From: Halomonas alimentaria
GTDB lineage: Bacteria; Pseudomonadota; Gammaproteobacteria; Pseudomonadales; Halomonadaceae
Direction: 5' to 3'
DNA length: 64,000 bases
Assembly (NCBI RefSeq): GCF_009902005.1
Contig: NZ_WUTT01000001.1
Coordinates: 1,700,541 to 1,764,540, forward strand
The position numbers and the translations under genes are program-made. Numbering within the stretch: the stretch's first letter is position 1; each line of letters starts with the position of its first letter. The notes beneath the pieces are model-generated. The model was not told the DNA's origin, did not search any database, and saw only the letters and a program-made list of their open reading frames with translations. This document shows positions 1-64,000 of the stretch, in pieces.

Positions 1-1345
1 CGGCGAACAGCATCATGTAGCCGCTGGTGCCGAAGCCAGCCAGCATGGCAACCAGGGCGCCCCAGGCGCTACCCTGCCAGAAGGTGGAGATAAATACCGG
101 ACCGATCATACTGGCCAGCAGGGTGCCGGTGCCGAGGATGCCCAGCCAGGAGAGCATGAAGGGCGGCGCGTAGAGCATCATCAACAAGGCGACGATACCC
201 AGGACCACGACGGCCAGACGATTGACCCACAGCACCAGCCGCTGGCTATGGAGAAGGTTGCTGAACAGGGCAAGCCGCAGATCATGGGAAGTCGCCGAGG
301 CCACGGTATGCAGCAGCGAGTTCGCAGTGGACTTCATGGCGAACAGGATAAACAGGGTGATAAAGCCCTGAAGTGCCGGATGCATGAAGTGTTCGAGATA
401 GGCCGGCATGGCATTGTCAGGGTCGGCCAGGTCCGGCATCTGTGCCCGCATATAGAGGCCGACAAGCGGCACCAGGCTCAACAGGGCCCCCAGGATCGCC
501 ACATAGACGCCCGCCTTGTGCAGCTTGACGTCCGGCTTGAAGGCCAGGAAGCGTATTGCCATGAACGGCAGGACCGCGGCGAACAAGAAGGCATAGGGCA
601 GCACCAGGAACACCGTCGCCGTGCTGTCGCCATAATGGGCCCCGGTGGTAGGATTCAGAAGCTCAGGATCGATGGCATTGAGTGACGCCTCCCAGCTGCC
701 CAGATCTATAGACGTGAAGATCTGCACCATGATGATGACAGCGGCGACCGACATGCCACAAACCATCACGGTATCGGTCCAGGCCACCGCGGCGAGGCCG
801 CCCAGCATGGTGTAGAGGATGATGACGCCGACCATCAGCAGGGCACTCTGGTTCAGATCGATACCCAGCCAGCTGGCTCCCAGCAGGCCGACGGCCTTGA
901 TCTGGCTGGTCAGGAATACCAGCAGCAGCAGGATGGTGATTAGTGCCGCGACCCCCTGTACGAGCCGGCCCATATTGCCGCCGCCATGAATCTGGGCGAT
1001 ATACTCAGGGATAGTGTTGCTGCCCATGTCGATGGCCTTGCGCTGCAAGAAACTCGCAAAATACAGCACGGCAATCATCATCGCCGGGGCGAAGAAGAAA
1101 TTGCCCAGCACCTCGATGGCGCCGAACTGGTAAGTCACGCCCGGTGAACCCATGAACCCCCAGCCGCTGAAGCCGGTGGCGACGATGGTACTGGCGCCGA
1201 CGAAGGCACCCAGGGAACGTCCAGCGACGAGAAAGCCGCCTTCATCGCCTTTCTTCATCATCCTGGATGAGAGGAAGCCCAGGTAGATCATCAGGCCGAA
1301 GGTGAGGAACAGAAGCCCCCAGTTGAATAGCTTGTAGGAATCCAT
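1..1345 (-). CDS. sodium:solute symporter (SSS family), 3' truncated by window edge
   Basis: The minus strand encodes 448 codons with no stop before the window edge, so the C-terminus lies outside. The protein begins MDSYKLFNWG and is a run of hydrophobic helices. It contains the SSS-type region GASTIVATGFSGWGFMG near residues 45-60, followed by an IPEYIAQ-like segment. SSS proteins cotransport sodium with small organic solutes; this substrate cannot be read from the sequence. The start has GAGG 8 nt upstream. The 40-residue membrane peptide gene ends 2 nt before it, so the two are probably cotranscribed. Creatinase lies nearby, so creatine or a related guanidino/betaine compound is a possible substrate; that is inference only. 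Confidence 0.85.
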   Translation of the reverse strand, partial: MDSYKLFNWGLLFLTFGLMIYLGFLSSRMMKKGDEGGFLVAGRSLGAFVGASTIVATGFSGWGFMGSPGVTYQFGAIEVLGNFFFAPAMMIAVLYFASFLQRKAIDMGSNTIPEYIAQIHGGGNMGRLVQGVAALITILLLLVFLTSQIKAVGLLGASWLGIDLNQSALLMVGVIILYTMLGGLAAVAWTDTVMVCGMSVAAVIIMVQIFTSIDLGSWEASLNAIDPELLNPTTGAHYGDSTATVFLVLPYAFLFAAVLPFMAIRFLAFKPDVKLHKAGVYVAILGALLSLVPLVGLYMRAQMPDLADPDNAMPAYLEHFMHPALQGFITLFILFAMKSTANSLLHTVASATSHDLRLALFSNLLHSQRLVLWVNRLAVVVLGIVALLMMLYAPPFMLSWLGILGTGTLLASMIGPVFISTFWQGSAWGALVAMLAGFGTSGYMMLFA

Positions 1346-1347
1346 GA

Positions 1348-1470
1348 TTACTGCCTCGCTGACCCATTATTGGACTTTCTTTTCAGCTCTCTTCGTAGAT
1401 AGGCGGCGCCGGCATGTACCAGCATATAAATCGTCAGTATCAGGAAGGTGGTCAACACCCAGGAATCCAT
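1348..1470 (-). CDS. 40-residue single-helix membrane peptide, symporter accessory candidate
   Basis: This is a complete 40-codon gene with ATG, a good ribosome site (AGAGGT 8 nt upstream) and a TAA stop 2 nt before the symporter start. The peptide begins MDSWVLTTFLILTIYMLV, giving one hydrophobic helix at about residues 4-20, followed by a basic tail (LRRELKRKSNN). Small hydrophobic proteins encoded directly upstream are known partners of some sodium symporters (YhdT with PanF, MetS with MetP). From memory, databases also use the label symporter small accessory protein. An accessory role is inferred from position and topology. It is short enough for automatic gene calling to miss. Confidence 0.72.
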   Translation of the reverse strand: MDSWVLTTFLILTIYMLVHAGAAYLRRELKRKSNNGSARQ

Positions 1471-1564
1471 ATGCTTATACCTCTTGTTATTGGTTTGGCA
1501 ACAGTGTTGTGATGTTTTCTTTTTGCACCTTCAAGGTATTTTCCTAGCCCGGCAGGCGCCAATT

Positions 1565-1579
1565 TGTATACTCAATACA
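1565..1579. promoter_or_regulatory. Inverted repeat in the LysR/symporter divergent region
   Basis: TGTAT-ACTCA-ATACA is a perfect 5-5-5 inverted repeat, 27 nt before the LysR gene start. It sits in the 136-bp region shared with the divergently transcribed symporter pair. LysR regulators usually bind a dyad in such a position and repress their own gene, so this is the best operator candidate. It does not have the strict T-N11-A spacing. Confidence 0.4.
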
Positions 1580-1606
1580 CACATCAGTCATCGAAATGGG
1601 CCAATA

Positions 1607-2497
1607 ATGACTAATATACCCACCGATCTGCTGAGGACCTTCGTCACCATCAAGGATCTCGGTGGATTTACCAGTGCTGGCGATCTGCTGGGTCGTTCAC
1701 AGCCAGCTATCAGCTTGCAAGTCAAGAAGCTGGAGGAGATCCTTGGCACCAAGATATTCCTTAGGGGCTCCAGCCTGGAACTTACCGAGGATGGAGAGTA
1801 TCTCTACAAGGCAGCCAGGCAGATACTGGAGATAAACGATCGGGTCATCGCCAAGGTGAGGGGCGACAATATCTCGGGCAAGGTTCGCCTTGGCATTCCC
1901 AACGACTTCGAATTGGCTTTTTTGCCCAAAGCGCTACGAAAACTGTCCCGCATCTACCCCAACATCATCGTTGAGGTCGACTGCGAGATCAGCAAGGTGA
2001 TCCTTCAGCGTTACCAGAAAGGGCACTATGATATTGCCATGGCCATGGAGCGCGAGAAGGAGCATGAGGATCGAGATTCCCGCGACTATCGCCTGGAAAA
2101 CCTCGAGTGGGTATTCAGGGAAGACCATATGGACAGCGGAGCCGATAGCCCGCTCCCTCTGATTGCGTACCCACAGGGGTGTGTCTATCGATCGATCATG
2201 GAAGAGGCCCTGCAACGCCAGGCGCATCCCTATCGCTTCATGTATACCAGCACTAGCCTGCTGGGCATCTTCTCTGCCGTGGAGGAGGGGCTTGGCATCA
2301 CCGCAATGGCCAGTTCTGTCACCCCAAGCCACCTCAAGCATGCCGAAAGCTCAGACGCGCTCCCTGACCTGGAGCGCGTCTGTATTGGCCTTTACTACAA
2401 GGTGTCCGAATTGAACGTGGCATCTCGCCACGTCCTCGACTTCTTGCGTGCCGGACTGGCCAATATTTCTTCTCCTCCGACCTATGGGGGGCTATGA
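1607..2497 (+). CDS. LysR-family transcriptional regulator
   Basis: A 296-residue protein of normal LysR length. An N-terminal winged helix-turn-helix (residues about 5-64, with LLRTFVTIKDLGGFTSAGDLL and SQPAISLQVKKLE) is followed by a periplasmic-binding-like effector domain. I chose ATG 1607 because the protein then begins directly with the conserved helix; the longer frame upstream would add an unrelated cysteine-rich leader. It is divergent from the symporter pair and ends tail-to-tail with creatinase, with only 10 nt between the stop codons. It probably controls the symporter; the effector is unknown. Base composition is visibly more AT-rich than the rest of the window, which hints at a different origin. 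Confidence 0.88.
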   Translation: MTNIPTDLLRTFVTIKDLGGFTSAGDLLGRSQPAISLQVKKLEEILGTKIFLRGSSLELTEDGEYLYKAARQILEINDRVIAKVRGDNISGKVRLGIPNDFELAFLPKALRKLSRIYPNIIVEVDCEISKVILQRYQKGHYDIAMAMEREKEHEDRDSRDYRLENLEWVFREDHMDSGADSPLPLIAYPQGCVYRSIMEEALQRQAHPYRFMYTSTSLLGIFSAVEEGLGITAMASSVTPSHLKHAESSDALPDLERVCIGLYYKVSELNVASRHVLDFLRAGLANISSPPTYGGL

Positions 2498-2507
2498 AGA
2501 AGGTTAT

Positions 2508-3716
2508 TCAGCGAATGATATTGTGCTCCGGGCCATACGGGAAGCCGGTGATGTTCTCGGCCCCGTGCTCGTTGACCACCAGGATGTCGTGCTCGCGATA
2601 GCCGCCGGCACCCGGCTGGCCTTCCGGCACCATGATCATCGGCTCCATGGAGACCACCATGTTGGGCTCGAGCACGGTCTCGATATCCTCGCGCAGCTCC
2701 AGGCCCGCCTCGCGGCCGTAGTAGTGGCTCAGGGTGCCGAAGGAGTGACCGTAGCCGAAGGTGCGGTACTTGAGCAGGTCATGCTTGGCGAAGATCTCGT
2801 TGAGCTCGTGGGCGATGTCGCAGCAGCGCACGCCGGGCTTGATCAGCTCCTGGCCGCGGCGGTGGACCTCGCAGTTCACTTCCCACAGGCGCAGGTGCTC
2901 ATCGGAGGCGTGACCGAGGAACAGGGTACGCTCCAGGGCGGTGTAGTAGCCGGAGATCATCGGGAAGGTGTTGAGGCTGAGGATATCGCCGGGCTGAACG
3001 CGGCGGCTGGTCACCGGGTTGTGGGCACCGTCGGTGTTGATACCGGACTGGAACCACACCCAGGTGTCCATCAGTTCGCTGTTGGGGTAGGTCTTGGCGA
3101 TCTCGCGCACCATGGCGGCCTGACCGGCCAGCGACACCTCGTACTCCGGCACGCCGGCGTAGATGGCATCGCGCACGGCCACACCACCCACGTCGGCGAT
3201 GCGTGCGCCCTGGCGGATCAGCGCGATCTCCTCGTCGGACTTGATCATGCGCATCTTCATAGTGGGCGCGCCGGCATCGACCAGCTCCACGTCGCCCAGC
3301 ACATCCACCAGCTTCTTCTTGTTCTGCAGCGTCATGTGGTCGAACTCGACCGCGACGCGGCGCTTGCCTTCGCACAGCTGCTTGACGGCCTTGAAGAAGT
3401 TGTCCTTCTGCCAGTCGGTGTAGACGATGTTGTCGCCCAGGCGGTTGCGGCGATAGGGCTGGCCGCCGTCGATGTTGGCGGTCACCGTGGTGAAGCGATC
3501 CTGGGTCACCACCAGGCCGTAGTCGCGGCCGAACTTGCAGTAGACGAAGTCACTGAAGTAGTTGATGTTGTGGTAGGAGGTCAGCACCACCGCATCGACA
3601 TCGTTCTGGGCCATGTAGTCGCGCAGGCGCGCCAGGCGGCCCTGCATCTCGGCGTCGGAGAAAGTCGGGACGACCTTGTCGCCGTTGGGAATCTCGATCA
3701 GTGACGGCAGTTGCAT
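2508..3716 (-). CDS. Creatinase (creatine amidinohydrolase)
   Basis: A 402-residue M24-fold (pita-bread) enzyme that hydrolyses creatine to sarcosine and urea. It resembles Pseudomonas creatinase along its whole length, as remembered: SYHNINYFSDF and NIDGGQPYRRN in the N-terminal domain, then SGINTDGAHNPV, YRTFGYGHSFGTLSHYYG and PMIMVPEGQPGAGGYREHD in the catalytic domain. The His of AHNP corresponds to the catalytic His. The ATG at 3716 is preceded by AGAGGAG at good distance; an in-frame start 12 codons upstream lacks this support. No creatininase or sarcosine oxidase gene is in the window. The GlxA-type regulator gene lies upstream on the same strand. Confidence 0.93.
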   Translation of the reverse strand: MQLPSLIEIPNGDKVVPTFSDAEMQGRLARLRDYMAQNDVDAVVLTSYHNINYFSDFVYCKFGRDYGLVVTQDRFTTVTANIDGGQPYRRNRLGDNIVYTDWQKDNFFKAVKQLCEGKRRVAVEFDHMTLQNKKKLVDVLGDVELVDAGAPTMKMRMIKSDEEIALIRQGARIADVGGVAVRDAIYAGVPEYEVSLAGQAAMVREIAKTYPNSELMDTWVWFQSGINTDGAHNPVTSRRVQPGDILSLNTFPMISGYYTALERTLFLGHASDEHLRLWEVNCEVHRRGQELIKPGVRCCDIAHELNEIFAKHDLLKYRTFGYGHSFGTLSHYYGREAGLELREDIETVLEPNMVVSMEPMIMVPEGQPGAGGYREHDILVVNEHGAENITGFPYGPEHNIIR

Positions 3717-3859
3717 GTTGTTGTCTCCTCTGGGTCCGTGGGATCGACTCACCAGCCGGGGCGTCCGCGGCCCTTTCGGTGTCGGCCGCTCTCCCCTTCA
3801 CTTGTCAGTGTTGTGTCGACTGCTGGTGATTCGAATATGGCCAGAGGCACCCCGCGGGA

Positions 3860-3888
3860 CCAATGACTAGTGCAAATGCATGCATTGG
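3860..3888. promoter_or_regulatory. Palindromes upstream of creatinase
   Basis: Between the GlxA-type regulator gene and creatinase lies a 12-bp perfect palindrome AATGCATGCATT (3875-3886). It is nested in a wider inverted repeat with arms CCAATG (3860-3865) and CATTGG (3883-3888). The flanking 3890-3935 stretch is AT-rich. I infer an operator and promoter region for creatinase, probably read by the adjacent regulator. No hexamer pair was good enough to name. Confidence 0.35.
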
Positions 3889-3938
3889 CGCGGTCAATAC
3901 GCTTTTATTTCAGTAAGTTATATTTTCGACAAATGCCG

Positions 3939-4916
3939 TCAGGGGCGGTGACCCGCGCGCCGCCGCGCCTCCCCAGGCGGATAACCGTAGCGCTCTCGGA
4001 AGGCGCGGGAGAAGCTGGTGCCGGAGGCGAAGCCGCAGGCCAGGCCGATGGCGAGCACCTCCATGTCGGTCTCGGTCAGCAGGTGGTAGGCGCGCTCCAG
4101 GCGCAGGCCGAGGTACCAGCGGCGCGGCGTGGTGGAGAGATGCTGCTCGAACAGCCGCTGAAGCTGGCGGGGCGAGACCCCGCAGCGCGCGGCGATCTCC
4201 GCCAGCGGCAGCGGCGCTTCCAGGTGGCGCTCCATCAGCGCCACCGCCTGTACCAGACGGCGGTTGTGGGTGCCCAGGCGACGGGCCAGCGTCATGCGCT
4301 GCTGGTCGCTGCGGCTGCGCAGGCGCTCGTGGATCAGCTGTTCGGAGACATCCACGGCCAGTCGGGTTCCGTGGCGGCGGGCGATCACTTCCAGCGCCAT
4401 GTCCATGGCGGCGGCCCCACCGGCACAGGAGAAGCGCCGCGGACCGAGCTCGAACAGTTCATCGCTGGTGGGGATGGCGGGAAAGCGCTCGTGGAAGGCG
4501 GGCAGGCTCTCCCAGTGAAGGGTGACCCGCTCCCCCTCCAGCAGGCCGGCGGCGGCGAGCAGGAAGCAGCCGGTATCGAGCCCGCCCAGGGTGCAGCCGG
4601 CCTGGTCCAGGCGGTGCAGCCAGGCCATGAGCGGCCGGGTAAGCAGCGCCTCGGGCGCGAAGCCGCTGCATACCGCCACTGAGGGAAGATGGTGAACCGC
4701 GTCGATGGCACGGTCGGCGAGCAGGGTCATGCCGTTGCTGGCGGTGACAGGCTCACCGTCGACGCTGATCAGGGTCCAGTCGAATAGTGGCCGACAGCTG
4801 ATGCGGTTGGCGATGCGCAGCGGCTCCACCGCGGCGAAGAAGGCCATCATCGAGAACTGTGGCAGCAGCAGAAAACCCACTTGCTCGGGCAGCGGGCCCG
4901 TGTAGTCCAGTCGCAC
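3939..4916 (-). CDS. GlxA-family transcriptional regulator (DJ-1/PfpI-like plus AraC HTH)
   Basis: A 325-residue two-domain regulator. Residues about 12-175 form a class I glutamine amidotransferase-like domain (VGFLLLPQFSMMAFFAAVEPL at its start). Residues about 215-315 carry two AraC helix-turn-helix units (ARCGVSPRQLQRLFEQHL and ACGFASGTSFSRAFRERYG). The start codon is GTG at 4916 with GGGGAG about 9 nt upstream; no ATG fits better. GlxA-type regulators often control quaternary-amine and guanidino-compound catabolism (GbdR, CdhR, ArgR types). The codirectional creatinase gene 222 bp downstream is a likely target, by inference. Confidence 0.87.
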   Translation of the reverse strand: MRLDYTGPLPEQVGFLLLPQFSMMAFFAAVEPLRIANRISCRPLFDWTLISVDGEPVTASNGMTLLADRAIDAVHHLPSVAVCSGFAPEALLTRPLMAWLHRLDQAGCTLGGLDTGCFLLAAAGLLEGERVTLHWESLPAFHERFPAIPTSDELFELGPRRFSCAGGAAAMDMALEVIARRHGTRLAVDVSEQLIHERLRSRSDQQRMTLARRLGTHNRRLVQAVALMERHLEAPLPLAEIAARCGVSPRQLQRLFEQHLSTTPRRWYLGLRLERAYHLLTETDMEVLAIGLACGFASGTSFSRAFRERYGYPPGEARRRAGHRP

Positions 4917-4987
4917 GCCGTCTCGCTCCCCGTCCGTCAGCCTGCGATCACGCGCCTGATGCTTTCCGCCACGGGCAGTGCCATGGC

Positions 4988-5731
4988 TCAGTCGTCAGTC
5001 ATCATCAGGTCGCGCATCTTCTGCTCATCGAGCACCACCAGCCGCTGGCGGTCGATATTGATGGCGCCGCTGTCGCGCAGCTTGGCCAGCAGGCGCGAGA
5101 GGGTCTCCGGAGTCATGGCCAGCTGAGCGGCCAGCCAGCGCTTGGGAATGGTCAGGCGCACCACCCGGGGCTCCTTGCCACGCCCCGACGGCAGCTGGCG
5201 CAGCACATAGCTGACCAGCCGCGACATGGCGTCGCCCTGGGTCAGCAGCGCCAGGTCCTCGAGCCGGTCGGTGAGTTCCAGCGCCAGACGGCTCATGAAC
5301 TCGGCGCGGCACTCGGGGTGGCGATCCATGGCCTCGCGGCAGCGCTCGGCGGGAATCGACAGCACATGGGTGCGGCGCAGCGCCTCGGAGGAGTAGAGGT
5401 AGATGCCCTCCCGGGAGACCATGCTCAGCTCGCCCAGGGTGCCGCCACGCTCCACGCAGCGGATGGTAGCCAGGCGTCCGTCCCCGGCACTGCGTACCAG
5501 GCGCACCGCACCACTGATCACGATATGCAGCCACTCGGCAGGGGTATCCTGGCGGAACAGCCATTCACGGCTGGCCAGGGTGCGCGGCTCGCAGTCCTCG
5601 AGCAGCGCCTCGATCTCCTCGTCGGAGAGCGCACCCAGCCACGGCACGCCGCGCACCAGGTCACGCAGCTGGCGCGGCTTGAACAGCAGGTCAGCGGCCG
5701 AACTGGGCGGCTGGGCAGTATCCATAGGCAT
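4988..5731 (-). CDS. dnr: DNR-type Crp/Fnr regulator of denitrification
   Basis: A 247-residue Crp/Fnr protein: a cyclic-nucleotide-binding-like sensor domain (about 20-145), a dimerisation helix, and a C-terminal winged HTH with recognition helix MTPETLSRLLAKL. The E-x-x-SR pattern is that of regulators reading TTGAT half-sites. It lacks the N-terminal cysteine cluster that carries the iron-sulfur centre in FNR/ANR, so it belongs with the DNR type, which senses NO through heme. The start has GGAGG about 7 nt upstream. The first 41 nt overlap the 3' end of moeA, so translation is probably coupled. It is a natural candidate for reading many of the TTGAY-N4-RTCAA sites in this window. Confidence 0.86.
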   Translation of the reverse strand: MPMDTAQPPSSAADLLFKPRQLRDLVRGVPWLGALSDEEIEALLEDCEPRTLASREWLFRQDTPAEWLHIVISGAVRLVRSAGDGRLATIRCVERGGTLGELSMVSREGIYLYSSEALRRTHVLSIPAERCREAMDRHPECRAEFMSRLALELTDRLEDLALLTQGDAMSRLVSYVLRQLPSGRGKEPRVVRLTIPKRWLAAQLAMTPETLSRLLAKLRDSGAINIDRQRLVVLDEQKMRDLMMTDD

Positions 5732-6941
5732 GTTGTTCCTCCACATCGGTGTCGGCGTCGACCAGCAGGTAGCCATGGGCCTGGCTGGCGGCACTCAGCA
5801 TATGTGATCCCTGGCCGCCGGCCAGGCGTGCCACCGGCGTGCCGTCGCTCCAGTCGAGCACGACCCGCAGCAGTTCACGGCGACCACGCGGCCCGCGCCG
5901 CGAAAAGCCGGCGGTGACCGGAAAGCGCTGCAGTGCCGGCGGCGTCATCCCCTGGCGGCCTTGCACCAGGGGCAGGGCGAGGAACTGCCAGCCCACCAGC
6001 GAAGCCACCGGATTACCCGGCAGGGCAATCAGCGGTGTTCCGGCGGCGAGCGAATCGCCCAGGAAGCCAAGGGCGAAGGGCTTGCCGGGCTTGATGCCCA
6101 CGCCATGGAAGGCGATGCCACCCAGCCGTTCGATGGCGGGGCGTACATGATCCTCCTCACCCACCGATACACCGCCGCTACAGACTACCAGATCGGCCTC
6201 GTCCCGGGCCCGGCCCAGGGCCTGATGCAGGTCAAGCGGATCGTCAAGAAGCACGCCCTGGTCGATGAGCTCGACGCCCGGGTGGGCCATCAGCGCCTTG
6301 AGCATCGCCCGGTTGCTGTCGAAGATCTGGCCCGGCGCACGGCGCTCGCCCGGCTCGATCAGCTCGTCGCCGGTGGAGAACAGCGCGATCTTCACGCGGC
6401 GCCTCACCGTCACCTCGGCGATACCGTGGCTGGCCAGCAGGGCGATGGCAGCGGCCTCGAGGCGCGTGCCGGCGGAGAGCAGCGGCGTGCCAGCGCGGCT
6501 CTCCTCGCCCCGGCGGCGGATATTGGCCCCCTCGGCGAATTCTCCCTCGACGTGCACCCGACCTTCGGCATCCAGACTCACCTTCTCCTGGGGCACCACG
6601 GCGTCCGCGCCGATGGGCACCGGGGCACCGGTGAAGATGCGCGCGCAGCCGCCTCCGGGAAGGTGCATCACCCCGGCACCGGCCGGCACCCGTTGCACCA
6701 CTGGCAGGCCCGCGGGGCAAAGCTCGGCCAGGCACAGGGCATAGCCGTCCATGGCGCTGTTGTCGACGCCGGGCAGGTCCAGGGCCGCGGCAACATCATC
6801 GGCCAGCACCCGCCCCTCGGCGTCACCCAGCGCCACCCGCTCGTGACCTTCCACCGGACGAGCGGCGGCGATCATGCGCTCACGGGCATCGAACAGGTCG
6901 AGCAGACCGGAAGTGACCACCTCCGCGCAGCCACAGTTCAT
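5691..6941 (-). CDS. moeA: Molybdopterin molybdenumtransferase MoeA
   Basis: A 416-residue protein that inserts molybdate into adenylated molybdopterin, needed for the cofactor of NarG. Typical MoeA segments are present: VDNSAMDGYA (about 60), RIFTGAPVPIGADAVVPQE (about 105-125), ALFSTGDEL (about 190) and CSGGVSVGEEDHV (about 255). ALPGNPVASLVGW (about 310) completes the set. Its ATG overlaps the moaB stop in an ATGA arrangement. Its end overlaps dnr by 41 nt. Placing moaB-moeA directly behind narGHJI makes sense, since nitrate reductase is a major consumer of molybdenum cofactor. Confidence 0.93.
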   Translation of the reverse strand: MNCGCAEVVTSGLLDLFDARERMIAAARPVEGHERVALGDAEGRVLADDVAAALDLPGVDNSAMDGYALCLAELCPAGLPVVQRVPAGAGVMHLPGGGCARIFTGAPVPIGADAVVPQEKVSLDAEGRVHVEGEFAEGANIRRRGEESRAGTPLLSAGTRLEAAAIALLASHGIAEVTVRRRVKIALFSTGDELIEPGERRAPGQIFDSNRAMLKALMAHPGVELIDQGVLLDDPLDLHQALGRARDEADLVVCSGGVSVGEEDHVRPAIERLGGIAFHGVGIKPGKPFALGFLGDSLAAGTPLIALPGNPVASLVGWQFLALPLVQGRQGMTPPALQRFPVTAGFSRRGPRGRRELLRVVLDWSDGTPVARLAGGQGSHMLSAASQAHGYLLVDADTDVEEQHAYGYCPAAQFGR

Positions 6942-7543
6942 GCATCGACCTCCTCGTCGCTTTCCGTCTCGATCAGCGCCTCGCTGGTCGACGGCTCCTG
7001 CTGGCGGCTGACACAGCCCACACTCTGGGGCAGCACCATGGCCACGAAGTTGCAGGGCCGGGTACGCGCATCGAGCTGCTCGGCGAGGATGCCATCCCAG
7101 GCGGTGGCACAGGCCTTGGGCGAGCCGGGCATGGCAAAGACCAGGGTGCGGTCGATCAGCCCGGCCACCGCACGGGACTGCACGGTGGAGGTGCCGATGC
7201 TCTGGAACGACAGGTGGCGGAACAACTCGCCGTAGCCGTCGATGGCCTTGTCGAACAGCGGCGCCAGCGCCTCCGGGGTGGTATCGCGGAGGGTGAAGCC
7301 GGTGCCGCCGTTGACGAGTACCACCTGGATGTCGTCGCGCACGACCCACTTCGAGACCACCGCACGGATGCGGTAGACGTCGTCGGGGACGATGCGTCGC
7401 TCGACCAGGGCATGGCCGGCCTCGGTGAGACGCGCGGAGAGCAGGTCGCCGCTGCCGTCCTCGTCGAAACCGCGGGTGTCGGAGACGGTCAGCACGGCGA
7501 TGCCCAGCGGGGCGAAGGGAGTATTGGCGTGAACGTGAGCCAT
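6938..7543 (-). CDS. moaB: Molybdenum cofactor biosynthesis protein MoaB
   Basis: A 201-residue MoaB/MogA-fold protein that adenylates molybdopterin before molybdate insertion. Visible motifs are VLTVSDTRGFDEDGSGD near the N-terminus, the phosphate-binding loop VNGGTGFTLRDTTPEAL (about 78-95), and VFAMPGSPKACATAWDGI. The C-terminal tail after residue about 175 is acidic (ESDEEVDA) and longer than in E. coli MoaB. The start has GAGGAGG about 6 nt upstream. A rho-independent terminator separates it from ppiC, so moaB-moeA-dnr probably has its own promoter plus read-through. Confidence 0.92.
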   Translation of the reverse strand: MAHVHANTPFAPLGIAVLTVSDTRGFDEDGSGDLLSARLTEAGHALVERRIVPDDVYRIRAVVSKWVVRDDIQVVLVNGGTGFTLRDTTPEALAPLFDKAIDGYGELFRHLSFQSIGTSTVQSRAVAGLIDRTLVFAMPGSPKACATAWDGILAEQLDARTRPCNFVAMVLPQSVGCVSRQQEPSTSEALIETESDEEVDA

Positions 7544-7618
7544 GGGGTCCTCCTCACCGCCCGCCGGCGGGCGAGCGGTGCATGAATGGCGAGGAAAGGA
7601 AAAGGCGAGAACACCGAA

Positions 7619-7640
7619 AAGGGGGCCAGGCGGCCCCCTT
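7619..7640 (-). terminator. Rho-independent terminator after narGHJI-ppiC
   Basis: A perfect 9-bp stem AAGGGGGCC / GGCCCCCTT with a 4-nt loop lies 8 nt beyond the ppiC stop. On the minus strand it runs into TTTT. It separates the nar operon from moaB-moeA-dnr. Confidence 0.8.
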
Positions 7641-7647
7641 CATCCGG

Positions 7648-8472
7648 CTACTGCATCAGGGCGCTGCCACTTTCGTCGTCGAGACTGATCCCCTCGACGC
7701 CGATCTCGGCCTGCAGCGCCATCAGGTAGTGGCGCAGGGCACGACGGGTGGACTGCTCGCGCAGGCTGTGGCGCACATGCTCGGCCACCTGCTCGTAGGG
7801 GCGCTCGCGACCCTCGACACGCTGGTCGATGCTGACCACATGCCAGCCGTAGCGCGAGGCGAGCGGCCGGTCGTGGAGCCCCTCGGGCAGGTGCTGCAGG
7901 GCACCGTCGAGCTCGGCCACGGTCTGCCCCGGCGCCAGCCAGCCCAGCTCACCGCCCTCCTCCTTCGAGGGACAGGCGGAGTGACGCTGGGCGAACTCGG
8001 TAAAGCGCTCGGGGTGTTCGCCCAGCTGCTTGATGAGCTTCTCGCCCAGGCGATAGCCGGCATCCCGGGCCTCGGCGTCGTCCGGCGCCGCGGCCAGCAG
8101 GATATGGCGCACCTGCAGCTGCGTGGGTTCGCTGAAGCGCTCGGCGTGGGTGGCATGGAAGCGCCGACAGTCCTCCTCGGAGGGCTCGGGCACGTCCAGC
8201 TCCTGCTCAAGCAGGGCAGCGATGGCGGCATCGTTCTCGTCGAGATCGGTGCCGTCGGCATCGGCCAGGCCCAGGGCGGCGGCGCGCTGGTGCAGCAGTT
8301 CGCGCACCACCAGGGCACGGGCGGCCTTGAGCTGGGCGGTGCCGGCGCTGTCCGCCGGGTGGTACTGCATCTCCTGGGCGATGTCGGCCTCCGCGATGGT
8401 GGCCTCGCCGACCCGGATGGGCGGGGGCGTGGTAGCCCCCCCCGGGATCATCTCGATATCGATCTTCTGCAT
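7648..8472 (-). CDS. PpiC/parvulin-type peptidyl-prolyl isomerase of the nar operon
   Basis: A 274-residue protein with an N-terminal SurA/NifM-like helical region (about 1-115) and a parvulin rotamase domain (about 118-215). The parvulin part contains LQVRHILLAA, FAQRHSACPSKEEGGELGWL and SRYGWHVVSID, and a helical tail follows. No signal peptide is visible, so it should act in the cytoplasm. It lies 12 nt after narI on the same strand. A parvulin gene in this position is a known feature of nar operons in Pseudomonas relatives. I infer help in folding or cofactor loading of NarG/NarH, alongside NarJ. Confidence 0.86.
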   Translation of the reverse strand: MQKIDIEMIPGGATTPPPIRVGEATIAEADIAQEMQYHPADSAGTAQLKAARALVVRELLHQRAAALGLADADGTDLDENDAAIAALLEQELDVPEPSEEDCRRFHATHAERFSEPTQLQVRHILLAAAPDDAEARDAGYRLGEKLIKQLGEHPERFTEFAQRHSACPSKEEGGELGWLAPGQTVAELDGALQHLPEGLHDRPLASRYGWHVVSIDQRVEGRERPYEQVAEHVRHSLREQSTRRALRHYLMALQAEIGVEGISLDDESGSALMQ

Positions 8473-8484
8473 GGTGATGACTCC

Positions 8485-9162
8485 TCAGCCCCGCTTGCGA
8501 ACCAGCTGGTAACGACGGGTCACGTAGCCGAAGGGCACGCTCCAGACATGAACCAGGCGGGTGAAGGGGAAGACCAGGATGATGGTCAGGCCCACCAGGA
8601 TGTGAAGCTTGTAGATGAAGCCCACGCCCTCGAGGTAGGTGGCCGCACCGCCCTGGAAGAAGACGATGGACTGTGCCCAGTGGGCGAGCTGGATCATCAC
8701 GCCGCCGTCCAGGTGACCCAGGGCGGGGATGATGGTCAGCAGACCCAGCGAGACCTGCACCACCAGCAACACGATGATGAAGGTATCCATCGGGCTCGAG
8801 GAGGCGCGCACCCGCGGGTTGGTGATGCGGCGATGGGCCAGCATCACGCCACCCACCAGGCACATCACCCCGGCGATGCCGCCGATCAGGATGGCGATCA
8901 CCTGCTTGGTGCCGGCACTCATGAAGGGCGAATAGACCCAGTGCGGGGTCAGCAGGCCCACCAGGTGGCCGAAGAAGATCACGATGATGCCGACATGGAA
9001 CAGGTTGCTGGCCCGACGCATGTTCTTCGAGGTCAGCATCTGGCTCGAGCCGGTCTTCCAGGTGTACTGGCCGTGGTCGAAGCGCAGCAGGCTACCGATC
9101 AGGAAGACGGTACCGGCCAGGTAGGGGTAGAGCCCGAACAGCAGGGTGTTGAAGTAGTTCAT
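8485..9162 (-). CDS. narI: Respiratory nitrate reductase gamma subunit (cytochrome b)
   Basis: A 225-residue five-helix membrane cytochrome b that takes electrons from quinol at the periplasmic side and passes them to NarH. The N-terminus MNYFNTLLFGLYPYLAGTVF and the segment RFDHGQYTWKTGSSQ match NarI. Heme-ligand histidines are expected in FHVGIIVIFFGHLVG and KLHILVG/FTRLVHVWS. I chose ATG 9162, which gives the conserved N-terminus; the longer frame upstream codes a proline/arginine-rich leader of no sense. narJ ends 13 nt before it. Confidence 0.95.
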   Translation of the reverse strand: MNYFNTLLFGLYPYLAGTVFLIGSLLRFDHGQYTWKTGSSQMLTSKNMRRASNLFHVGIIVIFFGHLVGLLTPHWVYSPFMSAGTKQVIAILIGGIAGVMCLVGGVMLAHRRITNPRVRASSSPMDTFIIVLLVVQVSLGLLTIIPALGHLDGGVMIQLAHWAQSIVFFQGGAATYLEGVGFIYKLHILVGLTIILVFPFTRLVHVWSVPFGYVTRRYQLVRKRG

Positions 9163-9175
9163 GACGGGTCTCCGT

Positions 9176-9946
9176 TCAGTGTTTCCGGGCGGGGGCGGCG
9201 GGGTCGAGGACCCGCACCGCTTCGCTCTGGGTAACGTTCTTGCGCTCGGCCAGTCGCCGTCCCTCGGCGGACTGCAGGGCGCAATCCTGGTCGGAATCGG
9301 CGGTAAAGCGCACCGCCTCCTCTTCCCATACCTCGTCCAGGGCCTCCGGCGTGTAGTCGGGCGCCTCCTCCTTCGCTGTCTGGCGATGCGCGGCGACATC
9401 CTCCTCCGCGCCGATCAGTGCCAGCAGTGCCAGGGGCACCAGGGCGTGATCGGCCTCGCGCTCCTCGAGGCGTGCGGTGAGCAGCGCCAGGATATGGCGG
9501 ATCTCGCCCAGCCAGCGACCGATCTCGGCCTCGGAGCGGGTGGAAAGGTACTCCAGGAACAGCGGCAGATAGTCCGGCAGTTCATGGGCGTCGAGTTCGA
9601 AACCCGCGCCGCTGTACTCGGCCATCAGGTCGACCATGGCCTGGCCACGGTCGCGGGACTCGCCGTGCACGTGCTCGAACAGCAGCAGCGAGGTGTTGCG
9701 GCCACGATCGAACAGCGCCACGTACTCCGCCTGCAGCTCCATGATGTCGGCCTCCATCATGCGCTGGCACCAGTCCATCAGGGCGGTGCGTCGCGCCGCC
9801 GACAGGCGGCGCTCGGCATTCAGGATCTCGATCATCTCGGGGGCGGCGGCCTGGAGCTCCTCGCTGGGGTAGTCCAGCAGCCGTGCCAGCACGCGCAGGC
9901 TCAGCATGCCACCGACGGGGTCCAGCTGTTGTGCTGCGTCAGCCAT
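9176..9946 (-). CDS. narJ: Nitrate reductase assembly chaperone
   Basis: A 256-residue TorD/NarJ-family chaperone that binds the NarG N-terminus and holds the complex until molybdenum cofactor is inserted; it is not part of the mature enzyme. SLRVLARLLDYPSEEL, LLLFEHVHGESRDRGQAMVDL and ELPDYLPLFLEYLS are typical. An acidic and then basic tail after residue about 200 is common in the family. The start overlaps the narH end by 8 nt, indicating coupled translation. Confidence 0.94.
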   Translation of the reverse strand: MADAAQQLDPVGGMLSLRVLARLLDYPSEELQAAAPEMIEILNAERRLSAARRTALMDWCQRMMEADIMELQAEYVALFDRGRNTSLLLFEHVHGESRDRGQAMVDLMAEYSGAGFELDAHELPDYLPLFLEYLSTRSEAEIGRWLGEIRHILALLTARLEEREADHALVPLALLALIGAEEDVAAHRQTAKEEAPDYTPEALDEVWEEEAVRFTADSDQDCALQSAEGRRLAERKNVTQSEAVRVLDPAAPARKH

Positions 9947-11498
9947 GACGGGCCTCCTCGCTCTGCGCCTGCGGGTCGAAGGTCACCGGCTGGACCAGGG
10001 TCGCATTGTTCTTGCGTCCGCCGAATAGGCTCTCGCTGCTGTCGCCGTGGCAACCATCGCCGAAGCTGAAGCCACAGCCGCCGCGCTCCGGGAAGGCCTC
10101 GGTGGCCATCTCGCGGTGGCTGGTGGGGATCACGAAGCGATCCTCGTAGTTGGCGATGGCCAGGTAGCGGTACATGTCCTCCACCTGCTGCTCGGTCAGG
10201 TCGACGCTCTCCAGCACCTCGGCGTTGGCCTGGCCTTCCACATGCTTGCCGCGCATATAGAGGCGCATGGCCATCAGCCGCTTGAGCGCCAGCACCACGG
10301 GCTCCTCCTCACCGGCGGTGAGCATGTTGGCCAGGTACTTGACCGGGATGCGCAGCGACTCGATCTTGGGCATCACACCGTCGAACTCGACCTTGCCGGC
10401 CTCGGCGGCGGACTGGATCGGCGACAGTGGCGGCACGTACCAGACCATCGGCAGGGTGCGGTACTCGGGGTGCAGCGGCAGCGCCAGGCCCCAGTCCATG
10501 GCCAGCTTGTAGACCGGCGAGGCCTGGGCGGCGGCGATCACGTTGTCGGTGATGCCGTCCTTCTTGGCCTGGGCGATGACCTCGGGATCATTGGGATCCA
10601 GGAAGATCTCGCGCTGGCGGTGGTAGAGGTCGCGCAGGTCCGGCGAGCTGGCCACTTCCTCGATGCGGTCGGCATCGTAGAGCAGAACGCCGAGATAGCG
10701 GATGCGGCCCACGCAGGTCTCGGAGCAGATGGTGGGCTGACCGGCCTCGATGCGCGGGTAGCAGAAGATGCACTTCTCGGACTTACCGGTCTTCCAGTTG
10801 TAGTAGATCTTCTTGTAGGGGCAGCCGGAGATGCACATCCGCCAGCCGCGGCACTTGTCCTGGTCGATCAGGACGATGCCGTCCTCCTCGCGCTTGTAGA
10901 TGGCGCCGGAGGGGCAGCTCGCCACGCAGGTCGGGTTCAGGCAGTGCTCGCACAGCCGCGGCAGGTACATCATGAAGGTGTTCTCGAACTGGCCGTAGAT
11001 ATCGGCCTGCACCTTCTCGAAGTTCATGTCCTTGCGACGCTTGGCGAACTCAGTGCCGAGGATCTCCTCCCAGTTCGGGCCCCACTCGATCTTGTTCATG
11101 CGCTGGCCGGAGATCAGCGAGCGCGGACGCGCGGTGGGCTGGTGCTCACCCTGCTTGGCGGTATGCAGGTGCTCGTAGTCGAAGGTGAACGGCTCGTAGT
11201 AGTCGTCGATCTCCGGCAGGTCGGGGTTGGCGAAGATGTTCGCCAGCACCCGCCACTTGCCGCCGATGCGCGGCTCGATCTTGCCGTCCTTGCGACGCAT
11301 CCAGCCGCCCTTCCACTTGCCCTGGTTCTCCCACTCCTTGGGATAGCCGATGCCGGGCTTGGTCTCGACGTTGTTGAACCAGGCGTACTCGACGCCCTCG
11401 CGGCTGGTCCAGACGTTCTTGCAGGTCACCGAGCAGGTGTGGCAGCCGATGCACTTGTCTAGGTTGAGGACCATGCCTACCTGGGAACGAATCTTCAT
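9939..11498 (-). CDS. narH: Respiratory nitrate reductase beta subunit (iron-sulfur)
   Basis: A 519-residue electron-transfer subunit with four cysteine groups for three [4Fe-4S] clusters and one [3Fe-4S] cluster. The groups are CIGCHTCSVTCKN (from residue 16), CEHCLNPTCVASCP (about 184), CRGWRMCISGCP (about 217) and CIFCYPRIEAGQPTIC (about 244). The tryptophan in CRGWRMC replaces a cysteine, as expected for the [3Fe-4S] site. It sits on the cytoplasmic face and links NarI hemes to NarG. The ATG overlaps the narG stop (ATGA), so it is coupled to narG. Confidence 0.96.
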   Translation of the reverse strand: MKIRSQVGMVLNLDKCIGCHTCSVTCKNVWTSREGVEYAWFNNVETKPGIGYPKEWENQGKWKGGWMRRKDGKIEPRIGGKWRVLANIFANPDLPEIDDYYEPFTFDYEHLHTAKQGEHQPTARPRSLISGQRMNKIEWGPNWEEILGTEFAKRRKDMNFEKVQADIYGQFENTFMMYLPRLCEHCLNPTCVASCPSGAIYKREEDGIVLIDQDKCRGWRMCISGCPYKKIYYNWKTGKSEKCIFCYPRIEAGQPTICSETCVGRIRYLGVLLYDADRIEEVASSPDLRDLYHRQREIFLDPNDPEVIAQAKKDGITDNVIAAAQASPVYKLAMDWGLALPLHPEYRTLPMVWYVPPLSPIQSAAEAGKVEFDGVMPKIESLRIPVKYLANMLTAGEEEPVVLALKRLMAMRLYMRGKHVEGQANAEVLESVDLTEQQVEDMYRYLAIANYEDRFVIPTSHREMATEAFPERGGCGFSFGDGCHGDSSESLFGGRKNNATLVQPVTFDPQAQSEEARHG

Positions 11499-14400
11499 TT
11501 CACGGCCTCCTGCTCGTAGTCGTTGCCTTCGCCATCCAGCCAGTCGATCTTCTTCATCTTGCGTACGATGACGAACTCATCGCGGTTGGAGCCGACGGTG
11601 CCGTAGTAGTTGAAGCTGTAGGACAGCTGCGCGTAGCCACCGATCATGTGGGTCGGCTTGGGGCACACGCGAGTCACCGAGTTGTGGATACCGCCGCGGG
11701 TACCGGTCATCTCGGAGCCCGGCATGTTCAGGATGCGCTCCTGGGCGTGATACATCATCGCCATGCCGTTCTTGACCCGCTGGCTGACCACCGCACGGGC
11801 CGCGATGGCGCCGTTGGCGTTGTAGAGCTCGATCCAGTCGTTGTCCTCGACGCCGATGGACTTGGCATCGTCCTCGGACATCCACACGATCGGGCCGCCC
11901 CGCGACAGGGTCTGCATCAGCAGGTTGTCGCTGTAGGTGGAGTGGATGCCCCACTTCTGGTGCGGGGTGATCCAGTTCAGGGCGATCTCCGGGTTGCCGT
12001 TGCCCTTGGGCTCGGCCACGCTCACCGCCGCCTTGGTGTCGATGGGCGGACGGTAGACCAGCAGGCTCTCGCCGAAGGCGCGCATCCAGGGGTGATCCTG
12101 GTAAAACTGCTGGCGACCGCTCACCGTGCGCCACGGGATCAGCTCATGCACGTTGGTGTAGCCGGCGTTGTAGGAGACGTGCTCGTCCTCGAGGCCGGAC
12201 CAGGTGGGGCTTGAGATGATCTTGCGCGGCTGGGCGACGATGTCGCGGAAGCGGATCTTCTCCTCCTCCTTGGGATGCGCCAGGTGGGTATGGTCCCGCC
12301 CGGTGATCTTGGAGAGCGCGTCCCACGCCTTCACCGCCACCTGGCCGTTGGTCTCCGGCGCCAGGGTCAGGATCATCTCAGCGGCGTCCACGGCGCTGTC
12401 GAGACGCGGACGACCCTTGTGCGGTCCCTCGGTCTTGCGGTGGTTGAGCTTGCCGAGCAGGTCCACTTCGGACTCGGTCTTCCAGCTGATGCCCTTGCCG
12501 CCGTTGCCGATGCTCTCGAGCAGCGGGCCGATGGAGGTGAAGCGCTCGTAGGTCTCGGGGTAGTTGCGCTTGACCTCGATCAGCGCCGGCATGGTCTTGC
12601 CGGGGATCGGTTCGCACTCATCCTTCTTCCAGTCCTTGACCTCGACCTGGGCCAGTTCGGCCGGGGAGTCGTGCTGGTGCGGCAGGGTGACCAGGTCGGT
12701 CTCCTCGCCCAGGTGCCCCTCGGAGGCCTCGGAGAAGGACTTGGCGATGCCCTTGAAGATCTCCCAGTCGCTGCGCGACTCCCACGCCGGGTCGGTGGCC
12801 GCGGTCAGCGGGTGGATGAAGGGGTGCATGTCGGACGTGTTGAGGTCGTCCTTCTCGTACCAGGTCGCCGTGGGCAGCACGACATCCGAGTAGAGGCAGG
12901 TGGTGGACATGCGGAAGTCCAGGGTCACCAGCAGGTCGACCTTGCCCTCCGGGGCGTCGTCATGCCACTTGACCTCTTCCGGCTTCTGGCCGCCGAAGTC
13001 ACCTAGGTCCTTGCCCTGGATGCCGTGGCGGGTGCCCAGCAGGTACTTGAGCATGTACTCGTGGCCCTTGCCGGAGCTGCCCAGCAGGTTGGAGCGCCAG
13101 ATGAACATGTTGCGCGGGAAGTTCTGGGGGTTGTCCGGATCTTCCGCGGCGAAGGCGAGCTTGCCCTCCTTGAGCTGCTGCACGGCGTAGTCTTGGGTGG
13201 ACATGCCGGCATCCTTGGCCGCACCGGCCAGGCGCAGCGGGTTGGTACCCAGCTGAGGAGCGGAGGGCAGCCAGCCCATGCGCTCGGCGCGCACGTTGAA
13301 GTCGATCAGGCTGCCGGGGTAGTCCTCGGCCTTGGCCAGCGGCGAGAGGATCTCCTTGATCTCCAGCTTCTCGTAGCGCCACTGGGAGGAGTGGTTGTAG
13401 AAGAAGGAGGTGCCGTTCATGTGGCGCGGCGGACGCTGCCAGTCGAGGCCGAAGGCCAGCGGGGTCCAGCCGGTCTGCGGGCGCAGCTTCTCCTGGCCGA
13501 CGTAGTGGGCCCAGCCGCCGCCGCTCTGACCGATACAGCCGCACATGACCAGCATGTTGATCAGGCCGCGGTAGTTCATGTCCATGTGGTACCAGTGGTT
13601 CATGCCGGCACCGACGATGATCATGCTGCGACCCTGGGTCTTGTCGGCGTTCTCGGCGAACTCACGGGCGATGCGGGTGGCCTGCTCGGCGGGCACACCG
13701 GTGATCTTCTCCTGCCAGGCCGGCGTGTAGGGCTTGACCTGGTCGAAGGAAGTGGCGCCGTCATCCTCACCCTCTTTACCAAACCCTCGATCGATGCCGT
13801 AGTTGGCACACATCAGGTCGAAGACGGTGACCGCCAGCGCCTCGCTGCCGTCGGCCTTCTTCAGGCGCTTGACGGGCAGGCTGTGGAACAACAGCTCGTC
13901 GCTGGCCCCGCCGCTCTTGACGTGGTCGAAGTGCTCGTGGGCGATGCCGCCGAAGTAGGGGAAGGCGACCTTGGCGACCTCGTCATGCTTGTCGGCCAGG
14001 GTCAGCAGCGGCTTGATCTCGGTGCCTTCGGCGTCCAGCGGCTCGAGGTTCCACTTGCCCACCTCGTCGCCGGTCTCGCCCCAGCGGAAACCGATGGAGC
14101 CACGCGGTACCACCAGCTGGTCGCGGGTCTCGTCCCACGCCACGGTCTTCCACTCGGGGTTGTTGCCCTGGCCCAGGCTCGCCTCGAAGTCGCTGGCGCG
14201 CATCTGGCGACCCGGCGCATAGCTGCCGTCCTCGCGAGCTTCCAGCTCGACCAGGAACGGCATGTCGCTGTAGCGCCGCACGTAGTCGGTGAAGTAGCTG
14301 CTGGGGTTGTCGAGGTGGAACTCCTTGAGGATCACATGCCCCATGGCCATGGCCAGGGCGGCATCGGTGCCCTGCTTGGCGGAGAGCCACTCGTCGGTGA

Positions 14401-15271
14401 GCTTGGAGACCTCGGCGTAGTCCGGGGTGACCGAGACGGTCTTGGTGCCCTTGTAGCGCACCTCGGTGAAGAAGTGGGCATCCGGAGTACGCGTCTGGGG
14501 CACGTTGGAACCCCAGGCGATGATGTAGCCGGAGTTGTACCAGTCGGCGGACTCGGGCACGTCGGTCTGCTCACCCCAGGTCTGGGGGCTGGCCGGGGGC
14601 AGGTCGCAGTACCAGTCGTAGAACGACAGGCAGACACCACCGATCAGCGACAGGTAGCGCGCACCGGAGGCGTAGCTGACCATGGACATGGCGGGGATCG
14701 GCGAGAAGCCGATGATGCGGTCCGGACCGTACTGCTTGGTGGTATAGACGTTGGAGGCGCCGATCAGCGCATTGAGCTCGTTCCAGTCGGCGCGCACGAA
14801 GCCGCCCATGCCACGGGCACGCTTGTACTGCTTGGCCTTGGCCGGGTCCTCGACGATGGAGGCCCACGCCTCGACCGGATCCTTCTTCTCGTTCAGCGCC
14901 TCACGCCACAGCTTGAGCAGCGGCTTGCGGATCAGCGGGTACTTGAGGCGGTTGGCACTGTACATGTACCAGGAGTAGCTGGCGCCGCGCGGGCAGCCAC
15001 GGGGCTCGTGGTTGGGCAGGTCGGGCCGGGTGCGCGGGTAGTCGGTCTGCTGGGTCTCCCAAGTAACCAGGCCGTTCTTGACATAGATCTTCCAACTGCA
15101 CGAACCGGTGCAGTTCACCCCGTGGGTGGAGCGCACGATCTTGTCGTGCTGCCAGCGCTGCCGGTAGCCGTTCTCCCAGCCGCGAGACTCGTCGCGAAGC
15201 TCGCCGTGGTCGTTGGCGAAGGGCTCGCGGGCCTTGCGGAAGAAGTTCAGCCGATCGATGAAGTGACTCAT
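11495..15271 (-). CDS. narG: Respiratory nitrate reductase alpha subunit (molybdopterin)
   Basis: A 1258-residue catalytic subunit that reduces nitrate to nitrite in the cytoplasm with a bis-molybdopterin guanine dinucleotide cofactor and one [4Fe-4S] cluster (FS0). The FS0 ligand set HGVNCTGSCSW (His plus two Cys, about residue 50) and the later RGCPRG are present. So are the NarG segments ADWYNSGYIIAWGSNVPQ and MNHWYHMDMNYRGLINML. GFVRADWNELNALIGASN and the C-terminal QLSYSFNYYGTVGSNRDEF also fit. The length is standard. It opens narGHJI-ppiC; 217 bp with NarL-like heptamers separate it from the NarK-like gene upstream. No FNR box is evident there. Confidence 0.97.
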   Translation of the reverse strand: MSHFIDRLNFFRKAREPFANDHGELRDESRGWENGYRQRWQHDKIVRSTHGVNCTGSCSWKIYVKNGLVTWETQQTDYPRTRPDLPNHEPRGCPRGASYSWYMYSANRLKYPLIRKPLLKLWREALNEKKDPVEAWASIVEDPAKAKQYKRARGMGGFVRADWNELNALIGASNVYTTKQYGPDRIIGFSPIPAMSMVSYASGARYLSLIGGVCLSFYDWYCDLPPASPQTWGEQTDVPESADWYNSGYIIAWGSNVPQTRTPDAHFFTEVRYKGTKTVSVTPDYAEVSKLTDEWLSAKQGTDAALAMAMGHVILKEFHLDNPSSYFTDYVRRYSDMPFLVELEAREDGSYAPGRQMRASDFEASLGQGNNPEWKTVAWDETRDQLVVPRGSIGFRWGETGDEVGKWNLEPLDAEGTEIKPLLTLADKHDEVAKVAFPYFGGIAHEHFDHVKSGGASDELLFHSLPVKRLKKADGSEALAVTVFDLMCANYGIDRGFGKEGEDDGATSFDQVKPYTPAWQEKITGVPAEQATRIAREFAENADKTQGRSMIIVGAGMNHWYHMDMNYRGLINMLVMCGCIGQSGGGWAHYVGQEKLRPQTGWTPLAFGLDWQRPPRHMNGTSFFYNHSSQWRYEKLEIKEILSPLAKAEDYPGSLIDFNVRAERMGWLPSAPQLGTNPLRLAGAAKDAGMSTQDYAVQQLKEGKLAFAAEDPDNPQNFPRNMFIWRSNLLGSSGKGHEYMLKYLLGTRHGIQGKDLGDFGGQKPEEVKWHDDAPEGKVDLLVTLDFRMSTTCLYSDVVLPTATWYEKDDLNTSDMHPFIHPLTAATDPAWESRSDWEIFKGIAKSFSEASEGHLGEETDLVTLPHQHDSPAELAQVEVKDWKKDECEPIPGKTMPALIEVKRNYPETYERFTSIGPLLESIGNGGKGISWKTESEVDLLGKLNHRKTEGPHKGRPRLDSAVDAAEMILTLAPETNGQVAVKAWDALSKITGRDHTHLAHPKEEEKIRFRDIVAQPRKIISSPTWSGLEDEHVSYNAGYTNVHELIPWRTVSGRQQFYQDHPWMRAFGESLLVYRPPIDTKAAVSVAEPKGNGNPEIALNWITPHQKWGIHSTYSDNLLMQTLSRGGPIVWMSEDDAKSIGVEDNDWIELYNANGAIAARAVVSQRVKNGMAMMYHAQERILNMPGSEMTGTRGGIHNSVTRVCPKPTHMIGGYAQLSYSFNYYGTVGSNRDEFVIVRKMKKIDWLDGEGNDYEQEAVK

Positions 15272-15411
15272 GGTCGCTCTCCAGGCTCCTGAAAAGATGC
15301 GTGGCCCCGCCGGGCCACCCGGTCAGCCTTGGTCGAGTGCGCTCCAGCGCGGACCAGGGCCGGTGACATGCAGGCAATTCTGGGCGATAGACGCCGCGAT
15401 TACTGCCCGGT

Positions 15412-15439
15412 TACCTCCATATACCCCCCACCTACCTCC
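15412..15439. promoter_or_regulatory. Cluster of NarL-like heptamers upstream of narG
   Basis: Three heptamers lie in the same orientation: TACCTCC at 15412-15418, TACCCCC at 15422-15428 and TACCTCC at 15433-15439. They are about 140-170 bp upstream of the narG start. They resemble the E. coli NarL heptamer TACYYMT except for a final C. The same words recur before narX and narK. Binding by the NarL encoded in this window is inferred. Confidence 0.5.
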
Positions 15440-15488
15440 AAGGGGATACAACCCCACGACACCCGGGGTGATAGCCCCTATCAGGGCC

Positions 15489-16769
15489 TCAGCCGTCCCG
15501 CCCCGCCCCGCTGGCGTGGTCCCAGACCATCACCAGCATGCACACCACCAGCGAGGCGTAGAGGAACATGAACCCAGCGGTGCGGATGCCGACCCAGAGA
15601 TTGCCCAGGGCGAACATCACCGGCAGCAGGGCGCCGAACAGCCCACCCATGGTCAGCGAAAGCCCGCCCACCAGGGCCAGATCGGGGCCATGGTCACGGT
15701 GGATCATGCGCATCAGGCTGCCCTGGCCCGTTCCCATGGCCAGCCCCATGGCCACCAGCAGCACCATGAAGGCCCAGAGTGGCGCGGAATAGCGCAGCGT
15801 CAGCACCCGTTCCACGCCCTCGACCTGCATGGTGAAGGGGGGGTAGGAGAGCAGGAAGAGGCATATCAGCACGAAGGCGCTGACCCACCAGCGCAGGGCA
15901 CGAAAGTCATGCGCATCGCTCCAGGCGCCCCCCACCACCTGGCCCAGGCCCACCGCCAGCGGGAAAGGCAGCGCCAGCATGGCCGCGTCGCGCAGCCCGA
16001 GCTGGTACTGGGCGCCGAGGAAGGCCGGCAACCACAGCGACAGCGCCACGAAGGCGCCGTAGAAGAAGCTGTAGACCAATGCCAGTCGCCAGGGGCGCCA
16101 GTGGTGCAAGGCCGCAAGCCACCCTGCGCGAGCCTTCTCCGCGACGCCGTCGTCATCGGAATCGCGGGGGGCCGCCGGCGGATCCGGGTCGTCGGCGAAC
16201 AGCCACAGCAGCGTGGCCACCGACAGTACCGGCAACAGATAGAGCATGGGGGCGCTGCGCCAGCCATAGGCCTGGCTGATCAACGGCAGCAGCAGGTAGC
16301 TCAGGCCGGCGCCCATCATCCCGGCACCGTAGAGGCCCAGGGCCAGGCCGGCGTGGCGCCGCGGACAGAGCTCCCCCACATAGACCAGCCCCGCTGCCAG
16401 GGAACCGGCGCCCAGCCCCAGGCCGGCGCCGGAGAGCAGGAAGTGCAAATAGATGCTGGAGTGGGCCACCGCCCACAGGAAGGGGCAGATCAGCAGCAGG
16501 CAGGCGATCATCACGCGCCGCCCCCCATGACGCCTGGCCAGGGCCGCCATGGGCAGCGCCGCCAGCGCCCCGGTCACCATGGGCGTGGCCAGCAGCAGCG
16601 CGAAGTCGAGTTCGTCCAGGCCCAGCAGGGCGCGCAGCTCCACCCCCAGCACCGCGAAGATGGTCCAGCTGGCGAACACCAGCACGAAGGCCAGCGGCGA
16701 CAGCATCACCACCACCAGCGGGCGGTAGCCGACAACGACAGCATCGCGGTCAGACGGGAGTGGCATCAT
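15489..16769 (-). CDS. NarK-like MFS carrier lacking nitrate-binding residues
   Basis: A 426-residue 12-helix transporter of the nitrate/nitrite porter family by overall pattern: WTIFAVLGVELRALLGL in helix 1, RRHGGRRV in the first loop, GELCPRRHAGLALGLYGAG in helix 5. Compared with the two NarK proteins downstream, three positions tied to nitrate are changed. The helix-2 arginine (SRLP, LRIP in the others) is Ala71, the signature asparagine (GAGN, GLGN) is Met151, and the second arginine (IRPVGG, IRAFGG) is Gln277. Its anion may therefore differ. ATG 16769 has no strong ribosome site; 16766 is an alternative. It is upstream of narG on the same strand and divergent from narX. Confidence 0.82.
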   Translation of the reverse strand: MMPLPSDRDAVVVGYRPLVVVMLSPLAFVLVFASWTIFAVLGVELRALLGLDELDFALLLATPMVTGALAALPMAALARRHGGRRVMIACLLLICPFLWAVAHSSIYLHFLLSGAGLGLGAGSLAAGLVYVGELCPRRHAGLALGLYGAGMMGAGLSYLLLPLISQAYGWRSAPMLYLLPVLSVATLLWLFADDPDPPAAPRDSDDDGVAEKARAGWLAALHHWRPWRLALVYSFFYGAFVALSLWLPAFLGAQYQLGLRDAAMLALPFPLAVGLGQVVGGAWSDAHDFRALRWWVSAFVLICLFLLSYPPFTMQVEGVERVLTLRYSAPLWAFMVLLVAMGLAMGTGQGSLMRMIHRDHGPDLALVGGLSLTMGGLFGALLPVMFALGNLWVGIRTAGFMFLYASLVVCMLVMVWDHASGAGRDG

Positions 16770-16837
16770 GGGGCCAGGCAACGGTGGAGTGTCTGTCGAA
16801 GTCTCAGTAGCGCACTCCCCGGGGTCAAAGGGGCAGT

Positions 16838-16858
16838 GGAGGTATCCGCCCTACCCCC
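16838..16858. promoter_or_regulatory. Paired NarL-like heptamers between narK-like gene and narX
   Basis: GGAGGTA (16838-16844, the reverse of TACCTCC) and TACCCCC (16852-16858) face each other with a 7-nt gap in the 154-bp divergent region. They start 66 nt before the narX start. Autoregulation of narXL and control of the NarK-like gene by NarL is inferred. Confidence 0.45.
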
Positions 16859-16923
16859 TTGGGTGTAGTAGACTCCCCACAGCACCACGCATTGCGCCAC
16901 TCCCCCGACGGCCTGCGAGTCCT

Positions 16924-18858
16924 ATGAAACTGCTGCAACGCTCCCTGGTGGCACGCATCATCGCCTCGCTGCTCGCCATCAGCGCCATGGCCCTGGTCAG
17001 CATCGTGGTCACCATGACGGTGGCCAACGACAGCCGCGGTGACGCCGGCGCCATCAACGTGGCCGGTTCCCTGCGCATGAACACCTACCAGATCGTCGCT
17101 GCCCTGCAGCGCTACGAGCAGCAGCCCACAGTGGCGCAGCGCTCACGGGTAGAGGAGTTGATGGAGCAGTTCGAGTCGCGTCTGGCCAGTCCCGCACTGA
17201 CCCGTGCGCTGCCCGGGGCCGAGGATCACTCCCTGCACGAACAGTACCGAATGCTTCAGGGGCGCTGGGAGGAGGCGCTGGCCCCCCAGGTGACCCGCGC
17301 CATCGACGGCGGCGGGCTCGAGGTCGAGGCACTGCGCCAGACGCTGGATGGCCTGGTCGGCGATATCGACGCCATGGTCACCCTGCTCGAGCAGAACAGC
17401 GAGTCGAAGATCCAGCTGCTCAGCGCCCTGCAGATCCTGTTCCTGGCACTGACCGCGGTGGTGGTGGCCATCGCCCTCTACGATATCCGCCACAACCTGG
17501 TGGGGCCGCTGCGCCAGCTGGTGGTATTGGCCCGCGAGGCCGCCCAGCGCAACTTCGGCTACCGTACGCATCTCACCGGCAACGATGAACTTGCCCTGCT
17601 CGGGCGCACCTTCGACGGCATGGCCGAGGAGCTCGCCGCCAGCTATGCCGAGCTGGAGGAGCGCGCCTCGCGCAAGAAGGTGGAGCTCGAGCGCAGCAAC
17701 CGGGCCATGCAGGTGATGCACGACGGCAGCCGCGCCCTCTACGGCGGCGGCAACGACCTGTGCGCCAGCGCCGCACCCATGCTGCGGGAGCTCGAGCAGC
17801 TGCTCGAGGTGGGCCCGATCCGGCTGTCGCTGAACGACCCCTACGACGACCGCCAGATCCCGATACTCGCCACCCACTCGCCACGCCGCCCCGAGTACTG
17901 TCGTGATCACGACTGTCACGCCTGCCTGCTCGACGCCCAGCCACTTCGCCTGGAGCAGACCGAGCAAGGCGAGTGCCTGCTGCTGCCGGTGAGCGTGGGC
18001 GAGCTGATGCTCGGCACCCTGGAGGTGTGGCATCCCCGGCGCCAGCCGCTCTCCGACAGCGTCCGCCGCCTGCTCAACGCCCTGGCCGACCAGCTGGCCA
18101 CCGCGGTCTACCTGCAGCGCCGCATCGAGGAGCAGCAGCAGGTCACGCTGATGAACGAGCGCGCCATCATCGCCCGGGAGCTGCACGACTCCCTGGCCCA
18201 GTCGCTCTCCTACCTCAAGATGCAGGTGGCCAGGCTCGAGCGCATGCAGCAGAAGGAGGCCCCGCGGGAGAGCCAGGCGGCGGTATTCGACGAGCTGCGC
18301 ACCGGGCTCGACAGCGCCTATCGCCAGCTGCGCGAGCTGCTCACCACCTTCCGCCTCAAGCTGGAGGGCCCGGGGCTGGCCAGCGCCCTGCGCCAGACCA
18401 CCCGAGAGTTCAGCGACCGACTGGGGTTCCCGGTGGCGCTGGATGTCGATGTGCCGCCCCACCTGCTCAACCCCAACGAGGAGATCCACGTGCTGCAGGT
18501 GGTTCGCGAGGCGCTGGCCAATGTCCTCAAGCACGCCAACGCCCACTGGGCCGCCGTCACCATCGGCTTCCAGGCGGCGCAGCTGCACGTCGCCATCGAG
18601 GATGATGGCGTGGGTCTCGCAGACGACAGCTCGCCGCCGATGCACTACGGCCTGGTGATCATGCGCGACCGCGCCGACACCCTGGGCGGGCAGATGACGC
18701 TGGGCAACCGCCCCGGCGGCGGCACCCGGGTGGAGCTGATCTTCACGCCACAGACCGCACGCCTGATCCACCAGCAGGTGGCTCCCAGCCCGGGCGGCGT
18801 CGCCCCCGCTGCCGACGAGGTGGCCGATATCCCCCATGGCAACAGGACTCCAGGATGA
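16924..18858 (+). CDS. narX: Nitrate/nitrite sensor histidine kinase
   Basis: A 644-residue membrane sensor. Helix 1 spans about 11-33. It is followed by the periplasmic nitrate-binding P-box (DAGAINVAGSLRMNTYQ, residues 40-56) with the conserved arginine R51, then helix 2 (about 165-186), a HAMP linker and a central cysteine-bearing module (YCRDHDCHAC). The HisKA_3 dimerisation domain has phospho-acceptor H421 in ARELHDSLAQSL, and a HATPase domain (IEDDGVGL, RPGGGTRVEL) ends the protein. I chose ATG 16924 because helix 1 follows directly; a longer frame adds a proline-rich leader. The stop overlaps the narL start by 4 nt. Confidence 0.94.
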   Translation: MKLLQRSLVARIIASLLAISAMALVSIVVTMTVANDSRGDAGAINVAGSLRMNTYQIVAALQRYEQQPTVAQRSRVEELMEQFESRLASPALTRALPGAEDHSLHEQYRMLQGRWEEALAPQVTRAIDGGGLEVEALRQTLDGLVGDIDAMVTLLEQNSESKIQLLSALQILFLALTAVVVAIALYDIRHNLVGPLRQLVVLAREAAQRNFGYRTHLTGNDELALLGRTFDGMAEELAASYAELEERASRKKVELERSNRAMQVMHDGSRALYGGGNDLCASAAPMLRELEQLLEVGPIRLSLNDPYDDRQIPILATHSPRRPEYCRDHDCHACLLDAQPLRLEQTEQGECLLLPVSVGELMLGTLEVWHPRRQPLSDSVRRLLNALADQLATAVYLQRRIEEQQQVTLMNERAIIARELHDSLAQSLSYLKMQVARLERMQQKEAPRESQAAVFDELRTGLDSAYRQLRELLTTFRLKLEGPGLASALRQTTREFSDRLGFPVALDVDVPPHLLNPNEEIHVLQVVREALANVLKHANAHWAAVTIGFQAAQLHVAIEDDGVGLADDSSPPMHYGLVIMRDRADTLGGQMTLGNRPGGGTRVELIFTPQTARLIHQQVAPSPGGVAPAADEVADIPHGNRTPG

Positions 18859-19520
18859 CCGACACGACTACCGAGCACCCCGCCACCATCCTGATCATCG
18901 ATGACCATCCGCTGCTGCGTCGCGGCGTCTCCCAGCTGCTGGAGCTGGAGGATGACCTGCTGCTCGCCGGCGAGGCCGGCGATCCCCGGGAGGGCATCCG
19001 CCTGGCCCTGGAGCTCGACCCAGACATGGTGCTGCTCGACCTCAACATGCCGCAGATGGACGGCATTGAGACGCTCAAGCGTCTGCGCGACGGCGGCTTC
19101 GCCGGCCGCGTGGTGATGTTCACGGTCTCCGACCATGAGGAGGACGTGGTCAACGCCCTGCGGTCGGGGGCCGACGGCTACCTGCTCAAGGACATGGACC
19201 CCGACGAGATGGTGCGCCAGCTGCGCCAGGCCTCCCTGGGGCGCATGGTGATCAGCGAGAGCCTCACCGCGCTGCTCGCCGAGGCGCTGTGCAGCCAGCG
19301 CAACCAGCCGGCGGCGCCGGATATCCACAGCCTGACCCAGCGCGAGCGCGAGATCCTTCTCGAGCTGGCCGCGGGGCTCTCCAACAAGATGATCGCCCGC
19401 AAGCTGGAGATCACCGAGGGCACAGTGAAGGTGCACGTCAAGCACCTGCTCAAGAAGCTCAACCTGCGCTCGCGGGTCGAGGCCGCGGTGTGGGCCGTAC
19501 AGGAAGGGATCGAGCGCTAA
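18855..19520 (+). CDS. narL: Nitrate/nitrite response regulator
   Basis: A 221-residue NarL/FixJ-family regulator. The receiver domain (about 10-125) has the acidic pocket D16-D17, phospho-acceptor D62 in LLDLNMPQMDG, and KDMDPDEM near its end. The LuxR-type HTH (about 155-215) has LTQREREILLELAAGLSNKMIA and ITEGTVKVHVKHLLKKL. Phosphorylation by NarX frees the HTH to bind heptamers. It overlaps narX by 4 nt and forms a two-gene operon with it. Candidate targets, inferred from TACCTCC-type words, are narG, narX and narK. Confidence 0.95.
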   Translation: MTDTTTEHPATILIIDDHPLLRRGVSQLLELEDDLLLAGEAGDPREGIRLALELDPDMVLLDLNMPQMDGIETLKRLRDGGFAGRVVMFTVSDHEEDVVNALRSGADGYLLKDMDPDEMVRQLRQASLGRMVISESLTALLAEALCSQRNQPAAPDIHSLTQREREILLELAAGLSNKMIARKLEITEGTVKVHVKHLLKKLNLRSRVEAAVWAVQEGIER

Positions 19521-19542
19521 CCGAGACCCGGCTCTGTGTGGA

Positions 19543-19559
19543 TACCTCCAAATACCCTC
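19543..19559. promoter_or_regulatory. NarL-like heptamer pair upstream of narK
   Basis: TACCTCC (19543-19549) and TACCCTC (19553-19559) lie in tandem just after narL. They are about 240 bp before narK and belong to the same motif family as those before narG and narX. Confidence 0.4.
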
Positions 19560-19640
19560 GGGGCGCCGATGCGCCCCCACCACCCCCTTACCGAAACTCG
19601 ATAATTCTTTATAAACAATTAATTAAAGATTATCCCTCTC

Positions 19641-19656
19641 TACCTCCCTGGAGGTA
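19641..19656. promoter_or_regulatory. 7-2-7 NarL-type site upstream of narK
   Basis: TACCTCC-CT-GGAGGTA is a perfect inverted pair of heptamers with a 2-nt gap, the 7-2-7 layout preferred by E. coli NarL. Its centre is 93 bp upstream of the FNR box centre. An AT-rich stretch (about 19601-19632) beside it could take a bending protein such as IHF. A nitrate-activated, FNR-type-dependent narK promoter is inferred. Confidence 0.6.
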
Positions 19657-19734
19657 TACCCGCCCGACGTGGCGTCGTTTGCCACGTTTCCCGATTCCGC
19701 CTCCCGGCGTATCTTTCCACCATCTTCGTGCGCC

Positions 19735-19748
19735 TTGATATCGATCAA
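19735..19748. promoter_or_regulatory. FNR/DNR box of narK
   Basis: TTGATATCGATCAA is a perfect match to TTGAY-N4-RTCAA and a full palindrome. If it is a class II site centred at -41.5, transcription would start near 19783, 14 nt before the narK start. Confidence 0.85.
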
Positions 19749-19796
19749 CCGGTTCGGGGCCGATGCGAGCACCGCTAGACCTCAAGGGGAAACGCC

Positions 19797-21389
19797 ATGA
19801 CCAGGAAGAATGCCGACATCGAACAGTGGGATGTCGAGAACGAGGAGTTCTGGGAGTCGGAGGGCAAGCGGGTTGCCAACCGCAACCTATGGGTCTCCAT
19901 TCCCAGCCTGCTGCTGGGCTTCGCCGTCTGGCTGATGTGGGGCATGATCACCACCCAGATGCAGAACCTGGGCTTCCCGTTCACGGTGGAGCAGCTGTTC
20001 ACCCTGACGGCGATCGCCGGCCTGGCCGGCGCCACCCTGCGCATCCCCGCCTCCTTCATGATCCGCATCGCCGGCGGGCGCAACACCATCTTCCTGACCA
20101 CCGCCCTGCTGATGATCCCCGCCATGGGCACCGGCATCGCGCTGATGAATCCCGAGACCCCCTTCTGGGTGTTCCAGGCACTCGCGCTGCTCTCCGGCAT
20201 CGGCGGCGGCAACTTCGCCAACTCGATGAGCAACATCTCCAACTTCTTCCCCAAGAAGCAGCAGGGCTATGCCCTGGGGATGAACGCCGGGCTGGGCAAC
20301 TTCGGCGTCACCTCCATGCAGATCCTGATCCCGCTGGTGATGACCGTGGGCCTGTTCGGCGCCCTGGGCGGCGACCCCATGGAGCTGCAGAAGGCCAGCG
20401 GCACCCTGATCGGGCGCATCGAGGCGGGCACCCAGACCTGGATCCAGAACGCCGGCTTCGTCTGGATGCTGTTCCTGATCCCGCTGGCCTTCGCCGGCTG
20501 GTTCGGCATGAACAACCTGCGCACCATCACCCCCAACCCGGGCACACCGCTGCAGGCCTTCGGCAAGATCCTCGGGCTCTACGGGGTCGGTGTCGTGACC
20601 TCCATCGTCGGCGTGGTGGCGCTGGGCTATCTCAACATGTGGCTCGCCCTGCCGCTGACCATCGTGCTCACCGTGGTGCTGCTGCGCCTGATTCCCGGTG
20701 ACATCAAGCCCGGTATCAAGAAGCAGTTCGAGATCTTCTCCAACAAGCACACCTGGTCGATGACCGTGCTCTACATCGCCACCTTCGGCTCCTTCATCGG
20801 CTTCTCCGCTGCCCTGCCGCTCTCCATCTCGGTGATCTTCGGCAACATGATGGAGGTCGCCGCCGACGGCAGCATGACCCGCGTCGCCAACCCCGAGGCT
20901 CCCAGCGCCCTGACCTGGGCCTGGATGGGCCCCTTCGTGGGCGCCCTGATCCGTCCGGTGGGCGGCTGGATCTCCGACAAGCTGGGCGGTTCCATCGTCA
21001 CCCAGGTGATCACCGCCATCATGGTGGTGGGCTCGGTGGGCGCCGGCTACGTGATGATGCTGGCCTACAACTCTACCGACCCCAACCAGTACTTCTGGAT
21101 GTTCCTGCTGCTGTTCATCGTGCTGTTCGCCGCCAGCGGCATCGGCAACGGCTCCACCTTCCGCAGCATCGGCTTCATCTTCGACCCGCAGCAGAAGGGC
21201 CCGGCACTGGGCTGGACCTCGGCAGTGGCCGCCTATGGCTCCTTCATCGCCCCGCGGGTGATGGGCGAGCAGATCAAGGCCGGCACCCCGGAACTCGCCA
21301 TGTACGGCTTCGCGGTCTTCTACGCGCTCTGCCTGGTGGTCAACTGGTGGTTCTACCTGCGCAAGAACGCCTACGTGAAGAATCCCTGA
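19797..21389 (+). CDS. narK: Nitrate/nitrite antiporter NarK
   Basis: A 530-residue MFS protein of the nitrate/nitrite porter family, 12 helices plus extra loops, longer than E. coli NarK (about 460). Anion-binding positions are intact: LRIP arginine in helix 2, signature GLGNFG in helix 5, IRPVGGWISDKLGG in helix 8, and the second signature GIGNGSTFRSI in helix 11. It exchanges cytoplasmic nitrite for periplasmic nitrate, feeding NarG. AGGGGA precedes the start. The FNR box and NarL sites upstream, and a terminator downstream, make it its own unit. Confidence 0.92.
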   Translation: MTRKNADIEQWDVENEEFWESEGKRVANRNLWVSIPSLLLGFAVWLMWGMITTQMQNLGFPFTVEQLFTLTAIAGLAGATLRIPASFMIRIAGGRNTIFLTTALLMIPAMGTGIALMNPETPFWVFQALALLSGIGGGNFANSMSNISNFFPKKQQGYALGMNAGLGNFGVTSMQILIPLVMTVGLFGALGGDPMELQKASGTLIGRIEAGTQTWIQNAGFVWMLFLIPLAFAGWFGMNNLRTITPNPGTPLQAFGKILGLYGVGVVTSIVGVVALGYLNMWLALPLTIVLTVVLLRLIPGDIKPGIKKQFEIFSNKHTWSMTVLYIATFGSFIGFSAALPLSISVIFGNMMEVAADGSMTRVANPEAPSALTWAWMGPFVGALIRPVGGWISDKLGGSIVTQVITAIMVVGSVGAGYVMMLAYNSTDPNQYFWMFLLLFIVLFAASGIGNGSTFRSIGFIFDPQQKGPALGWTSAVAAYGSFIAPRVMGEQIKAGTPELAMYGFAVFYALCLVVNWWFYLRKNAYVKNP

Positions 21390-21413
21390 AGCCTCTATGA
21401 AGGAGTAATAAAG

Positions 21414-21447
21414 AGCCGATCTTTCACCATGATAGGTCGGCTTTTTT
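21414..21447 (+). terminator. Rho-independent terminator after narK
   Basis: A stem AGCCGA/TCGGCT, extended inward by a U-G and a C-G pair, is followed by six T residues. The last T residues overlap the FNR box of the next gene. Confidence 0.75.
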
Positions 21448-21459
21448 GATACCGATCAA
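21446..21459. promoter_or_regulatory. FNR/DNR box of the second nitrate carrier
   Basis: TTGATACCGATCAA has two perfect half-sites. A class II start would fall near 21494, with TATCCT at 21481-21486 in the place of a -10 element and a 30-nt leader to the ATG at 21524. It abuts the T-tract of the narK terminator. Confidence 0.85.
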
Positions 21460-21523
21460 GGCAATAATCACTCCCTGGCATATCCTGAAACCATCCCTTA
21501 ACCCGGCAAACTCGGAGGGTCTT

Positions 21524-22837
21524 ATGGCCTCTGAACGCTTCAAGCAAACCTCGGTGCTGATAGCCAACACCTTCGCCTTCACCATGTGCTTCATGGTGTG
21601 GACGATGTTCGGCGAGATCGGCGTACCGATCGCAGAGCAGCTCGACCTCAACGGCACCCAGTTCGGCATCCTCACCGCGGTACCCATCCTCACTGGCGCC
21701 CTGTCGCGGCTGCCGCTGGGCTCGCTGACCGACCGCTACGGCGGCCGCCCGGTGTTCTTCATTATCCTGCTGGTGATCGTGCCGGCCATCTGGCTGGTGC
21801 AGTTCGCCACCGCGTACTGGCAGCTGCTGGTACTCGGCGCCTTCGTCGGCCTCGCCGGCGGCTCCTTCTCGGTGGGCATCACCTACACCGCCAAGTGGTT
21901 CGAGAAGGATCGCCAGGGCCTGGCCATGGGGATCTTCGGCGCCGGCAACGCCGGGGCCGCGGTCACCAAGTTCATCGCCCCCACCGTGATCGTGGTACTG
22001 GGCTGGCAGGCCGTGCCCAACATCTACGCCGGCATCATGCTGGTCACCGCGGTGCTGTTCTGGTTCTTCACCTACTCCAACCCCGCCCACCGCACCGCCA
22101 GCAGCGTCTCGCTGCGCGACCAGCTCAGGGTCCTCAACGACCCCAAGGTGTGGAAGTACTGCCAGTACTACTCGGTAGTGTTCGGCGGCTATGTCGGCGT
22201 CTCCCTGTGGCTGACCCGCTACTACATGGGCGAATACGGTTTCGGCATCCAGGTCGCGGCGCTGATCGCCACCATCTTCGTGCTGCCTTCCGGGGTGATC
22301 CGCGCCTTCGGTGGCTGGCTCTCCGACCGCTTCGGCGCCCACACCGTCACCTGGACCTGCCTGTGGGCCAGCCTGATCGCGCTGTTCATCATGTCCTATC
22401 CCGAGACCCAGTACCGCGTGGCCGGTGCCGGCGGCGAAGGGATGGTCGAGTTTGGCTTCGGCATCCCGGTATGGCTGTTCACCACCGCCCTGTTCGTGGT
22501 GGGTATCGCCTGGGGCATCGGCAAGGCCTCGGTATTCAAGTACCTCTCCAACGAGTACCACGAGAACCTCGGCCTGGTCTCCGGCATCGTCGGCCTGGCC
22601 GGCGGTATCGGCGGCTTCCTGCTGCCGATCATGTTCGGCGCCCTGGTGGATATCACCGGCGTGGCCACCACCGTGTGGATGCTCTGCTTCGGTGTGACCC
22701 TGGTCTCGATCATCTGGATGTGGTGGACCGAGCGTCGCGTGCCGATGCTGACCCGCGACGAGAAACATCCGGGCAAATCCGCCGAGACCCAGTCCGCCGA
22801 AACCCAATCCGCCGAAACCAGGCCGACCGAGAGTTGA
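21524..22837 (+). CDS. narK1: NarK1-type nitrate transporter (nitrate/proton symport class)
   Basis: A 437-residue, 12-helix MFS carrier. Signatures are FTMCFMVWTMFGEIGVPI (helix 1), LSRLPLGSLTDRYGGRP with the helix-2 arginine, FGAGNAGAAVT in helix 5, IRAFGGWLSDRFGA in helix 8, and GIGKASVFKYL in helix 11. The lysine in the last motif is typical of NarK1 proteins, thought to import nitrate with protons to start respiration. ATG 21524 has GGAGGGT upstream. The soluble tail carries a three-fold 5-residue repeat. It has its own FNR box, so it is not strictly tied to narK. Confidence 0.9.
   Translation: MASERFKQTSVLIANTFAFTMCFMVWTMFGEIGVPIAEQLDLNGTQFGILTAVPILTGALSRLPLGSLTDRYGGRPVFFIILLVIVPAIWLVQFATAYWQLLVLGAFVGLAGGSFSVGITYTAKWFEKDRQGLAMGIFGAGNAGAAVTKFIAPTVIVVLGWQAVPNIYAGIMLVTAVLFWFFTYSNPAHRTASSVSLRDQLRVLNDPKVWKYCQYYSVVFGGYVGVSLWLTRYYMGEYGFGIQVAALIATIFVLPSGVIRAFGGWLSDRFGAHTVTWTCLWASLIALFIMSYPETQYRVAGAGGEGMVEFGFGIPVWLFTTALFVVGIAWGIGKASVFKYLSNEYHENLGLVSGIVGLAGGIGGFLLPIMFGALVDITGVATTVWMLCFGVTLVSIIWMWWTERRVPMLTRDEKHPGKSAETQSAETQSAETRPTES
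22778..22822 (+). repeat. In-frame 15-nt tandem repeat in the narK1 tail
   Basis: Three 15-nt units, TCCGCCGARACCCAR twice and a degenerate third (TCCGCCGAAACCAGG), encode SAETQ-SAETQ-SAETR. They lie at the cytoplasmic C-terminus of the carrier and look like slippage expansion with no functional constraint. Confidence 0.85.
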
Positions 22838-22871
22838 TCCAGGCCAAGTCTTCCCGCAAGGTCTCGCGCTA

Positions 22872-22894
22872 TAGTAGCATCCTGAATACATCTT
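22872..22894. promoter_or_regulatory. Candidate NsrR operator of the norEF operon
   Basis: The site reads TAGTAGCAT-CCTGA-ATACATCTT, compared with AAGATGYAT-N5-ATRCATCTT. The right half is perfect and the left half matches 6 of 9. It lies 46 nt upstream of the gene at 22940. NsrR is an NO-sensing repressor; its gene is not in the window. Confidence 0.6.
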
Positions 22895-22939
22895 AGGCCG
22901 GCCCGCCAGGGCCGGTCGCCTGCCAAGCGAGGACCCGTC

Positions 22940-23401
22940 ATGTCCACCCCTCAGGCCTTCCCTGCCGCTTCCGGCGACCACTTCGCCGACGCGAATCCCG
23001 GCAAGCAGTCCCGCGGGCGCGGCGCCGCCATCATCGTCTACATGCTGTTCCTGGGCAGCGTGCTGGCGGTGGTCACTGCACCCATCGCCGTGCTGATCGC
23101 CCATTTCAAGCGTCCCGGTGCCGAGCCCTGGGTGCAGAGCCACCTGCAGTTCCAGATCCGTACCTTCTGGCTCGGCGTGCTGGGCGGCGCCGCCTTCATC
23201 GCCACCTGGCAGCTGCTGGGGCTGGCCGGCATCCCGCCCATGGCGCCCTGGGCCATGGGTTACCTCTACTTCACCGCCTGCATGATCTGGATGGTGGGGC
23301 GCTGCGCCGTGGGCATCGCCCGGCTGACCTCCAACCGCCCGATAGACAACCCGCGCAGCCTGGCCTTCGGCGGCTCCCGGGTAACCCTGACCGACGCATG
23401 A
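22940..23401 (+). CDS. COG3671/DUF4870-like membrane protein, NO-regulon member
   Basis: A 153-residue protein with a polar N-terminal 28 residues and three or four hydrophobic helices (about 29-52, 70-92, 98-120). The segment AEPWVQSHLQFQIRTFWLGVLGG matches a small predicted membrane-protein family, COG3671-like from memory, of unknown function. Its stop overlaps the norE start in ATGA, so it is translated with norE. It follows the NsrR-like site. Co-regulation and coupling suggest a part in NO reductase assembly or in tolerance of NO at the membrane; no activity can be named. Confidence 0.75.
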   Translation: MSTPQAFPAASGDHFADANPGKQSRGRGAAIIVYMLFLGSVLAVVTAPIAVLIAHFKRPGAEPWVQSHLQFQIRTFWLGVLGGAAFIATWQLLGLAGIPPMAPWAMGYLYFTACMIWMVGRCAVGIARLTSNRPIDNPRSLAFGGSRVTLTDA

Positions 23402-23967
23402 GGGAACAGGAGCTTCCCAACCCCGGGTGGGGGCCGCTCTCCGCCTTGCCCGGCAACCCGCTGATGTGGGTGCTGATCCTCAGCGAGTTGCTGGTGTTCA
23501 TGGCGTTCTTCGCCCTCTATGCCGCCGAGCGTGCCGCCCAGGTGGCGCTGTTCGACGCTTCACAGCAGGAGCTCGACCCGCTGATGGGCGGGCTCAATAC
23601 CCTGGTGCTGCTGACCAGCGGCCTGTGCGTGGCGCTGGCCGTGGAGGCCAGTGCCGCGGAACGTATCCGCCGTACCCGCCAGTGGCTGGCCGCCGCCATG
23701 GGGCTGGGCGTGCTGTTCGGGGTGATCAAGGTGGTCGAGTATTCGAGCAAGTTCGCCGTGGGGATCACCCCGGACACCAATACCTTCTTCGGCTTCTACT
23801 ACGGCCTGACCGCCTTCCATTTCGCCCACGTGCTGTTCGGCCTGGCGCTGCTGGCCCTGGTCAGCTGGCGCACCAGCCTCGAGAACGTGGAGACCGCCGC
23901 CGCCTTCTGGCACATGGTCGACCTGATCTGGATCCTGCTCTACCCGCTGCTCTATTTATTGCGCTGA
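23398..23967 (+). CDS. norE: NorE, cytochrome c oxidase subunit III-like protein
   Basis: A 189-residue membrane protein of the heme-copper oxidase subunit III family with five helices. Its start (GNPLMWVLILSELLVFMAFFALY) and the later FGFYYGLTAFHFAHVLFGLALL and FWHMVDLIWILLYPLLYL are family hallmarks. NorE assists full activity of NorCB in other denitrifiers but is not a subunit of the purified enzyme. It overlaps the gene before it by 4 nt. Its stop codon lies inside the first copy of a 19-bp tandem duplication. Confidence 0.9.
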   Translation: MREQELPNPGWGPLSALPGNPLMWVLILSELLVFMAFFALYAAERAAQVALFDASQQELDPLMGGLNTLVLLTSGLCVALAVEASAAERIRRTRQWLAAAMGLGVLFGVIKVVEYSSKFAVGITPDTNTFFGFYYGLTAFHFAHVLFGLALLALVSWRTSLENVETAAAFWHMVDLIWILLYPLLYLLR

Positions 23968-23995
23968 GGGCTCCCTATTGCGCTGAGGGCTCCCT
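23958..23995 (+). repeat. Exact 19-bp tandem duplication at the norE stop
   Basis: ATTGCGCTGAGGGCTCCCT occurs twice back to back (23958-23976 and 23977-23995). The first copy holds the last codons and TGA of norE; the second lies in the 51-bp gap to norF. It increases the norE-norF distance by 19 bp and looks like a recent slippage event. Confidence 0.95.
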
Positions 23996-24018
23996 TTTGT
24001 GCTGAACCGGAGGATGGC

Positions 24019-24309
24019 ATGACCTCGCTGCCCGGTACCCGCCGACTGTTGACCACCTGGGCGATCCTGATGGGACTGACCCTGGTGTCCATGGTTTCGG
24101 CGCTCTTCGACGCCAACGACTGGCAGGCGCTGCCGCTATGGTCGGCGGCCCTGGTGATCCTGGCTACCGGCTTCAAGGCCCAGCGCCTGCTGATGGTCTA
24201 CCTCAACCTGCGCATGGCCACCCCGGCCTGGAAGGGCGCCTTCGTGGGCCTGGTGGCGCTGACCCTGGCGCTGATCGGCGCCGGCTACCTGGTGGCACGG
24301 CTGACCTGA
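24019..24309 (+). CDS. norF: NorF, cytochrome c oxidase subunit IV-like protein
   Basis: A 96-residue protein with three hydrophobic helices (about 10-28, 37-53, 72-94), of the prokaryotic cytochrome c oxidase subunit IV / NorF type. Supporting segments are RRLLTTWAILMGLTLVSM and ILATGFKAQRLLMVYLNLR. It is the last gene of the plus-strand operon and probably acts with NorE in maturation or stability of the NO reductase. A bidirectional terminator follows 21 nt later. Confidence 0.85.
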   Translation: MTSLPGTRRLLTTWAILMGLTLVSMVSALFDANDWQALPLWSAALVILATGFKAQRLLMVYLNLRMATPAWKGAFVGLVALTLALIGAGYLVARLT

Positions 24310-24330
24310 CACTCGCTTCTCACAATGCCG

Positions 24331-24354
24331 AAGGGCCTGCATTGGCAGGCCCTT
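24331..24354. terminator. Bidirectional terminator between norF and the norCBQD operon
   Basis: A perfect 10-bp stem AAGGGCCTGC / GCAGGCCCTT with loop ATTG lies in the 78-bp gap between two convergent operons. Confidence 0.75.
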
Positions 24355-24387
24355 AGTCGTCGTGCGGTGCTGTTTCCTGGGGGGTGG

Positions 24388-24606
24388 CTAGCGCCGCTGC
24401 GGGTGATCGGGTGGCGTGCTTGCCCGGGCCCAGTTCTCCAGGGCGCGGCCCAGGCGCATCAGGGCATAGACCATGACCGGGGTCAGCAGCATCAGGCCGA
24501 TGCCCCAGTCGCGGTTATTGATCAACCAAACCAGCGGCAGCACCAGCGCCACGGCGACCAGGCACCAGGCCGCCACGGCAAGGATCAGTCGGGTTTGAAC
24601 GGTCAT
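24388..24606 (-). CDS. 72-residue membrane protein closing the norCBQD operon
   Basis: A small protein with two hydrophobic helices (about residues 6-28 and 33-51) separated by a short NNRD loop, and a polar tail. ATG 24606 is preceded by GAGGAG at good spacing. It is 49 nt downstream of norD on the same strand and ends at the operon terminator. I do not recognise the family. Position suggests a role linked to NO reductase assembly, perhaps like other small proteins at the ends of nor operons; that is inference. Confidence 0.7.
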   Translation of the reverse strand: MTVQTRLILAVAAWCLVAVALVLPLVWLINNRDWGIGLMLLTPVMVYALMRLGRALENWARASTPPDHPQRR

Positions 24607-24655
24607 GGCGCGCTCCTCGGCGACGGTTCGACTGGCGAGTGGGAATGGAAAGGGC

Positions 24656-26602
24656 TCAGGTGGCGATGATCTGGCGGTAGATGCCCGGCAGGGCCAGTGA
24701 CAGGTGCTCCGGGCGCTGCACGATGGCGTAGCCGCCACGACCGAAGAGGTGGGGGATATACTGCCCCGCCTCACGGTCGATGGTCACCCCGAACACCCGC
24801 ACCTCCTGGCGCCGCGCTTCCAGCACCGCCTTGCGGGTATCCTCGATGCCGTAGCGCCCCTCGTAGTAGTCGTTGTCGTTGGGCTTGCCGTCGGTAAGCA
24901 TCAGCAGCAGCCGGTGCCGATTGGGGCGTTCGCTCAGTTGCTTGGTCAGGTGGCGAATGGCCGGCCCCATGCGGGTATAGCTGCCGGGACGCAGCGCCGA
25001 GATGCGCCGCGTCACTCGATCCCCCATGGGCTCGTCGAACTCCTTCAGGGTGTTGACCCACACCTTGTGGCGGCGCTGGGAGGTGAAGCTGTGAATCGAA
25101 TAATCGTCGCCACAGCCGGCCAGGCCATTGCCCAGCACCAGCAGCGCCTCCTTGGCCACGTCGAGCACCCGGCGGTCCTGCAGCCACGCCTCGGTGGAGA
25201 GCGAGACATCCACCAGGATCGATACCGCCAGGTCGCGGGCCTGGGTGCGGCTGGCCATGTAGAGACGATCGCTGGCCTCGCCGGTGGCGGCCAGGTCGCA
25301 GCGCGAGCGGATGACCGCATCCATGTCGAGTTCGCTGCCATCCAGCTGGCCGCGCAGGATCTCGCGCCGCGGGCGCAGCGCCTCGAATTCGCGACGCACG
25401 CGGCGGATGCGCCTGCGGGTCATCTCGTCGGGCGCCCAGTCCTCGCCTTCCTCACTCTGCACGTCGCTGTGCACCACACAGTGATCAGGCAGGTAGGCCT
25501 GCTTGCGGTGGTTCCACTCGGGATAGAGATGCTTGCCCTTGAGGCGGTCGCCAACAGCCTCGTCAGGGGCGAGGTCGAGGTCGAGCTTGAGCCGGGAGGA
25601 GGCCTTCTTGCGGTTGGAGCTGAGCACGATCTCGTCCATCTGATCGGCCGCCTGGCGTGCCTCCTCCTCTTCCTCGTCATCCACATGGCGATTGAGGTTC
25701 ACCATCTCCGCCCAAGAGAGCATCTTCTCCATGTTGTTGAGCATCAACGGATCGTCACGATCGGCCTGGTCCTGCTCGCGGCGATCGGCCTGGCGCTTGC
25801 CGTGGTCATCGTCGGGCGAGGCGGCGGCGCTGGCCAGCTCCTCGTCATCATCCACGCTCTGCTCGCGTGCGCCGTCGCGGGTGCCCAGAGTGACCGCCTG
25901 TCCCCACAGCGGCACCGGCAGCGGCGGGCGATAGCCGCGTGGCGCGCGGAACTCCTCCAGCGGGAAGTCGCTCTCGCGGATGGCACGCTGCATGGCCAGG
26001 GCCCAGGCCTCCTCGGGGTCGGGGGCTCCGAGCTCGGCGCATATTGCCGACTCCAGGGCCGCCTCTCTGGGCGGCAGGCGCTTTCTCTGTGGCCGGATGG
26101 CCAGCAGTTCGCCGCACAGACGGACATAGCGCTCGGCAAGGCCGGGGAAGCGCGCCAGGGCGGCACGGGCGGTACGCCGCGCCTCGCGCAGCCGCGCCAG
26201 ATCGGCCTGCAGAGGATCCTGTGGATATGTCAGCGGACGTGCCTCGGCCAGGTAGGCGGTCAGCCACAGGTAGAGGTCGCGGTTGAGAGCGGCCTCGGGG
26301 TAGAGCGCCAGGCGTGGCGGCAACAGCAGGTTCTCCTCGTCACGGCGGGCCTGGTCCAGGGCCTCCTCGTCGAGGCCCAGGCGCTGACGCAGACTCAGCC
26401 GGTGAGCCGAGGCGCGCCGGGCGATGGCCGCCACCTCGATGCCCTGCTCCCCACCGCCGGCGCGGAAGAAGACCCCCAGCATGGGGCGCAGGCTCTCGAG
26501 GCTGACCGCCGCCTCGGGGTGATCGGGGTAGCTCGCCGCCCCGGAGGCCCAGCGGTGCCAGAAACGGCCGACAGTCTCCTCGACCTCAAGAAAGTCCAGC
26601 AT
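24656..26602 (-). CDS. norD: NorD, NO reductase activation protein with VWA domain
   Basis: A 648-residue soluble protein. The N-terminal half is helical and arginine-rich, the middle is a long acidic low-complexity stretch (about 240-330). The last 190 residues form a von Willebrand A domain with metal site DVSLST and LLMLTDGKPND. It pairs with the NorQ ATPase as a MoxR/VWA chaperone thought to insert the non-heme iron into NorB. ATG 26602 is chosen (GGGAG upstream); a TTG two codons earlier is possible. It follows norQ after 88 bp that contain a dispersed repeat. Confidence 0.92.
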   Translation of the reverse strand: MLDFLEVEETVGRFWHRWASGAASYPDHPEAAVSLESLRPMLGVFFRAGGGEQGIEVAAIARRASAHRLSLRQRLGLDEEALDQARRDEENLLLPPRLALYPEAALNRDLYLWLTAYLAEARPLTYPQDPLQADLARLREARRTARAALARFPGLAERYVRLCGELLAIRPQRKRLPPREAALESAICAELGAPDPEEAWALAMQRAIRESDFPLEEFRAPRGYRPPLPVPLWGQAVTLGTRDGAREQSVDDDEELASAAASPDDDHGKRQADRREQDQADRDDPLMLNNMEKMLSWAEMVNLNRHVDDEEEEEARQAADQMDEIVLSSNRKKASSRLKLDLDLAPDEAVGDRLKGKHLYPEWNHRKQAYLPDHCVVHSDVQSEEGEDWAPDEMTRRRIRRVRREFEALRPRREILRGQLDGSELDMDAVIRSRCDLAATGEASDRLYMASRTQARDLAVSILVDVSLSTEAWLQDRRVLDVAKEALLVLGNGLAGCGDDYSIHSFTSQRRHKVWVNTLKEFDEPMGDRVTRRISALRPGSYTRMGPAIRHLTKQLSERPNRHRLLLMLTDGKPNDNDYYEGRYGIEDTRKAVLEARRQEVRVFGVTIDREAGQYIPHLFGRGGYAIVQRPEHLSLALPGIYRQIIAT

Positions 26603-26638
26603 GATCAAGCTCCCGGGTATCGAAAGGGGCTGATTCGG

Positions 26639-26672
26639 GGACCTCCTCTTCGGCTTGCCCCCGGCGCCCCTT
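26639..26672. repeat. Dispersed 34-bp intergenic repeat, copy 1
   Basis: The unit begins GGACCTCCTCTTCGGCT and ends CCCCGGCGCCCCTT. It matches a second copy at 58567-58600 in 31 of 34 positions, the differences falling in the centre (18-20). It lies between norQ and norD, downstream of norQ on the minus strand, and may form a weak hairpin through GGCGCC. It is probably a genome-wide interspersed element. Confidence 0.8.
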
Positions 26673-26690
26673 CCTTCAAGAAATATCTCA

Positions 26691-27503
26691 TCAACCGAAG
26701 GTGGCCTGGATGGCCTCCATCAGGCCCTCCTGGACATCCGCATCATCGGAGAGCGGCTCCACCAGGGTGGCGCGGGCGGCATCGCGGATCGGCATGCCAG
26801 CCTGGATCAGGGTGGCGCAGTAGACCAGCAGGCGGGTGGAGACGCCCTCCTCCAGGTCCTGGCCCTTCATGGCACGCAGGCTGGCCGCTAGGTTGACCAG
26901 GGCGCTGCAGCGCTCGGGGTCCAGGCCGCTCTCGCGGGCGACGATATCGCGCTCCACCCTGGGCGGCGGGAAATCGAAGGACATCGCCACGAAGCGCTGG
27001 CGGGTACTGGGCTTCAGTGACTTGAGGATGTGCTGGTAGCCGGGGTTGTAGGAGACCACCAGCATGAAGTCGTCCGGTGCCTCGAGCAGTTCGCCGGTAC
27101 GCTCCAGCGGCAGCAGGCGGCGGTCGTCGGTCAGCGGGTGCAGCACCACGGTGACGTCCTTGCGCGCCTCGACTACCTCGTCGAGGTAACAGATGCCGCC
27201 CTCGCGCACCGCGCGGGTCAGCGGGCCGTCGACCCAGCGTGTCTCGCCACCCTGCAGCAGGTAGCGGCCGGTCAAGTCGGCGGCGGTGAGGTCATCGTGG
27301 CAGGAGACGGTGAACAGTGGCTTGCCCAGCTTGGCGGCCATATGGCTGACGAAACGGGTCTTGCCGCAGCCGGTGGGGCCCTTGAGCAGCAGCGGCAGGC
27401 GCTGCTCGTAGGCATGCTCGAACATGGCGCACTCGTTGCCCACGCTGTCGTAGTAGGGAATCTCCTGGTCGGCGGGCTGCGCCGCCGCGGGGGAGAGGGT
27501 CAT
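26691..27503 (-). CDS. norQ: NorQ, MoxR-type AAA+ ATPase
   Basis: A 270-residue AAA+ protein: Walker A GPTGCGKT (about 43-50), Walker B region ICYLDEVVEA (about 105), a sensor in VVSYNPGYQ, and the arginine-bearing STRQRF. It works with the VWA protein NorD to activate NorCB after folding, in the cytoplasm. It begins 55 nt after norB on the same strand. Length and motifs match CbbQ/NirQ/NorQ proteins. Confidence 0.94.
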   Translation of the reverse strand: MTLSPAAAQPADQEIPYYDSVGNECAMFEHAYEQRLPLLLKGPTGCGKTRFVSHMAAKLGKPLFTVSCHDDLTAADLTGRYLLQGGETRWVDGPLTRAVREGGICYLDEVVEARKDVTVVLHPLTDDRRLLPLERTGELLEAPDDFMLVVSYNPGYQHILKSLKPSTRQRFVAMSFDFPPPRVERDIVARESGLDPERCSALVNLAASLRAMKGQDLEEGVSTRLLVYCATLIQAGMPIRDAARATLVEPLSDDADVQEGLMEAIQATFG

Positions 27504-27558
27504 GGCGAAACTCCGTGTGGGTCAATCGAAGAGGGCCCCTGGCGGGGCCCTCGGGTGA

Positions 27559-28914
27559 TCAGGCGCGATCGGCGCCAGCGGTGAGCTGAGTCCCGCCTGC
27601 GGGAACCTGCTCACGGGCAGGGCCGAAGAAGGCGTAGAGCAGCAGGCCGCTACCGATGGCCACGGCGATGCCGGAGCCCAGGCGCATGCCATAGAACAGC
27701 ACCAGCTGGTCCTGCACCTCCATGAAGTTCATGCCCAGCACGCGCTGCAGGTGGGTCTGGACGACGCCTGCAAAGGTCAGCGTGAAGGTCATGAAGCACA
27801 TGGCGCCGGTCACGATCCAGAAGCCCCACATGTTCATTACCTGGTTGTAGGGCTGGACGCGGCGCAGCTGCGGCATGGCGAAGCTGATGATACCCAGCAT
27901 CAGCATCACGTAGGCGCCGTAGAAGGCCAGGTGGCCGTGGGCCGCGGTGACCTGGGTGCCGTGGCTGTAGTAGTTGACCCAGTGCAGGGTGTGCATGAAG
28001 CCCCACACGCCGGCGCCGAAGAAGGCAACGGTCGGGCAACCGAGCGCCCACAGCATGGCGGCCTTGTTGGGGTGGTTACGGCTGCCCTTCCAGAACATGG
28101 TGAAGGCGAACACCACCATGGCGAAGAAGGGGATCACCTCCAGGGTGGAGAAGATGCTGCCGATGGGCTGCCAGTAGCTCGGCGCACCGATCCAGTAGTA
28201 GTGGTGACCGGTGCCCAGCAGGCCGGAGAACAGCGACAGGCCGACGATGACGTAGAGCCACTTCTCGATCACCTCGCGGTCGACGCCGGTCATCTTGATC
28301 AGCAGGTAGCCGAGCAGGGAGGCCATGATCAGCTCCCACACGCCCTCGACCCAGAGGTGCACCACCCACCACCAGTAGAGCTTGTCCACGGCGAGGTTGG
28401 AGGGGTTGTAGAAGGCGAACAGCCAGAATACCGCGGCCAGCCACAGGCCCAGCATCAGCACCAGGTTGATGGCGGTGCGGCGCCCCTTGAGCAGGGTCAT
28501 GCTGGTGTTGAACAGGAACATCAGGAAGGAGATGGTGATCAGCACCTTGACCCAGAACGGCTGCTCGAGGAACTCGCGCCCCTCGTGGATCCCGAACTGG
28601 TAGCCGACCAGCGCCGCGGCACCGGCGAAGGCGAAGATCGCCAGCTGGATATAGGCGATGGTGGGACTGTGGATCTCCTGCTCGGCCTCTTCCGGCATCA
28701 GGTAGTAGGTCGCGCCCATGAAGCCGATCAGCAGCCACACGATCAGCAGGTTGGTATGGCTGACCCGCATGATGTTGAAGGGCATCAGCTCGGCCATGAA
28801 GTTCGGCCACACATAGACAGAGGCAGCCAGCAGCCCGAAGACGATCTGCAGCGCGAAGAGCGCCATGGCCACCATGAAGAATGGCAGGGCCACCTTCTGG
28901 GTTTCATATTTCAT
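27559..28914 (-). CDS. norB: Nitric oxide reductase catalytic subunit (cytochrome b)
   Basis: A 451-residue, 12-helix member of the heme-copper oxidase superfamily. It joins two NO to N2O at a heme b3/non-heme iron site. Histidine-bearing motifs are RVSHTNLLIVWLLIG (helix 2), HLWVEGVWELI with the extra metal-ligand glutamate (helix 6), LGTGHHYYWIG (helix 7) and AHGHLAFYGAYV (helix 10). There is no quinol-oxidase N-terminal extension, so it is the cNor type that needs NorC. It follows norC by 69 bp containing a 16-bp tandem duplication. Confidence 0.97.
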   Translation of the reverse strand: MKYETQKVALPFFMVAMALFALQIVFGLLAASVYVWPNFMAELMPFNIMRVSHTNLLIVWLLIGFMGATYYLMPEEAEQEIHSPTIAYIQLAIFAFAGAAALVGYQFGIHEGREFLEQPFWVKVLITISFLMFLFNTSMTLLKGRRTAINLVLMLGLWLAAVFWLFAFYNPSNLAVDKLYWWWVVHLWVEGVWELIMASLLGYLLIKMTGVDREVIEKWLYVIVGLSLFSGLLGTGHHYYWIGAPSYWQPIGSIFSTLEVIPFFAMVVFAFTMFWKGSRNHPNKAAMLWALGCPTVAFFGAGVWGFMHTLHWVNYYSHGTQVTAAHGHLAFYGAYVMLMLGIISFAMPQLRRVQPYNQVMNMWGFWIVTGAMCFMTFTLTFAGVVQTHLQRVLGMNFMEVQDQLVLFYGMRLGSGIAVAIGSGLLLYAFFGPAREQVPAGGTQLTAGADRA

Positions 28915-28940
28915 TGGTGTCGTTCTCCTTGATTCATCCC

Positions 28941-28972
28941 GGTCCGGCGATCCGGCGGTCCGGCGATCCGGC
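28941..28972. repeat. 16-bp tandem duplication between norC and norB
   Basis: GGTCCGGCGATCCGGC occurs twice in direct succession (28941-28956, 28957-28972) in the norC-norB gap. On the minus strand it lies just upstream of the norB ribosome site and could fold; an effect on the NorC to NorB ratio is speculation. Confidence 0.9.
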
Positions 28973-28983
28973 GTTCAGGTGGT

Positions 28984-29436
28984 TCAGCCGGCGGGGTGCG
29001 GCGGCCAGTCCTGGTCGTCGATGCCGTCGGTCCACTCGAGGAAGTCGATCAGCGCGTTCATCTCCTCGTCGCTGAAGTCGTAGGCCGGCATCTGGCGGCG
29101 GCCCTGGGTGCCCAACGGCTGGGCGCGGATCCACGCGGCCAGGCCGGCACGCGCCGCCTCGGGGTTCTGGTGGCCGCCGTAGCGTTCCCAGACGTTACCC
29201 AGCTCCGGCGCGAAATAGGCGCCCTCGCCCATGATGCTGTGGCAGTTGATGCACATGTTCTTTTCCCAGATGTGCTTGCCTTCCACGACAGACTCGGTGA
29301 GCCCCTCCTTGTCGGTGGACTTGTTGACCATGTACCAGTGGCTGTGCGCCGTCAGGGCGGTGAACAGCAGAAAGAAGAACAGCGACCCGCCATAGAAAAT
29401 ATTGCGGGCCGCCGACTTGGTGAGACCGTCGGCCAT
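28984..29436 (-). CDS. norC: Nitric oxide reductase cytochrome c subunit
   Basis: A 150-residue membrane-anchored cytochrome c: one N-terminal helix (about 14-30) and a periplasmic domain with heme site CINCHS (C62, C65, H66) and a later methionine ligand in RQMPAYDF. It brings electrons to NorB. ATG 29436 has a strong GGGGGGAAAG ribosome site; an upstream in-frame start adds an arginine-rich leader and is unlikely. A perfect FNR/DNR box and an NsrR-type dyad stand upstream. The gene opens norCBQD. Confidence 0.95.
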   Translation of the reverse strand: MADGLTKSAARNIFYGGSLFFFLLFTALTAHSHWYMVNKSTDKEGLTESVVEGKHIWEKNMCINCHSIMGEGAYFAPELGNVWERYGGHQNPEAARAGLAAWIRAQPLGTQGRRQMPAYDFSDEEMNALIDFLEWTDGIDDQDWPPHPAG

Positions 29437-29502
29437 GAATCTTTCCCCCCTTGCTCGTCTGGCAGGCGCGTCGCGGAATCCACGGGTTACGCCTGGCGAT
29501 TT

Positions 29503-29531
29503 CTTAACATGCATTGCTGATGCATGTTAAG
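29503..29531. promoter_or_regulatory. NsrR-type operator over the norC start site
   Basis: A perfect 12-bp inverted repeat with a 5-nt spacer: arms CTTAACATGCAT and ATGCATGTTAAG. The inner 23 nt (29506-29528) fit AANATGCAT-N5-ATGCATNTT. It covers the transcription start predicted from the FNR box (about 29524), as expected for a repressor site. NsrR assignment is by motif only. Confidence 0.75.
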
Positions 29532-29558
29532 CCTACCAGAAGAGAGTGGCTCAAGGCT

Positions 29559-29572
29559 TTGACGCTGGTCAA
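29559..29572. promoter_or_regulatory. FNR/DNR box of norC
   Basis: TTGACGCTGGTCAA, both half-sites perfect. Centred at -41.5 on the minus strand it predicts a start near 29524, with TAGGCT around the -10 position. Confidence 0.87.
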
Positions 29573-29641
29573 ATAGTGCAGGAAGGTAGCAAATCGCGAG
29601 CGGTCAGAACCCGAAAGAACGCCGCCCGCGTGGGGATAAAG

Positions 29642-29657
29642 GGCTTGTCGGCAAGCC
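29642..29657 (-). terminator. Candidate terminator after aapP
   Basis: A 6-bp stem GGCTTG / CAAGCC with a 4-nt loop lies 18 nt beyond the aapP stop and is followed on the minus strand by CTTTATC. The stem is short, so this is weak. Confidence 0.45.
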
Positions 29658-29675
29658 TAGCACAGCCTGGCGGCC

Positions 29676-30440
29676 TCAGTGGCCGAGAATCTGGCTGAGG
29701 AACAGCTGGGTACGCTCGGACTGCGGGTGGTTGAAGAACTGTTCGGGGGGTGCCTGCTCGATGATCTGCCCCTGATCCATGAAGATCACCCGGTCGGCGA
29801 CGGTCTTGGCGAAGCCCATCTCGTGGGTGACACAGAGCATGGTCATGCCCTCGCGGGCCAGCTCGACCATCACGTCGAGCACCTCCTTGATCATCTCGGG
29901 GTCCAGCGCCGACGTGGGCTCGTCGAAGAGCATCACCTCGGGCTGCATGCACAGCGCCCGGGCGATGGCCACCCGCTGCTGCTGGCCACCGGAGAGCTGG
30001 CCAGGGTACTTGCGGGCCTGGTCGGCGATCTGCACCCGCTCGAGGATCTCCATCGACGTGCGCTCGGCCTCGGCGCGCGGCTTCTTCTGCACCCAGGTCT
30101 GGGAGATGCAGCAGTTGTCCAACACGCTCAGGTGGGGAAAGAGGTTGAAGTGCTGGAACACCATGCCGACATTACGGCGGATCTGCTCGATGCGCTTCAC
30201 GTCCCTGGTCATGGGCATGCCATTGACCACGATGCGCCCCTCCTGATGCTCCTCGAGGTGGTTGATGCAGCGGATCAGGGTCGACTTGCCCGAACCCGAG
30301 GGGCCGCAGATGACGATGCGCTCGCCGCGGGCCACGGTCAGGTCGATATCGCGCAGCACGTGGAAGTCGCCATACCACTTGTTGAGCCCGGCAATCTCGA
30401 TCATCGGCGAGTCGGCCTGGGCGGCATTTGCCTGGTTCAT
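29676..30440 (-). CDS. aapP: General L-amino-acid ABC transporter ATPase (AapP)
   Basis: A 254-residue ABC ATPase of the polar amino-acid class. Walker [11 protein letters not shown]-loop, signature LSGGQQQR, Walker [15 protein letters not shown] and the switch histidine (CVTHEMG) are all present. It energises import by the AapQ/AapM permeases with binding protein AapJ. It is the last gene of aapJQMP, 20 nt after aapM. No FNR, NsrR or NarL motif was seen near this operon, which separates the nor genes from the nir genes. Confidence 0.92.
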
Positions 30441-30460
30441 GTCGGGTCGAATCCTTGTTG

Positions 30461-31570
30461 TCAGTTGCGATGGCCGGTGTGCAGGCGGCGCTCGATGTAC
30501 TGGCTGTAGCGCGACATGCTGAAGCAGAACACCCAGAACACCAGGGCGGCGAAGACATAGCCCTCGGTGGCGAAGCCCAGCCAGTCACTGTCGGTCAGCC
30601 CCGCCCGGATGATCGCCAGCAGGTCGAAGAGGCCGATGATCAGCACCAGTGAGGTATCCTTGAAAAGCGCGATGAAGGTGTTGACGATGCCGGGGATCAC
30701 CAGCTTGAGCGCCTGGGGCAGCACGATCAGCGCCATGCGCTGCCAGTAGCCCATGCCCAGCGCCTTGGCGGCCTCCTCCTGCCCCCGCGGGATCGCCTGG
30801 AGTCCACCACGCACCACCTCGGCCATGTAGGCACTCCAGAACAGCATGATGCCCACCAGGGCCCGCAGCAGCTTGTCGAACTCCACCTGGGTCGGCACGA
30901 ACAGCGGCAGCATCACCGAGGCCATGAACAGCACGGTGATCAGCGGCACGCCGCGCCAGAACTCGATGAATACCACGCAGAAGCCACGCACCAGCGGCAT
31001 CTTCGAACGCCGCCCCAGGGCCAGCACCACGCCGATGGGCAGCGAGCCGACGATCCCCACGGTGGCGATGGTCAGGGTCAGCATCAGACCGCCCCAATCG
31101 CGCGTCGGTACGTGTTCGAGGCCAAAGCTGCCACCCACCAGCAGGAAGAAGGCCACCATCGGGAAGCCCACCAGGGCGAACAGCCCCACCCAGCGCTTGG
31201 CGGGCAGGCGTGGGATGGCCAGCCAGGCCACCAGCACCGCCATCAGCAGGAAGACCAGATCCACCCGCCAGCGCTCGGCCTCGGGGTAGAAGCCATAGAC
31301 GATGGACTCGAAGCGGGCGCTGATGAACACCCAGCAGGCTCCCTCGCCGCTGCACGCCTCCCGTGAGTTGCCGATCCAGTCGGCCTGCAGCACCGCCCAC
31401 TGCAGCGCCGGCCACAGCAACCAGGCCAGCAGTGCGGCGGTGACCACCGTCACCGCCCCGTTGAGCGGCGTATTGAAGAGGTTGGCCCTGAGCCACCCCA
31501 CCGCCCCCCGGCGCAAGTCGGGCGCGCGGCGCTCGGGAATCATCTCGGTTCGGGTCGAAGTCGGTTCCAT
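30461..31570 (-). CDS. aapM: General L-amino-acid ABC transporter permease (AapM)
   Basis: A 369-residue inner-membrane permease of the HisM/GlnP family. About eight helices are predicted. The ABC-interacting loop reads [22 protein letters not shown], the EAA motif with conserved glycine. The large periplasmic segment in the first half ([16 protein letters not shown]) is typical of AapM/BztC. aapQ ends 1 nt before it. Confidence 0.92.
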
Positions 31571-31571
31571 G

Positions 31572-32750
31572 TCACCGCTCCTTGAGCAGGGTGCGCGCGT
31601 TGTAGAGGTTCATCAGCGCGGACACCACCAGGTTGATCAGCAGGTAGACGGCCATGGTCATGGCGACGATCTCGATGGCCTGCCCGGTCTGGTTCAGCGC
31701 CGTGCCGGAGAACACCGCCACCAGGTCCGGGTAGCCGATCGCGGTGGCCAGCGAGGAGTTCTTGATCAGGTTGAGGTGCTGGCTGGTCAGCTGCGGCACG
31801 ATCACCCGCATCGCCTGGGGAATCACCACCTTGCGCAGGATGATGCCGGCGGGCAGGCTCAGCGCCTTGGCGGCCTCCACCTGCCCCTGGGGTACCGACT
31901 GGATCCCAGAGCGTACGATCTCGGCGATGAAGGAGGCGGTGTAGATGGAGAGCGCCAGCCACAGTGCGATCAGCTCGGGAAGCACCGTCACGCCACCCTG
32001 GAAGTTGAAGCCCTTGAGCGTCGGGATGGACCACTCCAGCGGCATGCCGGTGACCAGGAAGGTGGCGAAAGGCAGCCCGATCAGCAGCAGGGCACCCAGC
32101 CTGAACACCGGCAGCGGCCGGCCGGTTTCGGCCTGGCGACGCTTGGCGAAACGCACCAGCCCCCAGGTGGCGAGAACCGCCACCAGCAGCGCCCAGGGAG
32201 TAGCAGCGAAGCCGGCCAGCGGCTGGGGGTCGGGCAGGACCACGCCGCGCACGTTGAGGAAGATCACCTCGAACAGCGAGAGGCTGTCGCGCGGGCTGGG
32301 CAGGGCCTGCAGCACGGCGAAGTACCAGAAGAGGATCTGCACCAGCAGCGGGATATTGCGGAAGATCTCCACGTAGGCGGTGGCCAACCGGGCCAGCAGC
32401 CAGTTGGGCGACAGCCGGGCGATGCCCACGGCGAAGCCGATCAGGGTCGCCGCCACGATACCCATGGCGGAGACCAGCAGGGTATTGAGCAGGCCCACCA
32501 CGAAGGTGCGGGCATAGGTGCTGTCGCCGGAGTAGTCGATCAGCGTCTGGGGAATCGAGAAGCCGGCACGCTCCTGAAGGAAGCCGAAGCCGGTGGTGAT
32601 GCCCCGGGCCTCGAGGTTGGCCAGGGTGTTGGACACCACCATGGCGATGAACGCCCCCAGTGCCAGCAGCAGGATGCCCTGCACCAGCAGGGCGCGGAAG
32701 GTGGGGTCACGCCATAGCGGCCCCCTCTCCCGTGAGGAAGAACGCAGCAT
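31572..32750 (-). CDS. aapQ: General L-amino-acid ABC transporter permease (AapQ)
   Basis: A 392-residue permease paired with AapM. The EAA loop is GIQSVPQGQVEAAKALSLPAG and the N-terminal region has a long first helix (LLVQGILLLALGAFIAMVV). ATG 32750 has GAGG about 7 nt upstream; a start 13 codons earlier is possible but less well supported. It is followed 1 nt later by aapM. Confidence 0.91.
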   Translation of the reverse strand: MLRSSSRERGPLWRDPTFRALLVQGILLLALGAFIAMVVSNTLANLEARGITTGFGFLQERAGFSIPQTLIDYSGDSTYARTFVVGLLNTLLVSAMGIVAATLIGFAVGIARLSPNWLLARLATAYVEIFRNIPLLVQILFWYFAVLQALPSPRDSLSLFEVIFLNVRGVVLPDPQPLAGFAATPWALLVAVLATWGLVRFAKRRQAETGRPLPVFRLGALLLIGLPFATFLVTGMPLEWSIPTLKGFNFQGGVTVLPELIALWLALSIYTASFIAEIVRSGIQSVPQGQVEAAKALSLPAGIILRKVVIPQAMRVIVPQLTSQHLNLIKNSSLATAIGYPDLVAVFSGTALNQTGQAIEIVAMTMAVYLLINLVVSALMNLYNARTLLKER

Positions 32751-32831
32751 AACGAGCCTCGCAGACGTACCCGGAACGGCACCACGCATGTCGCCATGCG
32801 TGGTGCCAGGTCATTGGACGTTCAGGATGGG

Positions 32832-33860
32832 TCAGCGAACCGGCGGCGCATAGAGGATGCCGCCCTCGTTCCACAGCGCGTTCACCCCGCGGCTGATCTG
32901 CATGGGGGAGTCCTCGCCCACGGTGCTGGCGAACACCTCGCCATAGTTGCCCACGTGCTTGACGATGTTGTAGGCCCAGTCATTGCCGATACCCAGCTGC
33001 TCGCCATAGTTGCCGTCAACGCCCAACAGACGCGCTACCTGGGGGTTGGGGGCATCGTCGCGCATCTCGTCGACGTTCCCGGAGGTCACGCCCAGCTCCT
33101 CGGCGTTGACCATGGCGAAGATCGACCACTGCACGATATCGAACCACTGGTCATCCCCCTGGCGCACCACGGGCCCGAGTGGCTCCTTGGAGATCAGCGT
33201 CTCGAGGATCTCGACACTGTCCGGCTCAGGCAGCTGCAGGCGCAGGGCACTGAGCTGGGAAGTGTCGGAGGTCAGGATGTCGCAGCGGCCGCTGGCGAAG
33301 CCCTGGGCGGTCTGGTCGGGGGTGTCGAAGGTGACGGTCTGGATCTCGATGCCACGGGAGGGGAAGTAGTCGGCCAGGTTGAGCTCGTGGGTGGTGCCGG
33401 ACTGGATGCAGATCGAAGCGCCATCGAACTGCTCTGGCCCCTCGATACCCAGGTCCTTGGCCACCATGAAGCCCTGGCCATCGTAGAAGGTAGTGGCGGT
33501 GAAGTTCAGGCCCAGCGAGTTGTCGCGGGTCGCCGTCCAGGTGGTGTTGCGCGAGAGCACGTCGATCTCGCCGGACTGTAGTGCGGTGAAGCGCTCCTTG
33601 GCGGTCAGCGGGGTGAAGGAGACCGCTTCCGGATCGCCCAACACGGCGGCGGCGATACCGCGACAGGTCTCCACATCGAGCCCCTGCCAGGTGCCATTCT
33701 CGTCGGGGGAGGAGAAGCCGGAAAGGCCGACGTTGACACCGCAGCGCAGCTCGCCGCGCTCCTGGACCTCGTCCAGGGTGGCGGCAGAGGCCTGGGCGGA
33801 AAGCCCCACGCCGAGGGCCAGGGCAGGAAGGGACCACAGCATCTTGTTGTTGTAACGCAT
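32832..33860 (-). CDS. aapJ: General L-amino-acid ABC transporter binding protein (AapJ)
   Basis: A 342-residue periplasmic binding protein with a signal peptide (basic start MRYNNK, hydrophobic core, cleavage after AQASA near residue 27). The mature start LDEVQERGELRCGVN and GLDVETCRGIAAAVLGD are typical of family 3 binding proteins of the AapJ/BztA type. It captures a broad range of L-amino acids. It is the first gene of the operon; 82 bp separate it from aapQ, often a site of 3' processing that raises binding-protein levels. Confidence 0.92.
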   Translation of the reverse strand: MRYNNKMLWSLPALALGVGLSAQASAATLDEVQERGELRCGVNVGLSGFSSPDENGTWQGLDVETCRGIAAAVLGDPEAVSFTPLTAKERFTALQSGEIDVLSRNTTWTATRDNSLGLNFTATTFYDGQGFMVAKDLGIEGPEQFDGASICIQSGTTHELNLADYFPSRGIEIQTVTFDTPDQTAQGFASGRCDILTSDTSQLSALRLQLPEPDSVEILETLISKEPLGPVVRQGDDQWFDIVQWSIFAMVNAEELGVTSGNVDEMRDDAPNPQVARLLGVDGNYGEQLGIGNDWAYNIVKHVGNYGEVFASTVGEDSPMQISRGVNALWNEGGILYAPPVR

Positions 33861-33986
33861 GAAAGACTCCCGGTCTGTTATGTCTTGATCTGCTGATGCA
33901 GCAGCCTCGAACCTAGCAGAGCCGGGAGTTCCGATGCCAATAAGGCGATTAAACGCTTGTCCCAGCGGCCCGGAGGGCCGCCGTAG

Positions 33987-34304
33987 TCAGGAGTCGGTGA
34001 TGTCCTCGATCCAGGTCAGCGCCGCGACACCGCGGGGCAGGCCCAGGGTGGGGATGGAAAGCATGGCCACCTGCTTGAGGGCCTCCGCGGTCTCGCCCTC
34101 CTCCAGGGCGCGGCGGGCATGGGAGTGCACGGCGCCCTCGGAGCGTGCGCCCACGGCCAGGGCCAGCTTCACCAGTCGGCGGGTACGCGCGTCCAGCGGG
34201 CCACTCTCGGCACAAGCCCTGCCCAGCTCGGCGTAGGCGTCCCACACTTCGGGGTACTGCTCGGCCACCTGACCGGCACCGGAGGGAAGATCCTGTTTCG
34301 ACAT
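33987..34304 (-). CDS. Carboxymuconolactone decarboxylase-like (AhpD fold) protein
   Basis: A 105-residue all-helical protein of the CMD/AhpD family: YAELGRACAESGPLDARTRRLVKLALAVG and AVHSHARRALEEGETAEALKQVAML. The CxxC redox pair of AhpD is missing; only His and Glu remain in the helix that normally carries it, so thiol peroxidase chemistry is not expected. It is the third gene of nnrS-sirB2-cmd on the minus strand, 59 nt after sirB2, and so likely belongs to the DNR-driven NO-response operon. Substrate unknown. Confidence 0.83.
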   Translation of the reverse strand: MSKQDLPSGAGQVAEQYPEVWDAYAELGRACAESGPLDARTRRLVKLALAVGARSEGAVHSHARRALEEGETAEALKQVAMLSIPTLGLPRGVAALTWIEDITDS

Positions 34305-34363
34305 GCCAAGTTCCTTCTGCGGATGAATGTGGCGTCAGTATAGGTCACTCGACCGGGGCCGCG

Positions 34364-34750
34364 TCACGCCAGCCAGGAGAGCGCGCTCTTGGTGATGGCC
34401 GCGCCCAGCATGTACAGGAACACCAGTACCGCCGCCACACCGGCCACGCCACGCACCGCCGGGCTTCGCCCGCGCTTGATCGCCAGCGTGCCCAGGCCGA
34501 TGTAGACCAGCAGGGCGATCAGCTTGGCGGCCAGCCAGGGATGCTGGTGGGGCCATAGCGAGAGCATCACCATCAGCACCACACCCAGCGTCAGCAGCAG
34601 CGTGTCGATGACATGGGGGGCGATCCTCACCCAGCGCGCCTGCAGCACCGGCGCCTCGCGCACCGACCAGACGGCGCGCAGCATGAAGAAGAGGATGCTC
34701 AGGGTGGCGGCGGTGATATGCAGGTGCTTGATAAGGAAGTAGTGTTCCAT
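34364..34750 (-). CDS. SirB2-family membrane protein
   Basis: A 128-residue protein with four hydrophobic helices, starting MEHYFLIKHLHITAATLSI, with RIAPHVIDTLLLTLG and WLAAKLIALLVYIGLGTLAIKR. These are marks of the SirB2/YnjF-type family of unknown function. The histidines in KHLHIT and PHVID could hold heme; that is speculation. It starts 21 nt after nnrS and is presumably co-induced with it during NO formation. Confidence 0.85.
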   Translation of the reverse strand: MEHYFLIKHLHITAATLSILFFMLRAVWSVREAPVLQARWVRIAPHVIDTLLLTLGVVLMVMLSLWPHQHPWLAAKLIALLVYIGLGTLAIKRGRSPAVRGVAGVAAVLVFLYMLGAAITKSALSWLA

Positions 34751-34771
34751 CGAGGCGCTCCGAGTGCGTGG

Positions 34772-35983
34772 CTAGCCATCCTTGCCGTCGGCACGGGGCG
34801 ACAGCAGCGGCCCCGTATAGTGGAACAGGAAGACGCCATAGGCCAGGCACCAGAAGATGATTCCCAGGTTGTAGGTCCAGTGGGTGATCTGCGGGAAGAG
34901 CACCAGCACCGGCGAGCGCAGGAGCGCAGCGGCCACCATCAGCGCGAGGGCCACCCCGATGCCGGGCAGGCAACGGATGGGGCGTGCGGTGTGGCCCAGC
35001 GAGACCCGCGCCATCATCGACAGCATCATGGTGCCCATGCCGCCGATGGTCAGGGCGTGCAGCGCGGCATCCGCGCGGCTGCCGGCGAGCAGCGCCAGGG
35101 CCCACATGACCAGGCCCAGCGGAATGCAGGCATAGCTCAGGTGCAGGCCCCACAGCAGTGGCTCGCGCCAGCTGTGCTGGCCGCCCCAGCGCGCCAGGCG
35201 CACGGCGTTGGCCACCGCCGCCAGCAGCATCAGGCCCGCCAGCAGCGCGGGGGGCAGCGCCACGCCCAGGGCGACGAGCAGCTGGCCGACCACCACCGCC
35301 ATCACGCTACCCAGGCTCAGGTATTCGAGAACCGGAATCGGCGGTTTGCGAGTCAGCCCCAGGCGGTTGGCGGTGAACATGGCGATCACCCGACCGCCCA
35401 CCACCACCATCAGCAGGGTGATCAGCAGCACCGCCAGGTGTGCGGCAGGGCGAATCAGCTCCGCCTCGCCGGAGAGCACGCCCAGGTGCATCAGCAGGTT
35501 GGCCAGGGTCAGCAGTCCCAGGGCCGGCAGGAAGATCAGGTTGCGCCAGCGCCGCGCACGGATCACCAGGCTCGCCATCACCGCCGCCACCACCGGCAGG
35601 AAGGCGAGATCCACCGCCGCCACCAGCCAGCCTGGCAGCCCCATGGGAAAGGCCATCAGCACACGCGCCGCCAGCCACAGTGCGACCAGCCCCAGCAGCG
35701 GCCCGCCCTTGAGGCTGGGCAGCCCGGTCCAGTTCTGCACCGCGGTGAGCAGGAAGCCCGCCACCACGGCAACGGCAAAACCGAACAGCATCTCGTGCTG
35801 GTGCCAGAACATCAGCCCGCCCTGGGGGCGCAGCAGGATATCGCCGTGCCAGAAGGCGAACCACACCACCAGGGAGAGGATGCTGAACAGCGCGGCGAGC
35901 AGGAAGAAGGGACGGAAGGCCAGACGCGCCACCGCTAGCTGGGTCGGTGCGAAGGCGGTCTGGCTGGTGCGGGAGGAGGTCAT
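34772..35983 (-). CDS. nnrS: NnrS family heme/copper membrane protein
   Basis: A 403-residue protein with about 12 helices. ARLAFRPFFLLAALFSI, FWHQHEMLFGFAVAVVAGFLLTAVQNWTG and GGMGTMMLSMMARVSLGHTAR are hallmarks of NnrS, which protects cells under NO and is controlled by NO-responsive regulators in denitrifiers. The His-rich HQHEM motif probably binds heme or copper. An FNR/DNR box with one mismatch is centred 71 bp upstream. It leads an operon with sirB2 and the CMD-like gene. Confidence 0.93.
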   Translation of the reverse strand: MTSSRTSQTAFAPTQLAVARLAFRPFFLLAALFSILSLVVWFAFWHGDILLRPQGGLMFWHQHEMLFGFAVAVVAGFLLTAVQNWTGLPSLKGGPLLGLVALWLAARVLMAFPMGLPGWLVAAVDLAFLPVVAAVMASLVIRARRWRNLIFLPALGLLTLANLLMHLGVLSGEAELIRPAAHLAVLLITLLMVVVGGRVIAMFTANRLGLTRKPPIPVLEYLSLGSVMAVVVGQLLVALGVALPPALLAGLMLLAAVANAVRLARWGGQHSWREPLLWGLHLSYACIPLGLVMWALALLAGSRADAALHALTIGGMGTMMLSMMARVSLGHTARPIRCLPGIGVALALMVAAALLRSPVLVLFPQITHWTYNLGIIFWCLAYGVFLFHYTGPLLSPRADGKDG

Positions 35984-36046
35984 GTCGCGATACCCGTATG
36001 AGACGCTTGGATGGTGCCATTGTGCGCCGACGGGCTCGCGACTTCC

Positions 36047-36060
36047 ATGACAGGTATCAA
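36047..36060. promoter_or_regulatory. FNR/DNR box of nnrS (9 of 10)
   Basis: ATGACAGGTATCAA differs from TTGAY-N4-RTCAA in one base. On the minus strand a class II start would lie near 36012, 29 nt before nnrS. Confidence 0.72.
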
Positions 36061-36079
36061 GAATACTTCTTATGGCACC

Positions 36080-37639
36080 TCAGTGGCTGGTGCCCTCCTC
36101 GTACCTGGTCTTGTTCCAGACGTTGTACTTGCCGGAGGGCTTGCTCATCGGGATGCGCTTCTCCTCCTCGAGGGTCTCGGCGTCATAGACGATCACCGCG
36201 CCATCGTCTTCCCACAGGCTGAGCAGCAGCTTCTCGCCGTAGCGATCGAACTCCACGTGGGCGGCGGTCTTGCCGGGCTCGGGAATCAGCGTCTCGACGA
36301 TCTCGAGGCTCTGCTTGTCGATGACATGCACCCGGTCGCGGTTGGGGCCGAAGAAGACGTCCGCCCAGACATAGGGCGAGTTGGCATGGCTGCGCATGAA
36401 GAAGCCGGGGCCATCGGTCTCGAGGGTCTTGATGACCTCCCAGCTGGTCATGTCGATGATCGATACCGCCGCCCGGGTCAGGTGGGGCGTCGCCATCACC
36501 CGGCGCCCCTCATGTTCCCAGGTGATGCCCGAGCCGAGGTGGGGCATCCCCTCCAGGGGCAGGTCGGCTACCTTCTCGCCACTGTCCAGATTGACCACCA
36601 TGCCGCCCTGGCCGCCCCGTGAGGCGCCGATGACGTGCGCGTAGTCGAGGTCGAAGAAGAAGTCATCGAGGTAGTCCGGGACCGGGATGCGCCGCACCCG
36701 GAAGTTGGGCGTGTCGTGGCCACGTCGTGGCGCCAGCGGCGTCGCCATGTGGCCGGTGGAGACCACCGGCTCGGTGGGCAGCGGCCAGGGAATCTCCCAC
36801 ACCTCCTCGATATCCTTCAGCGCGGCGATGAAGCTGCCCCGCGGCGGGGCGGCGTAGACGGCGCTGACCCGCGAGCTCTCGCCGTTCTCGCCCACCGCCG
36901 GATAGACCTTCATCAGGTCGAGGTTGTGGGCATCGAAAAGCACCAGGCTGTGGGGCAGGTAGTTGGCGGCCATCACGTAGCGGCCATCCCCGGAGACGGC
37001 GATATTGCGCATGTTGATACCGGCGCGCACCTCGGCCACCACCTGCATGTTGTAGATGTCGTACTTGGTCACCCAGCCGTCCCGGGAGCCGAAGAACACG
37101 TAGCGTCCATCCGGGGTGTACTTGGGTCCGCCGTGCAGGGCATAGCGGGTGGCGAAGCGATGAATCGGCTCGAAGGTATCGCCGTCGAGCAGGGTGGCGT
37201 GGTGGTCACCGGTCTCCACCACGATGAACAGGTTGAGCGGGTCGGCGTCGAAGCGCGGTTCGTCAGGCAGGCTGCCATCGGGATGGTGCACCAGCTGGCT
37301 GGCCAGGATCTCGTCGCGCCCCCAGCTCGGCTCCACCTCGGGCTCGCGGTAGATCCACTCGGCCAGCGAGGTGACCTGATCCTCTTCGAGCTGATCGGCA
37401 AATCCCGGCATCTGGCTGGCCGCACGGCCGTCACGGATCACCGCCTCGGCGGCTGCCGGCTTGAGACGTGACAGGTTGCCCGGCAGCAGCGCCGGGCCGA
37501 TACCACCCAGGCGGTCGGCACCGTGGCAGGAGGCACAGTGGGTCTGGTAGAGCGCCTCGGTATCCGCACCACCCTCGGCCAGGACGGCCGCGGGCAGCAG
37601 CATGGCAACAGCCAGCAGCGCCAGGAGTCGCGGGATCAT
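36080..37639 (-). CDS. nirN: NirN, cytochrome c / heme d1 dehydrogenase
   Basis: A 519-residue periplasmic protein: signal peptide (MIPRLLALLAVAMLLPAAVLA), a cytochrome c domain with CASCHG (C35, C38, H39), and an eight-bladed d1-type propeller related to NirS. In Pseudomonas NirN oxidises dihydro-heme d1 in the last biosynthetic step and hands the product to NirS. ATG 37639 gives a clean signal peptide with GGAAG upstream. An alternative GTG at 37663 overlaps the nirE stop (GTGA) and would lengthen the N-terminus by 8 residues. It is the last gene of the minus-strand nir operon. Confidence 0.9.
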   Translation of the reverse strand: MIPRLLALLAVAMLLPAAVLAEGGADTEALYQTHCASCHGADRLGGIGPALLPGNLSRLKPAAAEAVIRDGRAASQMPGFADQLEEDQVTSLAEWIYREPEVEPSWGRDEILASQLVHHPDGSLPDEPRFDADPLNLFIVVETGDHHATLLDGDTFEPIHRFATRYALHGGPKYTPDGRYVFFGSRDGWVTKYDIYNMQVVAEVRAGINMRNIAVSGDGRYVMAANYLPHSLVLFDAHNLDLMKVYPAVGENGESSRVSAVYAAPPRGSFIAALKDIEEVWEIPWPLPTEPVVSTGHMATPLAPRRGHDTPNFRVRRIPVPDYLDDFFFDLDYAHVIGASRGGQGGMVVNLDSGEKVADLPLEGMPHLGSGITWEHEGRRVMATPHLTRAAVSIIDMTSWEVIKTLETDGPGFFMRSHANSPYVWADVFFGPNRDRVHVIDKQSLEIVETLIPEPGKTAAHVEFDRYGEKLLLSLWEDDGAVIVYDAETLEEEKRIPMSKPSGKYNVWNKTRYEEGTSH

Positions 37640-37659
37640 TGCGAGTCTTCCATGAACTG

Positions 37660-38496
37660 TCACAGGGCAATCCGCTCCAGGGCGGCACCCTCGATAAAGG
37701 AGGCCTCCTCCGGCGCGGGCTGGGCCAGGGTATCGGCCAGGCGCACCACCTCACCCACCACGATCAGGGTGGGCGGACGCAGCCCTTCCCTGGCGATGGT
37801 CTCGACCAGCTCGCCCAGGCAGGTGATGACCTGGCGCTGCTCGGGGGTGGTGCCACGCTCGACCAGGGCCACCGGGTGCTCGGCCGGCAGGCCGTGGCGC
37901 TGCAGCTCGCGGCGAATCAGCTCGGCATTGGCCAGGCCCATGTAGAACACCGTGGTCTGGTGCGGGGCGGCCAGCGAGGCCCAGTTCAGGGCCAGGTCAC
38001 CATCCCCCTTGCAGTGGCCGGTAACGAAGGTGACGCTCTGGGCATAGTCACGATGGGTCAGCGGGAAGCCACCGTAGGCGGCACAGCCCTGGGCGGAGGT
38101 GATGCCCGGCACCACGCGAAAGCCCACGCCATGCTCGATCAGCACCTCGGCTTCCTCGCCGCCGCGACCGAAGATGTAGGGGTCGCCCCCCTTGAGGCGC
38201 ACCACGCGACGGCCCTCCCGGGCCAGGCGCACCAGCAGGGCGTTGGTCTCGTCCTGGGTCAGCGCATGGCAGCGCGACGCCTTGCCCACGTAGAAGCGTC
38301 GCGCCCTGGGGCTGGCCAGGGCCAGCACCTCACGGGAGACCAGCCGGTCGTAGACCAGGCAGTCGGCCTGCTCGATCAGCGACAGGGCACGCAGGGTCAA
38401 GAGGCCGGGATCTCCGGGGCCGGCGCCGATGATGGCCACCTCGCCGGACGCCAGCGGCGCCTCGGCCAGGTCATAGGAAACACGGTGTGACGGCAT
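37660..38496 (-). CDS. nirE: NirE, uroporphyrinogen-III C-methyltransferase
   Basis: A 278-residue SAM-dependent methyltransferase that turns uroporphyrinogen III into precorrin-2, the first committed step to heme d1. The SUMT motifs GAGPGDPGLLTLRAL (about 25), VRLKGGDPYIFGRGGEE (about 98) and PGITSAQGCAAYGG (about 135) are clear. It lies between nirJ and nirN in the nir operon, so the NirE name fits better than CobA; general siroheme synthesis could also use it. Confidence 0.92.
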   Translation of the reverse strand: MPSHRVSYDLAEAPLASGEVAIIGAGPGDPGLLTLRALSLIEQADCLVYDRLVSREVLALASPRARRFYVGKASRCHALTQDETNALLVRLAREGRRVVRLKGGDPYIFGRGGEEAEVLIEHGVGFRVVPGITSAQGCAAYGGFPLTHRDYAQSVTFVTGHCKGDGDLALNWASLAAPHQTTVFYMGLANAELIRRELQRHGLPAEHPVALVERGTTPEQRQVITCLGELVETIAREGLRPPTLIVVGEVVRLADTLAQPAPEEASFIEGAALERIAL

Positions 38497-38516
38497 GGCG
38501 GTACTCCTCGCTAGCC

Positions 38517-39749
38517 TCAGCTGATCTCGACGGCCTGGATGGCCTCATGGGGTGGGGAGGAATAGGGTGCCGCCACCCGACGCTCGCCCCCCTCGGCGAC
38601 GCCGATCTCGGCGTTGGTCAGGTAACAGCCGGGATCCTCCTCCCAGGGATCGCCGCTGACCTTCCAGGCGCGTACCCGTGTGTTGCCGTTGCAGATCGGC
38701 AGGTAACGGCACTCGGCGCAGCGCCCCTTGAGCGGCCGCGGCCGCTGGCGGAAGCCGACCATCAGCGGGTCCCGGGTATCACGCCAGATCGTGGAGAAGG
38801 GGCGCTCGCGGACACTGCCCAGGTCGTGGTCCCACCAGAAGGTATCCGGGTGGACGTGGCCCAGGTTGTCGATATTGGCGATATGCTCGCCGGAGGCGTT
38901 GCCGCCCCAGTCGAGCAGCCGCTGCTCCAGGGCCGCGGCCTGGTCGGGGAAGTGCTCCCGGGCCCACATCAGCAGGAAGGGCCCATCGGCGTCGTTGTTG
39001 CCGGTGACATACTCGCGCTCCACGCCACGCGAGAGCTCATCGCGGCAGTGGTCGAAGAGCCGGGTCATGGCGTCGCGGGTCATCTGGTGCCAGGCGTCCT
39101 GCTTGCTGTGGCGCCGGCCGCGGCCGCCGTAGTTGAGGTGCGAGAGGTAGAACTTGTCGACGTCATGCTCGTCGAGCAGGGCCAGGATATCGCCGAGCTG
39201 CTCGTAGTTCTCGCGGGTCAGGGTGAAGCGCAGGCCCACCTTGATACCGCGCTCCTTGCACAGCTTCACCGCATGCATGGACTCGCGGAAGGCACCCTTC
39301 CGCTGGCGGATGACGTCGTGGGTCTCCTCGAGGCCATCGATGCTGATGCCCACGTAGTCGTAGCCGACGTCGGCGATCTCGTCGATGTTCTCCTCGGTAA
39401 TCAGGGTGCCGTTGGTGGAGAGTCCGGTGTAGATCCCCAGCTCCCGGGAGCGGCGCGACAGCTCGAAGATGTCGGGCCGCATCAGCGGCTCGCCGCCGGA
39501 GAGGATCAGCGCCGGCACCCGGAAGGCAGCGAGGTCGTCGAGAACCGCATGGGCCTCGGCGTTGGAGAGTTCGCCGGCGAAGTCGATATCCGCCGAGGTG
39601 GTGTAGCAGTGCTTGCAGGTCAGGTTGCAGCGACGGATCAGGTTCCAGATCACCACCGGGCCGGGCGGCTTGCGCGCCGGCCCTCTTGTTTCCTGACCCT
39701 GGGGACCCGGTTCCATCAGGCTCTTGATATAGCGGGTGACGCGGAACAT
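38517..39749 (-). CDS. nirJ: NirJ, heme d1 biosynthesis radical SAM protein
   Basis: A 410-residue radical SAM enzyme with the cluster motif CNLTCKHC (C41, C45, C48) and the SAM-binding GGEPLM. A C-terminal SPASM-like cysteine group (RCAECRYLPIC and a later PGCYL) should hold a second cluster. NirJ removes propionate side chains on the way to heme d1. ATG 39749 has AGGAG 7 nt upstream and gives the usual N-terminus MFRVTRYIKSLM. It is 52 nt after nirH and 20 nt before nirE. Confidence 0.94.
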   Translation of the reverse strand: MFRVTRYIKSLMEPGPQGQETRGPARKPPGPVVIWNLIRRCNLTCKHCYTTSADIDFAGELSNAEAHAVLDDLAAFRVPALILSGGEPLMRPDIFELSRRSRELGIYTGLSTNGTLITEENIDEIADVGYDYVGISIDGLEETHDVIRQRKGAFRESMHAVKLCKERGIKVGLRFTLTRENYEQLGDILALLDEHDVDKFYLSHLNYGGRGRRHSKQDAWHQMTRDAMTRLFDHCRDELSRGVEREYVTGNNDADGPFLLMWAREHFPDQAAALEQRLLDWGGNASGEHIANIDNLGHVHPDTFWWDHDLGSVRERPFSTIWRDTRDPLMVGFRQRPRPLKGRCAECRYLPICNGNTRVRAWKVSGDPWEEDPGCYLTNAEIGVAEGGERRVAAPYSSPPHEAIQAVEIS

Positions 39750-39801
39750 GGCGTTCTCCTGCTGGGATTTGCTGTGCTGAGCCGCCGCTGCGGCGCGCGA
39801 C

Positions 39802-40401
39802 TCAGCCCCGACGTTGGGTGTCCTTGGACGCATCGCTCGGCCGGCTGCCGGCCAGGCGCAGCCCGGTCTTCTTGAGAATACGCGTGCTGTAGAGGATGCG
39901 GTGATCGCGACACGCCTCTCCCAGGCGCTCGCGCAGCACCGCGGCCTGGCGCTCGACCTCCTCCCGGCTGCGGCCATGCAGCATGGCGAACAGGTTGTAG
40001 GGCCAGTGTGGCAGGTGGCGCGGGCGACGATAGCAGTGGCTGACGCCCTCGATGGCGGCCACCTCGCGGCCCAGGCGGTCGATCTGGGCGTCGTCGACGT
40101 CCCACACCGTCATGCCGTTGGCCACGTAGCCGAGCCGATAGTGGTTGGGCACCGCGGCGACCCGGCGGATCACCCCGCTTTCCTGCATGGCCTGCATGCG
40201 CTCGAGTACCTCGGCACCGCTCATGCCCACCTCGCGGCCCACCGCGCCCCAGGGGTCGGGGACCAGCGGCAGGCCGGCCTGGGTGGCCAGCACGATGGCA
40301 CGATCGGCGGCATCGAGCCCCCCGGCATCCGGCGTCGGGACTGCAGCCTCGACGGCTTCGCGGCGCGGCGCCGGCCTAGACGGGCAGGTGGAGACGGACA
40401 T
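39802..40401 (-). CDS. nirH: NirH, siroheme decarboxylase subunit
   Basis: A 199-residue AsnC/Lrp-fold protein with two HTH-like and ferredoxin-like halves. EGVSHCYRRPRHLPHWPYNLFAMLHG is the NirH/NirL-type active region, split here as SHCYRRP and WPYNLFAM. With NirD, NirL and NirG it decarboxylates siroheme to didecarboxysiroheme. ATG 40401 has GGAGGAG upstream and overlaps the nirG end by 26 nt. The N-terminal 35 residues are an alanine/proline-rich extension and the C-terminus a basic tail, making it longer than usual (about 170). Confidence 0.88.
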   Translation of the reverse strand: MSVSTCPSRPAPRREAVEAAVPTPDAGGLDAADRAIVLATQAGLPLVPDPWGAVGREVGMSGAEVLERMQAMQESGVIRRVAAVPNHYRLGYVANGMTVWDVDDAQIDRLGREVAAIEGVSHCYRRPRHLPHWPYNLFAMLHGRSREEVERQAAVLRERLGEACRDHRILYSTRILKKTGLRLAGSRPSDASKDTQRRG

Positions 40402-40834
40402 GGAACTCCTCCTCCTTGGGCATGTTGTAGACCGGCAGGCCGGTGGCCGCCTCGATCCCGGCGATGGTCTCGGCGATACCCTGCGGCGTCTCGGTGGCCA
40501 GCACGAACCACATGTTGAGCTCGTGCTCGCGACGATAGTTGTGGGCCACCTCGGGGAAGGCATTGACCGTCGCGACGACCTCATCATAGTCGGGCTCGGG
40601 CACCGCCAGCGCGGCCAGGGTCAGGCCGCCGCCCAGGCGCTCGGCGTGGTACATCGGGCCGAAGCGGCTGAGCACCCCGCCCTCGCGCAGGCGCTCCAGG
40701 CGGTAGAGCAGGTCGCCCTCGGCGATGTCCAGCTCCTCGGCCACCGCCGCGAAGGGGCGTGCCACCAGCGGCAGGCCATCCTGCAGGCGGTTGATCAGGC
40801 GACGATCGACGCCGTCCAGGTCATCGAGGGTCAT
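40376..40834 (-). CDS. nirG: NirG, siroheme decarboxylase subunit
   Basis: A 152-residue AsnC/Lrp-type protein of the NirD/NirG group: [18 protein letters not shown] at the start, [25 protein letters not shown] in the core, ending VRLHLPV. It forms part of the siroheme decarboxylase complex in heme d1 synthesis. Its start overlaps the nirL stop by 4 nt and its end overlaps nirH by 26 nt. Despite the HTH fold it is not expected to bind DNA. Confidence 0.88.
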
Positions 40835-41373
40835 GCTGCCCCCTCACGCACGTAGCGGCCACCGCACTGGCGATAGGCATGGGTACTGAACAGCACGCGG
40901 TGCTCCAGGTCTCCCAGGCCCAGGCGCTCGACGATGGCCGCAAGCTCCGCCTCGACCCGCTCGCGACGGGCACCGTGGATCATGCAGAACAGGTTGTAGG
41001 GCCAGTCGGGCAGCCGCCGGGGACGACGGTAGCAGAGTGTCACGGCGGTCTCGTGGGCCAGGCGGCGGCCCACCTCGGCGACCCGCTCGTCGGGCACGTT
41101 CCATACCACCATGGCATTGGCCTGGATGCCCAGGCGGCGATGCTTCACCACCAGCCCCAGGCGCTTGATCATGCCGTCAGCCTGCCAGCGGCGCACGCAG
41201 GCCATCACCTGATCCTCGGCCATGCCAGCCTGTTCGGCCAGGGTGCGCCAGGGGCGAGGGACAAGCGGCAGCCCCTGCTCGAGCAGGCCGCGCAGGCGGC
41301 ACTCGGCCTCGGCCGAGGGCGCATGGCGGGCGCCGCCGGTGGCGGCGAACTCCAGGTCGTCGGTGGTCTTCAT
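40831..41373 (-). CDS. nirL: NirL, siroheme decarboxylase subunit
   Basis: A 180-residue protein of the NirL/NirH group with [21 protein letters not shown] in the catalytic half and [17 protein letters not shown] in the middle. It acts with NirD, NirG and NirH on siroheme. ATGA overlaps join it to nirD upstream and nirG downstream, so the four decarboxylase genes are tightly coupled. The D-L-G-H order matches Pseudomonas, which supports the letters assigned. Confidence 0.87.
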
Positions 41374-41885
41374 GCGCGCTCCAGCTCGGCCCAGGGAATG
41401 GGGAACGACAGGTCGATATGGTAGCCCTCGAGCATCGGCAGCCGCAGGATCGGCACGCCCAGGAGTGCCTCCAGGGCGTCGAGCCGCGCCTCGAGCTCGG
41501 GCTCGTCCGGTGCGGTCATCACGAACCAGAGATTGAAGTCATGCTCCCTTGCGTAGTTATGGTTGACGCCGGGAGCGGCGTTGATGAGCTCTGCGAAGGC
41601 ATCGCGTTCGGCCTCGGGTACGGCCACGGCGGCCAGCAGGCTGGCGCCGGCCCGGGCATGGTCGAACACCGGCCCCACCCGGCTCAGCACGCCCATGTCC
41701 TGCAGGCGCTCGAGGCGTGAGATCACCTCGTCCTCACTGCTACCCAGGCGTTCGGCAATGGTGTGGAAGGGGCGGGTACAGACCGGCAGGCCACGCTGAT
41801 AGCTGTCGACCAGACGACGGTCCAGCGCATCGAGCTTTCGGGCCTGGTGAGTCGGGTCTTGGCTGTTCGGGGCTTGGCAATGCAT
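41370..41885 (-). CDS. nirD: NirD, siroheme decarboxylase subunit
   Basis: A 171-residue AsnC/Lrp-type protein of the NirD/NirG group: [23 protein letters not shown], then [24 protein letters not shown], ending [11 protein letters not shown]. First of the four decarboxylase genes and 57 nt downstream of nirS. The start is ambiguous: ATG 41885, or GTG two codons before it at 41891; neither has a strong ribosome site. Confidence 0.87.
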
Positions 41886-41942
41886 TGGCACAGCTCACTT
41901 GCGGCGGGTGGCGGCGGGCTTGCGCCCGCCGCCGGGTCCCGA

Positions 41943-43775
<1,833 letters not shown>

Positions 43776-43871
43776 TCACACGGCCGATGACCTTCCTGCG
43801 CAGAGAGTGGCTCAATAACGCGTATAATTCATGCTCCTTTAATGCTCTCAGGCCCTCTATCCGGGGAGACA

Positions 43872-43885
43872 TTGACCTGTATCAA
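43872..43885. promoter_or_regulatory. FNR/DNR box of nirS
   Basis: TTGACCTGTATCAA, both half-sites perfect. For nirS (minus) it predicts a start near 43837. The nirC gene is too distant for this site to serve it as a class II activator. Confidence 0.85.
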
Positions 43886-43962
43886 AGCACCGAACGGCTA
43901 CCCACAAAGGGAAATTGAGCGCTTTTGGCTTTGCTGATAAGCACAAGCATAGGAGACTTTCG

Positions 43963-43976
43963 TTGACGCCAATCAA
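43963..43976. promoter_or_regulatory. FNR/DNR box of nirC
   Basis: TTGACGCCAATCAA, both half-sites perfect. For nirC (plus) the predicted start is near 44011, 22 nt before the ATG. Confidence 0.85.
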
Positions 43977-44032
43977 TGCGCGCCGACACCCGGGCAGGGA
44001 CACTCTCGCCAGCCCTTATCTCAGGAGTCGCC

Positions 44033-44374
44033 ATGTTGCCGCCCCTTAAACTTTGCCTGTCGCTGCTGGCCATGGCCTGTGCGCTGCCGCTCGTCGCCCA
44101 GGCCGAGACGCCACTCTCCGCCGAACGCGAGGCCGAACTCGAGACCCTGCTCTATCAGGACTGCGGCTCCTGCCACGGCATGACCCTGCGCGGAGGCCTG
44201 GGCCCTGAACTGCCCAGGTCGCGCATGAATGCCTACAGCCAAGACGGCCTGGCCGCGCTGATCCTCCACGGCGTCGAGGGCACCGCCATGCCGGGCTGGG
44301 AGGGGCTTCTCACCGAGCAGGAGGCCCTGTGGCTCGCCGACCACCTGCAGAACGACAACCCCCTGGATGAGTAA
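44033..44374 (+). CDS. nirC: NirC, small periplasmic c-type cytochrome
   Basis: A 113-residue cytochrome c with a signal peptide (MLPPLKLCLSLLAMACALPLVAQA split near residue 24) and heme site CGSCHG (C44, C47, H48); methionine ligand probably in GTAMPGW. NirC supports maturation of NirS or donates electrons to it in other denitrifiers. CAGGAG precedes ATG 44033; an in-frame start upstream would bury the signal peptide. It is cotranscribed with nirF, 27 nt downstream, and divergent from nirS, unlike the single collinear operon of Pseudomonas. Confidence 0.9.
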   Translation: MLPPLKLCLSLLAMACALPLVAQAETPLSAEREAELETLLYQDCGSCHGMTLRGGLGPELPRSRMNAYSQDGLAALILHGVEGTAMPGWEGLLTEQEALWLADHLQNDNPLDE

Positions 44375-44401
44375 CGTCCTTCCCGATCACAAGGAGTGAC
44401 C

Positions 44402-45604
44402 ATGATCGCCCCTGCCCTTCTCAAGCCCCTCGCCGCCGTCTCGCTGCTCGCCCTGCTAGCCGGCTGCCAGGCAACCCCGACCACCGAGCTGCGTGGTACC
44501 GGCGACCTCGGCGTGGTGGTGGAGCGCGCCACCGGCAGCCTGGCGGTGGTGGATACCAGCGAACGCCGCATCCTCGACCGGGTCGAGGGCCTCGGGGATC
44601 TCTCCCACGCCTCGGTAAAGTTCTCCCGTGACGCCCGCTACGCCTTCGTGTTCGGCCGCGATGGCGGCCTCAGCCGGGTCGACCTGCTTACCGGCGAGAT
44701 CACCCACCGGGTGATCCAGTCCGGCAACAGCATCGGCGGCGCCGTCTCCCAGGATGGCGCGCTGGTGGCGGTGGCCAACTACGAGCCGGGCGGCGTGAAG
44801 CTATTCGACAGCGAGACCCTGGAAGAGGTAGCGGACATCCCTGCCACCTGGGTCGACGAGAAGGGTGAGGAGCAGCGATCCAAGGTGGTGGGCCTGGTGG
44901 ACGCCCCCGGCAACCGCTTCGTCTACAGCCTGTTCGAGGCCGGCGAGATTCACCTGATCGACATGCAGGGCGATACCCCCGAGGTGACGCGCTTCACCGA
45001 TATCGGAAAGGAGCCCTACGATGCCCTGATCGGCCCCAACGGGCGCTACTATATCGCCGGGCTGTTCGGCGAGGATGGCCTGGCGATGCTCGACCTGTGG
45101 CACCCGGAGCAGGGCGTCACGCGTATCCTGCCCGACTATGGCCGCGGCGAGGAGCGCCTGCCGGTCTACAAGATGCCCCATCTGGAGGGCTGGACCCTGG
45201 CCGGCGACGAGGCCTGGCTGCCGGCGGTAGGCCGCCACGAGGTGCTGGTCGCCGACAGCGACGACTGGTCACTGGTCGACCGTATCCCGGTCCATGGCCA
45301 GCCGATCTTCGTGATGCGCCGCCCCGACGAGCGCCAGATCTGGGTCAACTTCGCCCACCCCGACAACGACGTGGTGCAGGTGATCGATACCGAGTCCCGC
45401 GAGGTCGTCGCCACCCTCACCCCCGGCGAGGCCGTTCTGCACATGGAGTTCACCCCCAAGGGAGAGCAGGCCTGGGTCTCGGCCCGGGACAGCGACCGGG
45501 TGGTGGTCTACGACACCCGCACCCTGGAGGAGGTCGCACGGCTCGACAGCGAGTCGCCCAGCGGCATCTTCTTTACCGACCGGGCGCACCGTATCGGGCT
45601 CTGA
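44402..45604 (+). CDS. nirF: NirF, heme d1 biosynthesis lipoprotein
   Basis: A 400-residue d1-type propeller protein without heme c. The N-terminus is a lipoprotein signal with lipobox LLAGC (C22), so it should be anchored to the membrane in the periplasm. Blade segments such as TGSLAVVDTSERRI and VNFAHPDNDVVQVIDTES resemble NirS and NirN. NirF binds late heme d1 intermediates and is needed for NirS maturation. ATG 44402 is preferred to a GTG two codons earlier. A strong terminator follows. Confidence 0.93.
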   Translation: MIAPALLKPLAAVSLLALLAGCQATPTTELRGTGDLGVVVERATGSLAVVDTSERRILDRVEGLGDLSHASVKFSRDARYAFVFGRDGGLSRVDLLTGEITHRVIQSGNSIGGAVSQDGALVAVANYEPGGVKLFDSETLEEVADIPATWVDEKGEEQRSKVVGLVDAPGNRFVYSLFEAGEIHLIDMQGDTPEVTRFTDIGKEPYDALIGPNGRYYIAGLFGEDGLAMLDLWHPEQGVTRILPDYGRGEERLPVYKMPHLEGWTLAGDEAWLPAVGRHEVLVADSDDWSLVDRIPVHGQPIFVMRRPDERQIWVNFAHPDNDVVQVIDTESREVVATLTPGEAVLHMEFTPKGEQAWVSARDSDRVVVYDTRTLEEVARLDSESPSGIFFTDRAHRIGL

Positions 45605-45625
45605 GGACCCGGGCACCCGAAGCAA

Positions 45626-45651
45626 GGAAGGCGCCCCGCGGGGCGCCTTCC
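45626..45651. terminator. Bidirectional terminator between nirF and the P450 gene
   Basis: A perfect 12-bp stem GGAAGGCGCCCC / GGGGCGCCTTCC with a 2-nt centre sits in the 69-bp gap between the convergent genes. Confidence 0.8.
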
Positions 45652-45673
45652 GTCATCATGGCCTGACCTGCGA

Positions 45674-46831
45674 CTAGCGCCGCACGTGCAGCGGCACCTC
45701 GGAGTAGCCGCCGGCGGGGTAGAGGGCGCGCACCGCGGGACGTGCCGGCAGCAGGGCGATATCGACGGTGGCGTCGAGCAGCGCGTCCATGAAGTCGTGA
45801 AGCTCCATTCGCGCCAGGGGCGCCCCGGGGCAGACGTGGATGCCGGCCCCGTAGAGCAGGTTGTCCTTGGGGTCGCGATCCAGACGCACCTCGTCGGGGT
45901 CACCGAACACCGCCTCGTCGCGGTTGGCCGAGCCCCACAGGAGCGTCAGGCGATCGCCGGCCTCGAGACGGCGGCCGCCGATCTCCACCGGACGGGTAGC
46001 AATGCGCCGGTTGGACATCAGAGGCGCATCGAGGCGCAGGATCTCGTCGATGGCCGCCGGCAGCAGGCGGCGATCGGCACGCAGCCGCCCCTGAAGCTCC
46101 GGATCGGCGGCCAGGTAGCGCATCAGGATGCCGATGCTTGCCGAGATGGTGCCGAGTTCCCCCACCGTCCAGTTGCGCAGGATGCTGACGATTTCCTCGT
46201 CGGCGAGCGCACGCTCCTCCACCGTCTCGTTCATGATCCGGGTGGTGACGTCGTCCGGCGCGTCATCGCCAGCCGCTCGGCGGAGTTCCAACTGTTCGCG
46301 GATCACGCCATCGAATTCCAGCGCCAGCTCGCCCAGCGCCTCGCGGTCCTGGGCCAGGGTGGCGGCCTGCTGGCGCTTCACCCAGGCGCGCAGCGGCTCG
46401 TGGAGCGCGGCGGGCCAGCCCATGAAGGCGCACTGGATCTCCAGGGCGAAGTCCTGTCCCATCTCGGCCATCGCTTCTACCTCACCGTCGGCGGGCAGAC
46501 GGTCGACCACGGCCTCGGCGATAGCACGGCATTGCGGCGCAAACTCGGCCATGGCCTCGGGGCCGAAGTAGGGCTCGATGAGTCGCCGGAAGCGAGTGTG
46601 CTCGGGCGGGTCCATGGCGTTGGGCACCGACAGGTGGCGGCTCGCCGCGTTGCTGAAGGTCTCGTGGTCCTCGAGCACGCGCATCACGTCCGCATGGCGG
46701 AACAGCGACCACTGCAGGTAGTCGCTGAAGGCCACCGGGCAACGGTGGCGCATCTCGTCATAGGCGCTGATCTGGTCGTTCAGCGCATCCGCGGCGCGCG
46801 GGTCCCAGTCCTGCTGGCGCGTATCGCTCAT
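45674..46831 (-). CDS. Cytochrome P450 in the denitrification regulon
   Basis: A 385-residue soluble P450. The heme-thiolate loop is LLYGAGIHVCPGAPLAR with C334, and the K-helix ExxR is EILR (263-266). The I-helix reads VGELGTISASIG (223-234): a threonine is present, but the acid normally just before it is glycine. Oxygen activation may therefore be unusual; fungal P450nor (NO reductase) also has an altered I-helix. An FNR/DNR box with 9 of 10 matches is centred 71 bp upstream. It is convergent with nirF. No ferredoxin or reductase partner is adjacent. Substrate unknown. Confidence 0.9.
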   Translation of the reverse strand: MSDTRQQDWDPRAADALNDQISAYDEMRHRCPVAFSDYLQWSLFRHADVMRVLEDHETFSNAASRHLSVPNAMDPPEHTRFRRLIEPYFGPEAMAEFAPQCRAIAEAVVDRLPADGEVEAMAEMGQDFALEIQCAFMGWPAALHEPLRAWVKRQQAATLAQDREALGELALEFDGVIREQLELRRAAGDDAPDDVTTRIMNETVEERALADEEIVSILRNWTVGELGTISASIGILMRYLAADPELQGRLRADRRLLPAAIDEILRLDAPLMSNRRIATRPVEIGGRRLEAGDRLTLLWGSANRDEAVFGDPDEVRLDRDPKDNLLYGAGIHVCPGAPLARMELHDFMDALLDATVDIALLPARPAVRALYPAGGYSEVPLHVRR

Positions 46832-46895
46832 GTCATCTCCTGAAAGAATAAGAGAGTCTGTTTCGCCATGAGAGCATACGCCCTCGAAGGCTGCA

Positions 46896-46909
46896 TTGAC
46901 GCAAGTCAG
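46896..46909. promoter_or_regulatory. FNR/DNR box of the P450 gene (9 of 10)
   Basis: TTGACGCAAGTCAG differs from the consensus only in the last base. On the minus strand a class II start would be near 46861, 30 nt before the P450 start. It lies between the P450 start and the marR stop. Confidence 0.75.
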
Positions 46910-46924
46910 CGGCCCCTGACTGGC

Positions 46925-47338
46925 CTAGCGGAATTCGGGCCAGCCGGGCAGGCAGAACTCTTCCTGCAGGTGGCGAAGCTCAGGTTGGTGCTGCTCGGCG
47001 ATGCGGCTGGCAAGCTCGGCACCGCGAGGCAACAGGTGGACCTCGATGCAGCGACGATCCTCGTGGCTCGGGCGACGTTCCACCAGGCCCAGTTGTTCGC
47101 AGCGATCGATCAGCGCCACCGTACCGTGGTGCTTGGCCTGAAGCCGCTCGGCCAGCTCGCCAACCGACGCCCATTCGCGCCCCTCGAAGCCCAGCAGGTG
47201 CAGCAGCAGCTGGTACTGCAGCGGCGTCAAGCCATGACGGCGACAGATATCCTCACTCTGGCGCAGGAAGCAGCGCAGCTGATAGCGGAAGTGAGAGAGG
47301 CGTTGGAAGTCCTGCTTAGTGAGGGCGTCATCGCTCAT
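46925..47338 (-). CDS. MarR-family transcriptional regulator
   Basis: A 137-residue winged-helix regulator: dimerisation helix RLSHFRYQLRCFLRQSEDICRRHGL, HTH GELAERLQAKHHGTVALIDRCEQLG, and wing RRPSHEDRRCIEVHL. It is codirectional with and 93 bp upstream of the P450 gene. It is divergent from the Yip1-like gene, with a promoter and an ATCA-N5-TGAT repeat between them. Two cysteines (C23, C31) in the first helix could make it redox-sensitive. Ligand and targets are not known. Confidence 0.87.
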   Translation of the reverse strand: MSDDALTKQDFQRLSHFRYQLRCFLRQSEDICRRHGLTPLQYQLLLHLLGFEGREWASVGELAERLQAKHHGTVALIDRCEQLGLVERRPSHEDRRCIEVHLLPRGAELASRIAEQHQPELRHLQEEFCLPGWPEFR

Positions 47339-47379
47339 GAAGCGGTATCCGAATGTGCATGGGCAGCCACAATCGCTCC

Positions 47380-47408
47380 TTGACAGCCAAGGAAGCGAAG
47401 CCTAAAGA
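47380..47408 (+). promoter_or_regulatory. Sigma-70 type promoter of the Yip1-like gene
   Basis: TTGACA (47380-47385) and TAAAGA (47403-47408) are separated by 17 bp. An inverted repeat ATCA-CAACA-TGAT at 47421-47433 follows in the start region and could bind the divergent MarR protein. Confidence 0.5.
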
Positions 47409-47462
47409 TTAAACAATAATATCACAACATGATACAACTTCCCCGCCGACGAGGAGACCACC

Positions 47463-48029
47463 ATGAACCCCCTGACCGTCATCAAGCTGCCCTTTACCCG
47501 CCAGGCGGGCTGGAAGAGCCTGCAGCAACGCAAGCCCTCGATCCCGGTGCTTGCCTGGGGCCTGGTGCTGCCCATGTCGCTGCTGCCGCCGGTGCTGCTC
47601 TACTATGCCGGCACTCACTATGGTGACGGTTTCGTCATGGGCTTCGCCGACCGGGAGTGGCGCTTCATCACCACCATCCTGTTCCTGGCCGAGTTGCTCA
47701 CCTTCTTCGTGATGGGCTGGTTGATTCACGCCGTGGTCAACGGCACGCGGGAACTGTCCATCGACTACCACGATGCCTACCTGCTGGCAGCCCTCGCACC
47801 GCTGCCGCTGTGGTCCTCGGCGATCGTGCTGCTGATCCCCAGCCTGCTGCTCAACACCCTGGCGGTACTGGTGGCCCTGGGTATCTCCTGCAGTCTGGTC
47901 TACCACGGCCTCCAGGCCCTGTGCGAACGACGCGATAATGACGTCAACACCATGTCTGCGGCCTATACCATCATGGCGGCCGGGGTGCTGGCCTGGGGCC
48001 TGCTGATGGCAATCGTGTGGGCCTACTGA
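47463..48029 (+). CDS. Yip1/DUF1282-like inner membrane protein
   Basis: A 188-residue protein with five helices (about 28-48, 65-90, 100-122, 124-142, 160-186). VLAWGLVLPMSLLPPVLLYYAG and HDAYLLAALAPLPLWSSAIVLLIP fit the bacterial Yip1 domain family seen in several proteobacteria, function unclear. GAGGAG lies upstream of the ATG. It has a promoter of its own and is followed 103 bp later by hmp on the same strand, so read-through into hmp is possible. Confidence 0.75.
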   Translation: MNPLTVIKLPFTRQAGWKSLQQRKPSIPVLAWGLVLPMSLLPPVLLYYAGTHYGDGFVMGFADREWRFITTILFLAELLTFFVMGWLIHAVVNGTRELSIDYHDAYLLAALAPLPLWSSAIVLLIPSLLLNTLAVLVALGISCSLVYHGLQALCERRDNDVNTMSAAYTIMAAGVLAWGLLMAIVWAY

Positions 48030-48080
48030 GCCGAACGCCATGATGCGGCGCAGCATCGGAGGCTGGAATCCGCGGGAATT

Positions 48081-48103
48081 AACATGTAATTTACATGCAC
48101 CTT
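48081..48103. promoter_or_regulatory. Candidate NsrR operator of hmp
   Basis: The site reads AACATGTAA-TTTAC-ATGCACCTT, each half matching 8 of 9 to AANATGYAT-N5-ATRCATNTT. A 15-bp palindrome CATGTAA-T-TTACATG (48083-48097) overlaps it. It ends 29 nt before the hmp start. No FNR box is nearby. Confidence 0.65.
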
Positions 48104-48132
48104 AAAAAACATCCCCGACACGGAGCCCCTCG

Positions 48133-49302
48133 ATGCTGACCCAGGAGCAGGAACAACTCGTCGCCGCCACCGCGCCGGTGGTGGCCGAGCACCTTGACGC
48201 CATCACCCAGCGCTTCTACCCGCTACTGTTCGAGCGCTATCCGCAGGTAAAGCCGCTGTTCAACCAGGCACACCAGGCCGACGGCGGCCAGCCGCGGGCA
48301 CTGGCCGGCGCCGTGCTGGCCTATGTGCAGTTGCGTCACGATCGCGAGAAGGTGCGCGAGACTCTGGCCACGGTGGTCGGAAAGCACGTATCCCTGGACA
48401 TCCGCCCCGAGCACTATCCCCTGGTCGGCGAATGCCTTATGGCCGCCATCGGCGAGGTGCTGGGCGACGCCGTGAGGCCGGAGATCGCCGCCGCCTGGGA
48501 GGGCGTCTACGAGGAGCTGGCCGGACTGCTCATCGAGCTGGAGGAGTACCGCTACGGCAACTTCGAGCAGTCCCCCGGCGGCTGGCGTGGCCCCCGCGAG
48601 TTCCGCATTGCCGCCGTTCGCCAGGAGAGCGCGGTGATCCGCTCCTTCGTGCTCGAGCCGGTGGATGGCGGCCCGGTCGCCGGCCATGAGCCTGGCCAGT
48701 ACATCGGTGTCAGGCTCACCATCGATGGTGAGCCGGTCTATCGACACTACAGCCTCTCGGACCTGCCGAACGGCGAGAGCTACCGGATCTCGGTGAAGCG
48801 CGAGCCCCAAGGGCGTGCCAGCCGTCATCTGCATGACGCCATGGACGTGGGTGACACCCTGGCATTGCTGCCCCCGGCCGGCGAGTTGACCCTGATAGAG
48901 GGTGACGAGCCGCTGCTGCTGGCCAGCGGCGGTGTCGGCCAGACCCCGCTGCTGCCCATGGCGCGCCAGGCGCTGGCCCAGGGTCGCCGGGTGGTCTACC
49001 TGCATGCCGCCCTGGATGCCGAGCATCACGCCTTCCGCGACGAGGTCGCGGCCCTGGCCGAGGCGCACCCGGAGCGGCTCCGGGCCGTGAGCATTCATGA
49101 GGCCGGGGATGATGCCGAGCATATCGGACGCGTGGATCGCGACCTGCTGGCAAGCTACCTGCCCGAGGGCGGCCGCTGCTACTTCGTTGGCCCCCAGGGG
49201 TTCATGACCGCCGTTGACCGGGCCCTGGCCGAACTCGGCGTACCCGCCGAACGCCGTCATTTCGAGCACTTCGGCCCCTCGCGTCCCCTCGACGCCGCCT
49301 GA
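48133..49302 (+). CDS. hmp: Flavohemoprotein, nitric oxide dioxygenase
   Basis: A 389-residue three-domain protein: globin (about 1-140, with the proximal histidine region KHVSLDIRPEHYPLVGECL), FAD-binding domain (RHYSLSDLPNGESYRISVKRE) and NAD-binding domain (LLASGGVGQTPLLPMARQAL, then CYFVGPQGFM). It oxidises NO to nitrate with oxygen and NADH in the cytoplasm. An NsrR-like site lies upstream and a strong terminator downstream. Its control without an FNR box suits use when NO appears in the presence of oxygen. Confidence 0.95.
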   Translation: MLTQEQEQLVAATAPVVAEHLDAITQRFYPLLFERYPQVKPLFNQAHQADGGQPRALAGAVLAYVQLRHDREKVRETLATVVGKHVSLDIRPEHYPLVGECLMAAIGEVLGDAVRPEIAAAWEGVYEELAGLLIELEEYRYGNFEQSPGGWRGPREFRIAAVRQESAVIRSFVLEPVDGGPVAGHEPGQYIGVRLTIDGEPVYRHYSLSDLPNGESYRISVKREPQGRASRHLHDAMDVGDTLALLPPAGELTLIEGDEPLLLASGGVGQTPLLPMARQALAQGRRVVYLHAALDAEHHAFRDEVAALAEAHPERLRAVSIHEAGDDAEHIGRVDRDLLASYLPEGGRCYFVGPQGFMTAVDRALAELGVPAERRHFEHFGPSRPLDAA

Positions 49303-49325
49303 GTCTCGACCGCTCCGCACGACAA

Positions 49326-49356
49326 GACGACGCCCCGGCCATGCCGGGGCGTCGTC
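49326..49356. terminator. Bidirectional terminator between hmp and the SdhB-like gene
   Basis: A perfect 14-bp stem GACGACGCCCCGGC / GCCGGGGCGTCGTC with loop CAT lies between two convergent genes. Confidence 0.85.
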
Positions 49357-49384
49357 ACTGCGTTTGTGGCGATCGGGATAGGTC

Positions 49385-50092
49385 TCAGCTGCCACGTGCC
49401 AGCAGCATCGCCTTGATATGGCCGATGGCCCGCATCGGGTTGAGCCCCTTGGGACACACCCAGGTGCAGTTGGCGATCTGTCGGCAGCGAAACACGCTGA
49501 AGGGGTCGTCGAGCTCGACCAGGCGCTCGTCGGTGGCGGTGTCCCGGCTGTCGATCAGGAACCGATAGGCCTGGATGAGGCCGGCCGGGCCGATGTACTT
49601 GTCGGGGTTCCACCACCAGGAGGGACAGGCCGAGCTGCAGCAGGCGCACAGGATGCATTCGTAGAGGCCATCGAGCTTCTCGCGATCCGCCGGGCTCTGG
49701 CGGCGCTCGGTGGCGGTGGGCGGCTCATCGTTGATCAGCCAGGGGCGGATCTTCTCGAACTGGCGGAAGAACAGCGTCTGGTCGACGACCAGGTCGCGGA
49801 TCACCGGCATGCCGGGAAGCGGACGCAGGGTCAGGGTATCGCCGCTGCCCAGCACCTCCTCCACCGGCGTGATGCAGGCCAGGCCGTTCTTGCCGTTGAT
49901 GTTCATGCCGTCGGAGCCACACACCCCCTCGCGACACGAGCGCCGATAGGCCAGGGTGGCATCCTGCTGCTTCAGGTGTTCGAGCACGTCGAGCACCATC
50001 GCCTTGCGGAAACGCTCCTCGACTTCCAGGCTTTCCATCCGCGGCAGGTCGTCCCTCTCGGGGTGATAGCGATAGAGCCGTACCTTGATCAT
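49385..50092 (-). CDS. Orphan SdhB-like iron-sulfur protein under an NsrR-type operator
   Basis: A 235-residue protein matching succinate dehydrogenase subunit B along its full length. The [2Fe-2S] ligands are in SCREGVCGSDGMNINGKNG, the [4Fe-4S] set in CILCACCSSACP, and the [3Fe-4S] set in FRCRQIANCTWVCPKGLNP. The quinone-site tryptophan region PSWWWNPDKY is kept, but the histidine after the first [3Fe-4S] cysteine (E. coli His207) is arginine. No sdhA, sdhC or sdhD is nearby. It is a monocistronic gene behind an almost ideal NsrR site. I infer an NO-induced spare subunit; ATG 50092 is used. Confidence 0.9.
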   Translation of the reverse strand: MIKVRLYRYHPERDDLPRMESLEVEERFRKAMVLDVLEHLKQQDATLAYRRSCREGVCGSDGMNINGKNGLACITPVEEVLGSGDTLTLRPLPGMPVIRDLVVDQTLFFRQFEKIRPWLINDEPPTATERRQSPADREKLDGLYECILCACCSSACPSWWWNPDKYIGPAGLIQAYRFLIDSRDTATDERLVELDDPFSVFRCRQIANCTWVCPKGLNPMRAIGHIKAMLLARGS

Positions 50093-50123
50093 CACGCCCC
50101 CAGTTCGGCCTCGACTCGACTAA

Positions 50124-50146
50124 AAGATTTATTATGAATACATCTT
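50124..50146. promoter_or_regulatory. NsrR-type operator of the SdhB-like gene
   Basis: The site reads AAGATTTAT-TATGA-ATACATCTT, close to AAGATGYAT-N5-ATRCATCTT, within a longer dyad whose arms CTAAAAGAT and ATCTTTTAG are perfect (50120-50150). It ends 31 nt before the gene. This is the best full-consensus site after that of norC. Confidence 0.75.
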
Positions 50147-50210
50147 TTAGGCTAGCCCCGATGCCGCTGCCGTCAAGGGCGTGACCTCGGGACCACTACG
50201 GCACGCTGCA

Positions 50211-53200
50211 TTACGTCCCACTCTCCGACCTGCGGGTCCAGCCCCAGTCGTCGAACAGTACATAGAGTGCCGGAATCACCAGCAGCACCAGCAGGGTGGC
50301 GCTGAGCAGGCCGAATACCACGGCGATCACCAGCGGCTTGATGGCATCCGCCTGACTGCTGGTCTCGGCCAGCAGCGGCGCGAGGCCGGCAATGGTGGTG
50401 GTGGAGGAGATCAGGATGGCCCGCAGCCGGTCGCGGCTGGCCTGCCCCGCGGCCGCTACCGCATCCATGCCTCGCTCACGGTGCGTCTTGATGAAGTGGA
50501 TCAGCAGGATGGCATTGTTGACCACGATGCCGGCCAACGAGGCGGCGCCGATCAGCGAGGGCATCGAGAGGTAGTAGCCCATGACCACGTGCCCCCAGAT
50601 GGCGCCGATAAAGGCCAGGGGAATCGAGAGCATGACGATCAGCGGCTCCACATAGCTGCGGAACTGGAAGGAGAGGATCACGAAGATCCCTACCAGGCCG
50701 ATCAGCAGGCCGCGGGCGATGGAGCCGCCGGTCTCGGCGGAGCTGGCCACCTGGCCCTCGAAGGTGACCGCCACCTCGGGATGGCGCGCCTCGAAGTCGG
50801 CCAGCCAGCCGCTGCCGACGAGGTCGTCGACGATGGCCTGGCCACTGGCCTGGCGGGCGTCCACGTTGGCCTCGACGGTGACGGTGCGCCGCCCGTCGAT
50901 GCGGGTGATGCGCGCCCAGTCGCGGCGTTCGGCCACCTCGGTCACCACCGAGAGCGGCACCCGGCTGCCGTCGGGGAGCATCAGGGTCTGGTCGGCCAGG
51001 TCATCGAGACCGTCGCGATCGGCCTCGGCCTGGCGTACCAGCACCTCGATCTCCTGCTCGCCGATGCGCTGGGTATCGGCGATCTCGCCGAGCAGGCCGG
51101 CGCGCAGCTGGTTCGCCACCTCCTCGGCGCTGAGCCCCAGGCCATGGGCGCCCGAGGCCAGCGAGTATGCGCGCTGGGGCTTGCCCAGGTGCTGGTCATC
51201 CATGACGTTGTAGACCGCCGAATAGCCCTCGAGGCGCGTGGCAAGCTCCCGTGCCGCCGCCTTCATGGCCGCGAGGTCCTCGCCGGCCAGGCGCACCTCC
51301 ACGGGCACCCCGGCGGGGCCGAACCCCGGCTCCTGGATGATCAGGCGCTGCACCCCAGGGATGTCACCGATCGCTTCCCGCCACTCGGCGGTCAGCGCAT
51401 CCAGGGTCATGGTGCGCCGCTCGGCGGTGAGCAGGTCGACACTGACCGTGGCCACATGGGGCCCCGCCTCCCGGGCGCTGAGGTTGTGGTTGAAACGCAC
51501 CTGGATCGCCTCGACCAGCGCCGCGCCCTCCGGCTGCCCGGGCGAATGGCGTTCATCGAGCTCGCGCATCGCCGTCTCGATGCGCTCGGCCACCGCCTCG
51601 GTGCGCTCGAGCGGTGTGCCTTGGGGCATCAGGATGCGCGCCTCGAGCACATCGCCGTCGATGTCGGGCATCGCCTCGCTGCCGACATGGCCACCGGCCA
51701 TGAAACCGACGGAGGCCAGCATCACGGCCAGCACCGCCCCCAGCACCAGATGGCGGAAGCGGATCGCCCGATCGGCCAGCCGCCCCACGCCCTCGCGGAA
51801 GCGCTCGAAGCCGCGGTCGAAGGTGGTGCGAAAACGCGACTCATGGCCCTGCTGCAGGTGTTTCACGCTGCCCTTGAGACTGCCCTTGAGATGGTGAGGC
51901 AGGATCCAGAACGCCTCGACAAGACTCGCCGCCAGCGCGGCGATCAGCACCACCGGCAGCACCTCCAGCACCGCCCCCAGCTCGCCGGCCAGGAAGGAGA
52001 GCGGCACGAACACCGCGGCAGTGGTCAGGAACGACGACAGCACCCCGGGCAGTACCTGTCGAGTCCCCGCCACCACCGCCTGCAGTGGTGTGGCGCTCTC
52101 ACCGGCGTGGGCGGCGATGTTGTCGGTGATCACGATGGTGTCGTCCATGACGATACCGATGGCCATCAGCAGCGCCACCAGGGTGATCATGTTCAGCGAG
52201 AGGCCGGCAAGCCCCATGACCAGGAAGGCCCCCATGAAGGCCGCGGGCAGCCCAAGCACCGCCCACAGCGCCAGTCGCGGGCGGAAGAACAGGCTCATCA
52301 CCAGCACCACCAGTGCCAGCCCCATGACACCGTTGCCCACCAGCATCTCCAGGCGATCGCGGACGATGCTGGTCATGTCCTGGGTCAGGGTCAGCGTGAT
52401 GCCATCATCGAAGCGGCGGCGCTCTTCCTCGATCAGCCCCTCGAGGCGCTCCTTCACTGTCAGGGAGTCATCGCGCAGGCTCTTGCTCACCTCCAGCACC
52501 AGCGCCGGTTCGCCGTTGAAACGAAGCTTCTCCTCCTCGCGTTCACCGGCCTCGCTCAAGCGGGCAATGTCACCCAGGGTCAGCTCGCCGCCGGCCGGAT
52601 CGGAGATCACCACCAGGCGCGACAGTTCCTCCAGCGAGCGGCGCTGGTCGGTGAAGCGCAGCAGGAGTTCGCGCTCGGGGGTCTCCAGGGTGCCCAGCGG
52701 CAGGTCCAGGCTCTGAGCCGAGATCCGCCGCGCCAGCTCGCGGGCCGAGAGGCCGTGCTGGCCGAGCACCTCGCCGGGCACCTCCACCTGCCACTGGCGC
52801 TGGGACATGCCGTGGATCGCCACGTCCGCCACGCCGGTCAGCGCCATGATGCGCTCTTCCAGGCGCAGGGCGTACTCCTCGAGCTGGCCGGCGGGCATGT
52901 CGGCCGACACCGCGACCGCCGCCACCGCGTCGCTGCGGTGCAGCTCGCGCACCACCGGTGGGTCCGCCCGCGCCGGCAGCTCGCTGATGGCGGAGACCTC
53001 GGTGTCGATCTCGCCGAGAAAGCGCAGGGGATCACCGCCGGCCTGCATGGTGGCGGTGGCGCTGGCCAGGTTGTCCTGGGCCACACAGACGAACTCGTCG
53101 AGGAACTCCACCCCCTTCACCGCCTCATGCAGGCGGCGGCAGACGGCATCCTCCACGTCGGCGGCGCTGGCCCCGCGGTAGACCACCTCGACACCCACTT

Positions 53201-53324
53201 CCACCGGGCGGTAGTCGGGGAAGGTCTCGCGCTTGAGCGACGGGGCGGTGAAGAGGCCGGCGGCGAGCAGCAGTACCAGCAGCAGGTTGGCGGCGGTGGG
53301 GTGGGCGGCGAACCAGCGGATCAT
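50211..53324 (-). CDS. RND efflux transporter (AcrB/HAE1 family)
   Basis: A 1037-residue proton-driven inner-membrane pump with the duplicated RND layout of 12 helices and two large periplasmic loops. The first helix is HPTAANLLLVLLLAAGL. The helix-4 proton relay is in ALLMAIGIVMDDTIVITDNI with the two aspartates; VMSLFFRPRLALWAVLGLP also fits. The C-terminal half has SLAGIVVNNAILLIHFI. It overlaps the adaptor gene stop by 4 nt (ATGA). No outer-membrane channel gene is present, so a shared TolC-type channel is likely. Substrates are unknown. Confidence 0.93.
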   Translation of the reverse strand: MIRWFAAHPTAANLLLVLLLAAGLFTAPSLKRETFPDYRPVEVGVEVVYRGASAADVEDAVCRRLHEAVKGVEFLDEFVCVAQDNLASATATMQAGGDPLRFLGEIDTEVSAISELPARADPPVVRELHRSDAVAAVAVSADMPAGQLEEYALRLEERIMALTGVADVAIHGMSQRQWQVEVPGEVLGQHGLSARELARRISAQSLDLPLGTLETPERELLLRFTDQRRSLEELSRLVVISDPAGGELTLGDIARLSEAGEREEEKLRFNGEPALVLEVSKSLRDDSLTVKERLEGLIEEERRRFDDGITLTLTQDMTSIVRDRLEMLVGNGVMGLALVVLVMSLFFRPRLALWAVLGLPAAFMGAFLVMGLAGLSLNMITLVALLMAIGIVMDDTIVITDNIAAHAGESATPLQAVVAGTRQVLPGVLSSFLTTAAVFVPLSFLAGELGAVLEVLPVVLIAALAASLVEAFWILPHHLKGSLKGSVKHLQQGHESRFRTTFDRGFERFREGVGRLADRAIRFRHLVLGAVLAVMLASVGFMAGGHVGSEAMPDIDGDVLEARILMPQGTPLERTEAVAERIETAMRELDERHSPGQPEGAALVEAIQVRFNHNLSAREAGPHVATVSVDLLTAERRTMTLDALTAEWREAIGDIPGVQRLIIQEPGFGPAGVPVEVRLAGEDLAAMKAAARELATRLEGYSAVYNVMDDQHLGKPQRAYSLASGAHGLGLSAEEVANQLRAGLLGEIADTQRIGEQEIEVLVRQAEADRDGLDDLADQTLMLPDGSRVPLSVVTEVAERRDWARITRIDGRRTVTVEANVDARQASGQAIVDDLVGSGWLADFEARHPEVAVTFEGQVASSAETGGSIARGLLIGLVGIFVILSFQFRSYVEPLIVMLSIPLAFIGAIWGHVVMGYYLSMPSLIGAASLAGIVVNNAILLIHFIKTHRERGMDAVAAAGQASRDRLRAILISSTTTIAGLAPLLAETSSQADAIKPLVIAVVFGLLSATLLVLLVIPALYVLFDDWGWTRRSESGT

Positions 53325-54721
53325 GGCCGCGCTTCCTCATGTCCCTGGCCCAGCGCCTGCTCGGCGACTCGCGCCTCCAGGGCCTCGTCGCGACGCGGGT
53401 CGAGGGCCATCCCGGCGATCGCCGCGGGCAGATCATCGACCACCAACCGCTCGCCGGGCTCGAGACCGTCCGCGACCACCGCCAGGTTGCCCTGCTCGAA
53501 GGCCACGCTCACCGCGCGCCGCTCGAGGCGATCCTCGTTATCCACCAGCCACACCTCGCCCTGATGCACTGTACTGGCCGGTATCACCAGGCGAGGCTCG
53601 GGGCTGGGCGCGGACAGCCGCGTGCGCACGTACATGTCGCGCTGTAGCGGCGGGCGATCCGGCGGCCGCGCATCGCGGTAGGGGTGCTCGACCCGCACCA
53701 CGGCACGCACGGTGCGGGTGGCGGGATCCAGGCCGCTGGCCACGCGTACCAGCTCCCCCGCCCAGCCCACACCCTCGGCGCCGGCCAGGAAGAGGTCGGC
53801 CTGCACCGCCGGGAAGTCCAGCCGCTCCGCCAGGTCCAGCCCCTCGGCCAGGACCGGGGCCGCGTCGCTGGCTCCCGCCGGCATGGCCGCGGCCAGCAGG
53901 CGGCGCATCATGGCGATGGGGATATGGGCCTCCACCTCGGCGGCGGCCAGGCTCTCGGCCTGGAACAGCCGCTGCCCGGTGCCGACAAACTGGTGCAGCT
54001 CCACCTCGACATCGGCCAGGCGCAGGTCGTAGGGCGCCACGAAACGCGTATCGGCGAGGTCCTCCCGGGCCTGTGCCAGGCGCACAGCGGCCCGCTCGCG
54101 CTGCGCCTCGAGTACCTCGCGCCGCGCGGGGAGCAGTGCCAGGCTGTTCTCCAGCGAGGCGACCGCCTGACGCTGCCCCAGGGTGCTGCGGCGCTGCTCG
54201 TCGCGTCGTGAGCTGGAGACCGAACCGCTGGCCGCCAGGCGCTCGATGCGTGTCAGCTCCTGCTCGGCCAGGGCGAGTGCCTGCTGCTCCAGCCCCAGCA
54301 GGCGACGGGTGTTCTCCTCCTCGGCCTCGAGCTGTGCCAGCTCGCCGGCCAGGCTGGCGAGCTCCGCCTCGGCCTCGGCGATGGCCAGTTCATAGCGGCT
54401 GGGATCCAGGGCCACCAGCAGGGTGCCCTCGGGCAGCAGGGTGCCGCTCTCCAGTTCCGGGTGGCGTTCGACGACGCGCCCCGCCACATTGGCCGTCGCC
54501 TGCCAGGTCTCGGCGGGGCGCGCCACACCGTGGCCGCGCGCCTCCAGGCGCAGTTCCAGGGGGCAGACCTCGACGAACCTGACCGGAGTGGCGGAGGCCG
54601 TCGTCTCCTGGCGCTCGGGTGACTGGCGGTTGGCCACGAAGAAGACCAGCAGCGCCACGCCCACGGCGACGCCGATCAGCACCGCCAGGCCCCGCCCCAG
54701 TCGCCGAGTCCAGGGACTCAT
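53321..54721 (-). CDS. RND efflux periplasmic adaptor (membrane fusion protein)
   Basis: A 466-residue adaptor: N-terminal membrane helix (GLAVLIGVAVGVALLVFFVAN), lipoyl/barrel parts, a long coiled hairpin rich in Glu, Leu and Arg (about 120-220), and a beta-barrel region ending near the C-terminus. It bridges the RND pump to an outer-membrane channel. It is upstream of and overlaps the pump gene. The 202-bp gap to ubiU is divergent and shows no motif clearly assignable to this operon. Confidence 0.9.
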   Translation of the reverse strand: MSPWTRRLGRGLAVLIGVAVGVALLVFFVANRQSPERQETTASATPVRFVEVCPLELRLEARGHGVARPAETWQATANVAGRVVERHPELESGTLLPEGTLLVALDPSRYELAIAEAEAELASLAGELAQLEAEEENTRRLLGLEQQALALAEQELTRIERLAASGSVSSSRRDEQRRSTLGQRQAVASLENSLALLPARREVLEAQRERAAVRLAQAREDLADTRFVAPYDLRLADVEVELHQFVGTGQRLFQAESLAAAEVEAHIPIAMMRRLLAAAMPAGASDAAPVLAEGLDLAERLDFPAVQADLFLAGAEGVGWAGELVRVASGLDPATRTVRAVVRVEHPYRDARPPDRPPLQRDMYVRTRLSAPSPEPRLVIPASTVHQGEVWLVDNEDRLERRAVSVAFEQGNLAVVADGLEPGERLVVDDLPAAIAGMALDPRRDEALEARVAEQALGQGHEEARP

Positions 54722-54851
54722 GCGTCACCTTCCCGTGTCCACCGGGAAACGGCATTTCGAGAGCCCGTCCCGCAAGAATGGGATATCAACATTGTTAGAC
54801 CCCGAAAAAGAGTAACGGACCACTACCTTAGGCCGATCGAGGCGACTTGCC

Positions 54852-54865
54852 ATGACCCGCGTCAA
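54852..54865. promoter_or_regulatory. FNR/DNR box of ubiUV (9 of 10)
   Basis: ATGACCCGCGTCAA differs from TTGAC-N4-GTCAA in the first base. On the plus strand a class II start would be near 54900, 24 nt before ubiU. E. coli ubiUV is also FNR-controlled. Confidence 0.72.
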
Positions 54866-54923
54866 AAGGCCAGGCGGGATAGTCGACTAGCATGGTCGGG
54901 ATTCCCACGACAGGAGGCTCACC

Positions 54924-55919
54924 ATGGAGCTCGTCTGCCCCGCCGGTAACCTGCCCGCCCTGAAGCGCGCCGTGGATGAAGGGGCCGATGCCGTCTACTT
55001 CGGCTTTCAGAACACCACCAACGCCCGCCAGTTCGCCGGCCTCAACTTCACCGACAAGCGCGCCCGGGAGGGCATCGACTACGCCCACGCCCGCGGCAAG
55101 CGAGTCTTCTGCGCCATCAACACCTACCCTCAGCCGGATGGCTGGGCGATGTGGACCCGCGCCGTGGACCAGGCCGCCGACCTCGGCGTCGATGCCCTGA
55201 TCATGGCCGACATGGGGCTGCTCGACTACGCCGCACGCCGCCACCCGGACCTCGCCCGCCATCTCTCGGTGCAGGGCTCGGCCACCAGCCACGAGGCGCT
55301 GCGCTTCTATCACGACCAGTTCGGCATCAAACGCGCCGTGCTGCCCCGGGTGCTCTCCATCACCCAGGTGCGCGACCTGGCCAAGCAGAGCCCGGTGGAA
55401 CTCGAGGTATTCGCCTTCGGCAGCCTGTGCATCATGGCCGAGGGGCGCTGCTACCTGTCGTCGTATCTCACCGGTGAATCGCCCAACACCCGCGGCGTCT
55501 GCTCGCCGGCGGCCCATGTGCGCTGGGAGGAGACCCCGGAGGGCCTGGAGTCACGACTCAACGGCGTGCTGATCGACCGCTACGGCGAGGGCGAGAACGC
55601 CGGCTACCCCACCCTGTGCAAGGGGCGCTTCGAGGTGGGCGGCGAGACCTACCACGCCATCGAGGAGCCCACCAGCCTGAACACCCTGGAGCTGTTGCCG
55701 GAGCTCAAGGATCTGGGCATCGCGGCCGTCAAGATCGAGGGGCGCCAGCGCAGCCCGGCCTATGTATCAAAGGTCGCCGGCATCTGGCGCCAGGCCCTGG
55801 ATCGCCTGGAACGCGCCCCGGGCCGCTTCCATACCGAACCCGCCTGGATGACCGGCCTCGGCGAGGTCTCCGAAGGCAGCACCACCACCCTGGGCGCCTA
55901 CGAGCGCCGCTGGAAATAG
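54924..55919 (+). CDS. ubiU: UbiU, oxygen-independent ubiquinone hydroxylation protein
   Basis: A 331-residue U32-peptidase-like protein that works with UbiV to hydroxylate the ubiquinone ring without oxygen. The four [4Fe-4S] cysteines have the expected layout: LCIMAEGRC (two, 7 apart), then RGVC 17 residues on, then PTLCKGRF. The start MELVCPAGNLPALKRAVDEGADAV is typical. GGAGG lies upstream of the ATG. It is 10 nt from ubiV. It makes ubiquinone available for nitrate respiration. Confidence 0.94.
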   Translation: MELVCPAGNLPALKRAVDEGADAVYFGFQNTTNARQFAGLNFTDKRAREGIDYAHARGKRVFCAINTYPQPDGWAMWTRAVDQAADLGVDALIMADMGLLDYAARRHPDLARHLSVQGSATSHEALRFYHDQFGIKRAVLPRVLSITQVRDLAKQSPVELEVFAFGSLCIMAEGRCYLSSYLTGESPNTRGVCSPAAHVRWEETPEGLESRLNGVLIDRYGEGENAGYPTLCKGRFEVGGETYHAIEEPTSLNTLELLPELKDLGIAAVKIEGRQRSPAYVSKVAGIWRQALDRLERAPGRFHTEPAWMTGLGEVSEGSTTTLGAYERRWK

Positions 55920-55929
55920 GAGAGAGCCC

Positions 55930-56850
55930 ATGTCCGCTACCCCCACGCTCCAGCTGTCGCTCGGCCCGGTGCTCTTCTACTGGACCCGCGAACACTACGC
56001 CGACTTCTATCGCGAGGCCGCCGACTGGCCGGTGGAGATCGTCCACCTGGGTGAGTCGGTCTGCTCGCGGCGCCGCGACATGAAGCTCGACGACTGGCTT
56101 GGCATCGGCCGCGAGCTGACCCAGAGCGGCAAGCAGGTGGTGCTCTCGAGCCAGACCCTGATCGAGTCCGAGGCCGACCTGCGCGACCTGCGCAAGCTGT
56201 GCGACAACGGCGAGTTCCTGGTCGAGGCCAATGACCAGAGCGCCCTGCAACGCCTCTCGGCGGCGGGCCAGCCCTTCGTGGCCGGTGCCGCTCTCAACCT
56301 CTACAACCCGGCCACCCTTGCCGTGCTCTCCCGCGCCGGCATGCAGCGCTGGCAGGCACCGGTGGAGATGTCCCGGGACGACCTCGCCCGCCTGCTGGAG
56401 GACTGCCGCGAGCAGGGGATCGAGGCCCCCTGCGAGGTGTTTGCCTACGGCCACCTGCCGCTGGCCTGGTCATCGCGCTGCTTCACCGCGCGGCGCTACC
56501 AGAAACCCAAGGACCGCTGCCAGTTCGTCTGCCAGAAGCACCCGGAGGGCCTGGCCCTGCGCTCCCAGGAGTCCCAGCAGGTATTCACCCTGAACGGCAT
56601 CCAGACCCTCTCGGGGGCCTGCCAGGACCTGCGCCACGAGGTGCCGGACATGGCCGGGATGGGCGTCGGCGTGACACGCCTGAGCCCGCGCCCCGAGGGC
56701 ATGGCGGAGGTGGTCACGGCCTTCGATGCCGCCCGCCGCGGCGAGCTGCCCACCCCCGACCCTCTCAGCCTGGTCGACGCCGAGATCTGCGACGGCTACT
56801 GGCACGGCCGCCCCGGCATGGACCACAGCCGAGCCGCCAGCCTGGGGTGA
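55930..56850 (+). CDS. ubiV: UbiV, oxygen-independent ubiquinone hydroxylation protein
   Basis: A 306-residue partner of UbiU in the same U32 family. The first cluster cysteine is in SVCSRRRD and the other three in SSRCFTARRYQKPKDRC-QFVC, matching the UbiV pattern (one early, three late). GDVFAYGHLPLAWSSRC-like context is present as CEVFAYGHLPLAW. Its stop overlaps a possible GTG start of the radical SAM gene that follows, so the three genes form one operon. Confidence 0.93.
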   Translation: MSATPTLQLSLGPVLFYWTREHYADFYREAADWPVEIVHLGESVCSRRRDMKLDDWLGIGRELTQSGKQVVLSSQTLIESEADLRDLRKLCDNGEFLVEANDQSALQRLSAAGQPFVAGAALNLYNPATLAVLSRAGMQRWQAPVEMSRDDLARLLEDCREQGIEAPCEVFAYGHLPLAWSSRCFTARRYQKPKDRCQFVCQKHPEGLALRSQESQQVFTLNGIQTLSGACQDLRHEVPDMAGMGVGVTRLSPRPEGMAEVVTAFDAARRGELPTPDPLSLVDAEICDGYWHGRPGMDHSRAASLG

Positions 56851-56855
56851 GCGCC

Positions 56856-57596
56856 ATGGTGATCCCCCTGGTCCCCGAGCCCGGCGCCGCGATCCGTCTG
56901 CCTATTGCCGGCTTCGAGGCCAGGGACGACCACGCCTTTCCGGGGCGCCGGTCGGCGTTGGTCTACCTGCAGGGTTGTCCGCTGCAGTGCGGCTACTGCG
57001 AGACGGCGAGCAGCATGGGGCCGGCCCGCCGCGCTGCGGCGGGGGAGTGGGATGCCATCGAGGGGCTGCTGGCGGCCCGGGTCGGCGAGCTGGACGCCGT
57101 GGTGTTCAGCGGCGGCGAGCCCACCCTGCACCCCGACCTGCCCGCCGCCGCCGACGCCTGCCGGTCACTCGGACTGGCGGTGGGGCTGCACACCGCCGGC
57201 CCCTACCCGGAGCGCCTGGAGCGGCTGCTGCCGCGACTCGATTGGGTTGCCCTGGACACCAAGGGGCGCGGCGCCGACTTCGACCGCGTCGCCGGTCGCC
57301 CCGGCATCTGGCGCCAGCACGCCCTGAGCCTCTCGCTGCTGCTGGAGGCCGGGGTGCCCTTCGAGTGCCGCACCACACTGCACTGGCGCGACTTCTCCCT
57401 CGACGACCTCGAGCTGCTGGCCATGACCCTGGCCGACTGTGGGGTCCGCCGCTACGCCATCCAGCTCGCCCGCCTGGAGCGCTGCCTGGACCCGGCCTAC
57501 CGCGACGCCGTCGAGGACGCCCCGCCCCGGGAGGCGCTGGAGACCCTGATACGCCGGCTGCGCCGCCACTTCGCACAGGTCGAGCTGCGCGGCTGA
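56856..57596 (+). CDS. NrdG-like anaerobic RNR-activating radical SAM protein
   Basis: A 246-residue radical SAM protein: LQGCPLQCGYCET carries the CX3CX2C cluster motif, FSGGEPTLHP the SAM-binding glycines. It resembles the longer class of anaerobic ribonucleotide reductase activators. ATG 56856 has GGGGTGA 5 nt upstream; GTG 56847 with a 4-nt overlap of ubiV is the alternative. No class III reductase (nrdD) is in the window; the neighbour is the class II enzyme NrdJ, which needs no activase. The true partner may be elsewhere, or the protein may modify something else. Confidence 0.82.
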   Translation: MVIPLVPEPGAAIRLPIAGFEARDDHAFPGRRSALVYLQGCPLQCGYCETASSMGPARRAAAGEWDAIEGLLAARVGELDAVVFSGGEPTLHPDLPAAADACRSLGLAVGLHTAGPYPERLERLLPRLDWVALDTKGRGADFDRVAGRPGIWRQHALSLSLLLEAGVPFECRTTLHWRDFSLDDLELLAMTLADCGVRRYAIQLARLERCLDPAYRDAVEDAPPREALETLIRRLRRHFAQVELRG

Positions 57597-57612
57597 AGCC
57601 CGCGCCAAGACG

Positions 57613-57650
57613 ACATCGCCCCGGGCCACTCTCGTGACCCGGGGCGATGT
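57613..57650. terminator. Bidirectional terminator between nrdG-like gene and nrdJb
   Basis: A perfect 13-bp stem ACATCGCCCCGGG / CCCGGGGCGATGT with a 12-nt loop lies between convergent operons. Confidence 0.8.
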
Positions 57651-57685
57651 GTGCTTCGACTGACGTTCAGTGCCTGGCGCTTAGC

Positions 57686-58438
57686 CTAGCCACACTTGGA
57701 CCAGCCGCAGCCAGAGTAGCAGGTGGGGCAGCCGTCCATCATGATCAGCTCGCCGTTGCACTCGGGGCAGTGGCCGACCACGGTGGGGCCGTCGCCCTTG
57801 GCATGGGCGGCCTCCTCTGCCTTGCGCTCGGCCTGCTCGATCTCCTCGGCGGTGGGCGGCACCCACAGGTGGCCGCTGGCCTGGCGCTGGGCGTAGCGGG
57901 CGACCAGCTCCTCCACCGGCACCTGGTTGCCGTCCTGGTCGAGGAAGCCGCGGCGGTAGAGGATCTGCTGGATCGACCAGGCGATGGCCGCCACCTCGGA
58001 GTCGTGGAACACCGGCTTGCCCCAGCGGTTCATCCCGCAGCGCACCAGGCCCTTGTCCCAGGCCACCTTGCGCAGGTCGGCCACCGCCTGGGTGACGTAG
58101 CCGCCGCGGGCGGCCAGCGACAGGCTGCGCATGGTGGCGGTGATCCACTGGTGCTCGCTGGAGAGCTGGCCGGAGGGGAAGAAGAACTCCACCGGACGCT
58201 CGATCACCACCCGCTTGCCGTTGAGCACGCCCTCCACGGGCATGAAGGAGACCAGCAGGTAGACCTTCTTGCGGCCCTCGGCGCCGACGTAGGAGATCTT
58301 CTCCGACACGGCCTCCAAGGTGCCCTCGGGACGCGACGGGATGCGCACCGTGAGCGGGTTCTCCTCGGGCAGCGGCGGCTCTTCCACCGCCTTCTTGACA
58401 CTGTAGGAAACGATCTTGGAATTGATCTCGACGGCCAT
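57686..58438 (-). CDS. nrdJb: NrdJb, small component of class II ribonucleotide reductase
   Basis: A 250-residue protein that corresponds to the separate C-terminal piece of B12-dependent ribonucleotide reductase in Pseudomonas relatives. The N-terminal part is a TSCPD-like domain (SSEHQWITATMRSLSLAARGG). The C-terminus has the redox cysteines GHCPECNGEL and GCPTCYSGCGWSKC that re-reduce the active site. ATG 58438 has GGAGGAG upstream; longer frames add a proline-rich leader. It follows nrdJa by 189 bp that contain the dispersed repeat. Confidence 0.88.
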   Translation of the reverse strand: MAVEINSKIVSYSVKKAVEEPPLPEENPLTVRIPSRPEGTLEAVSEKISYVGAEGRKKVYLLVSFMPVEGVLNGKRVVIERPVEFFFPSGQLSSEHQWITATMRSLSLAARGGYVTQAVADLRKVAWDKGLVRCGMNRWGKPVFHDSEVAAIAWSIQQILYRRGFLDQDGNQVPVEELVARYAQRQASGHLWVPPTAEEIEQAERKAEEAAHAKGDGPTVVGHCPECNGELIMMDGCPTCYSGCGWSKCG

Positions 58439-58566
58439 CAGGGGGCTCCTCCGGAAAGTTGTTGGGTGGCACTGGGCATCCATCGCTCGGGGCTGATCCG
58501 GCGAAGAGCCTGCGAGGAGGCGCTGTAAACCCATCCCTGGGCGCTACCGACGCCATCCCTGGCGTA

Positions 58567-58600
58567 GGACCTCCTCTTCGGCTCTTCCCCGGCGCCCCTT
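58567..58600. repeat. Dispersed 34-bp intergenic repeat, copy 2
   Basis: It matches the copy at 26639-26672 in 31 of 34 positions and lies in the nrdJa-nrdJb gap, again downstream of a minus-strand gene in an operon and in the same orientation. This recurrent placement inside operons is notable. Confidence 0.8.
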
Positions 58601-58627
58601 GCTAAAGGCAACCAGGGAAACAATGGC

Positions 58628-60739
58628 TTACCACTTGCCATAGGTGCCTTCCTTCAGCGCGTCATAGAGGTTCGCCGCGTTGTGCTCCTCGCCGTCGTAG
58701 ATGACCTTCTCGTCACCGGCCAGCTCCACGCTCTCGCCATTCTCCAGCTCGAAGACGTAGGTGGTGTTCTTGAGGTCATCCTCGCGCACCAGCACGCCCT
58801 GGAAGGCCTCCGGATTGAAGCGGAAGGTGGTACAGCCCTTGAGCTTGCTCTGGTAGGCGTCGAGGTAGAGGTCCTTGAACTCCTCGAAGGGGAACTCGGT
58901 GGGCACGTTCACCGTCTTGGAGATCGCCGAGTCGACCCAGGCCTGGGCGGCGGCCTGCACCGCCACGTGCTGCTTGGGGCTCACCGCGTCGGCGGTGATG
59001 AAGTAGTCGGGCAGGTCGCTCTCCACGGCGTCGGCGGCGATGAAGTGGCGGTAGGCCGCCAGCTCGAAGGAGACCACCTCGACCTGCTCCTTGGTCTTCT
59101 TGCCCGACTGGATGACGTTGCGGAAGTAGCGGTGCGAGAACGACGGCTCGATCCCGTTGGAGGCGTTGTTGCCCAGCGACAGCGAGATGGTGCCGGTCGG
59201 CGCGATGGAGCTGTGGTGGGTAAAGCGCGCACCATGCTCGGCGAGCTGGGCCACCAGCTCAGGCTCCACCTCGGCGACCTTCTGCATGTAGCGGCTGTAG
59301 CGCGCATGCAGGATGCGACCGGGCACCTTGTCGCCGATCTCGTAGCCGTCCTTCTTGAGCTCCGGGCGCTCGCGCAGCATCTTCGGGGTGATCTCGTAGT
59401 CCTCGGCCAGTGCCGGGGCCATGCCCTTCTCGCGGGAGAGTTCCAGCGCCTGCTTCCAGCCCTCGATGGCCAGGTTGCGGCTCACCTCCTCGGTGAAGGC
59501 CAGCGACTCCGGCGAGCCGTAGGGGATCTTGAGCATGGTCAGGGTGGAGCCCAGGCCCAGGAAGCCCATGCCGTGGCGGCGCTTGGCCTCGATCTCGCGG
59601 CGCTGGCCCTCCAGGGGCAGGCCGCTGATCTCCACCACGTTGTCGAGCATGCGGGTGAAGATCGCCACCACCTGGCGGTAGCGCTCCCAGTCGAAGCGCG
59701 GCTTCTTGCCGAAGGGGTCGATGACGAAGCGGGTCAGGTTGACCGAACCCAGCAGGCAGGCGCCCTCGGGCGGCAGCGGCTGCTCGCCGCAGGGGTTGGT
59801 GGCGCGGATCTCCTCGCAGAACCAGTTGTTGTTCATCCGGTTGACCTGGTCGATCAGGATGAAGCCCGGCTCGGCGTAATCGTAGGTGGAACGCATGATG
59901 GTGTCCCACAGCTCGCGGGCCTTGATCACCTCGACGATGCGGCAGGCCACGCGGCCCTCGGCATCGACGGTATAGCCCTCCTCCACCACCGGCCAGTCGC
60001 GGTAGATCAGCTCGTTCTCCTGGACGTCATCCTTCTCGCCCGGGTGCAGCGGGAAGGCCAGCGGCCAGTCGGTGTCGTTCTTGACCGCCTCCATGAACTC
60101 GTCGGTGATCAGCAGGCTGAGGTTGAACTGGCGCAGGCGGCCCGCCTCGCGCTTGGCCTCGATGAACTGGCGCACATCGGGGTGGCCGACGTCGAAGGTG
60201 CCCATCTGGGCACCGCGGCGGCCGCCCGCCGAGGCCACCGTGAAGCACATCTTGTCGTAGATATCCATGAACGCCAGGGGGCCGTTGGTGCCGGCCCCGG
60301 CGCCGAACACGAAGGCGCCCTTGTGGCGCAGGGTGGAGAAGTCGTAGCCGATGCCGCAGCCCGCCTTGAGGGTCATGCCGGCGTCCACCACGGAGTCGAG
60401 GATATCGTGCATGGAGTCGCGGATGGTGCGCGACACCGTGCAGTTGATCAGGCTCACCGCCGGCTTGTAGGCCTCGGCGCCGGCATTGGACATGATGCGC
60501 CCGGCGGGAATGGCGCCATTCTCCAGCGCCCAGCGAAACTTCGGCAGCCAGGCGTCGGCCTGCTTGCCTTCCACCGCGGCCAGCGCCCGGGCCACGCGAT
60601 CCCAGGTGGCAGTCACGTCCTGGTCCACGGCCTTGCCGTGACGGTCCTTGAGGCGGTACTTGGAGTCCCAGATGTCGCGGGACGGCCCCTGCAGGGGCAC
60701 CTCGTTGGATGACTTCACTGCCTTGGTGGAAGTGCTCAT
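58628..60739 (-). CDS. nrdJa: NrdJa, adenosylcobalamin-dependent ribonucleotide reductase
   Basis: A 703-residue class II catalytic component that makes deoxynucleotides with B12 and no oxygen requirement. ATP-cone-free N-terminus, SLINCTVSRTI (redox cysteine), LKAGCGIGYDFSTLR, the active-site loop RATNPCGEQPLPPEGACLLGS with the thiyl cysteine, and the substrate loop HHSSIAPTGTISLSLGNNASNGIEP are visible. The C-terminal redox tail is absent and supplied by NrdJb. ubiT ends 38 nt upstream on the same strand, so ubiT-nrdJa-nrdJb probably form one anaerobic operon. Confidence 0.94.
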   Translation of the reverse strand: MSTSTKAVKSSNEVPLQGPSRDIWDSKYRLKDRHGKAVDQDVTATWDRVARALAAVEGKQADAWLPKFRWALENGAIPAGRIMSNAGAEAYKPAVSLINCTVSRTIRDSMHDILDSVVDAGMTLKAGCGIGYDFSTLRHKGAFVFGAGAGTNGPLAFMDIYDKMCFTVASAGGRRGAQMGTFDVGHPDVRQFIEAKREAGRLRQFNLSLLITDEFMEAVKNDTDWPLAFPLHPGEKDDVQENELIYRDWPVVEEGYTVDAEGRVACRIVEVIKARELWDTIMRSTYDYAEPGFILIDQVNRMNNNWFCEEIRATNPCGEQPLPPEGACLLGSVNLTRFVIDPFGKKPRFDWERYRQVVAIFTRMLDNVVEISGLPLEGQRREIEAKRRHGMGFLGLGSTLTMLKIPYGSPESLAFTEEVSRNLAIEGWKQALELSREKGMAPALAEDYEITPKMLRERPELKKDGYEIGDKVPGRILHARYSRYMQKVAEVEPELVAQLAEHGARFTHHSSIAPTGTISLSLGNNASNGIEPSFSHRYFRNVIQSGKKTKEQVEVVSFELAAYRHFIAADAVESDLPDYFITADAVSPKQHVAVQAAAQAWVDSAISKTVNVPTEFPFEEFKDLYLDAYQSKLKGCTTFRFNPEAFQGVLVREDDLKNTTYVFELENGESVELAGDEKVIYDGEEHNAANLYDALKEGTYGKW

Positions 60740-60777
60740 TCGGATGGCTCCGGAAGAAGTTCGTTAATCGAAAAAAT

Positions 60778-61272
60778 TCAGTTCGTACGTCTCGCCAGTC
60801 GCTCCAGGCGAACCAGCAGTTCACCGAAGGGCCCCTGGGCCAGGCCCTCCTCGCGACCGTCGAGCAGGTTCTTGACCATCAGGCCCAGTTCGGTGTCGCC
60901 CTCGATCAGCAGCCGGCGCTGAAAGAACAGCGCATCGGGGTCCTCGCGCCGGGTGGCCAGGCAGAGAAACTCCCGCCAGCCACCGCGGATAGTGGCCTCG
61001 CCGGGCTCGGTGCACACCGCCAGTCGCTCGCCCTCCAGGGTGAGGGTCAGCGCCACGCCGATGTCCTCGATGGCCAGGGTGATGCGACGTCCCTCCAGGG
61101 CGTCGAACTCCCCCTCGGCCAGGGGCTCGGCGAAGGTGCGGTTGAGCAACGGTTCCACCAGGCGGCGCTTGAGACCGACCGGCACGCGCGGGTCGAGGGC
61201 GCGAATCAGGCGGGCGGGTGCGGGAGGACGCGGCAGGGCGTGTAACGGTAAAGGCAACAACGGCAGGGACAT
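60778..61272 (-). CDS. ubiT: UbiT, SCP2-domain accessory factor of anaerobic ubiquinone synthesis
   Basis: A 164-residue protein with a proline-rich start and an SCP2 lipid-binding domain (LEGRRITLAIEDIGVALTLTLEGERL, GWREFLCLATRREDPDALFFQRRLLIEGDTELGL split by normal family spacing). It is the YhbT/UbiT family member that presents ubiquinone intermediates to UbiU and UbiV. ATG 61272 has AGGAG about 8 nt upstream; a longer frame adds an unsupported leader. A weak FNR-like site stands upstream. It is unlinked from ubiUV by about 3.2 kb. Confidence 0.9.
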   Translation of the reverse strand: MSLPLLPLPLHALPRPPAPARLIRALDPRVPVGLKRRLVEPLLNRTFAEPLAEGEFDALEGRRITLAIEDIGVALTLTLEGERLAVCTEPGEATIRGGWREFLCLATRREDPDALFFQRRLLIEGDTELGLMVKNLLDGREEGLAQGPFGELLVRLERLARRTN

Positions 61273-61349
61273 GACAGCTCTCCTGAAGGGTAACCATGCG
61301 GCCAGGGCCGCCGAACCGTTCATCCTAGGCCGGTGCTCCCGGGGCTGCA

Positions 61350-61363
61350 CTGACATGCATCAT
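61350..61363. promoter_or_regulatory. Weak FNR-like site of ubiT (8 of 10)
   Basis: CTGACATGCATCAT matches the FNR box in 8 of 10 positions, lacking the outermost base on each side. A class II start on the minus strand would lie near 61315. It overlaps a perfect dyad GACATG-CAT-CATGTC (61352-61366), so another regulator is also possible. Confidence 0.45.
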
Positions 61364-61420
61364 GTCGGTGTCAGGCCCTCTGTTCACCCGCGGCCCGACT
61401 ACCATATATAGACCATATCT

Positions 61421-61454
61421 CGCCGGCAAGCCCCATATCTGGTGCAAGCCGGCG
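61421..61454. repeat. Inverted repeat between ubiT and trmB
   Basis: Arms CGCCGGC and GCCGGCG enclose a 20-nt loop, and CCATATCT occurs twice nearby (in 61413-61420 and 61433-61440). It lies in the 236-bp gap downstream of trmB and upstream of ubiT. It has no T-run and no clear role. Confidence 0.4.
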
Positions 61455-61508
61455 AACATCATGATCCATTTTCATTTGACAGCCTAACCGCTTGAAGCGG
61501 CGGCAGAA

Positions 61509-62249
61509 TCACCCGACGCGGCGGTAGATGAGATCCCAGACGCCGTGGCCGAGCTTCTCGCCGCGGGCCTCGAACTTGGTCAGCGGACGGAACGCCGGGC
61601 GTGGTACGTAGGGTGCGGTCTCGGGCTCGGCGGTATTGGCGAAGCCGGGGGCGGCGTCCATCACCTCGGCCATCCACTCGGCGTAGGCCTCCCAGTCGGT
61701 GGCCAGGTGGAAGGTGCCGCCGACCTTCAGCCGCGAGCGCACCAGCTCGACGAAGGCAGGCTGCACGATGCGCCGCTTGTGGTGCTTCTTCTTGGGCCAG
61801 GGATCGGGGAAGAACAGCTGCACGGTATCCAGGCTCGCCTCGGGCAGGCACTCCTCGAGCACCCGCAGGGCGTCCTCACGGTAGACGCGCAGGTTGCCGA
61901 GGCCGCGCTTGTCGGCCTCGTCGAGCAGCTTGCCGACACCCGGCGCATGCACCTCGATGCCGATGAAGTCGGTGTCGGGGTGGGTCGCGGCCTGCTCAAC
62001 CAGCGAGGCGCCCATGCCGAAGCCGATCTCCACCACGCAGGGCGCGCGGCGCCCGAACAGCGTATCGAGATCCTGGCGACCGTCGGCCAGGGTCAGTCCG
62101 AGACGCGGCCACACCTCCTCGAGCCCGCGGGTCTGGGCCTGGGTCATGCGTCCGGCGCGCAGCACATAGCTCTTGATGCCGCGGCGGTGCAGCGGGGCGT
62201 CGGCCCCCTCCGGGCCGGTGGTCTTGTCGTCGTGTCGGGGATCGGTCAT
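61509..62249 (-). CDS. trmB: tRNA (guanine-N7-)-methyltransferase
   Basis: A 246-residue SAM-dependent enzyme that makes m7G46 in tRNA variable loops. The motifs [16 protein letters not shown] (SAM binding), [38 protein letters not shown] and [11 protein letters not shown] are diagnostic. ATG 62249 is chosen over a TTG four codons earlier. It is divergent from the DUF423 gene. It marks the return to housekeeping content after the anaerobic genes. Confidence 0.95.
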
Positions 62250-62378
62250 GGCGCGGGGCAACCCTTCTCTTGGCTTGAATCTTCTGGGCTTGAATAAACC
62301 GGGGGCGCGTATTGTAGCGGCTGAGGCTCGCCCGGGGTACGGTAGCGGCCGATTCTACCGACACGGAGGGGGACCGAT

Positions 62379-62753
62379 ATGCAGGACAGGGGATGGTGGC
62401 TGGGGGCGGCGCTCTCCGGCGCCCTGGTGGTGATCGCCGGTGCCTTCGGCGCCCACGCCCTGGAGGGGCAGCTGGCCCCGCGGCTGGCGGCGGCCTTCGA
62501 GACCGGGGTGCGCTACCAGGCGTGGCACACCCTGGCACTGCTGGCGATGCTGGCCTGGCGCGCCTCCCAGCCGCTGGCCGGCCAGCGGCTGGCCATGGCG
62601 CTGTGGGCGGCAGGCATCGCGCTGTTCTCCGGTTCGCTCTATGCCATGGCGCTCACCGGCGCGACGGGGCTGGGGATGATCACGCCCATGGGCGGGGTAC
62701 TGATGATCGCCGGCTGGTTGGCCCTGGCCGCCGCCATATTGCGCGCCCGCTGA
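62379..62753 (+). CDS. DUF423 family membrane protein (YgdD-like)
   Basis: A 124-residue protein with four hydrophobic helices and the DUF423 hallmarks VVIAGAFGAHALEGQL, YQAWHTLALL, LFSGSLYAMALTG and ITPMGGVLMIAGWLAL. Function unknown; widespread in bacteria. The ATG has only a weak GGGGGA-type ribosome site. It is convergent with the thioesterase gene, 7 nt apart. Confidence 0.9.
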   Translation: MQDRGWWLGAALSGALVVIAGAFGAHALEGQLAPRLAAAFETGVRYQAWHTLALLAMLAWRASQPLAGQRLAMALWAAGIALFSGSLYAMALTGATGLGMITPMGGVLMIAGWLALAAAILRAR

Positions 62754-62760
62754 GGCGCCA

Positions 62761-63177
62761 TCAGTCGTCGCGATCGGGCAGGGCGTAGGTGGCGGTGACC
62801 AGCGCCACCGGCTCCTCCTGCCCGGCAGAGAACAGCTGCACCTCGCCCACCGCCAGGCGGCGGCCCAGCTTGAGGATACGCGCGGTGGCGATGATATCGC
62901 GGTCGCCCCGGGGACGACGCAGGAAGCGGCAGTGCAGGTCGCTGGTGACCGCCATGGGTTCGGGGCCGATCTCGGCGAGGATCGCCACGTAGAGGCAGAC
63001 GTCGGCGAGCCCCATCAGGGTGGGGCCGGAGACGCTGGCGCCGGGACGCAGGTGCTCGTCGTCGATGGCCAGGCTCATGGTGGCCTTCATGTGATCGACG
63101 GCCTCGATGGTGCCGAAACGCTGGGGGAACACCTCGTCGAGGAAATCCTCGATGGCGGCGGCGGTCATCACGGGCAT
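62761..63177 (-). CDS. PaaI-type hotdog-fold thioesterase
   Basis: A 138-residue single-domain hotdog protein. RPGASVSGPTLMGLADVCLYVAIL is the core helix, with the catalytic Asp in GLADVC, and DLHCRFLRRPRGDRDIIATARI the following strands. It probably hydrolyses acyl-CoA thioesters; the substrate is not apparent. ATG 63177 has GGGAGG 7 nt upstream. Confidence 0.85.
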   Translation of the reverse strand: MPVMTAAAIEDFLDEVFPQRFGTIEAVDHMKATMSLAIDDEHLRPGASVSGPTLMGLADVCLYVAILAEIGPEPMAVTSDLHCRFLRRPRGDRDIIATARILKLGRRLAVGEVQLFSAGQEEPVALVTATYALPDRDD

Positions 63178-63267
63178 GGCAAGCCTCCCTGCTGTGGCGA
63201 ACGAAAACCACCACCTTAGCCGACCCGCGCCGACGCCGACAGTGCCCGAACGTCGAGCCCTCACGAA

Positions 63268-63298
63268 AGCGCCCCCGCGGCATGACCGCGGGGGCGCT
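63268..63298 (-). terminator. Terminator after glcB
   Basis: A perfect 13-bp stem AGCGCCCCCGCGG / CCGCGGGGGCGCT with loop CATGA, 24 nt beyond the glcB stop. On the minus strand it continues into TTCGTG, a short T-run. Confidence 0.7.
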
Positions 63299-63322
63299 CC
63301 CCGACGCCTTTGGTTGGTTTCC

Positions 63323-64000
63323 TTACTTCGCCTTGTGCACGGCGCGCCAGTGGTGCAGCAGCGGCTCGGTGTAGCCGGCAGGCTGCACGCGGCCCTTGAA
63401 GATCAGGTCGCTGGCGGCCTGGAAGGCGCTGGAGCCCTGGAAGTCCGCGCTCATCGGCGTGTACTCCGGGTCATCGGCGTTCTGCTTGTCGACCACCTTG
63501 GCCATGCGCTCCAGGGTCTCCTGGACGCGGGCGGCATCGACCACGCCGTGGTGCAGCCAGTTGGCGATGTGCTGGCTGGAGATGCGCAGGGTGGCACGGT
63601 CTTCCATCAGGCCCACATCGTGGATGTCCGGCACCTTGGAGCAGCCCACGCCATGCTCGACCCAGCGCACCACGTAGCCGAGGATGCCCTGGCAGTTGTT
63701 GTCGAGCTCCTGCTGGCGCTCCTCGTCGCTCCAGTCGGCGCTCTCGGCCACCGGCACGCTGAGCAGGTCATCCAGGACGTCCGGTTCGCCCTGCCCCTCC
63801 AGCTCGCGCTGGATGGCGGCGACGTCCACCTGGTGGTAGTGCAGGGCGTGCAGGGTAGCGGCAGTGGGTGAGGGCACCCAGGCGGTGTTGGCGCCGGCCT
63901 TGGGGTGGCCGATCTTCTGCTCCAGCATGCCGGCCATCAGGTCGGGCATGGCCCACATGCCCTTGCCGATCTGGGCGCGGCCGCGCAGGCCACAGGCCAG
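63323..64000 (-). CDS. glcB: Malate synthase G, C-terminal part
   Basis: The frame is open to the window edge, giving 225 codons of the C-terminus. [42 protein letters not shown] (given in parts here: [23 protein letters not shown]) and [31 protein letters not shown] segments are characteristic of malate synthase G, which condenses glyoxylate with acetyl-CoA. The ending ALL-type helix [12 protein letters not shown] is normal, so the 3' end is complete. The N-terminal two thirds lie outside. Confidence 0.93.

Follow-up and report, generated by a model that had tools for sequence, protein, structure and literature searches.

The cytochrome P450 encoded within the denitrification island of Halomonas alimentaria is, as judged by sequence comparison, a member of a distinct family that is carried by denitrifying and nitrate-respiring bacteria and has been spread by horizontal transfer. 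The conserved I-helix suggests that the active site of this family may have been rebuilt so as to fit NO or a related nitrogen compound rather than O2. Although it is plainly a P450, the family and its setting are apparently undescribed.

The window (i.e. the whole stretch of 64,000 nucleotides that was analysed) contains an island of narGHJI, narK and narXL; norCB and norQ/norD; nnrS; nirN-nirE-nirJ-nirHGLD-nirS; nirC-nirF; and hmp, followed by ubiUV, nrdD and ubiT. Genes were named from gene calls and from family scans of ten products, and we take the remaining names from recognition of the sequences. The features required here are as follows.

4988–5725, minus strand: Crp/Fnr-family regulator beside nar (Crp/Fnr-type family matches, none over cut-off)
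27559–29436, minus strand: cNor-type NO reductase, from gene calls; presumably norCB, by sequence recognition
41943–43673, minus strand: nirS, the cytochrome cd1 nitrite reductase that produces NO (family scan and gene calls)
44402–45604, plus strand: cytochrome d1-type propeller (Pfam Cytochrom_D1), convergent with the P450 gene; taken to be nirF from position and recognition
45674–46831, minus strand: cytochrome P450, 385 aa, with I-helix RNWTVGELGT (E225, G227, T228), EILR at 263–266, and C334 followed by P335
46896–46909, no strand assigned: FNR/DNR-type box TTGACGCAAGTCAG, matching 9 of the 10 positions of TTGAYN4RTCAA, its centre 71–72 bp before the P450 ATG
46925–47338, minus strand: MarR-family regulator (Pfam MarR_2), just upstream of the P450 gene and co-directional with it; a recurrent neighbour
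47463–48029, plus strand: Yip1-domain membrane protein (family scan), a recurrent neighbour of MarR and P450
48133–49302, plus strand: flavohaemoglobin (hmp), NO detoxification (NCBIfam PRK13289, 429.3 bits, just under the cut-off of 432)
54924–56850, plus strand: ubiU-ubiV, oxygen-independent ubiquinone synthesis, preceded by the same type of box; recurrently found beside P450 genes of this family

The MarR and Yip1 pair (46925–48029) recurs by the P450 gene in Halomonas, Pseudomonas and Stutzerimonas. A gene for an SdhB/FrdB-like iron-sulfur subunit lies at 49385–50095; the gene calls around it include no further recognisable sdh gene. Loci of Marinobacter, Pseudomonas and Cognatazoarcus also have a gene of this kind close to the P450. 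The anaerobic block at 54924–61272 comprises ubiU-ubiV, a queE-like gene, nrdD and ubiT, with an FNR/DNR-type box before ubiU; the UbiV family is also named among the neighbours of other P450 loci. A structured RNA in this region was rejected, there being no Rfam match in 43500–50200.

The P450 gene is a complete ORF, separated from the convergent nirF by a gap of 69 bp that holds the palindrome GGCGCCCCGCGGGGCGCC. Its product has a single Pfam domain (PF00067, 64.5 bits against a cut-off of 22.8), the motifs VGELGT at 223–228 and EILR at 263, and the heme ligand Cys334, and gives Z of about 40 to P450s in the fold search, as expected for a member of the superfamily. The ORF call, the Pfam match and the motif positions thus bear out the initial annotation of a complete P450 convergent with nirF. 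An AlphaFold2 model (pLDDT 89.3, pTM 0.90, weak at 65–77) has, by fold searches, the predicted fold of an ordinary bacterial P450 of monooxygenase type. The best solved matches share 19–31% identity and include CYP125, CYP109, CYP107/113 and CYP134 proteins. P450nor was not among the matches listed (60 of 513 sequence matches, and 50 fold matches in each list), which says nothing by itself. Peroxygenases of the CYP152 type have an Arg-Pro in the I-helix; this is not at the aligned place in the window P450, and that assignment was rejected. The genome itself (3.29 Mb in 17 contigs) contains no match to the protein besides itself at E 0.001, and it is the sole PF00067 match at 1e-10. The closest P450 loci, among the best 80 of 217 relatives, are those of Halomonas icarae, H. 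shengliensis and others.

The I-helix of the window P450 reads G224-E225-L226-G227-T228. By contrast, position 225 in 59 control P450s is A (30) or G (29), while position 227 is D (32), E (14), H (12) or G (1), i.e. D, E or H in 58 of the 59. The glycine and the acid have therefore been swapped. The controls were drawn from top Pfam matches and chosen regions. Alignment was restricted to P450s of more than 300 aa, 59 of the 60 found, and includes a few genes twice, in a short and a long locus. It had been claimed that glycine replaces the acid preceding the I-helix threonine. G227 is indeed found there, but the acid has not merely been lost, since E225 lies two residues earlier.

The family loci are the best 80 of the 217 relatives. 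The segment RN[W/F]TVGE[L/V][G/A/S]T, in which the threonine is not immediately preceded by an acid, is present in all 81 family copies, i.e. 80 loci plus the window; 79 loci and the window were read by the gene caller, and locus L028, which it missed, was read by translation. The altered I-helix noted in the initial annotation is consequently a fixed trait of the family. The copy in L093 (genome G051) reads RNWTAGELGT, and those in genomes G028, G078, G186 and G555 read TVGE[V/I]GT. In other P450s an acid-alcohol pair is used to protonate bound O2; this pair (D/E-T in the I-helix), which marks the O2-activating monooxygenases, is missing from all 81 copies. Among 63 aligned members E225, T228 and P335 are invariant, and position 227 is G in 48, A in nine and S in six. 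A proline after the heme cysteine occurs in one of the 59 controls. Further residues that are fixed or nearly so in the family and rare in the controls include R219, N220, W221, T222, C101, Q133, W139, N274, R275 and Y327; by analogy with the numbering of P450cam we take it that N220 would face the substrate pocket. The signature of the family can be written RNWTVGE-x-[GAS]T together with C-P-G at the heme cysteine.

The box at 46896–46909 lies between the P450 gene and the co-directional MarR gene; an operon transcribed from the MarR promoter alone was therefore rejected. The window contains 13 sites matching at least 9 of 10 positions of TTGAYN4RTCAA, compared with 1.6 expected (and a maximum of three in 20 Markov shuffles). 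Four are inside genes, while nine are intergenic, lying before narK2, narK1, the gene at 22940, norC, nnrS, nirS/nirC (two), the P450 and ubiU. The distance of the box from the P450 start (71–72 bp) matches those at narK2 (56), narK1 (72), nnrS (70) and ubiU (66). No sigma-70-like promoter was found in 45550–47460, and the class II spacing given in the initial annotation is putative. The regulator encoded at 4988–5725, whose class we infer, is a candidate for the protein that binds the box.

The box is conserved among relatives in the Halomonas clade, as expected for a member of an FNR/DNR regulon. The looser sequence NTGAYN4RTCAN lies within 200 bp upstream of 22 of the 26 P450 genes, compared with 97 of the 517 others in these loci (p 4e-12); before the P450 it is mostly 66–73 bp from the start codon. 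It is retained where the Halomonas P450 gene has been relocated, lying not by nirF but by nnrS (L004), norCB (L019, L020 and L021) or narXL (L023), although in L021 it is further upstream. Outside Halomonas enrichment is weak (7 of 54 P450 copies compared with 42 of 848 other genes, p 0.02); an NnrR/FixK-like TTGAGNNNNCACAA precedes three Mesorhizobium copies (3/54 against 5/848). The regulatory evidence is thus strong in Halomonas and weak elsewhere.

The P450 gene moves about, yet it has landed by nar, nir, nor, nnrS or ubiUV in several lineages. Neighbours and boxes were counted over 80 rows (26 of the Halomonas clade, including the window, and 54 others, L028 being left out). At least one core gene (nar, nir, nor, nnrS, ubiUVT or hmp) is found no more than 9 kb from the P450 in 25 of the 26 Halomonas-clade copies and in 16 of the 54 others, the latter compared with none of 36 unrelated P450s (Fisher p 1e-4). 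The 36 are those controls for which longer flanks were available; contig ends truncate several of these flanks, and some of the family loci likewise. About half of the 36 came from regions of NorB- or NarG-bearing genomes. The remaining 38 of the 54 have no core gene within 9 kb, although the contig is short in some cases and nirK and nos are absent from the marker set, the probes being window proteins.

Within the Halomonas clade the P450 gene is convergent with nirF, or in other cases beside nnrS or norCB. A second lineage of the P450 (L044 and L059), which branches separately and groups with that of Halioglobus (L060), lies behind nirN-nnrS in Halomonas. In Cognatazoarcus (L036) norCB is beside the P450; nnrS adjoins it in L064 and is 33 bp away in L093; and the order in L094 is nar-narXL-ubiT-P450-ubiVU. 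Some Marinobacter (L076, L077 and L096) have nar with ubiUV by the P450, but three others (L056, L062 and L067) do not. The gene stands ahead of moeA-narGHJI in Mesorhizobium (L071 and L080), adjoins nirK in Ciceribacter (TIGR02376, 325.6 bits, cut-off 296.3) and forms the order P450-moaB-nnrS in Shinella. Plasmids of Paraburkholderia and Caballeronia carry narGHJI-narK-orf-P450-PAS, with genes for NnrS, hemerythrin and Rrf2 beyond this in the Paraburkholderia plasmid. On two Burkholderiaceae plasmids (L167 and L173, 8394–8804 in each) the gene between narK and the P450 encodes 136 aa and is annotated 'ribonucleotide reductase subunit alpha'; the L167 product matches no Pfam family at 1e-4, so that this annotation looks doubtful. 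MarR, with or without Yip1, accompanies the P450 at five loci outside Halomonas as well as in most Halomonas.

The arrangement of neighbours differs between lineages, which argues for repeated recruitment. Neighbours at the non-Halomonas loci were tallied by Pfam and NCBIfam for 98 of 101 upstream and 98 of 104 downstream proteins, the overlong and very short being left out. The list of the 25 commonest neighbour families includes no redox partner on either side of the P450, and no universal partner gene. Close relatives are not all monooxygenases outside denitrification loci, the case that the initial annotation had set against its own proposal, since copies adjoin denitrification genes; the neighbourhood analysis that it had called for shows the P450 tracking denitrifiers in Alpha-, Beta- and Gammaproteobacteria. 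Its placing of the P450 in the denitrification regulon is upheld by the box and by the genomic company, and predicted membership of a denitrification/nitrate-respiration regulon is well supported.

The association extends to whole genomes. In a sample of 244 genomes of the order, the source genome included, 14 have the P450 at E 1e-60. NorB is found in 35 of the 244, divided as 11 of the 14 carriers and 24 of the 230 others (p 3e-8); NarG is in 60 of the 244 and 11 of the 14 carriers (p 2e-5), and UbiU in 59 and 12 respectively (p 1e-6). All p-values given here treat related genomes as independent. In a sample of the phylum the P450 is present in five of 398 genomes, four of which have NorB, compared with 70 of the 398 overall; most NorB genomes therefore lack the P450. 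The two samples overlap, with carriers G000, G060, G093 and G102 in both.

Among 50 carrier genomes reached via the loci, 37 have NorB, compared with the 35 of 244 and 70 of 398 in the two samples. This set excluded the Halomonas-clade loci, L034 (whose genome is that of L024), L046, L061, L063 and L068, and included L044 and L059. The 13 without NorB contain NarG (nine), NirK (six) and NirS (four), none being without all three, so NorB, NirK/NirS or NarG is present in 50 of 50, a count for carriers alone with no baseline. All four nirS carriers lacking NorB are metagenome-assembled genomes, whose gene content may not be complete. NirK in the absence of any cNor or qNor NorB at E 1e-30 is found in Zobellella (L042, L047 and L057) and Mesorhizobium (L071, L078 and L080). 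According to the portion available of a 2014 survey, 35% of nirK genomes and 3.6% of nirS types lack nor (PMC4250227), and NorB-less nirK carriers are therefore unremarkable by themselves.

More distant relatives lack the full signature. Carriers in the order sample divide by motif into clade A (10 genomes, seven with NorB) and clade B (four genomes). Clade B (L086, L087, L089, L090 and L091, together with L171 on a Deinococcus plasmid) has 37–47% identity and the segment RNWT[G/A]GDLGS, a swap that resembles that of the family with D at 225 and G at 227. No denitrification genes were seen within about 5 kb flanking the clade B copies. NorB is nevertheless present in all four of its order-sample genomes, and so the distant clade also tracks NorB. 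The L171 copy adjoins siroheme and nitrite/sulfite reductase genes and a TIGR04053 radical SAM gene. A 45% identical relative without the signature (I-helix RNWIAGHGT) is encoded on a cyanobacterial plasmid of Sphaerospermopsis (L172, 8001–9140). Family members L046, L061 and L063 are found in metagenome-assembled genomes labelled Actinobacteria and Bryobacterales (Acidobacteriota), reflecting either transfer beyond the Proteobacteria or mis-binning.

How might such a protein function? Our tentative proposal is that the family is made under denitrifying conditions and acts on NO or on NO-derived species. The P450 would be made at low oxygen while NO is being produced. Its acid-alcohol pair would have been dismantled, with the acid moved two residues earlier in a polar I-helix (R219-N220-W221-T222), and because of this altered site and the NO that would surround it we propose that the heme-thiolate binds NO. 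Supplied with electrons by NAD(P)H or a housekeeping ferredoxin, it could then reduce NO (to N2O or nitroxyl) or transfer an NO-derived group, and would constitute a soluble cytoplasmic NO-handling enzyme working beside the membrane NorCB, Hmp and NnrS. An NO or NO-derived ligand is favoured by the loss of the pair in 81 copies, the polar I-helix, the predicted anoxic expression, and the company of NorCB, NnrS, Hmp and hemerythrin. Several findings speak against it: the weak enrichment of the box outside Halomonas, the 38 of 54 non-Halomonas copies with no core gene nearby, the 13 of 50 carriers without NorB, the many NorB genomes without the P450, clade B with its similar swap away from denitrification genes, the relative L172 that lacks the signature, and the predicted fold of monooxygenase type. 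Moreover, NorB is already present in most carriers, where an NO reductase would be redundant. This redundancy, and the relocated acid, which might serve O2 chemistry with changed proton delivery, set both the tentative standing of the NO proposal and the lower weight that we give to a conventional monooxygenase.

Such a monooxygenase would apply what little O2 there is, with E225 donating protons from its new position, to an organic substrate (e.g. a membrane lipid, or a quinone-related or aromatic compound) needed in the shift to nitrate respiration. Members of the MarR class often sense small organic ligands, and the frequent MarR neighbour would suit this role, as would the recurrence of ubiUV and ubiT. 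The fold and sequence are closest to those of substrate-hydroxylating P450s, and the I-helix acid is displaced rather than absent. Yet no copy retains the acid-alcohol pair, the polarity of the I-helix is unusual and the gene is predicted to be expressed under anoxic conditions, and we regard this explanation as rather unlikely, if a serious one. The polar I-helix and the occurrence with NO-producing genomes would be consistent with a reductive or nitrating P450 that strips nitro or nitroso groups from organic nitrogen compounds (as XplA does with RDX), or nitrates or nitrosates a small molecule with NO (like TxtE). But among the 25 neighbour families listed as most frequent, none with a biosynthetic or catabolic role is conspicuous, the 385 aa with one Pfam domain leave no fused flavodoxin of the XplA type, and the TxtE model scores 81.5 bits with the window P450, far under its cut-off of 500 bits; we think this improbable.

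Less probable still is an NO sensor, carrier or scavenger without turnover, in which the heme-thiolate would bind NO in order to buffer or signal. Genes for NnrS, Hmp and hemerythrin among the neighbours, and the lack of a redox partner in the families listed, would fit such a role, but the whole catalytic-looking I-helix is strongly conserved and there is no signalling domain. Finally, this might be an ordinary P450 hitchhiking in the accessory regions of versatile Proteobacteria, its link to denitrification incidental, as the 38 of 54 non-Halomonas copies lacking a nearby core gene could suggest. This was already disfavoured and we give it very little weight: none of the 36 unrelated P450s lies near core genes, NorB is concentrated in carriers (11 of 14 versus 24 of 230, p 3e-8, uncorrected for relatedness), landing sites recur in several lineages and the box is conserved through relocation.

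Returning to the proposal of NO handling, a more specific version, which we hold to be doubtful, is that denitrifying Proteobacteria own a soluble NO reductase of P450 type that arose independently of fungal P450nor via the exchange of the I-helix glycine and acid. It would act as a cytoplasmic NO sink, and possibly as a route from NO to N2O in those nirK or nirS carriers where no cNor or qNor was found (such as Zobellella and some Mesorhizobium). In the available portion of a computational study, a heme-thiolate model alone takes intermediate I of P450nor to N2O (PMC10743073), so that an independent origin is plausible.

If NO is indeed turned over by this family, surveys that score NO reduction in genomes by norB only would overlook an enzyme which, though found in a minority of nitrate-respiring bacteria, spans many lineages, and certain nirK or nirS genomes lacking norB would contain an N2O source that goes unseen. 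NO chemistry would then have arisen a second time on the P450 scaffold, and the family would provide a natural test of the purpose of the I-helix acid. Even with an organic substrate, one would not expect a family of P450s to be linked to anaerobic respiration. The gene offers a single, clean deletion target in laboratory strains of Halomonas or Stutzerimonas.

The main texts of papers on the denitrification clusters of Marinobacter (PMC6152468) and Halomonas (PMC8014003), as far as available, contain no mention of a P450, and in the accessible text of another report a Hyphomicrobium P450 is named with sox-tusA genes (PMC12423496). Full-text searches of open-licence papers, within the text that these provide, found no description of the P450 family. 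The nearest is the proposal for Nitrosocosmicus, where according to the extracts available a P450 is suggested on indirect evidence, and is unproven, as an NO reductase (PMC6775971). Set side by side by description, both are prokaryotic P450s with a proposed role in NO chemistry, but Nitrosocosmicus is an archaeal ammonia oxidiser whose P450 is induced at low pH under aerobic conditions. The same extracts describe the fungal and prokaryotic candidates for P450 NO reductases as polyphyletic (PMC6775971).

CYP125, CYP109 and CYP107-113 are among the best sequence and fold matches and have the same overall fold as the window P450, but in the alignments shown they keep A-G-x-E-T in the I-helix, unlike the family. 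We know of no P450 of these groups from a denitrification locus. XplA (CYP177) and TxtE are comparable as P450s with nitrogen-oxide chemistry; XplA is a flavodoxin fusion that acts on RDX, while TxtE nitrates with NO and sits in a toxin cluster. The window P450 differs from XplA in having no fusion, and from TxtE in its low score with the TxtE model. The fungal NO reductase P450nor (CYP55), which turns 2 NO into N2O with electrons taken directly from NAD(P)H, has no acid before the I-helix threonine; it resembles the present family in its heme-thiolate and in its link to denitrification, and may do so in the non-acidic residue. The analogy drawn in the initial annotation is at most partial, since the residue before the threonine is non-acidic in the family but a glutamate is fixed two residues before the G, A or S; this glutamate, and the proline that follows the heme cysteine, distinguish the family from P450nor.
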